Source: Caenorhabditis remanei
Taxonomy: Eukaryota; Nematoda; Chromadorea; Rhabditida; Rhabditidae
Reading direction: 5' to 3'
Length of the DNA stretch: 64,000 nt
NCBI RefSeq assembly: GCF_010183535.1
Contig: NC_071328.1
Span: forward strand, 15,748,001 to 15,812,000
The notes under the pieces were generated by a model. The model searched no databases. It saw only the letters and a program-made list of their open reading frames with translations, and was not told where the DNA came from. The translations under genes and the position numbers were made by a program. Numbering within the stretch: position 1 is the stretch's first letter; each line of letters begins with the position of its first letter. This document shows positions 1 to 64,000 of the stretch, piece after piece.

Positions 1-285
1 AAAATGCTTGAATGTCCCAAAAAATATTTCAATGTCCCAAAAATGCTTGAACGTCCCATAAAATGTTTAGACTTCCTCCTACACTAAAAGTCGCTGAAAA
101 TGTACATGAGACATCTAACTATTTTTTGGGACGTCTAAATATTCAAATCCAATTTTTGGGAATTCAAAGGATGTCTAAACATTTTATGGGACGTTTAAAG
201 GTTTTTTTGTGACGATTAAATGTTTTTTTGGGATATTCGAGTTTTCAAATGGCATCTAAACTGAAATAGAGCCCATCGTATTTCA
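1..285. repeat. Dispersed short repeat, GGGACGTCTAAA family
   Basis: The words TGGGACGTCTAAA, AACGTCCCA and relatives recur in both orientations every 20-40 bases, spaced by AT-rich sequence. The same words return at 32610-32730 and 33060-33190. I see no coding potential. It is a degenerate simple or transposon-derived repeat; the family is not identified. Confidence 0.6.
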
Positions 286-328
286 ACAATTGGGTGATTT
301 CTTCTATTCACAAATTTTCTATTTTCAG

Positions 329-724
329 GCTCGCCTATTCCCATCTCTGAGACTATTTCACGCTACTAATGTGGTAGTTCCCGGCGGAACCGGTAGTTTC
401 GTTCGTTTGTTTCCACGATTTATTGAAGAAGTGTATTTCTTGATCATTTCGGTTCAGGATTATGGTATTACAGAGATTACCCTGAAATACGCCAAAATAA
501 TCCAATTTTCAGTCCCGATTAACTCATTCAAAATTTTGAACGCAACATGGGATAACTCGGTGCCACTTTTACAAAAAACACAAAGTGTACCTAATGTTTA
601 TGGAATATGGTTCATGCCGGAGAAAAATTCTACCCAATTGAGATTTGATTACGATTATACGGGCAATACATCAACAGTTGTGCATATTCGAGTATATCAG
701 TATACGTCAGTTTACGGTAGTTAA
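329..724 (+). CDS. 3' exon of an unrecognised, possibly secreted protein gene (partial)
   Basis: An open frame follows a good acceptor (TTTTCAG ending at 328). It encodes about 131 residues rich in beta-prone and aromatic residues, with several N-x-S/T sites, and stops at 722-724. A minimal intron (717-754, GTAGTT...TTTTCAG) could bypass that stop and join an in-frame exon 755-810 ending in TGA, adding about 18 residues. The overall look (hydrophobic strands, glycosylation sites) recalls the extracellular CUB-like proteins of Caenorhabditis, but I found no diagnostic motif and do not assign a family. Upstream exons are not in the window; the sequence before 290 is repeat. This may be a genuine terminal exon or a fragment. 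Confidence 0.45.
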   Translation, partial: ARLFPSLRLFHATNVVVPGGTGSFVRLFPRFIEEVYFLIISVQDYGITEITLKYAKIIQFSVPINSFKILNATWDNSVPLLQKTQSVPNVYGIWFMPEKNSTQLRFDYDYTGNTSTVVHIRVYQYTSVYGS

Positions 725-1168
725 AAACTAATCAAAGCAAGTAACAATTTTCAGCGGATATCCCCCTGAGTGGCCTGCTTATACGGATTAATGTCGAGGG
801 TCGGTTGTGAGCAAAATTTATATGTTTAAATATATATTAAAGTTATCCCGGAAAAAAAATTGCATTTTTACACAAAAAAACCAGAGAAAAAAACAAATAT
901 ACAAGACAGGATGTACATACATGTGACTATTTAAGATATGTATATTGTGTTGTATTTGATCTTACGATAGATGAGTAATTATATAACATATAAGGAGATA
1001 ATCGATGACTTGAAAGGTAACTTCATTTTCATATCGTAAGAATGTTTTATTCACCGCTCAGATCGGGTACCTGGCCGTAGAAAGTCCTAGAAATTTCACA
1101 TTGGTATCTTATGTACAGTGCTGGTTTTTGGGGGCGGAGCTTAAAATGGAAAACAGTCTGAATATTTG
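725..1168. other. AT-rich intergenic stretch, nothing recognised
   Basis: Apart from the possible extra terminal exon at 755-810, this stretch has no splice-bounded open frame, RNA gene or clear palindrome that I can see. Confidence 0.4.
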
Positions 1169-1697
1169 TCAAGGCCCAGCCGATTCCAGCGCCGCAGGCA
1201 CCCCAGTCGATTCTAGCGCCACAGGCTCCCCAGACGATTCTAGCGCCACAGGCACCCCAGCCGATTTTAGCGCCGCAGGCACCCCAGACGATTCTAGCGC
1301 CACAGGCACCCCAGCCGATTTTAGCGCCGCAGGCACCCCAGACGATTCTAGCGCCGCAGGCACCCCAGTCGATTCTAGCGCCACAGGCACCCCAGCCGAT
1401 TTTAGCGCCGCAGGCACCCCAGACGATTCTAGCGCCGCAGGCACCCCAGACGATTCTAGCGCCACAGGCACCCCAGCCGATTTTAGCGCCGCAGGCACCC
1501 CAGCCGATTTTAGCGCCGCAGGCACCCCAGACGATTCTAGCGCCACAGGCACCCCAGCCGATTTTAGAGCCGCAGGCACCCCAGACGATTCTAGCGCCAC
1601 AGGCACCCTAGCCGATTCTAGCGCCACAGGCACCCCAGCCGATTCTAGCGCCGCAGGCACCCCAGCCGATTCTAGCGCCGCAGGCACCCCAACCGCG
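1169..1697 (+). repeat. 27-bp minisatellite array (largest plus-strand array)
   Basis: About nineteen tandem copies of a 27-base unit built from GCGCCGCAGGCACCCCAG followed by ACGATTCTA, with variants GCCACAGGC and CCGATTTTA. Because the unit is nine codons long, both strands stay open: a 9-residue Ser/Ala/Gly/Thr/Pro/Asp repeat on the plus strand and an Ala/Leu/Glu/Ser/Val/Pro repeat on the minus strand. No initiator context, splice signal or non-repeat extension supports translation, so I annotate it as satellite. Related arrays occur at more than a dozen other places in the window. Confidence 0.9.
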
Positions 1698-1739
1698 CTA
1701 CAAACCTAGCATAATGTTTTCAAAATTGAGCACAAAAAT

Positions 1740-1885
1740 ACATCCTGTCAAAAGTTACACTGACCACAATACACTGACAAAGTTACACTGACAAAATTTA
1801 CACTGACAAATTACACTGACCTCATCTTTAAAGTCGCAAATCTTTAAAAAGGTGTAATTACCGATATTTGGTCAGTGTATCAACA
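1740..1885. repeat. TACACTGACAAA word cluster
   Basis: Several near-adjacent copies of TTACACTGACAAA and TACACTGACCA, ending with the inverse TTGGTCAGTGTA. The same word is scattered at 7085-7150, 7285-7345, 37470-37510, 37628-37640, 38430-38455, 55180-55205, 56670-56730, 57515-57540, 59895-59950, 60353-60375 and 62108-62165. No gene is present. Confidence 0.7.
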
Positions 1886-2157
1886 AAGTTCGACAATTTC
1901 CCTCAATTACAGTTAACAATCGCGTAAAAATAAGAATAAAAAATGTAGATCTTTGTTTAAGCCGGGCCTTTACAAGCATGCTAAATAGAGAATTCTATCT
2001 ATGTTGTCACTAACAAAGACCTCCCACAGATGAAGATATATGCACTGACTCCATCGACTCTCCAAATCTCGTAGGAATCATTGGGCTTGTATACAACAAT
2101 GCTGAAATAAGAGAAATTCAGCTACAGATGTTTTCAGTGGAAAATGACCAACATTGA

Positions 2158-2485
2158 CAGTGTATTTCGGTGTCACCTTATTGTCCGACAAACTTAAGTT
2201 TATATAGGTTGGACAGAGCAAAAATTGCACATCATTTTTGTAGTTGACCATTTTTTTGTAGGGACACAACCAGGAAAGTTACAGATTGTTAAAGGAAAGA
2301 GCTCGGAAATTTATGCATCAGTCGGTTTCAGGGAGAAATGACTTTGACAACCTGTAACTTTCTACATAGTGTCCCTACAAAAAAATGGTCAATTACAAAA
2401 ATGATGTGCTATTTTTGCTCTGTTCAGCCCATACAAAATTGAGTTTATCGGACAATCGGGTAACACCGAAATACACTTTTTTTCG
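2158..2485. mobile_element. Palindromic MITE-like element, ~0.33 kb
   Basis: The left arm, from AGTGTATTTCGGTG through GTTGACCATTTTTTTGTAGG, is repeated inverted on the right from CCTACAAAAAAATGGTC to CACCGAAATACACT. Arms of roughly 120 bases flank an unpaired centre. There is no coding capacity, so it looks like a non-autonomous terminal-inverted-repeat element. It lies just downstream of the F-box gene, where that gene's missing last exon would be expected. Confidence 0.7.
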
Positions 2486-2544
2486 CTAAAACAGTCATAA
2501 CCTTTTGAGCGGTACTGTAGCTACCGTAACCCATAAGTCAGAAC

Positions 2545-3780
2545 TTACTCTTCTCTGCCAACCTTTACTCTATTCTTCATCTCTTCTATCAACTCGTTGA
2601 ATATCGTTTGTAGATCAAATTTTCCCTCCAACTGAAACTCCTTAAATTTCCAATTTGATACCATCCAATTCCTAAAGAACTTCTTCAGCTCCTCAGTGCT
2701 CTTGGGTACTCGAAGGATTTCAATTGTTTTGCAATCCATTATTTCTTCCGAGAACTCCCAAAAGAGCCCACAAGACCGCATTCGAAATTTGTCAATTTGT
2801 TGTCCAGTGCTCCGGATGATAGAGTTTATTTCTTGTTGAGAAGCCTTGTAAAACTTCATTTCTGTCAAATCAATTTCGAAAATATCCTTCAAAAAGTTCA
2901 AAGTTTTTCGAAATGCTTCACAGACATCCGTGTGATTAAAAATCGCCCATCTTTCCTCATAGCTCAGCACCATTTCTTCTGGAATTTCCTCCATTTCCTC
3001 GCAAATCTTGAGCAACATTAAAGACGACATCATTCCGTTACTCCCAGACAAATAGAATAGGTAATACGGGGGGCGTTCTTGTGTAAACGCTGTTTTCACA
3101 CGTTGGTATCTGGTGATTTGACGGACAATGATTCCGGATTTTCGGGAGGTTTGGTAGAGGGCGATTCTGGAAAAAATGGATGTAAAAAATGAAAATTGAA
3201 ATTAATTAGAGCGCACTCATCAAGGGTGCCTGCGGCGCTAGAATAGGCTGGGGTGCCTGCGGCGCTAGAATCGGCTGGGGTGCCTGTGGCGCTAGAATCG
3301 GCTGGGGCGCCTGCGGCGCTAGAATCGGCTGGGGCGCCTGCGGCGCTAGAATCGGCTGGTGCGCCTTCGCCGCGAAAATGATGAGGGGGTGGGGGGGGAG
3401 GAGAGGATCTTATTGAAACAGCTATCTTTAAAGGCGCGCATCTAAAAAGTGGGCGGAGCAAGCAAAACACAAACAAATGTAAAATTATAGATAAAAACCT
3501 GGGCTACATTTTTGTTGTTGACAATTTTTTGATAGCTCCGCCTACTTTTCAGATATGCGCCTTTAAAGGCGGGAGAGGGAAAGCGCGCGCTTAAAAGCCT
3601 CTCGTTCTTTAAAGTTGCATATCTCAAAAGTGGGCGGAGCTATCAAAAAAGTGTCAACTACAAAAATAGAGCTCTTGTTTTGATCTACACAATAACTTAC
3701 ATTTCCACAGGTGGCATCAATTTCAACACTTCTCTGAATACGACTTGAGGAAGTCGTTGAATAGGAAAACCTTTTAGCAT
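2545..3780 (-). CDS. F-box / FBA-domain protein gene, two exons, last exon missing
   Basis: Model: exon 1 3780-3701, exon 2 3166-2545. Exon 1 (26 codons plus two bases) carries the F-box start FPIQRLPQVVFREVLKLM and ends at AT|GTAAGT. Exon 2 opens after TTTTTTCCAG and continues in frame with a ~205-residue FBA-type region. Family members are substrate adaptors of SCF ubiquitin ligases; that role is inferred from family. The two other FBA loci here (36751-39437 and 58969-59837) share the intron positions and phases and have a third exon containing FRVKR or YRVKR. In this copy the matching donor GA|GTAAGT lies at 2549/2548, but I find no third exon downstream. If unspliced, translation stops at TAA 2547-2545, giving about 233 residues. 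Intron 1 is swollen by a minisatellite and MITEs. It is either a truncated functional gene or an early pseudogene. Confidence 0.75.
3219..3378 (-). repeat. 27-bp minisatellite array in intron of the F-box gene
   Basis: About six units in the orientation GGGTGCCTGCGGCGCTAG, the reverse complement of the 1169-1697 array. It ends beside a MITE arm, the usual arrangement in this window. It sits wholly within intron 1 of the F-box gene. Confidence 0.9.
3425..3650. mobile_element. MITE cluster (ATATCTCAAAAGTGGGCGGAGC family)
   Basis: A full palindrome at about 3425-3575 starts CTTTAAAGGCGCGCATCT with TGGGCGGAGC and ends GATAGCTCCGCC...ATATGCGCCTTTAAAGG. A further half-element (CATATCTCAAAAGTGGGCGG) lies at 3618-3645. 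This is the most numerous element in the window. Termini carry TTTAAA. No coding capacity. Confidence 0.85.
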
Positions 3781-4590
3781 TGTTTTTTAATAGAATAGAC
3801 AAACGAACACAAAATGGGGAAAAGGAGGTAAATGAGGGGTGGGGTCATTTTGTCATACCACTTGTCCGGATTATGTAATTAGCCTAATTAGTATGCGGGC
3901 CCGCCTGAATATCTAGATAGGATCTACCTTCTGGAGGGGGAATAAGAGGGACAGCTGCTCTTACGGGACTAATTAGTAGGTAAAAGCGACACATGGGCAA
4001 TTATCTCAAACAAGATTCCTATCTAGGCAAAAATTCATTCGAGAAGATTCTAGGCCACGTGACGTCATCGGTCAGTCGGATTACCGTGATTTTTGTATAA
4101 CTGTTCAGATTTTTTGTTGTAGCAGAGGGCACTGTAGCAATATTATCTCGTGACTGTTGCTGTAAAAGCTGCGTATAATGACAAATGAAGAAAAGTAAAA
4201 ATTTAATATGTTTATTGGTGAACAAATGAAAAAAACCAATTATCTAGATTTAAATTGCAGATACAGATAATGCTTTGTACTTGTCGGTCATTGCCTGAAG
4301 ATTTTGATCCGAAACATCGTGTGAGAATATAATTTTTTTCGGAAATCAATTCTATAACTGAAATTTATATAAAAATAAGTCCCCTGGCCTAGGATCCGTC
4401 ACCTCGGCCACAGTGGTATCGCAACACGAATCGACACAAAATTTTATTGAATTTTTCAATTTTCAATCGGTTTTTTTCTATTGGTTTTTTTCTAAACAAT
4501 GAAAATTTTTGTCAATATTTAAGACTGTGACAAAGTTTAGAAAATTACACTTTTCTATTGTAGTAATTTTTTTCAAACGATTATACCCCT
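3781..4590. other. Intergenic region, nothing recognised
   Basis: This is the upstream side of the F-box gene. It has mixed AT-rich sequence without a splice-bounded frame. Around 4385-4440 is a fragment (GGCCTAGGATCCGTCACCTC) of a repeat seen again at 56750-56810. Confidence 0.4.
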
Positions 4591-4800
4591 CTCCCGATGC
4601 TACAGTACTCCCCCAATCTGGAATGTAACATTTTTTCAAACTACAGTACCTCTTCTTACGATCCTACAGTTTCCCTGATCCCGAATTTCGGATCTTCTCA
4701 AACTACAGTACCCCCCGATCTGGAATGTAACATTTTTTCAAACTACAGTACCCCTTCTTACAATCCTAAAGTTTCCTTGAATCTAACATATTTTAGTCAG
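4590..4800. repeat. Tandem ~100-bp duplication containing CTACAGTA words
   Basis: The block ATCTGGAATGTAACA followed by TTTTTTCAAACTACAGTACC occurs twice, at about 4614 and 4711. The words CTACAGTACC and CTACAGTTTCC alternate between them. An open frame across it is only a product of the repetition. Confidence 0.7.
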
Positions 4801-5199
4801 TAAGGGATCGCCATTTGGATATCTCTCTCTCTCTCTTTCTCTCTCTATTTTTTTCTCCCCAAACATACATCTGAAACTATTCTAGAATTTCTTGTATCCT
4901 TTCTTAGGATTACTCTGTCATTTTGGATTAAAAAATTTATTTATCCCACATTTCAGAAAATCAGATTTCATCAAAACTTAGCAACAATCAGATTGACGTT
5001 TTACAACAAATCAAATAATTTCAGTTACTTTTGAGTTACAAGAAAAGAAGCAAATTAGGAGACAGATAATTGATTCAGATAAAACAGAAAAAGAACGATC
5101 AATTAGATCAGGTGGGAATCTCGTTTAAAGAACAATCAAATGGTTGTTACGGTGGAACTGTGCCAATATTGTAACTTTTAATAATGACAATGGAAGAAA

Positions 5200-5525
5200 A
5201 GTAAAAATTTAATATATTTATTAAAATGAAGATCCTGTTGATATATCTTTTTTTAGCTTCATCTCGCCTCCTTGCTTCAAATTTTTCCTCATCATCAGCC
5301 TCATCTAGCACTCTCATACTGCATGCATGATTACATGGGCATCTGCAATGAGTTAAATTTAAAAAAAAACTATTAATATTTAAAATTAGCTTTGAAAGGA
5401 CACAACTTACTCCGCGCCACAAACGAAGAGCATTGTATTGGTTCATCATGTTCGGCCATCACATTTTTTCCGCTTTTTCTATCCATTTTTTGTCTCATTC
5501 GGAAGTAAGCCACAGCCTGTAAACA
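5200..5525 (-). pseudogene. Possible two-exon 3' gene fragment, charged C-terminus
   Basis: On the minus strand GTTTACAG at about 5522 precedes an open stretch encoding YFRMRQKMDRKSGKNVMAEH and ending at a GTAAGTTG donor near 5409. A second acceptor (CATTGCAG near 5344) precedes a stretch with a CxC...HxC cluster, then DEADDEEKFEARRRDEAKKR, followed by AATAAA. The donor and acceptor phases do not join the two charged frames without a stop, so I treat this as gene debris. It could belong with the PHD-like exon at 6346-6462 on the same strand. No family is assigned. Confidence 0.3.
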
Positions 5526-5539
5526 AAATGAGTATAATA

Positions 5540-6300
5540 TCAAAAAATAAGTTGGTGGCCTAGTAATCCGACGTTTGAAAAAGTTAGTCCCCCGTCCAAA
5601 TTTTTGCGGTTTTTTGACCATTTTTTAGCTTTTTTCTCATAAAAAACGTTTTTGCACAATTTTCCTTTTGAAACAGCAAGAAAAGTTGGTGGGCCAGTGA
5701 TGGCCTAGAAATCCGAGTTTTGAAAAAGTTAGTCCCCCGGTCAAAAATAGCCCATAATCACCAAATTAGGCCGAATGGCTGGTAAATTCGAATTCAGTTT
5801 CAAAAGATCTTTGAAATGAGTATAATATCGAAAAATAAGTTGGCGGCCTAGAAATCCAAATTTTGAAAAAGTTAGTCCCCCGTTCTAATTTCATTGTTTT
5901 CGCGGTTTTTTGACCATTTTTCAGCTTTTTTCTCATAAAAAAGTTTTTGCACGACTTTCCTAACAGCAAGAAAAGTTAGTGGGCGAGTAATGGCCTAGAA
6001 ATCCGAATTTCGGAAAAGTTAGTCCCCCGGTCAAAAATAGCCCATAATCACCAAATTAGGCCGAATGGCTGGTAAATTCGAATTCAGTTTCAAAAGATCT
6101 TTGAAATGAGTATAATATCGAAAAATAAGTTGGTGGCCTAGAAATCCAAATTTTGAAAAAGTTAGTCCCCTGTCCAAGTTTCGTTGTTTTTGCTCTTTTT
6201 CTGCGATTTTTCACTATTTTCGATACTTTTGAATAGCTTACGCTTGGTATAATCTTTAAAACACCATGGCCTAGAAATCCGAATTTCGGAAAGGTTAGTC
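5540..6300. repeat. Tandem ~300-bp repeat (GAAAAAGTTAGTCCCCCG family)
   Basis: The block ATAGCCCATAATCACCAAAT then TAGGCCGAATGGCTGGTAAA through AAGTTAGTCCCC appears at about 5740-5885 and again at 6035-6175, with shorter relatives at 5540-5600 and 6600-6650. Inverted relatives occur at 8900-9290. It shares the words GGCCTAGAAATCC and AGTTAGTCCCC throughout. Confidence 0.75.
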
Positions 6301-6345
6301 TCTTACGATTTCCCACGAAACCTTCGTTGTTCCGTTCCATCCATT

Positions 6346-6462
6346 CTAAGCGTCTTCTGTCGGCTGGTTGCCACTGCAAACGAAGTGTCCCTCCAAGTTT
6401 GAACTGAGCCTGACGCAGCACGCGTGGAACTGTTTTCGACACTCCCGGCACTTGATCTTGAT
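6346..6462 (-). pseudogene. PHD-finger-like exon fragment
   Basis: After an acceptor (ATATGCAG, exon from 6462) the frame reads KCRECRKQFHACCVRL, then a hydrophobic/aromatic segment and a final Cys (HFVCSG). This matches the second half of a PHD or RING-like zinc finger (Cys-x2-Cys, His-x2-Cys, then a C-terminal Cys). PHD fingers read histone tails; that is family knowledge only. The frame ends at TAG 6348-6346 shortly after the last Cys. No upstream exon with the first zinc-ligand half was found within the repeats on its 5' side. Likely a captured or decayed exon. Confidence 0.45.
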
Positions 6463-6699
6463 CTGCATATAAGAATTTTTGAGAAACATCGGGAAAATTC
6501 GGTGGAAATGTGTAGTTTTTGAGCTGAAAATCGATGAAACTAGGTTCAAAAATGGCTTAAAATCAAACAATTAAGCCAGGAGACTGGAAAATTCGGATTC
6601 AGCGTGAAAAAATCTAGAAATCCAAAGTTTGAAAAAGTTAGTCCCCCGACCGAATTCCGTTGTTTTTACTATTCTTCAGCGATTTTTTTTTCCGTTTTT

Positions 6700-6849
6700 G
6701 TAAAATTCCCTCACCGTCAAAAGGATTATCAAGAATACGACTTGATGCGATACCCGTTCCTCGACGTTCAGCAAATGTTCGAGATCTATCTGTTCAATAT
6801 GACAATTAATTCTCGTTCCCCCCATTTTTCCCCATACCTTCGGACTTAA
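6700..6849 (+). pseudogene. Possible C-terminal coding fragment
   Basis: An open frame with natural-looking composition (YDLMRYPFLDVQQMFEIYLF) ends at TAA 6847-6849, and AATAAATAAA follows near 6950. No clear splice acceptor precedes it within the repeat; CTTCAG at about 6680 is the nearest. I do not recognise the family. It may be a 3' exon remnant or chance. Confidence 0.25.
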
Positions 6850-7549
6850 TATCTTGCTTTCCTCTTATTTCGCCCTCCTACCAGGTCTTTAGCCTCGTGA
6901 GGGGCATGATCCGGACTCCTGTTTAATTTGCATGATTTATATTCCAGTCAATAAATAAATTAAATAAACTTCCAAGCATCCTCCTTTTCTCGTGGAATTT
7001 CTGCAATAAAAAATTTCTAGTAATTTGAGACTGAAATCTTGATTTTTTGACTGAAATTGGAATAAAGGGTTAAATCGTCTTCAATTAGTTACACTGATCA
7101 TACATCAAATATGGACAGTGTATTAATTTTGTCAGTGTAACATTTAGTGCAATCGCTCATCTTTAAAGGCGTATATCTCAAAAGTGGGCGGAGCTATCAA
7201 AAAGTTGTCAACTGCAAAATGAAGATCTGACTTTGCGCTACAAAACTAGTATAAACTTTTTAAAATTGAGCAAAAAAATAAATCGTGGCACACTGTCAAA
7301 TGTTACACTGACCAAAATACAGTGACCAAATTACACTGACAAAGTCATCTTTAAAGGCACAGATCTTTAAAAATCAACAAAATTCGACTATTTCCCTTAA
7401 TTACAGATAAAAATTGTGGAAAATTTTAATAATTATTCTAGTAAAATAAATAAAAATTACCAAAAAGCGATCCAGGAACATCTCATACCAATAAATATAA
7501 TTTAGCTGAAAAAAATTTTTGAATCAATTGAAATCAATCAAATAAAACT

Positions 7550-8500
7550 CACAATTCACAAAAAATCAATAATATCCATAGCTGTCGACCGAACCATTCA
7601 GTAGGTAGTCTTAGGTTTAGTTACCCTGAAAGTTGAAAAAGATTGATATTCAAAAAATTCAAAGAGAAAAACGATAAAAGTTGGAGATGAGGAAAACGAA
7701 ACGACTGTCATTCGCATAGGTCACCACAATCTCTCTTTTGTTTTTCTCTGTTTCTCTAATCTATTTTCTACAGTATCCATTTCATTGCACCGGCGTTTTC
7801 TCTGTTTCTCTCCACTCTTAACACTATTTCTCCTCTTTTTGGGAGAGCCACGAGGAGAAGAAGGGCCATCAGAGGAAGACAACAGAATAATATGGTCTTC
7901 TTGGACGCCTTCGGCGCACAATATATAGATGCGAGAGGGAGGAAGATGAGAGACGCAGAGGCGTACTTTTGGCAGCATAACTTTGAAGCGTTATATCTCA
8001 AAAGTGGGCGGAGCTAGTGAAAAATTGTTAACAGCAAAAACCAAGATCAGAGTGTGATCTATGTTTTTGTAGTTGACAACTTTTCGATTGCTCCACCCAT
8101 TTTTGAGGTATGCGCCTTTAAAGTATGACAGCGCTCTCTCTCTCTCTCTCTCTGTTTCAATAGAACGTTCTCGATAGATTAGTCACAAGGCGAATTGTTG
8201 ATTTTTTGGAGGGGTAGATGACGTTCGCTGGCATCCCCCTTGTTCTGCCTCTCACAAACTGAAGAGAAATAGTGTGGAAAGAGGAGAGACGCAGATGACA
8301 ATAGACCTGTGTGGTGATCTATGCAAGGACAGTCGTTTCGTTTTCCTCATTTCATTTTTCTCCAATTTTTATCGATTTTCTCTTCGAATTTTACTCTAAT
8401 CAATATGTTTTAACTTTTAGGGTAACTAAACCGAGACTACCTACTGAATGGTTCGGTCGACAGCTATGGATATTATTGATTTTTTGTGAATTGTGAGTTT
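7550..8500. mobile_element. Inverted-repeat unit carrying the GGTAACTAAACC exon-like sequence
   Basis: The segment 7550-7730 is the inverted counterpart of 8312-8500. Both contain the block CTACCTACTGAATGGTTCGG with GTCGAC and the stretch AGTCGTTTCGTTTTCCTC. The centre holds a MITE (about 7990-8125) and a CT microsatellite (8131-8155). The right arm has a clean acceptor TTTTAG before GGTAACTAAACC and a donor GTGAGT after GAATT. Related single copies lie at 11611, 30019, 33673 and 62012. Confidence 0.65.
7990..8125. mobile_element. MITE (ATATCTCAAAAGTGGGCGGAGC family), full palindrome
   Basis: It begins TATATCTCAAAAGTGGGCGG, has arms continuing to the CAAAAACCAAGATC region, and ends GATTGCTCCACCC...ATGCGCCTTTAAAG. 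Non-coding. Confidence 0.85.
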
Positions 8501-8740
8501 TATTTGATTGATTTTAACTAATTAAACACTTTTTTTGCAGCTAAGTTATATTATTGAGTATCAGGAGACGTGGAAATGAGAAATCTTGATCCGACAAAAA
8601 AACACTGTGGACAAAAATGGAAAACCCATTATTTTTGAAGAAGAAGACATCAGGAACGATTAAACTGTCGTTGGTGATATCTTGAGTAAGTTTTTAGAGT
8701 GATTATTCATAATTTTGAAAAAAAGACAGTGTTTTTTCAG

Positions 8741-8857
8741 CATCACCAACCAGAGCTCAGTCGATGTATGAAAATCAACCATCTACAAGTGAAGCACATC
8801 ATTTGTCTTTCGATAATAATGTCCCGAGTACTTCAGTGCAAAATCGGAAAAAAACAG
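8741..8857 (+). CDS. Candidate internal exon, Ser/Thr-rich (8.7-10.1 kb gene copy)
   Basis: The exon is bounded by GTTTTTTCAG and a GTTCGT donor. The frame reads SMYENQPSTSEAHHLSF and continues open to the donor. Composition is polar and disordered. It could be spliced to 10068-10127, a terminal exon that recurs at 28557-28634. No domain recognised. Confidence 0.35.
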
Positions 8858-9303
8858 GTTCGTAAAATTTGATATTTTGAAAAAAAAAACCGGAAAAATC
8901 GCCGAAAAACAGCAAAAACAACGAAATTTGTACGGGGACTAACTTTTCCAATGTTTGCATTTCTAGGCCCTCAACCTTTTTTTTTTTGATATTATACTCA
9001 TCTCAATGCTCTTTTTAAACTAAATCCGAAATTTCAGTCTCCTGGCCTAATTTTGTGATTTTAGGCCAGTTTTGTTTCCGGGGGACTAGCTTTCCTAATT
9101 TCGGATTTCTAGGCCATCAACCTATTTTTCGCTATTATAATTATTTCGAAGCTCTTTTCACGCCGAATCCAAATTTTCCAGTCTCCTGGCCTGTTGACCA
9201 TTTTTGAACATAGTTTCATCGATTTTCAGCTCAAAAGCCACTATTTCTGCTGAATTTTCGCTCATTTCCACCAAATTTTCCCGATTATCCCCGCCAACCA
9301 TTT

Positions 9304-9432
9304 TTGCGCCGAAGGCACCCTAGCCGATTCTAGCGCCGAAGGCGCTCCAGACCATTCTAGCGCCGCAGGCACCCCAGGCGATTTCTGCGCCGCAGGCACC
9401 CCAGAAGATTCTAGCACCGTCGGCACATTTAA
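9304..9432 (+). repeat. 27-bp minisatellite array (short)
   Basis: About four or five diverged units (GCGCCGCAGGCACCCCAG and GCGCCGAAGGCGCTCCAG). Frames through it are period-driven. Confidence 0.85.
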
Positions 9433-10067
9433 AGCTACTTGGTCAGTGAAGTTCAGGATCCGTGTACACCGCAGCCCATAGTAATGCTGGGAGCCCCAAA
9501 CTTTAAAGGGATATCTCATATCTCAAAAATGGGAGGAGCTATCAAAAAGTTGTCAACTACAAAAATGTAGCCCTAGCCTTGATATGTTTCAAAAAATAAA
9601 TTGTAAGCTAGTAAACCAAAATCTGGCTCCGTCACGAGCATTCAAAAAAACACCCATTCTAAGTACATAATTTCCAGGCGCATCATTTGACGTTCCAAAC
9701 CATACTTTATTTTGAAAAAATGTATTCTAAATGATAAAATAATAAATTTTTTGTTTTCCAGTAAGAAGACATGGGGCGCCTCAGACGCGTTTTCTCACTG
9801 CAACATTATTGGTGAATAATTTGAAGCTATTTTGACTTGGTGACTAAAAAAAAGGAATAGTCATTTTCTTCCAACAAAATAGTTTTTGAAACTTCAACAT
9901 TTCAGGAGAATAGCAGATCTAAAACGTCACTATCAAGTTCACTTCAAAAAAGCACCCAAAGAGTTTGTAACAATCCACTCTCCACTGCAGTTGCGATTGA
10001 AAATGAAGAGGTTTATTTTGAAAAAAATGTTTTCTAAATGATAAAATAATAAAGTTTTGTTTTCCAG

Positions 10068-10127
10068 GAAGACGGCATGCAAAGAGGAAACGCGACACCT
10101 GAACTGCTTCAAAAGATCAAAATTTGA
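10068..10127 (+). CDS. Terminal exon of the 8.7-10.1 kb gene copy
   Basis: It follows TTTTCCAG and encodes 19 residues ending ATPELLQKIKI before TGA. The same terminal exon, with one insertion, is found at 28557-28634 at the end of the triplicated-exon gene. This marks 9.6-10.3 kb as part of the segmental duplication and suggests both copies end a related gene. Confidence 0.45.
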   Translation, partial: EDGMQRGNATPELLQKIKI

Positions 10128-10587
10128 AGAAGAAATCGATTGTCTTCACCAACCTGAATATGAAACGGGGCAATATCATTGCCCTGAAGAACGCTGCAAC
10201 ATTATTGGTGAATAATTTGAAGAAAATTTTCTAATTTCAATTTTTGCGTCATACTACTCAGAAATTATTTTATTTATGTTATTTTTGTTATATCTTCTTT
10301 TTGTGTCTTACCGCTTTTTAGAAAAATACTTGTAATTCCACGATAGTTTTTTCTTAATGCTCTCAAAAAAAAGTACAACATTGAGTCCTCCCGTATTAAA
10401 TCAGACACAAAAAACTGGTTGAGATATAGTTTTTGGTCATTTTTAGGGTGCCTGGGGTGCCTGCGGCGCAAGAATCGGCTGGGGTGCCTGTCGCGTTTGC
10501 AAGTCTTCGGTCTTGTTGTATTTTCGAATCACAAAGTTACAGTACCTCAAATTGTAGTTTTTTTTTTCAAAATTCAAAAAAACTTTA

Positions 10588-10890
10588 AAAACGCATATCT
10601 CAAAAGTGGGCGGAGCTACTAAAATATAGTAAACTGTAAAAATAAAGAATAACTCTCGCGCTACATTTTTGCAGTTGACACCTTCTTGATAGCTGCGCCC
10701 ACTTCTGAGATATACACCTTTAAAGATGCCTGCGGTGCTAGAATTGATGAGCTGGCACTTTTTATTGGCGAAAATGGGATTGATAATTACAGTATACTAA
10801 AATTAAGGCATGACTATATAGTGCATGTTCTGAGCTACGTTTTTGTAGTTGTCACTTTTTCAATAGCTCCGCCCACTTTTGAGATATGCG
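10588..10890. mobile_element. MITE cluster beside minisatellite
   Basis: A palindrome at about 10588-10728 (ATATCTCAAAAGTGGGCGGA ... GATATACACCTTTAAAG) is followed by a half-element near 10860-10890 (CTCCGCCCACTTTTGAGATA). The minisatellite array begins about 60 bases later. Confidence 0.8.
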
Positions 10891-10949
10891 CCTTTAAATA
10901 TACCTGTTTCAACAAAATCCTCTACTCCCTCCTCGCTATCAAAACCGTT

Positions 10950-11252
10950 TTTGCGCCGAAGGCACCCCAGACGATTCTTGCGCCGCAGGCGCCCCAGCCG
11001 ATTCTAGCGCCGCAGGCACCCCAGACGATCCTAGCGCCGCAGGCGCTCCAGCCAATTTTAGCGCCGCAGGCACCCCAGCCGATCCTAGCGCCGAAGGCAC
11101 ACCGGACGATCATAGCGCCGCAGGCACCCCAGGCAATTTTAGCGTCTCAGGCACCCCAGACGATTCTAGCGCCGCAGGCACCCCAGCCGATCCTAGCGCC
11201 GCAGGCACTCCAGCCGATTCTATATAACGATTCTAGCGCCGCAGGCATCTGA
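10950..11252 (+). repeat. 27-bp minisatellite array
   Basis: About eleven units in the GCGCCGCAGGCACCCCAG orientation, opening frames of Pro/Gln/Ile/Leu/Ala on the plus strand. The corresponding array in the duplicate copy (29488-29650) has about half as many units, so copy number changed after duplication. Confidence 0.9.
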
Positions 11253-11610
11253 TACATGGTCATTGTATTTTGGTCACTGTAGTGCTAGCAGTAGTCCGCC
11301 CCTTCTACAGGTTAAGAACACTAACACAAAGAGGACAAGCACCTTCTTTCTCATTACGTCACCCAACAACCTATTCGAAACAAAATAGCACTAATGATCA
11401 AGAGACAACAGACATTCCGACCTTTGTGAGTAACAGAAGGTGCTAACGGACCCTGTCTGCGTCTCTCTGTTTACTCTCTCTCTCTCTGGCAAAAAGTGTC
11501 CAAAAGTGACACAACTTGTCAGTATTCCCCCATCGGTCGCTTACTAGTATACCCCTTTTATTTTTCTTTTTTAAGGTTTCTTAATTATTCAATTTTTTTT
11601 CATTTTTCAG

Positions 11611-11680
11611 GGTAATTAAACCAAGACTACCTACTGGTTGGTTTGGTCGACAACTATGGATATTTGATTCTTTTTGAATT
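11611..11680 (+). other. Exon-like unit, GGTAATTAAACC family
   Basis: Sits between TTTTTCAG and GTGAGTTTTA. Contains CTACCTACTGGTTGGTTTGG, then GTCGACAACTATGGATATT. The only ATG opens a very short frame (three codons here, seven at 8421 and 62012), so it looks like a 5' untranslated exon or a transposon end. Its first 13 bases with the preceding G are the exact reverse complement of the first 13 bases of nematode SL1; other copies differ by one base. Confidence 0.5.
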
Positions 11681-11806
11681 GTGAGTTTTATTTAATTAAA
11701 GATTTTAATTAATTCAACTATTCTTTGCAGCTGAGTTATATTCTTTTGGTAGGGGGATCGGCTGTTCGGTAAGTTTTTGCTTATTTTTCAAAATTAGAGA
11801 TATACG

Positions 11807-11970
11807 CCTTTAAAAATGACGTCAGTGTAACATTTGCCACGAATTATTTATCTGCTCAATTTTGAAACGTTCATGCTAGTTTTGTAGATCAAAACCAGCG
11901 TTACATTTTTGTAATTGACCACTTTTCGATAGCTTCGCCCACTTTTGAGATATGCGCCATTAAAGACAGT
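11807..11970. mobile_element. MITE (GCGCATATCTC family), diverged
   Basis: The palindrome runs from AGATATACGCCTTTAAA to TTGAGATATGCGCC. Its duplicate lies at about 30200-30370. Further half-elements follow at 12025-12050 and 12195-12225. Confidence 0.7.
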
Positions 11971-12414
11971 AGTGTCTCGCTTCTCCTTCTCTCTCGTCTT
12001 CCTAGGTGCCTATCTTTGAAGACGAATATCTCAAAAATGGGCGGAGTTACCAAAAAAGTTCTCACCACAAAAATGTAACCCTAGACTTGGTCTACATACT
12101 GACTGTAAAAAATTTTAAATTTGACAAAATCTCTCATAGCTACAGTACTTTGAAAAATAACTTTTTTTCAAAGTTCAAAAATGTTAAAATTTTTAAAGGC
12201 GTATATCTCAAAAGTTGGCGGAGCTATCAAAAAATTGTCAACTACAAAAATGTAGCCCTATGCTGTGTTCTGTAATCTTTTTTTTTCTGTGTTCTGTAAT
12301 CTTTTTTCCAGACATTCCAGATATGAAATGCAATTTAAAAAAAAAAAACATACAATCTCTTCTTTTTTAGTCCTTGCTCCCTTCATTTTTGAAAACGAAA
12401 AAATTGATTTTCAG

Positions 12415-12500
12415 ATGCGTAAGGATTCAAGGAAAGCAATCATACGAAGGGAAGCGGATTAATTAAGAAAAAGAAGAAAACGTGAACAGGCTAAACTGGA
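12415..12500 (+). pseudogene. Basic exon fragment with in-frame stop
   Basis: After GATTTTCAG an ATG opens 15 codons of basic sequence (RKDSRKAIIRREAD), then TAA (12460-12462). The same frame continues after the stop with LRKRRKREQAKLERIR. The duplicate locus at 30961 keeps the ATG but diverges into other sequence. It was probably the first coding exon of the basic/acidic gene, now broken by the stop. Confidence 0.35.
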
Positions 12501-13989
12501 AAGAATCCGGAGTACGTTCCGTTTCATTTTGGGGGTTTTCGGATCTTTACTACAAATATTTGTTTCCACCACCTTCTTTCCCAATGGGTAGCAGGAATGG
12601 CGGAGGGAAAAAAAGTGGTCGGGGCTTAAAAATATGTCCAAAAAAGTTTTTTTGCTTTGCCGCTTGCAACTCTGTTCAAACTTTATATTTTTTGATATTT
12701 TTTTTAGCTGCTTAGCTAATAACTTTTTCTTGCTTTTTGTCAAATTGCATACTTCTGGAGTCAAAAAGAGTCGAGTTGTGCTCAAAAATATCCCCGCCGG
12801 GAGGCGGGGGACGCTAGTCCCGCAAAAAATCAAAACCTACAAAGACATATATTTAAATAGAATTCAATTTGAGTTTTTTCAGAAACACAAAAACCAATTC
12901 GGGACATGAATGAGGAAGAGCACAGGTTATACATGAGGAAAATGAAAGAACGTAGCCGGCAGAAGAAAAAGGATCTCATTGCACAGAAAAAGGTAATTGA
13001 AGCTATTTCTAAGTTTGAAAAGCCGAAAAAATGAACGATTTTGAACGATTTTTTAAAGGAATTTCTCAAATAAATAACGTAAAAATTCGATTTTAGACTG
13101 TTTTGAGCTGAAAATATCATCAAAAGTTTGAATATCAGAGCTTTTGGGTATTTTTAAGGAAAAATTTGGGAAAAATTGACTCTACAATTTCAAACAAATA
13201 ACATTTTTATGACGGGTATTCTTTTCAAATAAATCATAACTTTTAAGAAAAAGTTCAAATCTTTATTACTAATTATCTTCAACAGAGTATGTCTGTCGAT
13301 TTAGCTGTTGAAAACCATAACTCCGCCCGAAGTGGAACGATTTCTATAAAATCTAAATAAATTGGTTGGAAAATTCCCTTAGATGATGCACAAAATGTTT
13401 TTTTTTCAAAAATCTCAAATTTGACGAATTCTGGAAGCTAAATTGTGTTACGAGGGGACTAACCTGAAGTGTCCTGAGATTAAAGACAGGGATCCGGTAA
13501 AAAATGTTTGCGGAAAAAATATTTTGTTACTCAGATCGAGGAACCCGCACAAACACCACCTGTCCAGTTTCAACGTTCCCGACAAGGAACTCCGTATCCA
13601 AATTGGAGTGATGAGGACGACCGAGTCCCAGAATATGCAGATGAAAAGGTTAGTTTTTAGGTTACAAATTCAAACTAATTGCATTTTTATCACAGATGGT
13701 TGTTGACGGCGCCGAGCAACAGTCTGATTCAGAATATGAAGAATTTGCTTTGGAAGAAGCAAATGAGCGTTCACCTCTGCCACCAACCGAGGGCTCATCC
13801 GGATGTTCCGGAAACCGCATTTCCGCTTGCTCCCATGAAGTCTCGGTAAGTCATTATATTTTCTACAATCATTTTGATCAGTAGGAAACAACTGTTTTAG
13901 TATCTGTTGGGTTAGACACGACCGTCACATACTCTAAAACTAATCTAGCAAACGTTTCACAAAGCAATAAAAGTAACCTGACGTTGGTG

Positions 13990-14390
13990 CTACAAAAAGT
14001 TTAAAGTCAAGCATTGGGGTTTGTCGGCTTAGGACTTACTGAAGGAAGTGAGGATTTTTAAATCATCGGCGAACTGCATCGCCCTTACTGTTCTAGGAAG
14101 AGTAGTGGCAATTTCGTTTACAAAAATACAGGAACGTGGTGGAGAAACGACCGCCTCTTAAGGTGCCCCACAGCTTACTTTTTTTTGAAGAAAAATCGTC
14201 CTCAATTTTTACTCGGAAGGTTCTGTTTGTCTAGAAATAATTAATCCAGTTCAGTAGGTGAGCATTGACATTGAATTGGGTATCTATCAGCAAAATATTG
14301 ATACTCACTCAATCAAATGCCCTACTATAATCATAAAATATCATGTTTACTTGTTTGCTCTCTTCTATTAAAGAAGTGCAAAAAATATCA
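13990..14390 (-). mobile_element. Non-LTR (LINE) reverse-transcriptase fragments
   Basis: On the minus strand 14385-14290 reads VNMIFYDYSRAFD, matching the RT motif (DxSKAFDxV) of LINE polymerases. About 14180-14030 reads GAP, then FVNEIATTLPRTVRAMQFAD with a D following, matching the block running from GVPQGSxLSPxLF to FADD. Stops and frameshifts interrupt it. It resembles CR1/Jockey-type elements; the clade is not certain. It lies in an intron of the triplicated-exon gene. Confidence 0.55.
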
Positions 14391-14999
14391 CATTTGACGC
14401 CTTCTGGAAATGATGACGTTTTTTGCGCTGATTTGCGTTAAGACTAGGCTTGGAGAGTTCTCGTTTTTCGCTTGATAAGTATACCATAGTCAGCTTCTAA
14501 GGAAAAAGATAGGGATTGAGTAAAAAACCGGTTTCTAAATAGAAAATATTTTGTTATATAGATCGAGGAACCAGTACAATCTTCATCTGGTCATCTTCTC
14601 GGATCCCGCCAAAGAACTTCTGATTCAAATGGAATGGAGAAAAGTCCAGAACATGGTGATGAGCTGGTTAGTATTAGGCTACAATTCCAAACAAATAACA
14701 CTTTTATCACAGATGATTGTTGACGAAGAACCGAATGCTCCAGAATATTCCTCAGAAGGACTTGCTTTGGAAAAAGCAAATGAGCTTCCTCCTCTGCCAC
14801 CAACCGAGGGTTCATCTGGATGTTCCGGAAGCCGCATTTCTGCTCGCTCACCTGAAATCTCGGTAAGTCATTTTATCTTTTTACAATCAGTAGGAAACAA
14901 CAGTTTCAATATCTGTTGAGTTGAAAACGACCGTCACATACTCAAAAACTCTAACGCAATAGTTTCACAAAGAAATAAAAGCAACCTGACCCAATAGCT

Positions 15000-15175
15000 A
15001 CAAAATTATTCAAATATATAGAGTAAATTGCGAAATTTGCATTTTTGATCGCAGTGCGCCAGTCATTGAGTATGAAACCGAGATCTTTAACTGTTAATTC
15101 CCGGTTTATTGACTCGTTTTGGATCCGATATTCTACTTTGGCTAAATTTTTCCAAGCTTGGTGAGTTTTGTGAAC
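15000..15175 (-). mobile_element. LINE reverse-transcriptase fragment, later domain
   Basis: The minus strand reads YRIQNESINRELTVKDLGFI and continues LND, matching the block downstream of the FADD motif in LINE polymerases (T-x-V-x-DLGV-x-F/L). It lies in the intron before unit 3, while the earlier RT motifs lie in the intron before unit 2. A LINE probably inserted before the tandem duplication and each intron kept a different part. Confidence 0.5.
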
Positions 15176-15564
15176 TCATATTTGGCACCTTCTGGAAACG
15201 ATGACGTTTTTTGCGCTGATTTGCTTTAAGACCAGGCTTGGAGAGTTCTGTGAACTCGTTTTTCGCTCGATAAGTTTACCAGAGTCAGTTTCCAAAGAAA
15301 ATTATAGGAATCCGGTAAAGAAACAATTAAAAAAGGTATTTTGTTACAGGCCGAGGAACCTGCACAATCTCCACCTGAGCAATTACCCAGTTCCCACCAA
15401 GGAACTCCAAACTCAAACAGAATGGAGTACGAAGAGCAAGGCTCAGAATATGCAGATGAACAGGTTGGTTTATAGGCAACAATTTCAAAGAAATTGCATT
15501 TTTATCACAGGTGCTTATCAACGGCACCGAAGAACCAAATGCTCCAGAGTATGCTGCAGAAGCA

Positions 15565-16437
15565 TGTTGAGAGGGCAACGAAATAGCGGTCGGAGACTGA
15601 TGCCTCTCAAGGAGAAATAAGAAATCATCCCAAAATAAAGTGTAAACGGCATAAATTGTGAGTGTAAGCGGATAAGCGGTGTAACGAAAGAACGCAAGTA
15701 ATCAGTGACCCATTTATTTAACCTTTTCTTCTCGGAATTCTCCTCGAAGTATAACAAAATAGAGAGAAAGTGTAATTTAAGATAATTTGGAGAGCGTCGT
15801 GTCCAGAAGAGGAGTAAAGACGACGAAAATGGACGACGAACGCGGCGGGAACTGAAACGGCGGGAAAAAGAGACTAAAAGTCCCAAAAACCGGATAAAGT
15901 ATATTTGGCCTAGACTCTAACGCGCGCTCGGTACAGATGGCACAGAAAAGGTATAGTGCTGAGATCTGACCACCTCAACAACTCTTTCGGCGGGACGTAC
16001 AAGGTAAAACTGTACGGAGACGGTCGGCGAACCGACCGTCATCAACCGAACGAACGAGACGAACTGAACTCTGGCCTAAAAAGATTAGACTGAGCAAGAA
16101 GCGTCGCGGACACGCGACGCGACCGCGCGCGCGTGACGACATTAGCGTCACGGCGAAAATAGTGTGAGAATGGAGAGGAATTGGGTTTGTTGGAGCGCAT
16201 TTGCGGAGTTTTGAGTCTTTAGGGCGGTAATTTGAATAAGAATAATTTATAATAATTTAATATAAACCAGATAACTGGAAATAACGATGATAATTGTAAC
16301 ATTGTTAATAAACAGATTGAATAAAAGGTAATTAAAGGCTCCGATGGTCCTAGTTTTGTGGGCAAAACCAGAGGGGACCGTCGGATTGCCTTTGGTAGCC
16401 AAGTAAGGGGGTAACCAAAGGGGGAACCTTGGCTACA
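15565..16437 (-). repeat. 3' LTR
   Basis: 873 bases, matching 27036-27908. On the sense (minus) strand it starts TGTAGCC and ends CTCAACA. TATAAA is at 16251-16246 and AATAAA at 15718-15713, giving the order U3, R, U5. Between them are strong stem-loops: 16101-16120 (8-bp stem, 4-base loop), 16020-16039 (8-bp stem, 4-base loop) and about 16132-16152 (7-bp stem). It holds three copies of the 8-base word CGGCGGGA (15843, 15858, 15988). Confidence 0.92.
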
Positions 16438-18989
16438 CTCCCGGGGGGAGGGGACGGCGGGCTCCTGCAGTTCAGCAAGTTTGACGCAGTTAGTGAGCAA
16501 GTCTGTAGCTGTTTGCGAGAGAAGTATGCTCTCACTCAGCCCGACGGCCACTACAAAAGTATAGCATCGGCGGGATTTCCCTCAACCTCCAGTCTTGACT
16601 GGTGTAATTCACAATCTGCATCATCGAGATTCTTGAGTTGATCGGTGTTTGGGTTCAGTGGTGGTGAATAATTGAATAATTTTTGATAAGTTTTAGTAAT
16701 AGCTTTTAGATTCTGTTATAGATTGGCTGATCTTGTGACTTTTCTGGCATATCTCATGTGTTTATCTTTTAGAACGGCGGGAGTTGGCAATTCTTTAAGA
16801 CGATTGTTCTGTGCGTTATCTGTGCTATCCTCCGCTGCGGTATTTAGGCGGTTCAGTGGATTTAATTCCAGCGGAATCAGTTGACAGAATGCACGCGAAT
16901 CTACATTGCCTAGCATTAGACAATCTCAAGGCGAAATTGTCCGTCACGTTCACACAGATGATGATTGCCGATGACCAATTGTGCCTTTTTTAGAATCTTT
17001 TTTCAATGATGACCACCTGTCCAACGGCGGGACGCAATGGCGACAGCCGTTTTTTCTGTATGCTCTCTGGACGGAAGATATCGATCAGATTTTTCGTACC
17101 AGTCAGATAGCTTGATGCGACTTGTTCAGATAGGTTTGTATGATAACCTTTGTACTCGAGTAAAGAGTATCTGATGTGTATACGTCGGCAAGAGGTACAA
17201 TCTTGACTTTAAAGAGGGTAAAATCTTTTGATAATGGAGCAGTTTTTCTTTTGGACAGTTGTATTGTGGAATCAAATTGGGTTAATTAGTATGAATTTGT
17301 ACAATTTATACAATGTATCGATATAAGTGCTCTTTGAGTACTTTGTGATTTAAATTTTGTCAAAGTTTCATACTTGATATCCGATGGGAATTATAGCTTT
17401 GAGATTCACAGCCTTTTTGCTTCTCGTTGTTGCTGAGCAATCTGTCTGTTTTATATCAGTTGATTGATAAATCAGACTTGGTGGGCTGTTTCATCGTATG
17501 GCTTGCCCATGATAGGATTTTTAGTATTTTATTGAACTTTGAATGTTGTTAATACAATTTTAAATAATTTTATGAGAGAATTGTGTTGCTGTAAGGGTAG
17601 TAGTTGATGCCTACAGTCTTGACTGTTTCGGCGGGACTGGATCGAGCTTTATTATTCGAGCTCAATGGGCAGTTACTGAGGTTAGACGACTGTTACTATC
17701 AAGAATTATTGTTGTGTCAACCAGTCCGTGTGATTTCGTAAAGGGATCTTGTATTGCTGAAAATGAAGTGACAATTGGTGGTCTCTCACCCAAGACATTG
17801 TAGGCATAACAGACTACCGCACAGTTGTCATGTGACGCACTGCTAGACATATGCGAGAGTTGTTCGGAAAATTCGTTTCCGTCGTAAGCTGTCTAGGGAT
17901 GACGATCACTCTGTCTGTGAAGGTGCTACGCAGAGCTCTCCCATACGGGTAGCAGCTCATTTGGGATGAGACTCTTCCAATTACTGTCATTACTTCAAGC
18001 TGGATGTAAGCGATCACCAGACTAGTGAGATCAACATGTACAGTTTGACATTTTCAGCAACTTTGGAAGCAGCTTCTCTGTTTTTAGATGTTTGCTTTGT
18101 TAGAATTTTGCTCTTCTTCCGAGTTTTTCCATAAGTACTGTGACCATGTTTTTTGAGATGTTGCATATGTGAACCATCGGCGGGAATAGGGAGCCTTGGT
18201 GACGTTGTACGATCTTTGCGACGGAGTCTATGCCAGTGATCTTCCGAGTAGGAAAAAGTATCGCGGCACTGAACTTTTTTCATTCTTTTCACCGTGTTTT
18301 TATGGCACTACACAGGTTGCGACTTGCGATCTTGGTCAATCATTGGATCATTGTGGAGCCTTGAATATCTATTTACAAGACTTGGCTTGACCACGATCAT
18401 GATGTAAAGTGGATGCTTGGAAATCGGAGAAGAGCTTTGAATACAATTTTATCGTTCTGGCTGATATTGTTGGATCTTTGGACTGATTACTGTGTTTGTT
18501 TCAAGATTCTGAGGTATAAGAGTTATTTAGTTGCTTTTTAGGAAGAGTGACAATTGAGCGCCCGATTCGACAGAGCCAGACGAGTTACTCACTCTGACAT
18601 CTCAATGTAGGCGTAAAGTGATTGTAGTCACAATAAGGCATTAGCATTATACTCTTGTTACAATTTCGATCTTGCGAAAAAGTTGGTAAACATCAGTATG
18701 TCCAGTTTTATTGGATCCTCAGCTTTGGAACAGTTAGCTCGAGAAAACAAAAAACAAAAAACTATATATGTGTATATATAGAAAAAAAATTGAAAAATAA
18801 AAGAGCTTATTGGTTTGTTAGGTTAGTGATGGCTCCGACGGCGGGACGAGAACAGTTTTATCAGAAACGTGATTAGTAGAACAAGCAGGAAAATCAATAT
18901 CTTTAGCAAGTGATTTTAGTATTGCTGTTGGCAAGTCAGCTTATGACACAGAGTTCGGTACATTTGACTCTGTGCCTGCCGTAATGCCT
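16438..18989 (-). other. Element interior 3' of gag: no readable polymerase
   Basis: 2.5 kb between the Gag stop and the 3' LTR, where pol would normally start. The longest minus-strand frames are under 100 codons. One (17850-17662) starts SSSASHDNCAVVCYA, which faintly recalls the RNase H start of Pao-type polymerases (DAS...AxVxY), but nothing around it supports this. Six copies of the CGGCGGGA word are present, with one near-copy (CGGCGGGC) at about 16455. Confidence 0.5.
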
Positions 18990-21176
18990 TTACTGAGATT
19001 TGTTGGATTTTGTGCCACGGAAGAATTTTCTCACCGGCTTGGCACCTGCTGGGTAGTTCTCTTTGTTTCTGTAGTACTCTTTGGCTGGACATCCGCCCAT
19101 GTGGTGAAGACCATCACAGTATCCGCAGCGGAATTGAGCAGTACATTCTTTGATGCCATGCTTTTCAGTACAAATTGGGCACAATCTCTTTTTCTTGCAC
19201 TGACGTCTGAATTCGGCACTAGATAGCGTGCATCTGATCTCGTGATGTTTACCGTAGCATACCCGGCACTTTGACTTTTCGGCTTTGCAGTATGGGAAAG
19301 TGCGGTGAATGATGTTCAGGTTAGCACCTTTCGCTCTTGGAGCGTAGTAACCTTCCAATCGGAGGTTGGTAGCCGGGTCAATGTATTCGGCAGGATGATC
19401 ACTTGGAATATACGCCAATGTGCGTGGTTTCTTGTGCAGTGAGTTTGAAGAGAATTGAGCTGTCGGTGTCGAAACCGAGTTCAGGTTCGCATTTGCAGAG
19501 TTTACTGACGCATAGGACGGCGGGAGTTCATTCAGTGGTTGCTGACCGATTTGACTCTTGTAGATTTGATCCATGACTAGTGTCTCGACATCTCTACTGA
19601 TGCGGTCAATGACCATTGCATGAGTGAGTGAATCGCCAATTTTGACACTGTATTTAGCCAGACTCTTTCTCAAGTCTTCTGGAAGTTTTCGGGCTACCTC
19701 CCAAATAGTCCAATAGTCATCGGCGGGAACTCCTCTGTCTATCATTTGTTGAAGTACAACTGATATAGCAACCACATCCAGGCGCATGACTTCTGGATCT
19801 GATTGATGGAATGGCAATTGCTGTAGCTTTTGCATTAGATTATGCTTGCTGTCGACTTTGCCGTAAACTCTGTTCAATGATACGAATGTTGTTGCAATGG
19901 CAATAGCTGAATCCTTTGCTCGGGATATGCATTGCTGTGCTTCTCCCTTGATATGGGCTCGCAGCACTGTGTATTTTCCTTCTGTGCTCAATGCTTCTGA
20001 GGACATGACAAATTTATTAAACATTCTTTCGAAGAATTCTAAGTCACCATTTTCATCGAACGTTGGCAAGAGATCAATCAAAGCGTCTAGTTGTAGACCT
20101 TCGTTTTGTGGTCTTTGGCTTCGACTTCGGCTTTCTGCGCATTGGCGGCGGGAACGCTTTGTACGAGGCGGTGTGGAGCCCAGTGATTCCGTTTCGGATT
20201 CAGACGTATCTCCTTGCTCATATCTTTTCGCGTTACTCGACTCAGAAATCACCGAACTCTTTACGTGTGATCTTTTAGTTATTCGTGATCTGATGAACTC
20301 AGCTCTGTCGGAATTTGGAGCGTTTCTTTCTAGAGCCACTTGTGCTTCAGTGTCAGTATTCGTTGTATTTTTGAATGCAACTGTATGATGCTTTGCAGCT
20401 TCCATAAAAGACAGATCGCTTGCTGCAGATGACATGACTGGATAATCTGAGTGTGATAGAGAACGTATGTATAAGTTTTTCGAGCCTGCTCCCGTAGGTG
20501 TTGGCTCTTTGTGAATGCGAACTGTGTTCGACACGTTGGAACTGTTTCTATCATCGGCGGGACTAACGTCAGTTGAGATGTCATCCGCAACTCTGAAGCT
20601 GTGCTGGAAGCCGCTTAGCGGTTGGCCGCGGTTAGCCAACGCTTCTATCATGTTTTCGATGCATGTATTGATTTTGATTAGAATCTGATCAGCACCGCTT
20701 TCAATGAAAACGTTGGTAACGTCACGGAGATGTCTTTCTCTGTCCGCAGAGTTTAGAATCTCTGGCATTTGGAACTGTTCGTAGATATACATGTCAAGTG
20801 TCTCGATCCGAGATGCCGTGTCCTTCATGTCGAAGGCAAGTGTGGCTGCGGATGAGAGCATTTCTTGATCAATGCATTCAAGGATCTTATTGTTGGGATC
20901 ACACAAGAGTTTCAAGGATGCTTCCGACTCCACCAGGAGTTCTTCGGCTTTCTTTACTGTTCTTGTGATCGCCGTTTTGATTTGCCCGGCAATCAATTGC
21001 GTGAGCGTGTTTGATTGTAATTTTGAGCGGGACATCGCTCGAATACGAGGCTTTTCCGGCTCCGAGAGAGCCGAGAGAGCCTGAGGACTGCTGTTGGATG
21101 GAGATGTCGAACGGCGGGAGCGACCGGACATCATTGGAGAGGGTAAGAGCTTGTCAGAGACAACGAAACCAGTCAA
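18990..21176 (-). CDS. gag: Gag-like protein of the BEL/Pao-type element
   Basis: 728 residues from ATG at 21176-21174. The N-terminal third is Ser-rich with predicted helices. About residues 250-370 are polar with Ser/Arg-rich stretches. About 370-510 matches the Gag core of BEL/Pao elements (DUF1759-like; the stretch FFERMFNKFV and LRAHIKGEAQQCI are typical). Three zinc knuckles of form C-x2-C-x3-H-x4-C are at about 637-649, 666-678 and 684-696: CRVCYGKHHEIRC, CPICTEKHGIKEC and CGYCDGLHHMGGC. Knuckles bind the element's RNA; the core builds the particle (family knowledge). The frame is intact and ends in a stop with no protease or polymerase continuing. Five CGGCGGGA words fall inside it in three different codon phases. 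Confidence 0.85.
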   Translation of the reverse strand: MTGFVVSDKLLPSPMMSGRSRRSTSPSNSSPQALSALSEPEKPRIRAMSRSKLQSNTLTQLIAGQIKTAITRTVKKAEELLVESEASLKLLCDPNNKILECIDQEMLSSAATLAFDMKDTASRIETLDMYIYEQFQMPEILNSADRERHLRDVTNVFIESGADQILIKINTCIENMIEALANRGQPLSGFQHSFRVADDISTDVSPADDRNSSNVSNTVRIHKEPTPTGAGSKNLYIRSLSHSDYPVMSSAASDLSFMEAAKHHTVAFKNTTNTDTEAQVALERNAPNSDRAEFIRSRITKRSHVKSSVISESSNAKRYEQGDTSESETESLGSTPPRTKRSRRQCAESRSRSQRPQNEGLQLDALIDLLPTFDENGDLEFFERMFNKFVMSSEALSTEGKYTVLRAHIKGEAQQCISRAKDSAIAIATTFVSLNRVYGKVDSKHNLMQKLQQLPFHQSDPEVMRLDVVAISVVLQQMIDRGVPADDYWTIWEVARKLPEDLRKSLAKYSVKIGDSLTHAMVIDRISRDVETLVMDQIYKSQIGQQPLNELPPSYASVNSANANLNSVSTPTAQFSSNSLHKKPRTLAYIPSDHPAEYIDPATNLRLEGYYAPRAKGANLNIIHRTFPYCKAEKSKCRVCYGKHHEIRCTLSSAEFRRQCKKKRLCPICTEKHGIKECTAQFRCGYCDGLHHMGGCPAKEYYRNKENYPAGAKPVRKFFRGTKSNKSQ

Positions 21177-23731
21177 CTGAAAATGAAATGAATGATTTTT
21201 TGGAGGATTGATGTTAGCTTTCGTGGAATCGTCGTATTGACATGAGATGAGTACAAGAGGATTCCTCTTGATGCACTGTAATTCTCAATAATCTTATATC
21301 CGGAACTATACACTACTAGATGCATGTAGGTGAACTTGAGAGTTCACCGGATCTAGTCTGGTGTCTGAGTTTGCGGATGTTGTAGGGGCTACTTTCCAGA
21401 TAACTACGTATTCCTGTGGTGACAGGTCAATAGCTGTGCGCGGTCAGTAGGAGTGTTACGAATGCTTTTTATAGATACGCATGCATCTCTAAGATTACCG
21501 GTTTCTGGTAATCCGCCTGATATCGTTAGATATCAGTGATTTTTATACATACGAGTGTGCATGTTTTGTTTTTATACATACGAGTGTGCATGTCTTGGGT
21601 TATTGACGTCGTAACCCGAGTGGTCCAGAAGTCGGACATGTACTCTACAGTACCCTATGTGTAGGGGAAAAGGTCGACCGTGGTCCTTTTCTGATTACTA
21701 CGTACAGCCGTATGGTCGCAGCTTCGATGAAATCGACATAACCTGGCCTGGTTATGGTACGTAGGTCAAACTGATGTGAGCAGTAGCATACTTTGATGTG
21801 CTACCGTTCCAGATCAAAGGACACGAACACGATTCAGATCACTCTAGCAATGTAGCAGTGATGCATTGGAATCGTTCGTTTGTCACTTTGACTTTTGCAG
21901 TTAGGAATATCGATTAGCATTTGAAAGAAGTTGCAGTCATGTAGATCACGCATCACATGAATAAGAGCAATGGATGTGTGTGCCATTGTGGCTATCACTC
22001 TGCTCGTGATTTGCATTTGTACTTGTATGTTTATGCATTTCTTGCATGACTTTCCAGACTGCGCGTTCTCACAAACGTATTCGATATTAATCGATACGGA
22101 TATGATAGTAGAACGTGATAAAAACGCCGCCCTGTCGGTGGCCTTGGCCATATTATATCTCGCTGTAGTGCGATATTCAATGGACTTGTATCAAGTTCTC
22201 TGGCTGCCAACCAGAGGCTCGATTCGTGGAATATCGCTACCGACTTCTCACTCTATAGGGTCCGCTGCGTACCAGAATGGCCATTCCGGCACAGACAACT
22301 TTCTTTCTGCTTCAATCTGTAACTGCCACTTATAGACAACTTTCAGCCTTCAAAGTCTGTGGTGCAGGGAATATAGAGTGATTGGTTGGGTCTTTGAGAG
22401 TTGGCGGCTCTCTCCGATACTACAGTGTCATTGATACAACACGGATTCGGTTGCCGACAGCGCCATAGTTTATGATTTCTAAGATCCGATCAGTATTGTC
22501 AATTGTAGACGAATCTACAACCTAACTTTTGGAATACATATCACCTCTTCGGAAGGGGATGCCTTTCCGTATGAAGAGGGTTTCTTTTTCGCATGATCAA
22601 TTGAGGGCTTACTCGCGCTGTCAGCACATGACAGTGAATTACTTGGACAATCGATACAATGCTAGTAGTTTAGATGTTACACTACCATAATTGAAAACTT
22701 TTCGAAGATTTGAGTTCTTCTAGAGTCGGTTTTGATCTTATAAATTCTAGTGTGTTAGAATTTTTCGTGTTGGAGACATGTGCTTGGCAACTTTTCGCAC
22801 AGCTGAAACAGCGGCGGGATGTTACGTCTGATGTCTCTGTGTGTTCCGAAGTAGTTCATTATGTTGTGTGAACGTCTACTTTTTGGAACGTTGTATTTTT
22901 AGAAGTTTACACCATTGAACATGATCTTTTGGATGCGTTTTGTTCACCGGCGGGACTTCTATACTCGGGATTCTGATATGATGATTTTTCATCAAGTGAG
23001 TCCTTGTTTGAGTATTGTAATTTTTTCGGGTTCTAGAGCTTCTGCTCTTGTGTTATTGTTTTTCAGGGACAGAGCAAGTGACTGTTTGTCACGAATTCTG
23101 CTCTTCTGATGTAATGTAGTCTGTTAGAGTAAAGTATATTACTCGTGTATAGACTGTATGTGTGAAGCCATCGGTAGGCGTTTGTGAATCTAATGATTTG
23201 ATTCGAATTATACGCTTTTATAACCAACGGCGGGACAAACAGATTATTTTTTATCTGATTGTTTGTATAATTTACTGAATGTGGGACGTACCCTGTACTC
23301 AGTATCATTTTGCGCTCGAACTTATTCTTGCGTCTTGTTTTTCCAAGTGTTGGGACGTACCCGTGACACCCAGATTTTAGTTGAAAATTTATAAGGGTTT
23401 ATCATCCCCTTGGTGTTTGAGTGCTTTTTAAGCAGCTCAGAAGTTGTGGCTAAAGTGCCTAGTTTTTTTGTGCTCGAAAAGATCGTCTCGGGCTGCTCTC
23501 ATTATCATCTCATATCAATACGGACTCTCCACATGAAGGTCTTTTGGAAGCAAGTATGTTCAGAGTAGAATGACTCCTTTAGGTTTCAAAAAGGAGAGAA
23601 CAGACATGGTTAACAATGACAAATTTATTTGCAGGATGGGTCTTTAACAACATGTCTCGTTAGAGATAACAACGAAAATAATATGATTAACAGCGGCGGG
23701 ATATAGTATACAATCAGTAGTATGAGGACCG

Positions 23732-23764
23732 TTGGCTACGCTCCCGGGGGGAGGAGACGGCGGG
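23732..23764 (-). repeat. Internal copy of the 3' LTR boundary sequence
   Basis: Thirty-three bases matching 16429-16461 with two mismatches, spanning the LTR terminus GGCTAC and the adjacent CTCCCGGGGGGAGG tract through CGGCGGG. It could be a remnant of an earlier nested LTR or recombination, or a duplicated plus-strand priming tract. Confidence 0.75.
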
Positions 23765-26756
23765 AGTACTCTGATTGAAGAAGTGTCTTCGTTGAGTTGA
23801 TGCCGAAATGGGATGCTGTAATAATCAATAGTTGTTAACTATCATGTTGATATATGTGCCATACCTTATTGGCTGGTCTTTTGAGAGACGGCGGTAGAGC
23901 GGCGGGAGAACTCGTATATAGAGGGATTGTCCTGCTCGCATGGAACGCATGGAACGCGGCCTTTCTGAAAAGTATTCAGATGAGGGTATCTTTCGAGTAA
24001 TTCTCTTTAACTCACGCTTGTAGGAGGGGTTACTGGAATATGACTCCCTTCTTCCTTGGACTGCGTGTCACTCTCAAACTCGGCGGGATTATGCTCACAT
24101 GTAACGAAACAGAGGATTCGCTCGAATGAGATGTCATATATAGACATCAATTGTCGAAGATTCTTGTTTACTCGATTTATGCGATCAATATTATCCAACC
24201 TCGTTGTTGATATGGACAGTCCGGCGGGAAGTCCTCTGGAATAAGGATCATATTTGTTTTGATTTGATGCTATTGATGTTATACCTTGACAAGAAGAAGC
24301 CTGAACGAGGGATGATGAACCACGGACAGCTGATGGAATAATGATTTCAACTGAATCTGAGTTCTCACCGGCGGGAATTAGCTATAGGAGCTTTTCACGC
24401 TTCGGAAGAGCTGCTGGATAAGTGTCCTTGACTGGTTCTGACTTGTGAGCTCTCTTCTTTCTTTGGCTCTAGGTCACCTGATCGCTATCTCTAACGTCCC
24501 CCGAAGACGTATTGAAAGGCATATCGTTCGGCGGGAGGAGAGTGACTTTGCTAACTTCTGTCTTCTTATTCACTTTCAGTGCACTTGCTTCATTAGTTAC
24601 AATAGTATGTGACTCATTAGAAGTCATCTGCAACGAAGTTGTTACAAATTAGACGAGTTTCACAGTTTGATGTAACAGAAGCGCGTGTGTTCCACGTCTG
24701 AATATGTAAAATAGTTGAATATGTTTAAGAAGTGTCTTAAAAGGAACACCAACAATGTATGACAGTGGTTTTATGAGAGAATACAATAAGGTTTTAACAA
24801 TTTATTAGCATTTCTTCGCATTAAGCTAACGGCGGGATTCGGTGTCGTTTTCCTGACATGTTCTCGCTTCACCGACACATTCCAATCGATTTCCATCTTT
24901 TTCAGTTTCAGAAGCTTATGCTTCACGAGATGGGGATCGGCCATGTGGGCTATCATCTGGAAGTGACGGCGGGAACTGTGTTTCCGAATCATCCGGCGAC
25001 TGTTGCCCTGTCAGATCGTAGAGACGGCGGGACCTAGTCGCTTGGCTTGGCTCTGAATAAAGAATAATTATTCATGAGCTCGCTTTTTGGATTGTATTAC
25101 CTGGATTGAGGCCTCAGCTCTCTGGAATCGGGCGACTTGGTCGCTTTGATCTTTTGAGACATCCGAAACGGCGCTGAACGTGTTGGAACTCTCCGAAGTC
25201 CTCTTGGGACGCATTCAGAAGACGTGGTGGTTCACGTCGGCTCTTCGGCGGGACTTGCTTCTGCAAATTGACAGAATTAGCTTTAGGTATACAATATTGA
25301 GATTTAAAGCGATGTTTTTTATCGATTTTTAGTGAATTTTCGCGTTTTATCGATATATTTCAGCTTGTTTTTATTCAAAATGTTAGAATTTTTGCTTGAA
25401 AATGTATGCGATGAGCAATTGAATGGATATTTAGGCTTGATTTCAGAGAAATACAAAATATTAGAGACGATCGCCACGCTATCGCTCTGTTTTTGCCTTC
25501 ATTCACGTATTGCATCATCATTTTCGACGATTTTGGTTGAAATTCCCGAAAAATGTGGTATTTCCCTGAGAAATTCCAACAAACACATCACGAGCAATGA
25601 AGCTCCAGCGTATTTATTGTAATCCCACCTGGGGTTAACCAAGAATATTCGAGTTTCCACCGAAAATCGTTTGAGATTCCAATTTTTTGCGATTTTTTTA
25701 CGAAAATTTTCGATTTTTTAGCATGAACGCTGTGATTTTTGCCGAAAGCTTGGCTAATAGCCTTTTGTACCTCAAGCGAGTAGATAATTTTGAGAATTTT
25801 TCACAAGTTGGCTAGGTTTTAGCCTTGAAACCGAAAATTTTATGAGAAAATTATCGATTTTTTGAATTTTTTGTCATTTTTCTCGTAATTTTTTTCTCGA
25901 ATTTTTCCAAAATCACTTAAGAAATACTCACTCTTTCGAAGGAATTTCCTCCATCGGCGGGATTCTTCAGCAATGCGACGTTTCCGATATTGCCAGACGG
26001 CGGGATGGTAGATTTGGAGTTTTTGACTTCTTTGATAGTGATTTTTTGGTTGCCATGCCACATTTTTGGTCTGAAAATGTTCAGAATGTTTATTTTTCAT
26101 AATATTTAAGTGAAATATTAACGAAACGAAAGAGAATTTAGTACGGAAGAGCGAAAAATTTTTTAGGCCGAGCGAAAAAAGTATTTCGAAACTCGTGCGC
26201 GTAAGGTCTTGTACATTGCGGTCCGCAATGGTACGCAGCCCGTGTGCGGAGCCTGCGGTCGCGTACCGTACTCTTGTTGTGAAATTCAAATTTGTGTCGA
26301 TTTACGGAGCTCATTTTAGAGGTTCCCCGATGAAATTTCGACGGATTTTCGAAATTTTTCGAATATTTTTGGGCAAATGACAATGGAAAAAATTTTGAAC
26401 ACCGTTTTGTAGCGTATGTGATACCGGTGTCACACATTTTCATGAGAAAATGAGGATAAATCAGGTTTTACTCAGTAATTACGCGTGAAGGTGGTTTTCT
26501 GTCTCGAATATTCGAATGACAGGTCTGGGTGACGGTTTTTAATCGCCTGTCCAGAAAAAATGACGGAATAACGAGAAAAGAGAGAGAAATAACAAGGAAA
26601 AGAACGAGAAAAAGGTGTTTCAGGGTATAAAATTAGCATTCTAACGTTGTTTCACCTGCTCACAAGCCGTAATTTTGGATTTTCGGGATGCCGACGCGGT
26701 TCTTTGTAGTGATTTTCGCTCACTTTGTCGATATATTGATTTTCTTTCGTCCACCT

Positions 26757-26918
26757 GGAGTTTTGCGACGCGAGGGCCACAAAAAACGACTACTCCAACA
26801 GCGGCGGGAATTATTTTTTGGTTTTTTCCGGAGTTTTGTGCCACAGGGGTCACAAAAAACGACTACTCCGGTTCGCCTGGAGTTTTGCGACACGAGGGTC
26901 ACAAAAAACGACTACTCC
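26757..26918 (-). repeat. Three 40-base hairpin-capable repeats near the 5' LTR
   Basis: Units at 26757-26796, 26830-26869 and 26879-26918. Each starts GGAGTTTTG and ends AACGACTACTCC, so ends can pair (GGAG with CTCC). The first and third are followed by AACAG then CGGCGGGA. On the sense strand they lie about 120-280 bases downstream of the primer site, where retroelement packaging signals often sit. Confidence 0.7.
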
Positions 26919-27019
26919 AACAGCGGCGGGAACCAAAATACGCTCAAAAAAGAGAGAGAACGGTAAAGAAAAAATCGACGGAACGTAAAAATCATGGGCC
27001 AATCAATAAAAATATTGAA

Positions 27020-27035
27020 CGGTCGTTATGCACCA
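27020..27035 (-). other. Putative primer-binding site
   Basis: Directly inside the 5' LTR the sense strand reads TGGTGCATAACGACCG. It begins with TGG, the complement of tRNA CCA ends, at the position expected for a reverse-transcription primer site. The first eight bases also fit the 3' end of metazoan tRNA-Gly as I recall it, but the rest does not, so the primer tRNA is unresolved. Confidence 0.5.
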
Positions 27036-27908
27036 TGTTGAGAGGGCAACGAAATAGCGGTCGGAGACTGATGCCTCTCAAGGAGAAATAAGAAATCATC
27101 CCAAAATAAAGTGTAAACGGCATAAATTGTGAGTGTAAGCGGATAAGCGGTGTAACGAAAGAACGCAAGTAATCAGTGACCCATTTATTTAACCTTTTCT
27201 TCTCGGAATTCTCCTCGAAGTATAACAAAATAGAGAGAAAGTGTAATTTAAGATAATTTGGAGAGCGTCGTGTCCAGAAGAGGAGTAAAGACGACGAAAA
27301 TGGACGACGAACGCGGCGGGAACTGAAACGGCGGGAAAAAGAGACTAAAAGTCCCAAAAACCGGATAAAGTATATTTGGCCTAGACTCTAACGCGCGCTC
27401 GGTACAGATGGCACAGAAAAGGTATAGTGCTGAGATCTGACCACCTCAACAACTCTTTCGGCGGGACGTACAAGGTAAAACTGTACGGAGACGGTCGGCG
27501 AACCGACCGTCATCAACCGAACGAACGAGACGAACTGAACTCTGGCCTAAAAAGATTAGACTGAGCAAGAAGCGTCGCGGACACGCGACGCGACCGCGCG
27601 CGCGTGACGACATTAGCGTCACGGCGAAAATAGTGTGAGAATGGAGAGGAATTGGGTTTGTTGGAGCGCATTTGCGGAGTTTTGAGTCTTTAGGGCGGTA
27701 ATTTGAATAAGAATAATTTATAATAATTTAATATAAACCAGATAACTGGAAATAACGATGATAATTGTAACATTGTTAATAAACAGATTGAATAAAAGGT
27801 AATTAAAGGCTCCGATGGTCCTAGTTTTGTGGGCAAAACCAGAGGGGACCGTCGGATTGCCTTTGGTAGCCAAGTAAGGGGGTAACCAAAGGGGGAACCT
27901 TGGCTACA
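27036..27908 (-). repeat. 5' LTR
   Basis: The same 873-base sequence as the left LTR. TATAAA is at 27722-27717 and AATAAA at 27189-27184 on the sense strand. It is followed on the plus strand by AAGCA, the target duplication. Short frames in the LTR, such as those at 15518-15886 and 26992-27357, are identical between copies and are not genes. Confidence 0.92.
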
Positions 27909-28198
27909 AAGCACTTGCTGTGGAAGAAGCGTATGAGTTTCCGCCTCTGCCACCAATCGAGGGCTCATCCAGAGATTCTGGAAACAGCATTCTTCGTTCC
28001 TCCCATGAAGTTTTTGTAAGTCATTATATTTTTTACAAGCAGTTTGATCAGTAGGAAACAACAGTTTCAATATCTGTTGAATTGGAAACACCCGTCACAT
28101 ACTTGAGAACTCTAAAGCAACAGTTTCACAAAGCAACCTGACGTTGGTGCTACTAAATGATTCAAATATAGAGTAAATTGCGAAATTTTTATTTTTTT

Positions 28199-28416
28199 GA
28201 ACGATTCTAGCGCCGCAGGCGCCCCAGACTGTTTTAGCGCCCCAGGCACCCCAGGCAATTTTTGCGCCGCAGGCACCCCAGAGATTCTTGCGCCGCAGGC
28301 ACCCCAGACAATCCCAGTGCCGCAGGCACCCCAGACAGTTTAAGCGCCCCAGGCACCCCAGGCAATTTTTGCGCCGCAGGCACCCCAGTTAGTTTTAGCG
28401 CCGCAGGCACCCCAGT
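28199..28416 (+). repeat. 27-bp minisatellite array
   Basis: About eight units (GCGCCGCAGGCACCCCAG, with GCGCCCCAGGCACC variants) at the left edge of the right segmental-duplication copy. A short second patch, opposite orientation, is at about 28935-29000. Confidence 0.88.
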
Positions 28417-29129
28417 AAATCAAAACCTGGCTCCGTGACGAGCTTTCAAAAAAACCCATTACATAATTTACAGGCGCATTATTTGACGTTCCAAACCATA
28501 CTTTATTTTGAAAAAATGTATTCGAAATGATAACATAATAAAGTTTTGTTTTCCAGGAAGAAGACATGCAAAGGTTTCAACTGGTGCTCAGAGAGAGCGC
28601 GACACCTGAACTTCTTCAAAAGATCAAAATTTGAAGAAGAAATCGATTGTCTTCAACAACCTCAATATGAAACCGGGTAATATCATAGCCCTGAAGAACG
28701 CTGCAACATTATTGGTGAATAATTTGAAGAAAATTTTCTAATTTCAATTTTTGCGTCAAACTACTCAGAAATTCTTTTATTTATGTTATTTTTGTTATAT
28801 CTTCTTTTTGTGTCTTTCCGCTTTTTAAAAAATACTTGTAATTGAACGATTGTTTTTTCTTAATGCTCTCAAAAAAATGTACAACATTGAGTCCTCCAGT
28901 ATTAAATCAGACACAAAAAACTGGTTGAGATATAGCCTGGGGTGCCTGCGGTGCTAAAATTATCTGGGGTGCCTGCGGCGCTCGAATCGGCTGGGGTGCC
29001 TGTGAGCTATGTGCCGGCTGGTGTTGACAAGTCTTTGGTCTTCTTGTATTTTTGAATCACATAGTTACAGTACCTCAAATTTAAGTTTATTTTTTTCAAA
29101 ATTCTAAAAAAAAATTGAAAAACTTTAAA

Positions 29130-29270
29130 AGCGCATATCTCAAAAGTGGGCGGAGCTACTAAAATATAGCAAACTAACAAAAATAAAGAAAAACTCACGC
29201 GCTACATTTTTTCAGTTAACACCTTTTTGTTAGTCCCGCCCACTTTTAAGATATGCGCCTTTAAAGATAC
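29130..29270. mobile_element. MITE, full palindrome
   Basis: CGCATATCTCAAAAGTGGGC at the left, CGCCCACTTTTAAGATATGC at the right. It is the partner of 10588-10728 in the duplicate. Confidence 0.85.
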
Positions 29271-29487
29271 CTGCGGTGCTAGAATTCATGAGCTGGCACT
29301 TTTTCTCGGCGAAAATGGACAAGTTTGATAATTACAGTATATTCAAATTATTACATAACTATATAGTGCATGTCCTGGGCTACGTTTTTGCAGTTGTCAT
29401 TTTTTCAATAGCTCCGCCCACTTTTGAGATATGCGCCTTTAAAGATACCTGTTTCAACAAGATCCCTACCATCAATTCATCTATTTC

Positions 29488-29650
29488 TGCGCCGAAGGCA
29501 CCACAGCCGATTCTTGCGCCGCAGGCACCCCAGCAAATTTTAGCGCCGAAGGCACCCCAGCCGATTCTAGCGCCGCAGGCACTCCAGACAATTTTAGCGG
29601 CGCAGGCACTCCAGACGATTCTATGAAACAATTCTAGCGCCGCAGGCATC
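29488..29650 (+). repeat. 27-bp minisatellite array
   Basis: About six units. It is the counterpart of 10950-11252 with fewer copies. Confidence 0.88.
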
Positions 29651-31242
29651 TGATACTTGGTCAGTGTATTTTGGTCACTGTAGTGCTAGCAGTAGTCCGC
29701 CCCTTGTACAGCTTAAGAACACTAACACAAAGAGGACAAACACCTTCTCTCTTCCATTACGTCACCCAACAACCATTCTAACCTATTCTAAACGAAATAG
29801 CACTAATGATCGAGAGCCAACAGACATTCCGACCTTTGTGCGTAACAGAAGGTGCTAACGGACCCTGTCTGCGTCTCTCTGTTTACTCTCTCTCTCTCTG
29901 GCAAAAAGTGTCCAAAAGTGACACAACTTGTCAGTATTCCCCCTTGATCGCTTACTAGTATACCCCCTTTTCTTTTTTTTTAGGATTTCTTAATTATTCA
30001 ATTTTTTTCATTTTGCAGGGTAACTTAATCAAGACTACCTACTGAATGGTTTGGTCGACAACTATGGATATTTGATTCTTTTTGAATTGTGAGTTTTATT
30101 TAATTTATTTTAATTAATTCAACTATTTTTTGCAGCTAAATTATATTATTTTGGTACGAGGGGATCGGCTGTTTGGTAAGTTTTTGCTAATTTTTCAAAA
30201 TTAGAGATATGCGCCTTTAAAGATGACGTCAGTGTAACATTTGCCACGAATTATTTTTCTGCTCAATTTTGAAACGTTTATGCTAGTTTTGTAGAGCAAA
30301 ACGAGCGTTACGTTTTTGTAATTGACCTATTTTCGATTGCTCCGCCCACTTTCGAGATATGCGCCTTTACAGACAGTAGTGTCTCGCTTCTCTGCGTCTC
30401 TCCCTCCTTTTCTCTCTCGTCTTCCTAGGTGCCCATCTTTAAAGGCGCATATCTCAAAAATGGGGGGAGATAGCAAAAAAGTTTTGACTACAAAAATGTA
30501 GCCCCAGACTTGCTCTACATTTTGATTGTAAAAAATTTCAAATTTGACAAAATCTCTCATAGCTACAGTACTTCAAAAAATATTTTTTTTTCAAAGTTCA
30601 AAAATGTTGAAATCTTTAAATGCCCATATTTCAAAACTGGGAGGAGCTATCAAAAAATTGTCAACTACAAAAATGTAGCCCTAGGTTAGACCTATGTTGA
30701 AAAACAAATTTCAGATTAGTAGACTAAAATGTGGCTCCGTGACGAGCTTTCAAAAATTTGACAAATTTTCAAACAACATTTTTTTGAAAATTTTTTGAAC
30801 CTGAATCTTCACTGATATTTTTTCTATTACGGTTTCTGTGTTCTGTAATCTTTTTCTCAGACATTCCAGATATGAAATGCAATTTTAAAAAACATAAAAT
30901 ATCTTCTTTTTTAGTCCTTGCTCCCTTCTTTTTTGAAAACAAAGAAAAATTGATTTTCAGATGCGTCGGGATCAGGGTTGGAAAAAAAGTGGTCGGCGCT
31001 TAAAAATATGTCCAAAAAAGTTTTTTTGCTTTGCCGCTTGCAACTCTGTTCAAACTTTATATTTTTTGATAATTTTCTTTAGCTGCTTAGCTAATAACTT
31101 TTTCTTGCTTTTTGTCAAATTGCATACTTCTGGAGTCAAAAAGAGTCGAGTTGTGCTCAAAAATATGGGGACGCTAGTCCCGCAAAAAATCAAAACCTAC
31201 AAAGACATATATTTAAATAGAATTCAATTTGAGTTTTTTCAG

Positions 31243-33471
31243 AAACACAAAAACCAATTCGGGACATGAATGAGGAAGAGCACAGGTTATACATGAGGAA
31301 AATGAAAGAACGTAGCCGGCAGAAGAAAAAGGATCTCATTGCACAGAAAAAGGTAATTGAAGCTATTTCTAAGTTTGAAAAGCCGAAAAAATGAACGATT
31401 TTGAACGATTTTTTAAAGGAATTTCTCAAATAAATAACGTAAAAATTCGATTTTAGACTGTTTTGAGCTGAGCTGAAAATATCATCAAAAGTTTGAATAT
31501 CAGAGCTTTTGGGTATTTTTAAGGAAAAATTTGGGAAAAATTGACTAAAAATTAGATTTTTTCTGAAACACCTCTGATTTTCTGATTTTCTGATTTTTTC
31601 TGATTTTTTCTGAAAATTCTAGACACTGCCCGTCTTTAAAGGAGATTACGGTAACAGTAGGAGAAACGGACGATTGAGTTGGGAAAAGAGGCGTGGCTTA
31701 TGAGGCTCCGCCCACTTTTCTGACAAGGCTGATTTGCGATTTTTGGGTTTTTAAAGAGAAAATCGATTGAGAATCTGATTTTTTTTCTGAAATTCATATA
31801 TATTTTTTGAATTTTAGCATTAATTCTCAACGTTTCTCCGATATTCCAGAATCCGGTATGCGTGTCTATCCATGAGAACGCGACGGCAGCCACTCCAAAA
31901 AATCTGAAACATTCGTACGTCGTTTTTGAAGAAAACTCTTAAAATTTGTCTCTTAAAACTAACATTTGAAAAAACCTCAAAATCAGTTTTCAGTTCAGAA
32001 ACTATTTTTAAGGTCAAATCATTTAACATTAAAAAATCTCAATTTCTCTCCTTCAGAATCAAGACTAGCGTCCCCCGCCTCCCGGCGTTCGAAACAGACA
32101 CACCGACTGATCCTATTTTCCCCAGCATTCGATCAGAACATTCGAAATTTTTACAATATTTCCTTTCATATTCTTTTAGAAATTTAATACAAGCAACAAA
32201 AAAAACAAAAAAAAAACGAATCAGTAGGTTTCGAACCATCACCTCACTGATTTTCACCCCCCGCCCTCTTCCACTGCGCCACAAATCTGAAATTCAGCGG
32301 ATGTCAAAATCAATCCAAGCCCCCTATCAGTAGTAGACGCAAAATTTATAATTTTATTAATTTCAGCCACGCGCCGAGAGCCCAAAGATGGAGGAAAATG
32401 AGGAAGAAGAGCGTGACACATCATCTAGAGCGGCAACGAGTGAGAGTCCAGAAGCAATGGAGCAGGAGGAGGAGGTTCCAGAAGTTGCTATGGTAAGAAT
32501 CAAGACTAGCGTGACCCGCCTCCCGGCCCGCCTCCTGGCTCAAAACAATGTGAGCTACCCTTCGGAAAACTCTCAGCGATATCAAAATACCAAGCCTTAT
32601 GAAATGACTGAAAGGGTTCAAAGGACGTCTAAATATTTTTTGACACGTTTAATTGTTTCTTGGAAAGACGTTTAAAAAAAATTAGAGTTTGAAGGGACGT
32701 TTGAGTTTTTAAAGGACATCTAAACTGGAATAGAGCCAAAAAAAGTTACACTGACAAAAGACATTTTCTTTAATACTAAACGAATTAAATACAGTAACAA
32801 AAACTTACACTGACAAAAACATCAAATCAAACGCTACAATTTTTTGGTTGACAACCTTTTGATAGTTCCGCCCATATTGAAATAAAATACACTGACAAAG
32901 TTTCCGCTCATTCCCCTTAAAGACTTTAAAGATGCCTGCGGCGCGCCTTTGGCGCAGACATGTTTGCGACGCTAGAATGGTTATCTACAGCAGACTAGGG
33001 TGCCTACGGCGCTAGAATTGCAGAACTATTCAAAAAAAGAGAATAAGTTATCCATCATTATTTTGGAACGTCTAAATACTTACAACTATATTTTTGAGTT
33101 TCAGGGAACGTCTAAACATTTTATGGGACGTTTGAACGTTTTTTGGGACGTCTCAACATTTTGAAAGACGTTTCAAAAAATAGAGTTCCCTGACGATTCT
33201 AGCGCCGCAGGCACACCAGACGATTCTAGCGCCGCAGGCATACCGGAACGGAACTTAAAACAAACATTTAAAAAAAACCTCACAATCAGTTTTCAGTTCA
33301 GAAACCATTTAACATTAAAAAGTCTCAATTTCTCTCCTTCAGAATCAAGATCCAATGGTAGCAGTGGCATCAACTTCCAACCAAGTAGCCAGCGTGGATC
33401 CGGCCGGCGGAAGTTTTGAAAATCATCTATTACTTCGATCAGTGTTTCGTCAAGGAAAATCACTCAAGTAA
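31243..33471 (+). CDS. 3' exons of a second basic/acidic gene copy
   Basis: Exons 31243-31352, 32367-32492 and 33343-33471, all joined in phase 0. Exon 1 duplicates the basic exon at 12883-12992. Exon 2 (after AATTTCAG) is acidic: KMEENEEEERDTSS and MEQEEEVPEVAM. Exon 3 ends LRSVFRQGKSLK before TAA 33469-33471, with AATAAA near 33530. A further possible exon at 31850-31914 (phase 2) would not join 32367 in frame, so I left it out. No domain is recognised; the layout parallels the triplicated-exon gene. The 5' end is undefined, because the ATG exon at 30961 is disrupted. Confidence 0.5.
32216..32291 (-). repeat. tRNA-like sequence (A and B boxes), probable SINE or pseudogene
   Basis: The minus strand contains TGGCGCAGTGGAAGAGGG, a good A-box/D-arm, and about 40 bases later GGTTCGAAACC, a B-box/T-arm. 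Acceptor stems do not pair convincingly. It lies in the intron of the basic/acidic gene. Confidence 0.5.
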
Positions 33472-34587
33472 CCGGGTTGTCACGATCACATGCATAAGGT
33501 TGTCAAGGAAAACCACTTTTTTAACATCCTAATAAAATATTATATTTGTATCAAAACTTGTATTCTTCTTTCTTAATACTATTTGGTCAAATCCGAATTG
33601 ATTACCTTTTCTTTATTGATGTCTCTCAGCTTTTTTTCCACAGATTCTTTTTAATTTCATATATTTTTGCAGGGTAATTAAACCAGAGACTACCTACTGG
33701 ATGGTTTGGTCGACAACTATATTTTATATGATTTTTATTGAATTGTAAGTTTAAAAAAATTAATTTTCAGCAAATGTTTCGTTTTTTCAGCTAGTTTTTG
33801 TATTTATGGATTGATGCTTTGTTGTCGGATCGACTGGAAATAATTGTAAGTTTTTTCAGTTCTTTTGAAAATCTTTGAATTTCGACCAATGGTACGCCCG
33901 ACTCCAATTTTTATCAGAAATGAAAGTCGTCTGGCGTGCCTTGGACGCGTTTCCTGGTTTTTGAATCAAATTTTTTTCCTTTTTTGATTGAAAATCGTAG
34001 CAATTTCTGATATTACCTGAAAAAATGCGTCAAATTGATTGAAAATTAGGAAAACTCGACGAAAATCTATTAAAATCGGTCAAAAATCAGGTTTGATTGA
34101 AAAACGCGTCAAAGGCACGCCAGAGTTTCTCAATTTGCGATTTCCAGTGAGAAAACGCGTCTGAGGCGCCCCAGACTTTGCCTAAAATCAAAACATGTCT
34201 CTGAAACGCGTCAATGGTACGCCCAACTCCAATTTTTATCAGAAATGGAAGTCGTCTGGCGTGCCTTGGACGCGTTTCCTAGTTTTTGAATCAAATGTTT
34301 TCCTTTTTTGATTGAAAATCTTAGCAATTTCGGATTTTATCAAAAAAAAACGACTAAAAATGATCGAATTTGAGCTGAAAAATCGATTTTACAGCCGAAA
34401 CCAACCATCAAAACCGTCCAAACAACACGTTGAGTCGGAAACTTGCCAGTGTCACGGGACTTTCTGAAAAATTTGTGAGTGGTTTTTATATATTTTGATA
34501 ACTTTTTGATTTTTATATAGATACGTGTTTCGTCAAGGAAAACCACTCAAGTTACCGGGTTGTCACGATCACATGCATAAGGTTGTC
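33441..34587 (+). repeat. Duplicated gene-end block
   Basis: The phrase GTGTTTCGTCAAGGAAAA followed by CCGGGTTGTCACGATCACAT occurs at 33441-33503 (end of the last exon above) and at 34525-34587. In the second copy an upstream exon candidate 34395-34474 (acceptor TTTTACAG, donor GTGAGT) joins 34521-34580 in phase and ends at TAA. So a second, shorter gene end may exist here. Confidence 0.4.
33880..34345. repeat. ACGCGTC-AAGGCACGCCAGAC repeats
   Basis: Alternating orientations of ACGCGTCAAAGGCACGCCAG, with variants GGCGTGCCTTGGACGCGTTT, separated by short AT-rich spacers. Related patches lie at 36990-37400, 51520-51640 and 52190-52320. The core shares GGCRC-CCAGAC with the 27-bp minisatellite. 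Confidence 0.7.
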
Positions 34588-34768
34588 TTTCGGATACTAA
34601 AAAAGTAAGAAATTGTTTTCACTAAACTCAACTGGCTGTGTTTCGCCATATATTTAGTAAAAGAATATCAAATAGGTGCTCTCTTCTGGGTTTTTATACC
34701 GAGTCAAGAGGCGGAGCTTATGACAATAGGAAAATCAAGGTTAATTAGTATAGATGATGATTCAGCCT

Positions 34769-35280
34769 AAGGTGCCTGCGGTACCTGCAGCGCTAGAACC
34801 GGCTGGGGTGCCTGCGGCGCTAGAACCGGCTGGGGTGCCTGCGGCGCTAGAATCGTCAGGGGTGCCTGCGGCGCTATAAGCTGCTGGGGTGCCTGCGGCG
34901 CTAGAATCGAATGGAGTGGCAGCGGCGCTAGAATCGTCAGGGGCGCCTGCGGCGCTATAAGCGGCTGGGGTGCCTGCGGCGCTAGAATCGAATGGAGTGG
35001 CAGCGGCGCTAGAATCGTCAGGGGTGCCTGCGGCGCTATAAGCTGCTGGGGTGCCTGCGGCGCTAGAATCGAATGGAGTGGCAGCGGCGCTAGAATCGTC
35101 AGGGGCGCCTGCGGCGCTATAAGCGGCTGGGGTGCCTGCGGCGCTAGAACCGGCTGGGGTGCCTGCGGCGCTAGAATCGTCAGGGGCGCCTGCGGCGCTA
35201 TAAGCGGCTGGGGTGCCTGCGGCGCTAGAATCGTCAGGGGTGCCTGCGGCGCTATAAGCTGCTGAGGCGCCTTCGACGCG
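34769..35280 (-). repeat. 27-bp minisatellite array with higher-order structure
   Basis: About nineteen units in the GGGTGCCTGCGGCGCTAG orientation. Spacer words alternate (AATCGTCAGG, TAAGCGGCTG, AATCGAATGGAGTGGCAG) in a repeating order of roughly three to four units, so larger blocks duplicated as a whole. The array ends beside a MITE, as elsewhere. Confidence 0.9.
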
Positions 35281-35304
35281 AAAATGATTGCATCTTGTTG
35301 ATCT

Positions 35305-35442
35305 TAAAATGCGCATATCTCAAAAGTGGGCGGAGCTATCAAAAAATTGTCAACTACAAAAATAGAGACAAAACTATGTGCTACATTTTTGCAGTCAAAA
35401 ATTTTTCATAACTCCGCCCACTTTTGAGATAAGAGCATTTAA
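35305..35442. mobile_element. MITE, full palindrome
   Basis: GCGCATATCTCAAAAGTGGG at the left and CCGCCCACTTTTGAGATAAG at the right. It lies immediately 5' of the JmjC fragment. Confidence 0.85.
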
Positions 35443-35472
35443 ATTAAACCTTAATATTTGTATTAATTTCAG

Positions 35473-35700
35473 GGAACAAAAAAAACAGGCCAAACGTTCT
35501 TCATGCCTTCTGGATGGATACATGCTGTGCATACACCGGAAGACATTTTGGTGTATAGTGGAGGATGGCTACAATGGGAAATTTATTGAATTTGTTCAAT
35601 TGGAATACTTGAAGTTCCTAAACAAAAAAATGAAAGGTAATCTAAACTTTCTGATATTAAAAAACATAAAACATGTGTTTTTCAGAATTCAATAGTGAAA
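35473..35700 (+). pseudogene. JmjC-domain fragment (histone demethylase-like)
   Basis: After ATTAATTTCAG the frame reads [19 protein letters not shown], the C-terminal part of a JmjC fold as in KDM2/PHF8-type lysine demethylases. The His in GWIH corresponds to the distal iron ligand. That frame ends at TGA 35587-35589. The next frame continues with natural sequence ([19 protein letters not shown]) to a donor at 35636/35637, followed by a short exon from 35686, suggesting a frameshift near 35570. AATAAAG follows at about 35795. The first His-x-Asp ligand pair is absent. It is a captured or decayed fragment, not an active enzyme. Confidence 0.6.
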
Positions 35701-35879
35701 AGCAAGTATGATAAAAGGAGGCCAAAATCTAGAAGCAAAAAGAAATTGCTGTTATTAATTATTTGTTATTTAATTATTAATTAATTATTTTCAATAAAGT
35801 CTTTTTTATTTCCCATAAACAATTCAGAATTTACTAATAAAAGCCTTATATTGAAAAAAAAACTCTTTAGTGTAACTTT

Positions 35880-36565
35880 GTCAGTGTAAGACGCTTATCT
35901 CCAAAGTGGGCGGTGCTATTGAAAAATTGTCAACTACGAAAATGTAAATCTGATTGTGGTCTTTATTTTAGTAATTAACAACTTTTTGATCGCACCGCCC
36001 ATTTTTGAGATATGTGTCTTTAAAGATAGACACCTCACAACAAGACGAGAGAGCGTCGCTCACCTATCTTTAAAGGCGCGTACCTCAAAAGTGGGCGGAG
36101 CTATCAAAAAGTTGTCAACTAAGAAAATGCAGCTTTTTTCTTGATCTACAAGATTAAAAAAACTAAAAACAGAAAAAACCACAAAACTCACAAAAATTGA
36201 CCCCAAGAGGGATCGAACCCTGGTACCCATTCTCGTAGTGGTGCATCTTGACCGAGAACATCTCGGCCAAATTTCTGCTAAAAATGTGATTTTCGACATG
36301 GAAAACAAGGTTTTGAACAGTTTATAACGTCAAAAATAGAATTTTCCGGTTATTTTGATGTAAAAATCGCATTTTGGCGTAAAAAATGAGTATTTCTAAT
36401 TTTTTTAAATTTTCAACTTTAAAAGCGCATATCTCCAAAGTGGTCGGAGCTATCGAAAATTTGTCAACTACCAAAATAAAGCCCTAAATTTTATCTACAA
36501 TTTTGTCATTGCTTGTTTTTTGTTTGCTCCGCCCACTTTTTAGTTATGCGCCTTTAAAGATTGCT
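35880..36565. mobile_element. Cluster of three MITE copies with a tRNA-like insert
   Basis: Palindromes at about 35880-36028 and 36418-36562, plus a half-element at 36071-36130. The tRNA-like sequence at 36195-36275 lies between them. All use the TGGGCGGAGC or GCTCCGCCCA cores. Confidence 0.8.
36195..36275 (-). repeat. tRNA-like sequence, probable SINE head
   Basis: The minus strand has TTTGGCCGAGATGTTCTCGG (A-box) and, about 40 bases on, GGGTTCGATCCC (B-box). The downstream body (ATGGAAAAC...GTTTTGAACAGTTTATA on the plus strand) resembles the bodies following the tRNA-like heads at 39003 and 40227, which suggests a SINE family. Confidence 0.55.
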
Positions 36566-36604
36566 CTTTCAACAAGATTCTCTCCTCCCTCCCTACCAAC
36601 TATT

Positions 36605-36690
36605 TTTGCGCCGAAGGCGCCCCCAGACGATTCTTGCGCCACAGGCTCCCCAGACAATTTCAGCGCCGCAGACACCCCAGAGAAGGTTCA
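36605..36690 (+). repeat. 27-bp minisatellite, short array
   Basis: About three diverged units (GCGCCGAAGGCGCCCCCAG, then GCGCCACAGGCTCC). It lies just 3' of the last exon of the F-box/FBA gene. Confidence 0.8.
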
Positions 36691-36750
36691 CAAGATTAAT
36701 CATTTATATAAATTCAAATAATAATAATAATGATAAAAATAGAGCTGGAA

Positions 36751-39437
36751 CTATTGAGGCGGGCGGCATTTCTTCCTGAAAGTGATAACATCTCCAATTG
36801 TGTACAACATTGCATAGTCTCCATCTGGTCTCTTGACACGATAACACTGATTAGGCTGGAATTCGTGGATTCTGAAATTTATTTGTGAAATTGGCTGAAA
36901 ATCCTAGAAAATGAGCTCAAAATTGTCAAAAAACTTCTAAAAATTGGGAAAAATTGGTGAAAAATTCTGTAGAAACGACGTGATTTCAAAACGCGCCGAA
37001 GGTGCCCCAGCCCTAGAAAACGCGCCAAAGGCGCGCCAGACGATTTTAATTTTTGATAAAAATTAGAGTCTGGCGTACCATTGACGCGTTTAAAAGACAG
37101 GTTTTGATTTTAGGCAAAGTCTGGGGCGCCTTGGACGCGTTTTCTCGCTGGAAATCGCAAATTGAGAAATTCTGGCGTGCCTTTGACGCATTTTTTCAAA
37201 AAACGAGGCGGCTGGGCCGATTTTTTGGTGTTTTCAAGGGGCGCCTTGGACGCGTCGTTTTTCAGAAAAATTGGAAAATCTTGAACGCGCCAAAGGTGCG
37301 CCCGACTCAAATTTGTATCAAAAATTGATGTTGACTGGCGTGCGTTTGACGCGTTTTCTGGTGGCTTTAAAATTTGACGGTCTGGGGCACCTTCGGCGCG
37401 TTTTTGACCAGTTTTTAGTAATTTTGAGGGATTTCTCGGTATTTTGAGTCAATTTTACACAGATTTCTAGAATACACTGACAAAAATACACTGACCAAAG
37501 TACACTGACAAATGTTTTTTTTCAAATTCTGTAAATTCTGAAAAAGACGTTAAAAACTGTCAAAAATGACTCAAAATTGGGGCGAAAATTGCTCAAAATT
37601 CTGTAGAAACGGCGTGACTCCAAAACGGATACACTGACAAAAAATTTAAATAAAAAAACTCACTCTCCACCGTGATTAACAGCATATCTCTCCATCATCT
37701 CCGCCTCCATACCCTCAACCATTTTCGGTAGATCAAATGGATTTCTGTTGACAGTCATTTCAAAGTATTTCAACTCATATCTTCCAGCCATCCACTTCTT
37801 CCAGAATTCGTCCAAGTTGACTCCACCGCATCCAAGTTTAATAACCACCGCCTTAGAATTCAATACCGTATCCAAATGAGATGCGTCGTATTCATCTGGA
37901 GTCTTAATCACAAGTTGTTCCAGATGAATCGATTGGACATTACAATTCCTCGGATCTATCAGGCGAAGCATTCGCGCTCCATCGCACTTTCCGATTATCT
38001 CTTCGTCATGATCGCCTGGTCCTCGCAAAACGATTTCATCCATTTTCAATCCGATATGTTTGATATGTTGGAGAAGAGTATTTATCTCGAGTTGCCAACA
38101 ACCAGCGAAATCCACTGACACACTTTTAATCGAAAATAAGTCGTTCAAAAAGTCGATAATATCGCGGTAGCCTTCGTGTAAATCAGAGCACCTCGAGGAA
38201 ACTGGCTTCGTGGTATAGTCGAAAAGTGTGTTATGCGTTGGGGTATACTCATCATGGATCACTAGCAGCTCTTCACACCTTCTTGTTCTTTGCCAAAATA
38301 TGAGGGAATGCGCGTACTCAAAGACGAACAGCGACAAGTCGAATGAGAGCCTTTTAGCCTCTTGTCTGATCTTTCCATAGGATTTTTTGGAGGTTTGAGA
38401 GACGGCGATTCTGGAAATAATTACTATGTTACACTGACAAAGTTACACTGACAATTCAGATCGTCAGGGGTGCCTGCGGCGCTAAAATCGTCAGGGGTGC
38501 CTGAGGCGCTAGAATGGGCTGGGGTGCCTGCGGCGCTGGAATCGTCTGGGGTGGAATCGGCTGGGGTGCTTGCGGCGCTAAAATCGTCAGGGGTGCCTGA
38601 GGCGCTAGAATCGGCTGGGGTGCCTGCGGCGCTAGAATCGTCTGGGGTGCCTGCGGCGCTAAAATCGGCTGGGATGCCTGCGGCGCTAGAATCGTCAGGG
38701 GCGCCTCCGACGCAAATATGATTGCATCTTGTTGAAACTGCAATCTTTAGAGGCGCATATCTCAAAAGTGGGAGGAGCTAGCAGAAAGATGCCAACTATA
38801 AAGATATAGTTCAGTTCAAGTTCTCCATTTTTGTAGTTGACAACTTTTCGATAGCTCCGCCCACTTTTGAGATATGCGCCTTTAAAATAGTGGGACGAGA
38901 GTGTAAGAGTGCGCAGAGTGCAGAGACGTCAATTTTCACATTTTTGTGTTCTTTTAACTATTAGAAACATAAAAAACACATTTTCAAAAAAACAAAAATA
39001 ATTTGCCACCGGGTGGACTCGAACCCTGATGCTCAAGTGGGGACATGTTCAGTCGAAAACCCCACTGAGCCATTTGGCCACTTTTTTGAAAATAGCCAGA
39101 AAATGGGGTTTTCAGTGGTTTTGGACAGTTTAAAGTTGTATTTTTTGTTATTTTTAGAAATTCTAACTGGTTTTCGCTCATTTTTGGTCAATTTTCAATT
39201 TTCTAGATCCTACTCATCCGATTTTTAGTCGCTTTAAAGGTGCATATCTCAAAAGTGGGCGGAGCTATCAAAAATTTGTCAACTACAAAAATGTTGCTCT
39301 AGTCTTGATCTATACAAATATATTAAAATCATTTTGAAAAAAACTCACATTTCCGTTGGATCCATAAACTTCAAAACTTCCAGAAGTGGGACGTGAGGAA
39401 GGCGTTGAATAGGGAATGGCTCCAAGGGGGCAGCCAT
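36751..39437 (-). CDS. F-box / FBA-domain protein gene, three exons, apparently intact
   Basis: Exons 39437-39349, 38410-37664 and 36871-36751, total 957 bases (318 residues). Exon 1 starts at ATG 39437-39435 and carries the F-box (PFPIQRLPHVPLLEVLKFM), donor AT|GTGAGT. Exon 2 follows TTTCCAG and holds the FBA-type region, with paired hydrophobic/acidic blocks and the typical DEFWKKWMAGRYELKYFEM. Exon 3 follows ATTTCAG with FQPNQCYRVKRPDGDYAMLY and ends TAG. Phases (2, 2) match the other FBA loci here. Such proteins recruit substrates to SCF ubiquitin ligases in nematodes (family knowledge). Intron 1 contains a minisatellite, a MITE and a SINE-like unit. If the second donor is skipped, the frame stops at TGA 37662-37660, 18 residues short of the FRVKR-type motif. 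Confidence 0.85.
36990..37400. repeat. ACGCGTC / GGCGCGCCAGAC repeats in F-box gene intron 2
   Basis: Six or more alternating copies of AACGCGCCAAAGGCGCGCCA and its inverse (GGCGTGCCTTTGACGC). It lies inside intron 2 of the F-box/FBA gene. TACACTGACAAA words follow at 37470-37510. Confidence 0.7.
38458..38715 (-). repeat. 27-bp minisatellite array in F-box gene intron 1
   Basis: About nine units in the GGGTGCCTGCGGCGCTAG orientation, followed by a MITE (38752-38888). Long frames on both strands here are period artefacts. Confidence 0.9.
38752..38890. mobile_element. MITE, full palindrome
   Basis: GCGCATATCTCAAAAGTGGG on the left, CCGCCCACTTTTGAGATATG on the right, then GCGCCTTTAAAA. It lies in intron 1 of the F-box/FBA gene. 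Confidence 0.88.
39003..39200 (-). repeat. SINE-like unit with tRNA-derived head, copy 1
   Basis: The head at 39081-39003 (minus) has TGGCTCAGTGGG (A-box) and GGGTTCGAGTCC (B-box). The flank from 39082 (AAAATAGCCAGAAA, GGTTTTGGACAG, TTTTTAGAAATT) is shared with 40307-40440. Two copies with the same flank point to a mobile family rather than a resident tRNA gene. A MITE half-element follows at 39245. Confidence 0.6.
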
Positions 39438-39954
39438 TATTACTTCAGAAAAAATATATGAGAATGTCAAAGGGACTGAGGACGGTAATGGAGAGATGAC
39501 CCCTATTTATCGATTCAGACCGCACGATCTCCCGCTCTCCAAAAACATAACAACAAAAAAATTTTGATCTACCGTCAAAAATAGAAATTTTTGAAAAATT
39601 TGCAGGTCTACAACTTGATTTTTTTTATATTTTTAACGTAAAGGTCTAGAAAATAAAATTTCAGTTTTAGAATTATCCTGGATTCATTATCCAGCCATTA
39701 AATACAAAAAAGTCGTGATTTCAAGTATTTTTTTTTCAGTTCAAAATGGCTTCTTTTTTTTTTCAAAAATATTTACCAGTTTGTCTTCTTTTTTAACAGT
39801 ATAAAACGAATGATAGCACTTTCCGAAATTCCTATTTCCCTTATCAGCCTGCTAAAAATGGCCCTGGCGTGCCTGCGGCGCTAGAATCGTCTGGGGCGCC
39901 ATAGGCGCAAAAATTGTTGGTGGGGATGGTAAAGAGGATCTAGTTGAAACCGCT

Positions 39955-40098
39955 ATCTTTAAAGGCGCATATCTCGAAAGTGGGCGGGGCCAGAAGGAAA
40001 CTGTCAACTACAAAATTGTAGATTGAAATTAGGGCTATATTGTTGTAGTTGACAACTTTTTAATAGCTCCGCCCACTTTTGAGATATGCGCCTTCAAA
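39955..40098. mobile_element. MITE, full palindrome
   Basis: TTTAAAGGCGCATATCTCGA on the left and CCGCCCACTTTTGAGATATG on the right, preceded by a single minisatellite-like unit (about 39862-39910). Confidence 0.87.
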
Positions 40099-40226
40099 CG
40101 GTCAGAGGAGAACGAATCAGAGGGAGAGAGGGCAGCTAAGCTAGAGAAAATAATTTTTCACATTTTTTGCATTGTTTTGCCTAATAAAAGCTGAAAAACT
40201 CACTTCTATAAAAACCAAAAAAATAT

Positions 40227-40440
40227 TTGCCACCGGGTGGACTCGAACCCTGGTACTTAGGTGGGAGACATGGTTCAGTCGAAAATCCCACTGAGCCATT
40301 TGGCCAGTTTTTTTGAAAATAGCCAGAAATTGAGGGTTTTAGGGATTTTGGACAGTTTTAAATTGTATTTTTAGTTATTTTTAGAAATTTTAACCGGTTT
40401 CCTTTATTTTTTCGGTCAATAATGAATTTTCCAGATCCTA
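40227..40440 (-). repeat. SINE-like unit with tRNA-derived head, copy 2
   Basis: Head at 40306-40227 on the minus strand. Same A-box (TGGCTCAGTGGG) and B-box (GGGTTCGAGTCC) as copy 1, same flank, several substitutions and a small insertion. Another MITE half-element lies at about 40480-40540. Confidence 0.6.
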
Positions 40441-40717
40441 TTCATTTATATAAATATCACCTCGTTTTTAGTCCCTTGTCTTTAAAGGCGCATATCTCAA
40501 AAGTGGGCGGAGCTATCAGAAAAATGTCAACAACAAAAATGTAGCTCAGGACATGTACTATCTAGTCATCTAATAAATTTACTCCATTATCTCCTGTTCT
40601 CATCCCAAGACACACATTGCCATAGGCCTGTGCGTTGCGGTCGCGCGTCGCGGTCTGGTGGGAAATACATTGATTCTCATTCACCCGACTCCGGTTCTTT
40701 TCTTACGTTTTTTCAAA

Positions 40718-40848
40718 ATGGGATCAAAATTTTCGAAAATTTTCAAAAATAAGAAAACGAAGAAACCTGCCGAAAAGGGATTCCCGATTCTACGTCTTCC
40801 CTTTCTGCCTATTTGGGAAATTTTGAAATTCATGGAGTTTGAAGAAAT
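40718..40848 (+). pseudogene. Orphan F-box first exon
   Basis: ATG at 40718, 43 codons plus two bases. A basic N-terminus (KIFKNKKTKKPAEK) leads into GFPILRLPFLPIWEILKFME and ends AT|GTGAGT, the same phase and donor as the other F-box first exons here. No FBA exon follows on this strand; minisatellite, palindromic repeats and an opposite-strand exon come next. It is likely a gene remnant or the 5' end of a gene separated from its body by repeats. Confidence 0.6.
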
Positions 40849-40889
40849 GTGAGTTTGTTTCGGAATTCCAAGTTTCGACTTTTTTGGCG

Positions 40890-40965
40890 GCACTAAAATC
40901 GTCAGGGGTGCCTGCGGCGCTAGAATCGTCAGGGGTGCCTTCGACGCAAAAATGATTGCATCTTG
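40890..40965 (-). repeat. 27-bp minisatellite, short array
   Basis: Two to three units (GGGTGCCTGCGGCGCTAG) placed between the orphan F-box exon and a truncated MITE end (AGAGGCGCATATCCG). Confidence 0.8.
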
Positions 40966-41029
40966 TTGAAACTGCAATCTTTAGAGGCGCATATCCGAGC
41001 TAGAATGGCTTTTTTGGCGTTTTCTGGCA

Positions 41030-42600
41030 CTTTTTCCCGGCCCGCGGCACATTAACGAATAGCCATCCGGCCCGTAGTCGGTCGCAGACATAGAACTCGC
41101 TGAGATCTACATTTTGGTATATTTTTGAGCTTATAACATTGTTTCGGCCCGGTTTGCAAGTATGCTTTTTAATTCTATTTTACCTTTAATGCGAGTTAAT
41201 TCCCAGGTGAAAACCTCTGAACTTGCGTTGTCTCTCCATTCGATGCGATCACTGAATACAGCTAATCGCCCAACTGGTGACTTTCCGGCTCCAGATTTTC
41301 TGTACTTTACGTGGTCAACGCTCATCAATGCTTCAGATTCGTCAGTCATCTGAAATTCAAGTTAAAATTTGTTTGCGGTGGGGCGCTCATTAGCTCATTG
41401 TACAGTTTGCAAAAAATTGGTAGAATAGGGTAGAACAGTTGGAAAATAGCATGAAAAATGAGCAAAATTAAGCAAAAATTGAGCAAAATTGACCGAATTT
41501 GATGAAAAAAACCAAGTAGAGGGACAAATTGCCAAACACTTGGCTAAATTACGCCAAAAAGCGGAAATTGGTGAGAAATCGACGAAAAGATACTAAAAAC
41601 TTCAGAAAATGAGATAAAAATGGTTGAGAGTCTAATTTGGGATAAACTGACCCAGAAAACGGTATAAATTAAAAATTGAAAGGAAATTGATTGAAAATAG
41701 ATGAAAAAGGTTGGAAAAAATCTGAAAAAACATCATAAATGGTCACATTTTCAATGAAAAATTCAATAAATTTAAACAAAATTTTGGGAAAAAAGGACTT
41801 TTTTGAAGCCAGGACTTGACAAGCATACTTGCAAACCTGGCCGGCCCGTAACTCGCTTCAAACTCACTATTATGAGCTGAAAAATATACCATAATGTAAA
41901 TCTCAACGAGTTCCATGTCCGTGACCTACTACGGGCGGGATATTCGTTAATGTGCCGCGGGGCGGGAAAAAGTGCCAAAAATGCGAAAATGATCACAAAA
42001 AAGCCTTTCTAGCCCGGCCCGCGGCATATTAACAAATAGCCATCCGGCCCGTAATAGGTCACAGACATAGAACTCGTTGAGATCTACATTTTCCTATATT
42101 TTTCAGCTCATAATATTGAGTTTCAAGCGAGTTACGCATGGTAAATTGGCGCCAAAGTTCAAAGTTCAAATTTTTTGATTTTTTTCTGCAAAAAAGTCAA
42201 ACTCATCATTAATGGTCACATTTTCAATGAAAAATTTCAAAAAATTAAAGAAAATTTTGGGTGCAAACCGGGCCGAAACGGGCCGACACGGGCCGGCCCG
42301 TAACTCCCTTCAAGCTCAATATTATGAGCTGAAAAATATACCAAAATGTAGATCTCAGCGAGTTCTATGTCTGTGATCTACTACGGGCCGGATGGCTATT
42401 CGTTAATATGCCGCGGGCCGGGAAAAAATGCCAAAAACGCGAAAATTGTCAAAAAAGCCTTTCTAGCCCGGCCCGCGGCACATTAACGAATAGACATCCG
42501 GCCCGTAGCAGGTCATGGACATAGAACTCGCTGAGATCTACATTTTGGTATATTTTTCAGCTCATAATATTGAGTTTGAAGCGAGTTACGAGGCGGCCGT
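41030..42600. mobile_element. Cluster of inverted GGCCCGCGGCACATTAACGA elements
   Basis: Arms with GGCCCGCGGCACATTAACGA, CATCCGGCCCGTAG and GAGATCTACATTTTGGTATA appear forward at about 41036, 42015 and 42472 and inverted ending at about 41990 and 42425. Together they form nested palindromic elements 0.5-1 kb long. A weaker relative lies at 50560-50640 and its mirror. The termini resemble a foldback transposon. The p62-like exon is enclosed by the first pair. Confidence 0.75.
41184..41349 (-). pseudogene. Orphan first exon resembling TFIIH subunit p62 (GTF2H1)
   Basis: ATG at 41349-41347 follows AATTTCAG directly, a typical trans-splice acceptor position. The 55-codon exon contains DHVKYRKSG, GRLAVFSDRIEWRDN and FTWELTRIKG, which fits the N-terminal PH-like domain of TFIIH p62 (family pattern VxxVRxKKxDGxLYxMxERIAW...IK). 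It ends at a GTAAAA donor (41183). No later p62 exon follows; the neighbouring sequence is the arm of a palindromic element. TFIIH p62 acts in transcription initiation and DNA repair, but this fragment cannot do so alone. Probably an exon carried off with its acceptor by a mobile element. Confidence 0.5.
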
Positions 42601-42609
42601 ATGAAAAAT

Positions 42610-43920
42610 AGTCGAGGAAAAGAAAAACCTAATCGATATGTATGCCAGTCGACACCACACCTGTCTCCAACACGGATAATCAAAAGAAAAATGGAAAATG
42701 AATAGAGCACCGCCCGTGTCTCAGCTAACAGCCAGATAATTTGAATATGTCTCCCCCTTATGACAACCAGCTGGGGCCGTCTCTTCTCTCTCGGGGCGAA
42801 ACGTGTTGTTGTTGCCCTTTCCTCTCGATGTCTTTTCCTGTAGAATCTCGTCGCTCTCTACCTGTCTGCGTTTCTTCTCACTATCTTTGGTATTTGTGTA
42901 CAAAGAGAAGGGGGTATAAGGGGAGCGTCTCTTCGACGACACGTCCTTCAGCTCTTCCTCTCGTCGTCTGCGTCTCCCGATGAAAAGATTATTATAATGA
43001 GGGGACAAGAGGAGTGGTAGGATATGGAGTACGGAGGCCACGCCTTTTTTCCAAGACAAACAGACACACAGACAGACATGATGCGATTTGAGCTATTATG
43101 GAGTGGAAAACGTGATATTCAGATTCAGCGCGTCGAGAGGTTTCAGAAAAGTATAATCATGCCTAGGTTTGGTGAGAGTTGGGGTACCGCCACGAAAACT
43201 ACAGTAATCCATTCCTGGGTTACTGTAGCTTTCGTGGTGAGACCCAATGTGGTGGGAATCTAGGCATAATTATACTTTTCTGAAAGCTCTCAACGGCCTG
43301 AGTCTAAATATTTTACCTAAAATCTGAAAATCATACAAAACTTTTGAAATCTACAGTACCCTTTATGGAAATCGTGTCGAGACCCAGCTTGTTGGTACTT
43401 TTCTGAAAGCTCCCGACGAGCCAAATCAGGATGGTTGAAAATTTCGGGGATTATCCGAAAACAGACTGTAGTTTTTGTCACTTTTTCGGAAAATGATCGA
43501 TTTCCCCCTCTCACCATCTCCCCCCTCGACGACCCCCGTCCCGATGTAATCTAACGGACCGTCCGTTCGTTTTTTGTGTATTCGGGTGGTCCCTTTTTCT
43601 CCGAGGCCACCAACCGCGCACACTAATGTTAAACTCCGTCCGAGACGGTCTGAGGGGTCCGTTTCTCTCACCATCTCCTGAAAACACACACTATTTCTTT
43701 GTGCGCGCGGGGCGGGAGAGGAGTATGGTGGTGATGGTCCGGTAGCCATCGATGTTTCTTTTGTTAATAAGACGGGTTGTACAAGTTTTGTAGGATTTAT
43801 ATCACAAATCATTGAAAAAACCGTTCCAATCTAGAGCGAACCTTAGGACCTCAGATGGGAGGTACTGCTTAATTGGGTAGCACTTCTGAAACAGTACGGC
43901 TCTTATTGAGGACATTTTTG
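42610..43920. other. Intergenic region with one small palindrome
   Basis: I see no splice-bounded coding region here. At 43141-43292 a palindromic element has arms TTCAGAAAAGTATAATCATG and CATAATTATACTTTTCTGAA around an inner inverted pair (CCACGAAAACTACAGTAA / TTACTGTAGCTTTCGTGG). Confidence 0.55.
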
Positions 43921-44067
43921 CAGTAAAATGCAGACAGATCTTGTCAGTTTTTTAAGCACAGAGACCTTTATAAATTCCTACAACCTGGACCTAGAGATCG
44001 CCAATTTGTCTGTCTGTTTGTCCTCCTCCTCGCTAACTTCATAACTTCATGATCCCCACTTTTTCAG

Positions 44068-46304
44068 ATGTCATCGTCAAACCTGACACCGGGCCAAAAA
44101 TTTATTAGAATGGTGATGAAGATAAATGTGAGTTTTTTCAGCTTGGTGACCAAGCTTACTGTACTTTTAATTACCGTACCACAGTTTTAAATGTTTTTCT
44201 TAAAGCTTAGAACTATCCGAATCGAAAATCTAACGATCATACTGTTCGAAATGTTCAAAGCATTTTTTTCTAAGACTTCCACCTGTCTGTGTGTCTGTTT
44301 GTCCCGCTACACCACAAATTAATACCAAAATTGATATCAATTGATCAATGACTTCCAGAGCGACCCCAATTCGTACATTTACGAGATTCCGTCAGAGGAA
44401 ACGCTGAACGATGACGTGTCCACGGAGCCTAATGTCCAAAAGAATCCATTTCTGGAAACTTTGCATAGAAGATTGGATCAGATGATGGAAGCGGAAGGAG
44501 AAGTCGAGGAGAAGGTTGGTAGAAAATCTCTGTTTTCTCTCAAAAAATCAGTCAAAAATCATGGATTTCGAATGTAATTCTGTCAGACAAATTACAAAAA
44601 AAGACAAAAATGACCTAAAAATTGTCAAAAATTGCATTTTTTGACAGAAAATCTAATATTTCGGTTCAGAAACGAGTCAAAAATTGTGATCTTTGGCATA
44701 AAATTAGTCAAAAACCCTGTCTATCTGAAAATTGACTACCCACTACCGTATTCCAGAACGACTCTTCGGATTCGGATGACGGCGACAGTAGTGACGATGA
44801 GTTCTTGCAGGAGATTAACGGTGACCAGGAGCAAGACCTACAACCATCAACAGAGGAGAACACTGTCGGAGAGCCGCGTGATTTGGCTGAAAGTGTGTGC
44901 AGCATTTTGAGAAGACGGATGGAGGTGTCATGGGATAAGGAGAAAGTGAGCCCTTGAAAATTTCCAATCTTTTAAAGTGATTTTCATCCAAAATTTAGAT
45001 TTTTAGCGTGATTTTCATCATTTCTACACTAAAAACTACGATTTTTAAGTTAAAATCGTTATTTTTTGAACAAAAATAACAATTTTTGAGTAATTTTTAG
45101 TCAAAAATCCCAATTTTTGCAATAGTTAGTCTAGCTGTCTCAATTTTACCGATTCTTTTTATTAATTTTTGAGATTTCGTCCCATAACTTTATTAGTTTT
45201 AATTGGATCAACACACTTTTTATACCATAAGAAAGCCCGTATTTTTCTCTATCGATATAACCTGATTTCAAATTTCAGATTACGCCCCAAATAGCCGGAG
45301 TGTACCCAGGAGCATCTCAAGTTAACCAGCCACCGGCAGAAGCGGCGGAAATCAGAGAATTGAAGTTGGCACTGGAAAAAGAGAGAAAAGAACATAAGGA
45401 AACGTAAGTAATCCAGATTTGGGATAAGTTTTGGGATAATTACCACTTTCCGAGTAAATTGCGTTTTAGAGCTAATTAGTGCCATGTGGAAAGCCATGTC
45501 GACTATTTTTTGCTATTTTCAGTCGTTTTAGAGCCAAATTATGCTGATCTGACTGTCCCGAAACTGAATTCCATGGAGAATGCTTGAATTCCATGGAGAA
45601 TGCGATGGCGAGAATTCGTGGCTGAAAAATGGAAAAATTGGTCAGAAATTAGAGATTTTCAGTCAGATTTATTGCTAAATGGTCGAATTTTCAGATTTTC
45701 AGCTTTTCTGTGATTTAAGCGATTCAAACTGTTAAAAACTGTCTAAATTCCAGATTATCAGCCGGAAATGACTAGAAATCAAGTCTTGGAGCAGTGTTTG
45801 CCGATTTCAAGGGATTTCGAGCTCAATTTCAACTCTAAATGACTGGAAATTGGTCTTTCGGGCTGATAATCGAGGGTTGGATCAGTTTTTTCAAGATTTG
45901 AATGCTTCCGACTGTCAAAAAAGGCCCAAATTAACAATTTTCAGCTCTAAATGACAGAAGATAAAGGTTTGGAGCAGTGTTTGACAGTTTTGAGCACAAA
46001 ATTGAGAGTTTCAGCATCAAAAATATAAAAAAAACTGAAAATCGAGAATCGAGCGGTTTGAAGTAGGAATTTTTTATAGCGTAAAAAAGTTTCCCCCAAA
46101 AAATTTTCAATTAAGTTTTTCAAAAAAAAAATCCTCATTTCCAGGAGTCTCCGAGAACATTATGCTCGGTCAGCTGGCTCGTTGCGGTACGGGATGTTTC
46201 GATTTGGTGTTGGATGTGGAGAAGTGCAAATATGGAATGGAAATTCCACAGAATGTCGTCATGGGTGCCGGTTATTACGGTGGATTCGCTGGATCGCCGA
46301 ATGC
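44068..46304 (+). CDS. Unidentified acidic protein gene, plus-strand copy in palindrome 1
   Basis: Exons 44068-44127, 44359-44514, 44757-44945 and 45279-45403, then a candidate 46145-46304. Exons 1-3 join in phase 0; the fourth ends in phase 2. The ATG directly follows CTTTTTCAG, a trans-splice-like acceptor. The product starts [20 protein letters not shown]; exon 3 is strongly acidic ([20 protein letters not shown]) and exon 4 ends in a coiled-coil-like [16 protein letters not shown]. The spacer exon reads naturally in one frame ([20 protein letters not shown], later [11 protein letters not shown]), but the splice phase puts translation in another frame. So either the join differs or a frameshift occurred. 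Family not recognised. Confidence 0.55.
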
Positions 46305-46725
46305 GTGAGTTTTGGGAGCGGAAAGGCTGAAAATCGACGATTTTTGAGCTCAGAATGCTTAAAATCGCAGAAATAGGAGCTTTGAGTGCTGAAATTGACT
46401 GAAAATCTCAATTTTGGGGTCAAAATTGGCAAAACTTGCTCCAAGTGCTGATTTTCAGTAATTTTGAGCTGAAAATCTCAATTTTGTGCTCAAAATTGGT
46501 AAAAACCACACTTTTTCTCGCCATCGCATTCTCCATGGAATTCAAGCATTCTCCATGGAATTCAGTTTCGGGACAGTCAGATCAGCATAATTTGGCTCTA
46601 AAACGACTGAAAATAGCAAAAAATAGTCGACATGGCTTTCCACATGGCACTAATTAGCTCTAAAACGCAATTTACTCGGAAAGTGGTAATTATCCCAAAA
46701 CTTATCCCAAATCTGGATTACTTAC

Positions 46726-48061
46726 GTTTCCTTATGTTCTTTTCTCTCTTTTTCCAGTGCCAACTTCAATTCTCTGATTTCCGCCGCTTCTGCCGGTGGC
46801 TGGTTAACTTGAGATGCTCCTGGGTACACTCCGGCTATTTGGGGCGTAATCTGAAATTTGAAATCAGGTTATATCGATAGAGAAAAATACGGGCTTTCTT
46901 ATGGTATAAAAAGTGTGTTGATCCAATTAAAACTAATAAAGTTATGGGACGAAATCTCAAAAATTAATAAAAAGAATCGGTAAAATTGAGACAGCTAGAC
47001 TAACTATTGCAAAAATTGGGATTTTTGACTAAAAATTACTCAAAAATTGTTATTTTTGTTCAAAAAATAACGATTTTAACTTAAAAATCGTAGTTTTTAG
47101 TGTAGAAATGATGAAAATCACGCTAAAAATCTAAATTTTGGATGAAAATCACTTTAAAAGATTGGAAATTTTCAAGGGCTCACTTTCTCCTTATCCCATG
47201 ACACCTCCATCCGTCTTCTCAAAATGCTGCACACACTTTCAGCCAAATCACGCGGCTCTCCGACAGTGTTCTCCTCTGTTGATGGTTGTAGGTCTTGCTC
47301 CTGGTCACCGTTAATCTCCTGCAAGAACTCATCGTCACTACTGTCGCCGTCATCCGAATCCGAAGAGTCGTTCTGGAATACGGTAGTGGGTAGTCAATTT
47401 TCAGATAGACAGGGTTTTTGACTAATTTTATGCCAAAGATCACAATTTTTGACTCGTTTCTGAACCGAAATATTAGATTTTCTGTCAAAAAATGCAATTT
47501 TTGACAATTTTTAGGTCATTTTTGTCTTTTTTTGTAATTTGTCTGACAGAATTACATTCGAAATCCATGATTTTTGACTGATTTTTTGAGAGAAAACAGA
47601 GATTTTCTACCAACCTTCTCCTCGACTTCTCCTTCCGCTTCCATCATCTGATCCAATCTTCTATGCAAAGTTTCCAGAAATGGATTCTTTTGGACATTAG
47701 GCTCCGTGGACACGTCATCGTTCAGCGTTTCCTCTGACGGAATCTCGTAAATGTACGAATTGGGGTCGCTCTGGAAGTCATTGATCAATTGATATCAATT
47801 TTGGTATTAATTTGTGGTGTAGCGGGACAAACAGACACACAGACAGGTGGAAGTCTTAGAAAAAAATGCTTTGAACATTTCGAACAGTATGATCGTTAGA
47901 TTTTCGATTCGGATAGTTCTAAGCTTTAAGAAAAACATTTAAAACTGTGGTACGGTAATTAAAAGTACAGTAAGCTTGGTCACCAAGCTGAAAAAACTCA
48001 CATTTATCTTCATCACCATTCTAATAAATTTTTGGCCCGGTGTCAGGTTTGACGATGACAT
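46726..48061 (-). pseudogene. Mirror copy of the unidentified gene, exons 1-4 only
   Basis: Exons 48061-48002, 47770-47615, 47372-47184 and 46850-46726, mirror images of the plus-strand copy with identical translation. Reading on past exon 4 enters the shared spacer in reverse, so this copy has no sensible continuation. The two copies are convergent, and read-through from either would give a hairpin RNA. Confidence 0.65.
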
Positions 48062-48207
48062 CTGAAAAAGTGGGGATCATGAAGTTATGAAGTTAGCGAG
48101 GAGGAGGACAAACAGACAGACAAATTGGCGATCTCTAGGTCCAGGTTGTAGGAATTTATAAAGGTCTCTGTGCTTAAAAAACTGACAAGATCTGTCTGCA
48201 TTTTACT

Positions 48208-48620
48208 CACCGCCCCCATTTGAGTTATGCGCCTTTAAAGGTAGCTGTTTCAACAAGTTCCCTACCATCTATGCAACCTTTTTTGCGCCGAAGGCGCCCC
48301 AGACTATTCTAGCGCCGCAGGCGCCCCAGACGATTCAAGCGCCGCAGGCACCTTAGCGATCCTAGCGCCGCAGGCACCCCTCTCAACAGTGGGTGATAAT
48401 TTTTGTGCGCATTGTGCCCAATTAACGGACCAGTCGACCCCAAAATTACCTCAATTTTTTCAAATTATTCTAGATATCCCGTTATCTCTATATCCTCTGG
48501 TCTATCACCTCTCTCCTCATCAGCCTCCTCGGTTGCTCCCCTCTATCAAAAAACTGACAACTACAAAAATGTAACCCTGGTTTTTATCTACAATTTAGTA
48601 ATTGCTTCTTTTTTTTGAAG
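48208..48620 (+). pseudogene. Truncated sru exon 2 with flanking MITE and minisatellite
   Basis: 48208-48544 duplicates the interval around 55889-56345: MITE end CCGCCCCCATTTGAGTTATG, minisatellite (48281-48387), the phrase GATAATTTTTGTG, and an exon starting at 48474 after TTATTCTAG. The exon matches the first ~71 bases of sru exon 2 (56278) and is then cut at about 48544 and fused to an inner MITE segment (CTATCAAAAAACTGACAACT). It is a broken direct duplicate. Confidence 0.65.
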
Positions 48621-49209
48621 ACCTCCTCTGTTTTCCCTTGCCGGCGGTGTTAGAATCTAGAGCTGGAGTGTCATGACATGTCTGTGACGCTAAAATGCTT
48701 ATCTACAAAAGACATATATCTCAAAAGTGGGCGGAGCTAGACTAAATCCAGAAAAACATTTTCAAAGCTGACAACTTCCCGCAGGCACACCAGGCCACTT
48801 TTGCGTCGGAGGTGCGCCAGGCCACAATTTCGGCCTTATTTTGTAATAAAAAGCCTCTGAAAATAGTTATATTTGTGTTAAAATTCATTTTTCGGTAAAA
48901 ACTGATAACTTTGCTGCAAAAAATCTCAAAAAATATCAGTAAGGAATGCGGAAAACACCGGAGCTACAGAAAAGTTGTCAACTACAAAAATGTTGCCCTA
49001 GTTTCGGTCTACGAAATTACTTAGTTTTGTAAAATTCAAATAAAAATGAGCAGCGTGACGGACTCTCAAGGTTACCCATTTTTTCAGTGCGCCGAAGGCG
49101 CTCCAGCCTGTTCTATAAATGCATTCTAGCGTCGCAGACATGTCACGACATTTTTGAGTCGAAGGCGCGCCAGCTCATGAAATTTTTCATATTTTTATCA
49201 AAAACCAAC

Positions 49210-49665
49210 CTTCAAATGTCTCTTCGGATGAAACAACACCAGCACCCTTATCAAACAAAACATGACCGTATACAACTGAGAAATATACTCAAATCCATAA
49301 ACAGCCGCCACCAAATACCTTATAAAACTATCTGGTTTCATAGTTGACGCATAGAAAGTGACAGCAGATGTAAATGGTATACGGTAGACGAGAGAATCCA
49401 ACATTGTGCAAATAATATTCATAAATTGCATAGATAAAAACGATTTGAATACGTAGGGATGAATTTCACGGCCAGTGGAAGAGTTTTTCTTTTTTTGATA
49501 AAATAGGAACATTTTTGAAGTTGAATAAATAGTGGGCAGGAGACAGATAAATAAGAATAATATATAGATAGAGACATAGTCGAAATTATAAGAAAATGAT
49601 TGATATTCAGGGAATTGGGAGATAGGGCGATACGCGTTTCGAGCGAGATCAGATGGCATCGGCAT
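49210..49665 (-). pseudogene. Mirror copy of sru exon 1 (left arm)
   Basis: The same exon as 54164-54619 in mirror orientation, open for 152 codons with the same start and donor. It differs at a few clustered positions: DYVSIYILF against DYVTSYILF, AAVYG against AALYG, CLIRV against CFVRV. No exons 2-4 follow on the minus strand beyond 49210, so it cannot make a full receptor. Confidence 0.65.
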
Positions 49666-51499
49666 GTGCTCTGCCTTGTCTGAAAAAGAAGAAGACATGT
49701 GTGGTGTCACGAAACAGAGGTCAAGACATGTATTTATCATGAAAAACATGTTCAGTCATGCGTATATGGAGTCTAGCAGGGGTTGGACTTTTTGGAATAT
49801 GACTGCATCTAAGGTGCGCCAGATCACCAAATTTTACAATTTGGGCGTTTTCCGTATGTCTGCGTGTCTGAATGTCCAGATTTCTGCGTTTCTAGCTATT
49901 TCTGGGTTATTTTTAACCTAAAAACGAATCCGAGACGCGCCAGACTCAATATATAATAAATTTCATCCAATTTTCAGCCAGAAACGCATCAAAGGTGCGC
50001 CAGACCACCAGATTGGGACTTTTCCGTCTGTATGGTTGGGGTTGATAATCTGAGAACAAATAAGACATGTCACGTTTTTTCTAGAAATCGAGATGAAACA
50101 GAGTTCAAGAAATGTATTTATCATGAAAAACATATCCAGTCATGCGTATATGGAGTCTAGCAGGGTTGGGTTTGAACTTTTTGGAATATGATGAATAATT
50201 CTCCACATGAATCAAGCCACTTGTTTCGTGTGGAGCGCTGAATAAGGAAGATTATGGAGTCAGTTTGGAGTTATGGAACGTGACCTATATCATTGGAAAG
50301 TTGTGAAAACGCTGATTCCAAATATATAGTCAGCTTTTGCCCTCGAGGCCTGATATTTGAGAAAAACAAGTTTGGGAAAGTAGCATTGGGAGAGTGCTCT
50401 GCTTTGTCTGAAAAAGAAGAAGACATGTGTGGTGTCACGAAACAGAGGTCAAGAAATGTATTTATCAAGAAAAACATGTTCAGTCATGCGTATATGGAGT
50501 CTAGCAGGTTGGACTTTTTGGAATATGATAAATATTTGCTATTATACACAGTCACGTAGCTCGTTTCAAAATGAATATTATCAGCTGAAAAATATGCGGA
50601 AATGTATATCCCAGCGAGCTCTATATCAGAAGTGAGTTTTATTTCGACAATATGAAACGAACTTCAAAAATATGAAGTTAATATGTTGTATCGACTTCTG
50701 ACTTCCGGGTTTCAAATTCGGCTGCTTTTTCGGGGCTACTGGTAGGGGATAAGAAAAATTTCGGAATTTTTTATGCTCGAAGGGTAGTAATACCATTAAT
50801 AGAACATATTAACTTCATATTTTTTAAGTTCGTTTCATATTGTCGAAATAAAACTCACTTCCGTCTAACTTCCGATAGAATCTATATCTGCGGCCTACTA
50901 CGATCCGGATGGGTATTTCTAAATTTTACATGCCGTAAAAACGGTATTAGAGCGACATGTCGCTTTATTTTTCGAACAAGTTTTTGTCGTTATATTAGAG
51001 GCTGTCGTTTTATTTTTCGAACAAAGTTCTAAAAGCCAGCCAGGTTCGATTTATGCGAATAAACGTGAAATCAGAAGAAAAAACATGAAAAATTAATGAA
51101 AAAACAACGAAAATACCCAAAAACAGGGTGTCGGTCTATTTTTCGAAGCTTAATTGTGCTGTCGTTCTATTAACTTGGATAAAGGACGCCCTACCTCAAC
51201 CTTCAGAAATTAATCTATATCTTAATAAAAAATTTCGGTGAAAATTTCATGCATTTTATCGAATTTCAGCCGATTTTAAGCTAGTGCCGTCATTAGACAG
51301 ACTGAAAGAAGAAGCATGAAAACATCTGTCTCGACATGTGCCTCATTAGTTAAGTTGGTCAAACTTAGAAAAAAAAGAGTACATGTTCTCACTTTTATGT
51401 TTTTTTTCATGCGCATGAAAAATAGTTTGCAAATTTCTGTCTAATGACGACACTAGCTTAAATCCGGCTGAAATTCGATAAAATGCATTTGATCAGCCT

Positions 51500-51650
51500 A
51501 TGTTGTTGTACCGGAAAATGCGTCAAAGGCACGCCAGCCGACTTCAAGTTTTGATAAAATTAGGAGTCCGGCGTACCTTTGGCGCGTTTAAAAGACAGAA
51601 TTTGATTTTTGGTAAAGCCTGGGGCGCCTTGGACGCGTTTTTCAGTTAGG
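51500..51650. repeat. ACGCGTC / GGCGCGCC repeat in palindrome arm
   Basis: Copies of GCGTCAAAGGCACGCCAG and GGCGCCTTGGACGCGTTTTT, mirrored at 52190-52320. It is the same family as the patches at 34 kb and 37 kb, so the palindrome formed after these repeats were in place. Confidence 0.7.
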
Positions 51651-54600
51651 AGCGATTTCGAGGCAATTTTAACCGATTTTTATTCGATTTTGGCCGATTT
51701 TTATCCGACTTTCATGCGATTTTTACATTTTGAGGCAGTTTTTTTATTTTTCAGTCAATTTTCGCTCAGGAACCCAAACCTACAAACTCACTGCACCCTA
51801 TCACTCCAAAATCTACTTTTAATGCGTCAGCGCGACAGGAAACGCGTCAGAAGTCTACTGTGCGCATAACGCGATAAAAATGTTTTGAAAATTGTTTCAC
51901 CGGAAAAAAAACCCAATTTTTGGAGATTAAAAATAAGTTTTGGGGAATTTTCGCAATTTTATTACTATAAAACACCAAAACTCTACTGAATTCGGTAGAA
52001 AACGGCTTAAAAGTAGATTTTGGAGTGATAGGGTGCAGTGAGTTTGTAGGTTTGGGTTCCTGAGCGAAAATTGACTGAAAAATAAAAAAACTGCCTCAAA
52101 ATGTAAAAATCGCATGAAAGTCGGATAAAAATCGGCCAAAATCGAATAAAAATCGGTTAAAATTGCCTCGAAATCGCTCCTAACTGAAAAACGCGTCCAA
52201 GGCGCCCCAGGCTTTACCAAAAATCAAATTCTGTCTTTTAAACGCGCCAAAGGTACGCCGGACTCCTAATTTTATCAAAACTTGAAGTCGGCTGGCGTGC
52301 CTTTGACGCATTTTCCGGTACAACAACATAGGCTGATCAAATGCATTTTATCGAATTTCAGCCGGATTTAAGCTAGTGTCGTCATTAGACAGAAATTTGC
52401 AAACTATTTTTCATGCGCATGAAAAAAAACATAAAAGTGAGAACATGTACTCTTTTTTTTCTAAGTTTGACCAACTTAACTAATGAGGCACATGTCGAGA
52501 CAGATGTTTTCATGCTTCTTCTTTCAGTCTGTCTAATGACGGCACTAGCTTAAAATCGGCTGAAATTCGATAAAATGCATGAAATTTTCACCGAAATTTT
52601 TTATTAAGATATAGATTAATTTCTGAAGGTTGAGGTAGGGCGTCCTTTATCCAAGTTAATAGAACGACAGCACAATTAAGCTTCGAAAAATAGACCGACA
52701 CCCTGTTTTTGGGTATTTTCGTTGTTTTTTCATTAATTTTTCATGTTTTTTCTTCTGATTTCACGTTTATTCGCATAAATCGAACCTGGCTGGCTTTTAG
52801 AACTTTGTTCGAAAAATAAAACGACAGCCTCTAATATAACGACAAAAACTTGTTCGAAAAATAAAGCGACATGTCGCTCTAATACCGTTTTTACGGCATG
52901 TAAAATTTAGAAATACCCATCCGGATCGTAGTAGGCCGCAGATATAGATTCTATCGGAAGTTAGACGGAAGTGAGTTTTATTTCGACAATATGAAACGAA
53001 CTTAAAAAATATGAAGTTAATATGTTCTATTAATGGTATTACTACCCTTCGAGCATAAAAAATTCCGAAATTTTTCTTATCCCCTACCAGTAGCCCCGAA
53101 AAAGCAGCCGAATTTGAAACCCGGAAGTCAGAAGTCGATACAACATATTAACTTCATATTTTTGAAGTTCGTTTCATATTGTCGAAATAAAACTCACTTC
53201 TGATATAGAGCTCGCTGGGATATACATTTCCGCATATTTTTCAGCTGATAATATTCATTTTGAAACGAGCTACGTGACTGTGTATAATAGCAAATATTTA
53301 TCATATTCCAAAAAGTCCAACCTGCTAGACTCCATATACGCATGACTGAACATGTTTTTCTTGATAAATACATTTCTTGACCTCTGTTTCGTGACACCAC
53401 ACATGTCTTCTTCTTTTTCAGACAAAGCAGAGCACTCTCCCAATGCTACTTTCCCAAACTTGTTTTTCTCAAATATCAGGCCTCGAGGGCAAAAGCTGAC
53501 TATATATTTGGAATCAGCGTTTTCACAACTTTCCAATGATATAGGTCACGTTCCATAACTCCAAACTGACTCCATAATCTTCCTTATTCAGCGCTCCACA
53601 CGAAACAAGTGGCTTGATTCATGTGGAGAATTATTCATCATATTCCAAAAAGTTCAAACCCAACCCTGCTAGACTCCATATACGCATGACTGGATATGTT
53701 TTTCATGATAAATACATTTCTTGAACTCTGTTTCATCTCGATTTCTAGAAAAAACGTGACATGTCTTATTTGTTCTCAGATTATCAACCCCAACCATACA
53801 GACGGAAAAGTCCCAATCTGGTGGTCTGGCGCACCTTTGATGCGTTTCTGGCTGAAAATTGGATGAAATTTATTATATATTGAGTCTGGCGCGTCTCGGA
53901 TTCGTTTTTAGGTTAAAAATAACCCAGAAATAGCTAGAAACGCAGAAATCTGGACATTCAGACACGCAGACATACGGAAAACGCCCAAATTGTAAAATTT
54001 GGTGATCTGGCGCACCTTAGATGCAGTCATATTCCAAAAAGTCCAACCCCTGCTAGACTCCATATACGCATGACTGAACATGTTTTTCATGATAAATACA
54101 TGTCTTGACCTCTGTTTCGTGACACCACACATGTCTTCTTCTTTTTCAGACAAGGCAGAGCACATGCCGATGCCATCTGATCTCGCTCGAAACGCGTATC
54201 GCCCTATCTCCCAATTCCCTGAATATCAATCATTTTCCTATAATTTCGACTATGTTACTAGCTATATATTATTCTTATTTATCTGTCTCCTGCCCACTAT
54301 TTATTCAACTTCAAAAATGTTCCTATTTTATCAAAAAAAGAAAAACTCTTCCACTGGCCGTGAAATTCATCCATACGTATTCAAATCGTTTTTATCTATG
54401 CAATTTATGAATATTATTTGCACAATGTTGGATTCTCTCGTCTACCGTATACCATTTACATCTGCTGTCACTTTCTATGCGTCCACTATGAAACCAGATA
54501 GTTTTATAAGGTATTTGGTTGCGGCGCTTTATGGATTTGAGTATATTTCTCAGTTGTATACGGTCATGTTTTGTTTTGTAAGGGTGCTGGTGTTGTTTCA

Positions 54601-55070
54601 TCCAAAGAGGCATTTGAAGGTTGGTTTTTGATAAAAATATGAAAAATTCCGCTGGCGCGCCTTCGACTCAAAAATGTCGTGACATGTCTGCGACGCTAGA
54701 ATGATTATCTACAACCGTCTGGGGTGCCTGCGGCGCTAGATTGCTTTAGAACAGGCTGGCGCGCCTCCGGCGAACAGTATATAGATGCGAGACGAAGGAA
54801 AATGTGAGACACCTCGTATTGTTGGCAGTCAAGTTTTGAAGCGTTATATTTTAAAAGTGGGCGGAGCTAATAATGGTGAAAATGAGAACTTGATTGTTTT
54901 CCAAGTTTTGTGAAAAACTTGAAAATCATCTCAAAAAGCTTTAAAATCGATCACAACCTTATGAAAATTGCGCTCTACGGATACTGATATAAACACGATT
55001 GTTAGGGTTACTGTAGGGGTTAAGCGACGCAATCGTCATGTCTCACATGTGAATCAATGGCATTACTGTA

Positions 55071-55255
55071 GACCAGAGCTGTGTGGAAGTCATTGTTAAA
55101 GAAAAGGAAGCAAAAATTTTCAAAACGGAAGTCGGAGTTCCGGAAAAAGATGTACAGTTACAATTTACGCTGACCCATGTACATACACTGACAAAACTAT
55201 ACTGACCAAAAAATTTCAACGGAAGTCGAAATAAGGAATTCCGCACAGCTGATCT
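55071..55255. mobile_element. Short inverted-repeat element, CAGAGCTGTGYGGAA termini
   Basis: Left end ACCAGAGCTGTGTGGAAG, right end GGAATTCCGCACAGCT. It is the same terminal family as 58293-58790 and 61108-61200. Located in sru intron 1. Confidence 0.65.
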
Positions 55256-55783
55256 GTCGTATACCATCGAAATGAGCTATTTTCAGAATATTCGGCGATT
55301 TTTAAGCAAACTTTTTGTAATTTTCGTGTTTTTCCGGGTCCGTAACAATCTTTTTGAAAAATCGGACTTTTTTAAACTGAGAAATTTGGCAACTGTGAGT
55401 TTTTGAAACCCAACTTTTCGAAACCAGTTCCGGACAGGATTGAGCGGAATTCCGCCTTCCGTCATTTAAATCTCTTTTCGCCTTCCGCATTGAGGATACC
55501 AGCCTGAAAAATGTGTTCGCCTAATCGAATTAAGTGATGTTTTTAAAAGCTTTTTTGCAGCAAAGCTATAAGTCTTAACCGAAAAATGAATTTTAACACA
55601 AATATAACTTTTTTTTAGATACTTTTTATTACAAAAAAAGGCCGAAATCGTATTAAAAAAAAGAAATTTTCTTCCGTTGGACGTGGTCTGGTGTACGTCC
55701 GATGCAAAAGTGCCCTGGGGCACCATTGGCGCAACAATGGTTGGTGGGGAGGGGGGATAGGATCTTGTAGAAATAGCAATATT

Positions 55784-56180
55784 TAAGGGCATATCTAAAA
55801 AGTGGGCGGAGCAACAAAAAACAAGCAATCAAAAAATCGTAGATCAAACCTAGGGTTACATTTTTGTAGTTGTCAGTTTTTTGATAGCTCCGCCCCCATT
55901 TGAGTTATGCGCCTTTAAAGGTAGCTGTTTCAACAAATTCCCTACCATCAACGCAACCATTTTTGCGACGAAGGCGCCCCAGACGATTCTAGCGCCGCAG
56001 GCACACCAGACTATTCTAGCGCCGCAGGCACTTCAGCCGATTCTAGCGCCGCAGGCACCCCAGATGATCCTAGCGCCGCAGGCACCCGAAACAGTTATAG
56101 ATAAGCATTCTAGCGCCGCAGGTATCCCAGGCCACTTTCGCGCCGAAGGTGCCCCAGACTCTAGCGCCGCAGGCACACTT
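55784..56180 (+). repeat. MITE plus 27-bp minisatellite in sru intron 1
   Basis: The MITE palindrome about 55784-55922 is followed by about seven minisatellite units (55960-56180). The block from 55889 onward was duplicated to 48208-48544 together with part of exon 2. Confidence 0.85.
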
Positions 56181-57840
56181 AAAGGCGTATATTTCAAAAG
56201 TGAATGATAATTTTTGTGTGCCCAATTAAAAACCTTGTCGACCCCAAAATTACCTTAATTTTTTCAAATTATTCCAGATATCCCGTTATCTCTATATCTT
56301 CTGGTCTATCACCTCTCTCCTCATCAGCCTTATTGGTTGCTCCCCTCATATCATGACTAATGCGATGGCTATGCAGTTGGATTACCCATTTCAATATGGT
56401 TCAATTATTCTCACTACAATGGTTGGATACGCTAGTGTGAGTTTTTATGAACCAGGAAGTAAACATTTGATTTTTTGAAATGCAAACGCGCTCTACCGGA
56501 ACAAAAAATCTTTTCAGCACGCTCAAGTGATCGGTGGGTACACATTTGCTATATTCGTCACTGCTTGTATTGTTCTGACTACATTAGCAATGTTACTGAA
56601 AATGAAGAGTTTGAAGTTGATGTGAGTTTTTAGGGGACGTTTTGAAACTGGTTACTGTACTTTTGTCGTTGTATTTTTGTCAGTGTACTTTGGTCAGTGT
56701 AACTTGGTCGTTGTAACTTAGTCACTTTATTATTATAAAAAGAAGTCGTGGCCTAGAATCCGTCAACTCAGCCATCATAAAATCGCACCATGACGTCAAT
56801 CGATACAGCTGAAAACGAGCGTTTTTTTTTTTCAACTTTTGCAATTTTCAACTTAAAAGCCACATATCTCAAAAATGAGCGGAGCTAGAAAAAAGTGTGA
56901 TCTACAAAAATGTGTTAAAATTAGAATCCTCCAATTAATTCTGAAGCCGTAACGTCATCTTAAAATCGATGAAAAATCAGTGAAATTCTACAGTGTAGAT
57001 TTACGGGGGAGGATTTACGAGATTTTTAAAAATTTGGTTTTTTTTTCGTTTTTTGATGGGAATAAAGGGTTTTTAAAATCAAAAATCGTAAATTTCTGCA
57101 ATAAATCTACATAAAACAATCAGAAACTCGTCATATGGGCTTTTGAAGTGTGGTTTCCACCGTTTTTTTTTCTTTTTTTTTAAATCAAAATCAACGATTT
57201 TTATGTTACTTGTAGATTTACGGAGTCGTCTCATATCGAATTACGAGAATTTTAAAAACCTTGTTTTTTTGACACTTTTTTTTATGGAATAGAGGTTTTT
57301 AGGGGTAAAAAACATGATTTTTAGCGTAAATATTACCAAAATGATGTCTCTAACGACACTTTAGCGCCGAAGGCACGCCAGCTCGTGATTCTTTTTTTTT
57401 TTTTAAAGGCGCTTATCTCATAAGTGGGCGGAGCTATGAAAAAGTCGTGAACTACAAAAATGGAGAGCTTAACGTCAATCAGGCCAGGTATTTTCTTTTT
57501 ATACAGATTTCAATTATACAATGACAAAAATACACTGACCAAACGTCTCTAAACCTATTTCCTCCATTCCAGGACCCAAAATTCGCGTCGCTAATCAAAA
57601 GCCGAAATGACACTGACAATTACAATGTGCATCATCCTCATCCCCTCGTTATTCTCTCTATTCCTCACATTGACAGTGCTCGTTGCAGTCAGATACACCT
57701 CATATGTTATACTCATCCGACCGATTGTTCTGGATTGTCGAGTGAATATTGTGTCTTGTTATTTCTATTGGACACATCCCTATTTCAAAATTAATCCAGT
57801 GTCGAAATCAACGACGGTTCGGTCGTTAAGTACTAATTAA

Positions 57841-58292
57841 CTTTTTAATTGCGGTAGTGTCATTTATTAGAATAAATATTTTATAATTGGCAGCCCGTCT
57901 ATGTACGGTAATCCGTCACGGTTATCATTAAAACACAATTGCCACAGTATATAATGAATTGTGCCTGCCTACCCAGACTTTGGGCCTCACACTTTAACAG
58001 AATATGTTCTCAGACAAGGCAAAGAGGGAGAGCAAAGACGTTATTGATTCTTAGCTAGAGACTGTGCCGCAGAAAGTGGGCGGAGCTTATAGACTACGTG
58101 CCGCACGGTTAGATTAGTTAACCGGCGGAGGACTAAAATCTTCTCCCCCTGCTCCTCGATCCGAAAAATCTTTTCTGGCCAAGCAAAGAAACCTTCGAGA
58201 ACGTTCTTAGGCATTCTCACCTACAGGACAGATGGTAGTCGCTATAGCGGCACATCTACTTGCGCCGAAGGCGCGCCCGACTGTTTAGTATG
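57841..58292. other. Intergenic stretch with left arm of a ~110-bp inverted repeat
   Basis: 58122-58240 (GGCGGAGGACTAAAATCTTC ... AGAACGTTCTTAGGCATTC) is inverted at about 60525-60635. The arms, 2.3 kb apart, enclose the F-box pseudogene. A partial third copy lies at about 61300-61350. No gene seen. Confidence 0.6.
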
Positions 58293-58790
58293 TGCCAGAG
58301 CTGTGCGGAAGTAAAATTTTCAAAAAAGGAAGAAGGACGAAGGAAGAAGGAATAACATTTCCAAAAAGGAAGAAGGAACGACAATTTTCAAAAAGGAAGA
58401 AGGAACAAGGAAGAAGGAAGTGAAAAAAGCCCGGAAGAAGGAAGAAGGAAGTTGGGTCCGAACCCGGAAGTCGGAAGTTAATTTTGAAAATGACAAATTT
58501 GAGGAAAAAATTTTCTAGCCATCCCTGAAAACCAATTTTGGCGTTGTTTTGCATACAAAATTCCATTAAAAATCACCAAAACTCCGCTGAAATTCCGTCG
58601 AAAATTACAAAATTTTTGTGAACTTTTAACACGGAAGTCGGAAGTGGCAAACAATTTCAACGGAAGAAGGAAGAAGGAAGAAGGAATACAATTTTGCAAA
58701 AAGAAGAAGGAAAAAGGAAGAAGGAAGTGAAAAAATGGCCGGAAGAAGGAAGAAGGAAGAAGGAAGAAGGAATTCCGCACAGCTCTGGTA
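58293..58790. mobile_element. Inverted-repeat element with GGAAGAA microsatellite interior
   Basis: Termini CCAGAGCTGTGCGGAAG and GAATTCCGCACAGCTCTGG. Interior tracts of GGAAGAA near both ends (58320-58450 and 58660-58770) flank a non-repetitive core. Frames rich in Ser/Phe/Leu on the minus strand follow from the purine-rich tract. Confidence 0.8.
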
Positions 58791-58794
58791 TGTG

Positions 58795-58905
58795 CATTCT
58801 AGCGCCGCAGGCACCCCAGACAGTTGTAGATATGCGTTCTAGCGTCGCAGACATGTCTGCGCTGAAGGCGCGCCAGCTCATGGATTCTAGCGCCGCAGGC
58901 ATCTA
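58795..58905 (+). repeat. 27-bp minisatellite, short array
   Basis: Three to four diverged units directly before the F-box pseudogene exon, in the place where its F-box first exon would be expected. Confidence 0.75.
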
Positions 58906-58968
58906 TAAAGTCTTTAAGGGGAATGAGCGTAAACTTTGTCAGTCTATTTTATTTCTAACATTTTCCAA

Positions 58969-59837
58969 AATCTCCCTCACCCAAACTTCTCAAAAAACCA
59001 AAATCATTGTCACCCATCTCTCCCAACGAATTCGTCTCGACATCAAGCTCTGCGCTCTCCGCGACTCATCATTCAGCCATATCTTACTAACCGGAGATAA
59101 CTGGACCTCCGAATTCCAGTTTTCAAATTCCAATCAAGTGTTTTATGAATATCAAAAATTAATTGATTCTCTGAATCAATTTTTTTGATCTCAAAACCGT
59201 TTCATTCGATTTCGGGTGGAGCGTTGAGCAAGACGTGATGCTGGCAATTGGATATGTGAAATCACTGGGACTATCACTTGGAGATATCAAACTACCAGAG
59301 AATATCTCCTTTAATGATCCAAACGATGGTCTTCTTGAATTGTGCAACGGAGCGCAATTGGTTATCTTGCCATCCCCGACTCGATGTCATTTAAATCATA
59401 TTAAAGTGGGAAAACTTGTGATTGAAAATCCCATATCTTTCAATCCAGTTGATCTTTGTACCATGATGCAGTCGAAGTCTGATTTTATAAGCAATGTTGA
59501 TTTCAACACTGATTTCGACTATTTGAAATCATTAAATTCATTTCTGAGACAGTGGACTGCTAAGGATGAACTCAGACACTTGGAATTGAAAAGCGACTGG
59601 CACCAATTTTATCTACCAGAGGTGGTTAGGTTACTGGATGCAGAAATAGTGAGACAAGCAAGAATCAAGGATGATGAGTAAGTTACAGTAGCCTACTCAG
59701 GCCTTATACTGTAACTATACAATTTCAGAATTCAAAAATTCCAACCAAATGAGTGTTTTCGTGTCAAGAGGCGCGATGGAAGCCGGGTATTGGTGTACTG
59801 CTTGGATGGATGTTTCCATGCACAAGTTGAACCATAA
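58969..59837 (+). pseudogene. F-box / FBA pseudogene
   Basis: It corresponds to exons 2 (58969-59677) and 3 (59729-59837) of the family. Exon 2 starts where the family has CCAG|AATC, but the sequence is CCAAAATC, so the splice acceptor AG is lost. Within exon 2 a run of seven T (about 59182-59188) shifts the frame: the upstream frame ends at TGA, and the downstream frame (DVMLAIGYVKSLGLSLGD onward) is open to GA|GTAAGT. Exon 3 keeps FRVKRRDGSRVLVYCLDG and TAA. No F-box first exon is found upstream. Three independent defects make it a pseudogene, unless the T run is a sequencing error and the acceptor lies elsewhere. Confidence 0.8.
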
Positions 59838-60129
59838 TGTTTTGGTTTCTTACTGTAATTTTGGCTTTGAATAAAAATATTGAACTTCTGTAAATTGTCA
59901 GTGTAACTTTGTACATTAATTGGTCACTGTATTTTGGTCAGTGTAACTATCCTAGTTTCATGTCCCAAGTTGATTTCAAGTTCAACGATCGTGGAATCGT
60001 TGTTGGAGTAGATAATTCCGTTCTATATGAAAATGTGATGTTTTTGCCTTTTTAATAAATAATTAGTAATAAAGTGCCTTCGATTTCAAAAGTTGTTAAT
60101 TGCAGAGAATGGTTTCAGACACTTAGAAT

Positions 60130-60345
60130 CCAAGAATTATCTTCATATTTCCGCCCACTTTATAGATGTGCGCCTTTAAAGATAGCTGGTCAGTGTAAAC
60201 TTTAATTGCACGCTACGAAATAGTTTTCCGACCAATTTGAAAATACCTATTATGCCAGTTTGGTAGCGCATTATCATATCTACATTTTTGTACTTGATAA
60301 CTTTGTGCTAGCTCCGCCCACTTTTGGGATATGCCTTTAAAATCA
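60130..60345. mobile_element. Two MITE half-elements
   Basis: TCCGCCCACTTTATAGATGTGCGCC at about 60150 and GCTCCGCCCACTTTTGGGAT at about 60306, same orientation. The left partners are missing. Confidence 0.65.
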
Positions 60346-60713
60346 AAGTTACTGTATTTTTGTCAGTGTAACGTTGTCGGCGTAGTTTTGTAGCCCTCGC
60401 ATTTCATTTCTACAATGATCCAGCTATAATACGTCTTGTAGGTTAGGTACATACCATCCACCTGCTCAGATGCCTTCTTAGATTGGTCCCATTCTCAATT
60501 ATCACCTGTCACCACCATCTGTTCTGTAGATGGGAATGCCTAAGAACGTTCTCGAAGGTTTCTTTGCTTGGCCAGAAGAGATTTTTCGGATCGAGGAGCA
60601 GGAGGAGAAGATTTTAGTCCTCCGCTGCCTTCCCTATTTTTAATCCATGAGCTGGCGTGCCGTGACATGTCTGCTACGCTAGAATGATTATCTACAACTG
60701 TCTGGGGTGCTTG

Positions 60714-61048
60714 CGGCGCTAAAATGCAGACTTGTCACGGGCCGGGCCGGGCCAAAATCAGGAAAAATCTCGGCCCGGCCCGCCCGCTCGGCCCGTTTTG
60801 AAACATTTTTTCAAAACGCTTTGTGTTTTTGAACACTTTTTTGGAAATTTTTTGAACTTTTTTGAAAAAAAGTATAGTTTTGGAAAAAACATTTAAAATT
60901 GAATCAAAATGTGAACATGTATGATAATTTGAGCATTTTTACTCTTTTTTTTTTGAAAAATTTCAAAAAAAAATTTGTAATAATGGCTACCCATTTTTGA
61001 ATTCGGGCCGACCGGGCCGGCCCAATTTTTGACAAGTCTGCTAAAATG
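60714..61048. mobile_element. Palindromic element, GACTTGTC-GGGCCGGGCC termini
   Basis: Left arm GCAGACTTGTCACGGGCCGG, right arm GGGCCGGCCCAATTTTTGAC followed by AAGTCTGC. About 335 bases with an AT-rich core. Non-coding. Confidence 0.75.
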
Positions 61049-61107
61049 CATATATAGAACAGGCTGGCGTGCCTTCGCCGCAAATGAATGTCTCGAAGAT
61101 TAGGTAC

Positions 61108-61200
61108 CAGAGTTGTGCGGAAGTGATTTTCTTTAAACTGGAAGTCGGAAGTCGGAAATAAAATATTGAAAAAGGAAGTCGGAATTCCGCACAACTCTGT
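61108..61200. mobile_element. Short inverted-repeat element, CAGAGTTGTGCGGAAG termini
   Basis: About 92 bases, with right end GAATTCCGCACAACTCTG. It is a deletion-type relative of 58293-58790. Confidence 0.8.
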
Positions 61201-61435
61201 TAGGTACATAACATTTGCCTCTCTTCTTACTTAGGATTGGTCCCTACTCTCAATTAGCACCGACCTGTGTCAGGATTAGCAAATATGATGTCACCACCAC
61301 CTGTCCTGTAGAAAGATGGATCCCTAAGAACGTTCTCAAAGGTTTTTTTACTGTTTTGCAAGAGGGCACATTGTGAAATGACATTTGGCAACCTTGACGT
61401 TCCAAAACCGCACCTCGACATCAACATCATTATTA

Positions 61436-61633
61436 CCCATCCGCCGGTGGCTGACCACTCGATCAAAGTTCGACCCGGGGACGCGGAGTGGGTCTCGTTG
61501 CGGAATTTCGATTTACGGCGGCTCTTGACCGTGCTTTAGCCATTTAAAAGTTGTATACTACGGTAGTCGCGTCGAGACCCACTCCGCGTCCACGGGCCGA
61601 ACTTTGAGTGAGTGGTCAGCCACCGGCGGATGG
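61436..61633. mobile_element. Palindromic element with ~62-bp arms
   Basis: Left arm CCCATCCGCCGGTGGCTGAC ... GCGGAGTGGGTCTCG, right arm CGAGACCCACTCCGCG ... GTCAGCCACCGGCGGATGGG. Arms differ at a few sites. GC-rich and non-coding. Confidence 0.85.
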
Positions 61634-62011
61634 GAAATATTTAAAATGATTATTTTCGACTTTAGTGTACAAATTTCATAGTTTCTTGTTTCGAAACGTC
61701 TCCCGGATTTACCAGGAGTACCTAATAGGGATTACAGAGGTAGGTTAGGTATCCCACGACCCCTAATCTGTCTCCAGGAGTACTGTGACGTCATCAGTGT
61801 ACTCATATCGCATTTACGTTCCATTTGCTCTCTCTAGGTCAAGTAAACATGAAAATAGTGTTTAATGAGAGAGACGCAGATGACTAGAGCCATTAAGGGG
61901 ACCTATGTAGATAACAGTTGGTCTCATTCCTCTTTTATCGCTCTTCTTTTTGTATTTTTCTTCAATTTATCGATTTTTGTTTGATTAACTTATATATTTT
62001 CTATTTTTCAG

Positions 62012-62084
62012 GGTAACTAAACCTAAGACTACCTACTGGATGGTTCGGTCGACAACTATGGATATTATTGATTTTTTGTGAATT
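62012..62084 (+). other. Exon-like unit, GGTAACTAAACC family, upstream of helicase
   Basis: Follows TATTTTTCAG and ends before GTGAGTTTTA. Contains CTACCTACTGGATGGTTCGG and GTCGACAACTATGGATATT. The upstream stretch GAGAGACGCAGATGAC (about 61868) is shared with 8280-8300. Placed 5' of the helicase fragment, it may be the leader exon of the transposon gene. Confidence 0.5.
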
Positions 62085-62173
62085 GTGAGTTTTATACAAT
62101 TGATTTCAATTGGTTACACTGACCAAACATCAAGTATGAACAGTGTACCTTGGTCACTGTATTATTTTTGTTG

Positions 62174-62366
62174 CTCCGGGACATTTCTCCACCAGACGCT
62201 TCGCCACCAATTTTCGGAAAACTTCCAAACCTTTATGGGGAGAAAAACATATCGCCTTAATCAGCAATGTCAGCGCATGCTAGTGATATGTTTTTCTCCC
62301 CATAAAGGTTTGGAAATTTTCCGAAAATCGGTGGCGAAACGTCTGGTGGCGAAATGTCCCGGAGCC
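62174..62366. mobile_element. Palindromic MITE, ~80-bp arms
   Basis: Left arm CTCCGGGACATTTCTCCACC ... CCTTTATGGGGAGAAAAACA, right arm the inverse ending GGCGAAATGTCCCGGAG. It lies in the intron-like space between the leader-like exon and the helicase fragment. Confidence 0.85.
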
Positions 62367-62411
62367 ATTTTTGTCACTATGATTTTAGGCCAAGTTTAAA
62401 AAGCTTTTTCC

Positions 62412-62729
62412 AGAAGACAGATCTTGCTGTCACATCAATCCGTGTCCGTTGCTGAGGGCTCTGCTACTGGAGTCGTGACCATGAACAGCGATGGTGTAGC
62501 AGCAGTTGATTGGATTCATGTGCGTTTTGACGATCGTGATCATCCATTTCCGATCAAACGTGAGCTTGCGTTGTTTCGCCAAAGAGATGAGATGATGACG
62601 CGTAGTCAGTTCCTATCAGTCGTCTCTTATGGAGCAACGGTTCATAAAGCTCAAGGACTCACATTGAACAAATGTTTGATTCGGCCACGTAACAATTTCG
62701 CAGCACGACCTTTTCGGGACCTACTATAA
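62412..62729 (+). mobile_element. Helitron/PIF1-type helicase C-terminal fragment
   Basis: After CTTTTTCCAG an open frame runs to TAA 62727-62729. It includes GSATGVVTMNSDGVAAVDW and the SF1 helicase motif SYGATVHKAQGLTLNKC, matching the C-terminal helicase block (TIHKSQGxTLD) of PIF1 helicases and of Helitron Rep-helicases. In Helitrons this enzyme drives rolling-circle transposition (family knowledge). The Walker A and B motifs and the Rep nuclease are absent from the window, so it is a fragment. It could be an old host PIF1 copy, but the repeat setting favours Helitron. Confidence 0.7.
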
Positions 62730-63079
62730 CCCGATGTTGAATTATTATCATCGTGAATTTACTTTTAGCATAGATTCTTAGTAAATAGATATTTTTGGAC
62801 GTTTCGTCATGATTGGTTATTTGGCGGATGCTGGTGGGTCGGGTCCTTCGGGATTTACCATAGCTGAAGTTGGATGCTTATCATTGAAATTTTACTTTTA
62901 GCATTGATTCTTAGTAAATAGATACTTTTTGTGGGCGCAGCCATTGACGAATGCAACCGGTTGAGAGGAACATGTAGAATTCCACCATTATCAGCTAAAT
63001 CCGTTGTAATTCTTTTTCATATATTTTCTTTTTCTTCTTTTTTTTTGTAATTCTATGTGAATAAATAAATAAATTAATG

Positions 63080-63510
63080 CTTCAAAACCGCCAAAAAAAC
63101 GTTTAAAAAATTCCCCCAACTTGTCCACGAGGAGTTCACCGCAAATTTTTTTTAGAACTTTTATAAAATCGGTGTATAGGTATTTTCAGACATGCTGATT
63201 CTTTCAATGATAGAAATCACCCATGAAAATCCTTCAAAACCGCCAAAACCAGCAAAAAACCAATTTCCCCCAACTTGTCCACGAGGAGTACACAGCTCCA
63301 TTTCAACAATTTTCTGAAATTCCACTTTTTCGGGGTCAAATTTCGCGCTTTTTCCAACGAAACCATTTTCCAGACTCTACCGCCAATGATAAACAGTCGA
63401 AACCGCTAAAAAACCAATTTCCCCCAACTTGTCCACGAGGAGTACACGGCTCCATTTCAACAATTTTTTGAAATTCCACTTTTCCGGGGTCAAATTTCGC
63501 GCTTTTTTTC
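63080..63510. repeat. Three tandem ~170-bp units
   Basis: Units share CCCCCAACTTGTCCACGAGG (about 63113, 63268, 63421), followed in the last two by CTCCATTTCAACAATTTT and GGGGTCAAATTTCGCGCTTT. No gene. The rest to the window end shows only a short open frame at 63665-63865 (RRRRRRERPSKFETG) without splice signals. Confidence 0.75.
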
Positions 63511-64000
63511 AGGTAATCGAATATTTGGGGTGAATAAATGCTTTTTTGAACGTTAAAATGAGCCAAAATACACCAAAATATGTCAAAATTAGAAATAGAG
63601 GGAAAGAGAGAGATACCGAGACCGAAATAGATCAAAAAACCACCGAATGAAATAATAAAAATCAATGAAAAATCCATCGCCTACGGAGGACAATCGTCGA
63701 GACAAAACTCTCGATCCGTTAGAATTTGAATTTTGCCGAGTCCCTTGTCCAACCACGAGTTTGCCATTCGGAGATCCGAGACGGACGTGTGGAATCCGGC
63801 GCCGACGTCGACGAGAGCGTCCATCAAAGTTCGAGACGGGTTACGCTTTTTCCAGTCTTTTCTGAAACTTTTTTGATATTGTTTGAGAATTTTTGAGACA
63901 AAAATGCTAAATTTCAGTCAATTTTCAGCCAGAAATCCTCATTTTTTGTACGAAAACAGCGTCTAAGGCGCGCCAGCTCACTAAATTCTACAATTCCGGG

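Follow-up and report, generated by a model that had tools for sequence, protein, structure and literature searches.

Why does one 8-base word, CGGCGGGA, recur in a single orientation throughout a retrotransposon of Caenorhabditis remanei, and what would read it? The word lies in a BEL/Pao-type LTR retrotransposon that occupies positions 15565-27908 of the 64-kb stretch of DNA analyzed here (the window), with its genes on the minus strand.

Architecture of the element

The two LTRs of 873 bp are 100% identical, have TG...CA ends and are flanked by a 5-bp target duplication (AAGCA), as in BEL/Pao elements. Gag carries a DUF1759 domain (9.7e-08, above the curated cut-off), which is typical of BEL/Pao Gag, and, near its C-terminus, three CX2CX3HX4C zinc knuckles read by eye from the sequence. 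The parts of the element are as follows.

15560-15564: target-site duplication AAGCA, left
15565-16437, minus strand: 3' LTR, TG...CA ends
16512-17994, minus strand: pol remnants matching residues 861-940, 1122-1209, 1564-1599 and 1617-1763 of E5 pol
18990-21176, minus strand: gag ORF of 764 aa between stops, or 728 aa when counted from the first listed start
21177-27019, minus strand: long leader from the primer site to gag, with 18 of the 29 interior words
27020-27035, minus strand: likely tRNA primer-binding site, TGG start adjoining the 5' LTR, length a guess
27036-27908, minus strand: 5' LTR, identical to the 3' LTR
27909-27913: target-site duplication AAGCA, right

Pol is present in the window copy as remnants only. 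In addition to those listed above, residues 1-199 of the pol of E5, a family member in which the gag and pol frames are open, match 18911-19501, overlapping gag; the rest of E5 pol had no match in the window copy at E 1e-3. The pol of E5 is that of a BEL/Pao element, with Peptidase_A17 at 2.6e-56, RVT_1 and Integrase_H2C2 above the cut-off, and rve and protease below it. Among 7,996 scored candidates sharing most words with Gag, none reached an E value of 0.001 or better. Pol had no match among viral contigs, and 27 pattern matches in bacterial and archaeal genome contigs yielded 0 confirmed ones. The structure model of Gag had a mean pLDDT of 53.7, with values below 50 over residues 544-700 (the zinc-knuckle region), and its comparison with the PDB gave nothing significant (best E 0.083). 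The best PDB matches, none of them significant, include capsids (PNMA2, MLV, Copia and Arc) and designed helical bundles.

The word is exact, one-stranded and far above chance

A sequence-only reading of the window had reported 35 copies of CGGCGGGA, three in each LTR and 29 in the interior, the first of these at 16568 and the last at 26924. Our recount gave the same figures: 35 copies in 64,000 bases, every one inside the element. The reversed form TCCCGCCG was found 0 times in the 64,000 bases, as had been claimed for the element, and the position of gag on the minus strand bears out that the word on the sense RNA is UCCCGCCG. The sites are listed below; they are exact matches.

15843-15850, minus strand: word, LTR
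15858-15865, minus strand: word, LTR
15988-15995, minus strand: word, LTR
16568-16575, minus strand: word
16775-16782, minus strand: word
17025-17032, minus strand: word
17629-17636, minus strand: word
18178-18185, minus strand: word
18839-18846, minus strand: word
19518-19525, minus strand: word in gag
19721-19728, minus strand: word in gag at residues GVPADD, where the sister family spells its own word
20146-20153, minus strand: word in gag
20555-20562, minus strand: word in gag
21112-21119, minus strand: word in gag
22812-22819, minus strand: word
22948-22955, minus strand: word
23228-23235, minus strand: word
23694-23701, minus strand: word
23758-23765, minus strand: word
23900-23907, minus strand: word
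24081-24088, minus strand: word
24222-24229, minus strand: word
24369-24376, minus strand: word
24529-24536, minus strand: word
24830-24837, minus strand: word
24967-24974, minus strand: word
25025-25032, minus strand: word
25246-25253, minus strand: word
25955-25962, minus strand: word
25998-26005, minus strand: word
26802-26809, minus strand: word
26924-26931, minus strand: word
27314-27321, minus strand: word, LTR
27329-27336, minus strand: word, LTR
27459-27466, minus strand: word, LTR

The claim that chance would produce few such copies agrees with our shuffles of the interior preserving dinucleotides, which contained a mean of 0.10 copies and at most 2 (300 shuffles) compared to the 29 seen; no 8-mer of any kind exceeded 9 copies in them. 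If orientation were random, the 32 distinct sites of the window element would all point one way with a probability of 10^-9.3. The spacing of the interior words was irregular (coefficient of variation 0.91, compared to 0.95 for random placement), and a regular spacing was therefore rejected.

A repeat of this kind could reflect descent rather than function: duplication or conversion may have multiplied a short repeat, or the word may be a by-product of protein sequence. Indeed, in the family elements E5 and E7 a few neighbouring words belong to small repeats spaced by 18 bases, and coding words prefer a Pro-Ala frame (8 of 12 in E5 pol and 5 of 7 in E5 gag, two sites being in both). However, the flanks of the window sites look unrelated except for the LTR pairs and one 62-base repeat, and since flanks differ, a longer repeat was rejected as the source of the words. 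The flanks had been described as unconserved, which holds in that no longer repeat is present but overlooks weak preferences: of 101 sites counted in three elements, with homologous and LTR copies among them, 56 have A at the second base preceding the word, 46 have C at the third, and 47 have T at the third base following it. Decayed forms are few in the same three elements, with 0 to 3 copies of each single-mismatch form compared to 101 exact words. The five copies in the window gag fall in codon phases 1, 2, 0, 2 and 0, all three phases as previously noted, and synonymous shuffles of this gag gave a mean of 0.08 copies (maximum 1 in 500). Overall, codon shuffles gave means of 0.08 to 0.24 compared to the 5, 7 and 12 words seen, which led us to reject a protein-driven word, and the leaders of the family carry about 3 words per kb. 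Descent is thus hardly credible as an explanation.

The word is concentrated in one family of elements

We then considered the window copy together with six relatives whose LTRs are 75-99% identical to its own, one of them read in part. Equal counts on both strands would have spoken against a stranded signal. Instead, we found 261 sense and 0 antisense words in 93,176 bases of the seven elements, many of the sites being homologous and hence not 261 independent events. The words were present in LTRs, leader, gag and pol, at 1.9-4.7 per kb in each of the 16 family pieces longer than 1 kb (one 301-base piece had 0), and their number rises with the length of the element, from 28 words for 11.2 kb read to 65 for 19.4 kb. 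Unrelated DNA did not show a similar density, as 117,740 bases of flanking and window non-element DNA contained 0 words. The whole genome contains 2,028 words in 130.5 Mb, about 0.016 per kb compared to about 2.8 in the elements. This is nevertheless an excess over the reversed control (716), and most of these words lie outside the counted copies. Close pairs of words in the same orientation were almost confined to the family of the window element (41 of 43 in the 130-Mb genome, with membership assigned from the genomic places of family copies), and the reversed-pattern control gave 2.

Since the word is in excess genome-wide, mostly outside the counted copies, a host protein might also read it. 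A host or element RNA-binding factor could use it, in place of packaging, to export the long unspliced RNA from the nucleus or to suppress splicing, premature ends or small-RNA silencing. Such a role would come with the same strandedness and spread through the element, and the growth of copy number with element length is what a coating function would need. Moreover, export of genomic RNA in Cer1 of C. elegans depends on CERV, a protein of the element itself, according to the available part of that study (PMC10309623). On the other hand, a host reader should favour one word, whereas a sister family uses another (see below). No CERV-like protein was recognized, Pfam giving no match for the two extra ORFs of E7, which are also absent among the ORFs of the window copy. 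We regard this role as rather unlikely.

The word outlasts its flanks

Alignment of family members allowed us to ask whether the word decays at the neutral rate, and its decay proved slower than that of the flanking bases. In the comparison in which the flanks diverge by 25%, the word survived at 15 of 21 aligned sites, where the flank rate predicts 3.9. The other comparisons gave 30 of 32 (21.2 expected), 18 of 19 (10.1), 20 of 27 (7.3), 33 of 33 (23.7) and 29 of 30 (19.3), with an approximate p of at most 3e-4 in each of the six. Stretches of E7 unmatched in E5 also carry the word (11 copies in 2,733 bases and 14 in 1,862). Where homologous sites differ in having the word, 3-4 of the 8 bases can differ while the flanks are 58-77% alike, as in CAACCGAA versus CGGCGGGA. 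From these unpolarised comparisons, it looks as if words had been gained under pressure. In an alignment of 24 LTR copies, two of the LTR words were kept in 17 and 19 copies, which places them at the 83rd and 86th percentiles of all LTR 8-mers. The third was kept in 6 of the copies, and some of the relatives carry theirs at another position. Conservation of the words within the LTR is thus not exceptional, and taken by itself the LTR provides weak evidence.

A sister family carries a different word

The same genome harbors a sister BEL family (L057/L059) whose Gag is 48% identical to that of the window element. The window word was found 0 times on either strand in 4 kb of L057, and a 1.5-kb piece of L059 had no sense copy of it and no CCGCCG. 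Instead, the 4 kb of L057 revealed a sense word of its own, ANCCGCGG. In a separate test on the 1.5-kb L059 piece, which lies upstream of gag, CCGCGG occurred 5 times compared to 0.14 in shuffles. Altogether, this core has 14 copies in 5.5 kb, with A at position -2 (sense) in 12 of the 14, and one-mismatch forms of the sister word number 0 to 2 each. At the Gag residues GVPADD, the window family writes GTTCCCGCCGAT and the sister family GTACCCGCGGAT, each thereby spelling its own word. In the sister gag, CCGCGG was found 6 times compared to a synonymous-shuffle mean of 0.69 (maximum 5 in 500); with any best word allowed, the sister gag alone showed no excess over synonymous shuffles. A more distant BEL family, L058, had no significant word, its best one, GCATCCCA, being borderline with 4 copies, and such a word may thus not be a general property of BEL elements.

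The word could also be a DNA-binding site, for E2F/DP, another transcription factor or an insulator protein, serving chromatin or transcription control. It is CG-rich and contains the E2F-like core CCCGCC, the sister core is a palindrome, the word is in excess elsewhere in the genome, and the gypsy insulator provides a retrotransposon with 12 sites for one host factor (the available part of PMC2374998). A single orientation throughout would be unexpected for such sites, which here run through gag, pol, leader and LTR rather than one control region, and elements of one host have different words. The E2F/DP (EFL-1/DPL-1) consensus has TTT before CCCGCC, and its sites are promoter-proximal and orientation-free. 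The resemblance to it pointed out earlier turned out to be a poor fit: the TTT is not conserved, since of the 101 sites 30 have A at the first base following CGGCGGGA and 23 at the second, near base composition. An E2F site was rejected as unlikely on account of the missing TTT flank, the single orientation and the run of sites through gag, pol and leader, and a DNA-binding site in general we consider unlikely.

A separate observation concerns the sister core: T is found at position +2 in 7 of the 14 sites, and this T together with the palindrome would suit a DNA-binding dimer, which counts against reading the word as an RNA tag.

A candidate RNA identity tag

Tentatively, with a probability of about 0.42, we propose that UCCCGCCG serves packaging as an RNA identity tag whose reader is an RNA-binding protein encoded by the element, the zinc knuckles of Gag being the most likely candidate. 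Strict strandedness favours the RNA level, as the sequence-only reading had argued; we infer this level of action, as well as the element-encoded reader, Gag in that role and packaging as the purpose. The different word of the sister family points to an element-encoded reader, and the presence of two words in a single host speaks for two readers, each matched to its word. Such a reader would bind UCCCGCCG on the sense RNA and thereby select the genomic RNA of its own element and condense it. Many identical contacts would add up, and RNA without the word would be left out. One and the same word is present in E5, whose gag and pol frames are open, and in the pol-deficient copy of the window; by keeping it, the latter may share the particles of its likely autonomous relatives. 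No structural basis for the reading of 8 bases was found, because the two families, despite their different words, have similar zinc knuckles, and this region of Gag is modelled with low confidence.

RNA folding gave a mean unpaired probability of 0.436 for the word, compared to 0.45 for shuffled words at the same places and 0.30 for 120 other 8-mers of 7 G+C. Presentation in a hairpin is thus unsupported.

The word might instead pair with a complementary host or element RNA, that is, a small RNA guide or a structural RNA containing CGGCGGGA. Its exactness over 8 bases and its strandedness resemble seed pairing. However, the wobble-capable C-to-U variants of the sense word number 0 to 2 each, as rare as other mismatches, and in the elements read CGGCGGGA is absent from the sense strand. 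Such pairing is very unlikely.

Extending the RNA tag to both families, one could envisage that families in one genome each write their own exact word, a variant of a CCGC[C/G]G core, several times per kb along all parts of their RNA, as a self/non-self password read by their own Gag. Such a password would act as a barcode keeping rival elements apart, and parasites without pol would have to copy it in order to travel along. Judging from the sequences of the two families, we find this possible but doubtful.

Comparison with known systems

Little is understood, to our knowledge, about how an LTR retrotransposon distinguishes its RNA from that of the host or of other elements, and such packaging signals as we are aware of are local and structural. 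Among the literature matches listed, no title or abstract start dealt with such a word in a retrotransposon.

The available part of one study describes dispersed packaging signals along the genomic RNA of MS2 and picornaviruses, with proposed reading by coat protein (PMC6281560). As in these single-stranded RNA viruses, many copies of one motif are spread along the genome, here seen on DNA. The MS2 motifs are short, lie in stem-loops and vary around a shared core (PMC6281560), whereas the word described here is linear and exact over 8 bases, no particular presentation was found for it, and it belongs to an LTR retrotransposon whose sister family has a different word. Cer1 is likewise an LTR retrotransposon of a nematode and has a way of its own to handle its long unspliced genomic RNA, but it is Gypsy/Ty3-related and uses the protein CERV, whereas our element is BEL/Pao; in the main text of that study, looked up by motif, repeats and GGGA, no repeated RNA word was found (PMC10309623). 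In the gypsy insulator, too, a retrotransposon carries a series of short sites, there for a single protein. Its 12 Su(Hw) sites, as given in the available text, are clustered in 340 bp of the 5' untranslated region and follow a variable consensus (PMC2374998), while the words described here are exact, one-stranded and spread without such clustering over 11-20 kb and all parts of the element.

Bacterial DNA uptake sequences and skewed words of the Chi/KOPS type are short, exact and over-represented, and mark self DNA or give direction. Those words act on DNA, whereas the present one belongs to a eukaryotic retroelement and likely acts at the RNA level.

If the tag reading is true, one could read RNA self-recognition in these elements directly off the sequence and test it with short oligonucleotides, and such recognition could also account for the persistence of pol-deficient copies.

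The window element and its repeated word

The 8-base word CGGCGGGA lies on the plus strand within an LTR element (E1) with the following features.

15565-27908, minus strand: BEL/Pao-type LTR element, two LTRs of 873 bp each, 100% alike
Both sides of the element: target duplications AAGCA
27035: start of the likely primer-binding site, which begins TGG
21177-27019: leader of about 5.9 kb, before gag
18990-21176: gag ORF, 728 aa, with a DUF1759 domain and three zinc knuckles

Since its LTRs are identical, E1 is a young insertion. Remnants alone of pol are present, making E1 a pol-deficient copy. It lies between the two copies of a duplication (10078-13181 and 28585-31546, spacing about 18.4 kb), many blocks of which are 84-100% identical. 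A 27-base unit that includes GCGCCGCAGGCACCCCAG is tandemly repeated in arrays around it at 10892-11272, 28196-28447, 29455-29673 and 33161-33247.

The sequence-only reading had counted 35 copies of the word in one orientation, and we obtained the same figure: 35 on the plus strand and 0 reversed, the sense RNA form being UCCCGCCG. Shuffling that preserves dinucleotides or codons, a check proposed in that reading, left the word far above the shuffled counts in E1 and in its relative E5. The E1 interior harbors 29 words, compared to a mean of 0.10 and a maximum of 2 in 300 dinucleotide shuffles. Synonymous shuffles gave means of 0.08 for E1 gag (5 seen), 0.12 for E5 gag (7 seen) and 0.24 for E5 pol (12 seen), where the E5 gag and pol frames overlap and two words are counted in both.

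Both E1 and E5 have a leader of almost 6 kb before gag, and they are about 80% identical in parts of the leader and 68-72% in gag DNA. Compared to E5 Gag (6952-9699 of the fetched E5 piece, L046), E1 Gag (18990-21176) is without a long central segment, part of which looks like a charged helix in E5.

The word is carried in one orientation in all family copies read

We searched the genome (130,466,896 bases, 186 contigs) with the LTR and, after scoring 40 of 83 candidates, found at least 44 places with an identity of 68-100%. Words were counted in E1 and six relatives.

Words in seven copies of the family
E1, window copy: 35, counted whole
E2, C6:6340994-6353648: 35, counted whole
E3, C3:17251353-17262528: 28, counted whole
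E4, C4:10408558-10422234: 22, 7.7 of 13.7 kb counted
E5, C5:17031246-17046421: 41, counted whole
E6, C6:5569654-5584369: 35, counted whole
E7, C6:3500404-3520071: 65, counted except 236 bases

Equal counts on both strands, the outcome that the sequence-only reading had set against its own claim, were not observed: these copies sum to 261 sense words in 93,176 bases, with 0 reversed. Density was 1.9-4.7 per kb across 16 pieces longer than 1 kb, the E1 and E5 leaders being denser (3.1-3.2) than E1 gag and E5 gag-pol (2.2-2.3). The 24 aligned LTR copies held 0-3 words apiece, none reversed, and the word was absent from both strands of 117,740 bases of fetched non-element DNA. Genome-wide, 43 same-orientation word pairs lay at most 30 bases apart; by position, 41 belonged to this family, and the 2 outside it equaled the reversed-pattern control.

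In the whole genome, there are 2,028 copies of CGGCGGGA and 716 of the reversed word, an excess of which the 261 counted family copies cover part. Among the first 100 places listed for the word, five on one strand occur within 1.8 kb at C1:4693069-4694874, a place absent from the LTR-search list, which is possibly an interior fragment of the family or another carrier. Upstream of its gag, E7 has two additional ORFs, 371 and 276 aa long (7022-8137 and 8270-9100 of its fetched piece, L049), with no Pfam matches, in or beside a stretch without E5 match that holds 11 words.

The word is exact and is retained while its flanks diverge

In E1, E3 and E5 (37,823 bases), the exact word occurs 101 times, compared to 0-3 times for each of the 24 one-mismatch words in the same orientation; a cloud of decaying copies is absent. 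We then compared the words kept at aligned sites with the chance of 8 bases staying intact at the local flank divergence, using sites with 60 aligned flank bases and letting a kept word be displaced by at most 3 columns.

Words retained (expected)
E1-E2: 30/32 (21.2)
E1-E4: 18/19 (10.1)
E1-E3: 20/27 (7.3)
E1-E5: 15/21 (3.9)
E3-E1: 20/21 (5.8)
E5-E1: 14/22 (3.5)
E5-E6: 33/33 (23.7)
E5-E7: 29/30 (19.3)
E6-E7: 24/24 (15.0)
E4-E5: 9/10 (3.0)

Retention thus exceeded the flank-based expectation in all ten comparisons, which bears out the conservation that the earlier reading had proposed to look for. With no column shift allowed, 19 of 27 (E3) and 14 of 22 (E5) words were kept; for other CpG-bearing 8-mers with at least 6 G+C, the figures were 42% (230/544) for E3 and 29% (155/538) for E5. 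Sites turn over as well: at some homologous places, 3-4 of the 8 bases are not those of the word, and 4.6 kb of E7 sequence, in two stretches unmatched in E5, contain 25 words. Taken together, loss, turnover and retention would be consistent with ongoing selection for the number of words, not for fixed places.

A sister family carries a different word

The 4 kb read from L057, a related BEL family, lack CGGCGGGA; the gag of this family is 48% identical to that of the window over the portion read. The 4-kb piece contains CCGCGG 9 times (0.6 expected from composition), and a further 1.5 kb upstream of the sister gag, presumed noncoding and fetched as a test, contains it 5 times (0.14 in shuffles); the background in fetched non-element DNA is 6 in 117,740 bases. 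In the sense direction, an A stands two bases before 12 of 14 sites and a T two bases after 7 of 14, and one-mismatch forms occur 0-2 times. Since the sense word of the E1-E7 family is likewise followed two bases later by U (56 of 101 sites), the two words seem to be variant spellings of a single motif, CCGC[C/G]G-N-U. At the shared Gag residues GVPADD, each family writes its own word through synonymous codons. In the sister gag alone, the best word was not above the best of codon-shuffled sequences, and the CCGCGG count was above all 500 codon shuffles.

In a more distant family (L058, 23% identical), no significant word was found, so that two of the three sampled families have one. GCATCCCA occurs there four times (1307-2748), all sense, and is borderline in synonymous shuffling.

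Relation to known systems

The nearest working analogue is the dispersed packaging signals of RNA viruses, described as stem-loop motifs that vary around a core (PMC6281560), whereas here the word is exact. In gypsy, the insulator sites form a compact cluster on the DNA (PMC2374998), while the E1-E7 word runs through the whole element. Cer1 has its RNA exported by a protein, CERV (PMC10309623). The available portions of these three descriptions contain no exact one-strand word running through a whole element. Such a word in a retrotransposon was not reported among the matches listed in the open-access literature either.

A candidate role in packaging

Because its orientation is strict over coding and other parts, the word would act on RNA or in a one-directional process along the element. 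Two families of one host use different words, which suggests that the readers come with the element. Gag is likely the RNA-binding product common to pol-deficient and likely autonomous copies. As in retroviral nucleocapsids, three knuckles could in principle span 6-9 bases.

Several points speak against a packaging tag: the knuckles are similar in both families despite their different words, the sister core CCGCGG is palindromic, the genome-wide excess of the word extends beyond the family copies counted, and the Gag structure model is of low confidence at the knuckles. Nevertheless, because Gag is shared by both copy types and its knuckles could cover a word of this length, the reading we favor from these sequences is that the word may serve as a multivalent identity tag for packaging, with the Gag knuckles as its candidate reader.
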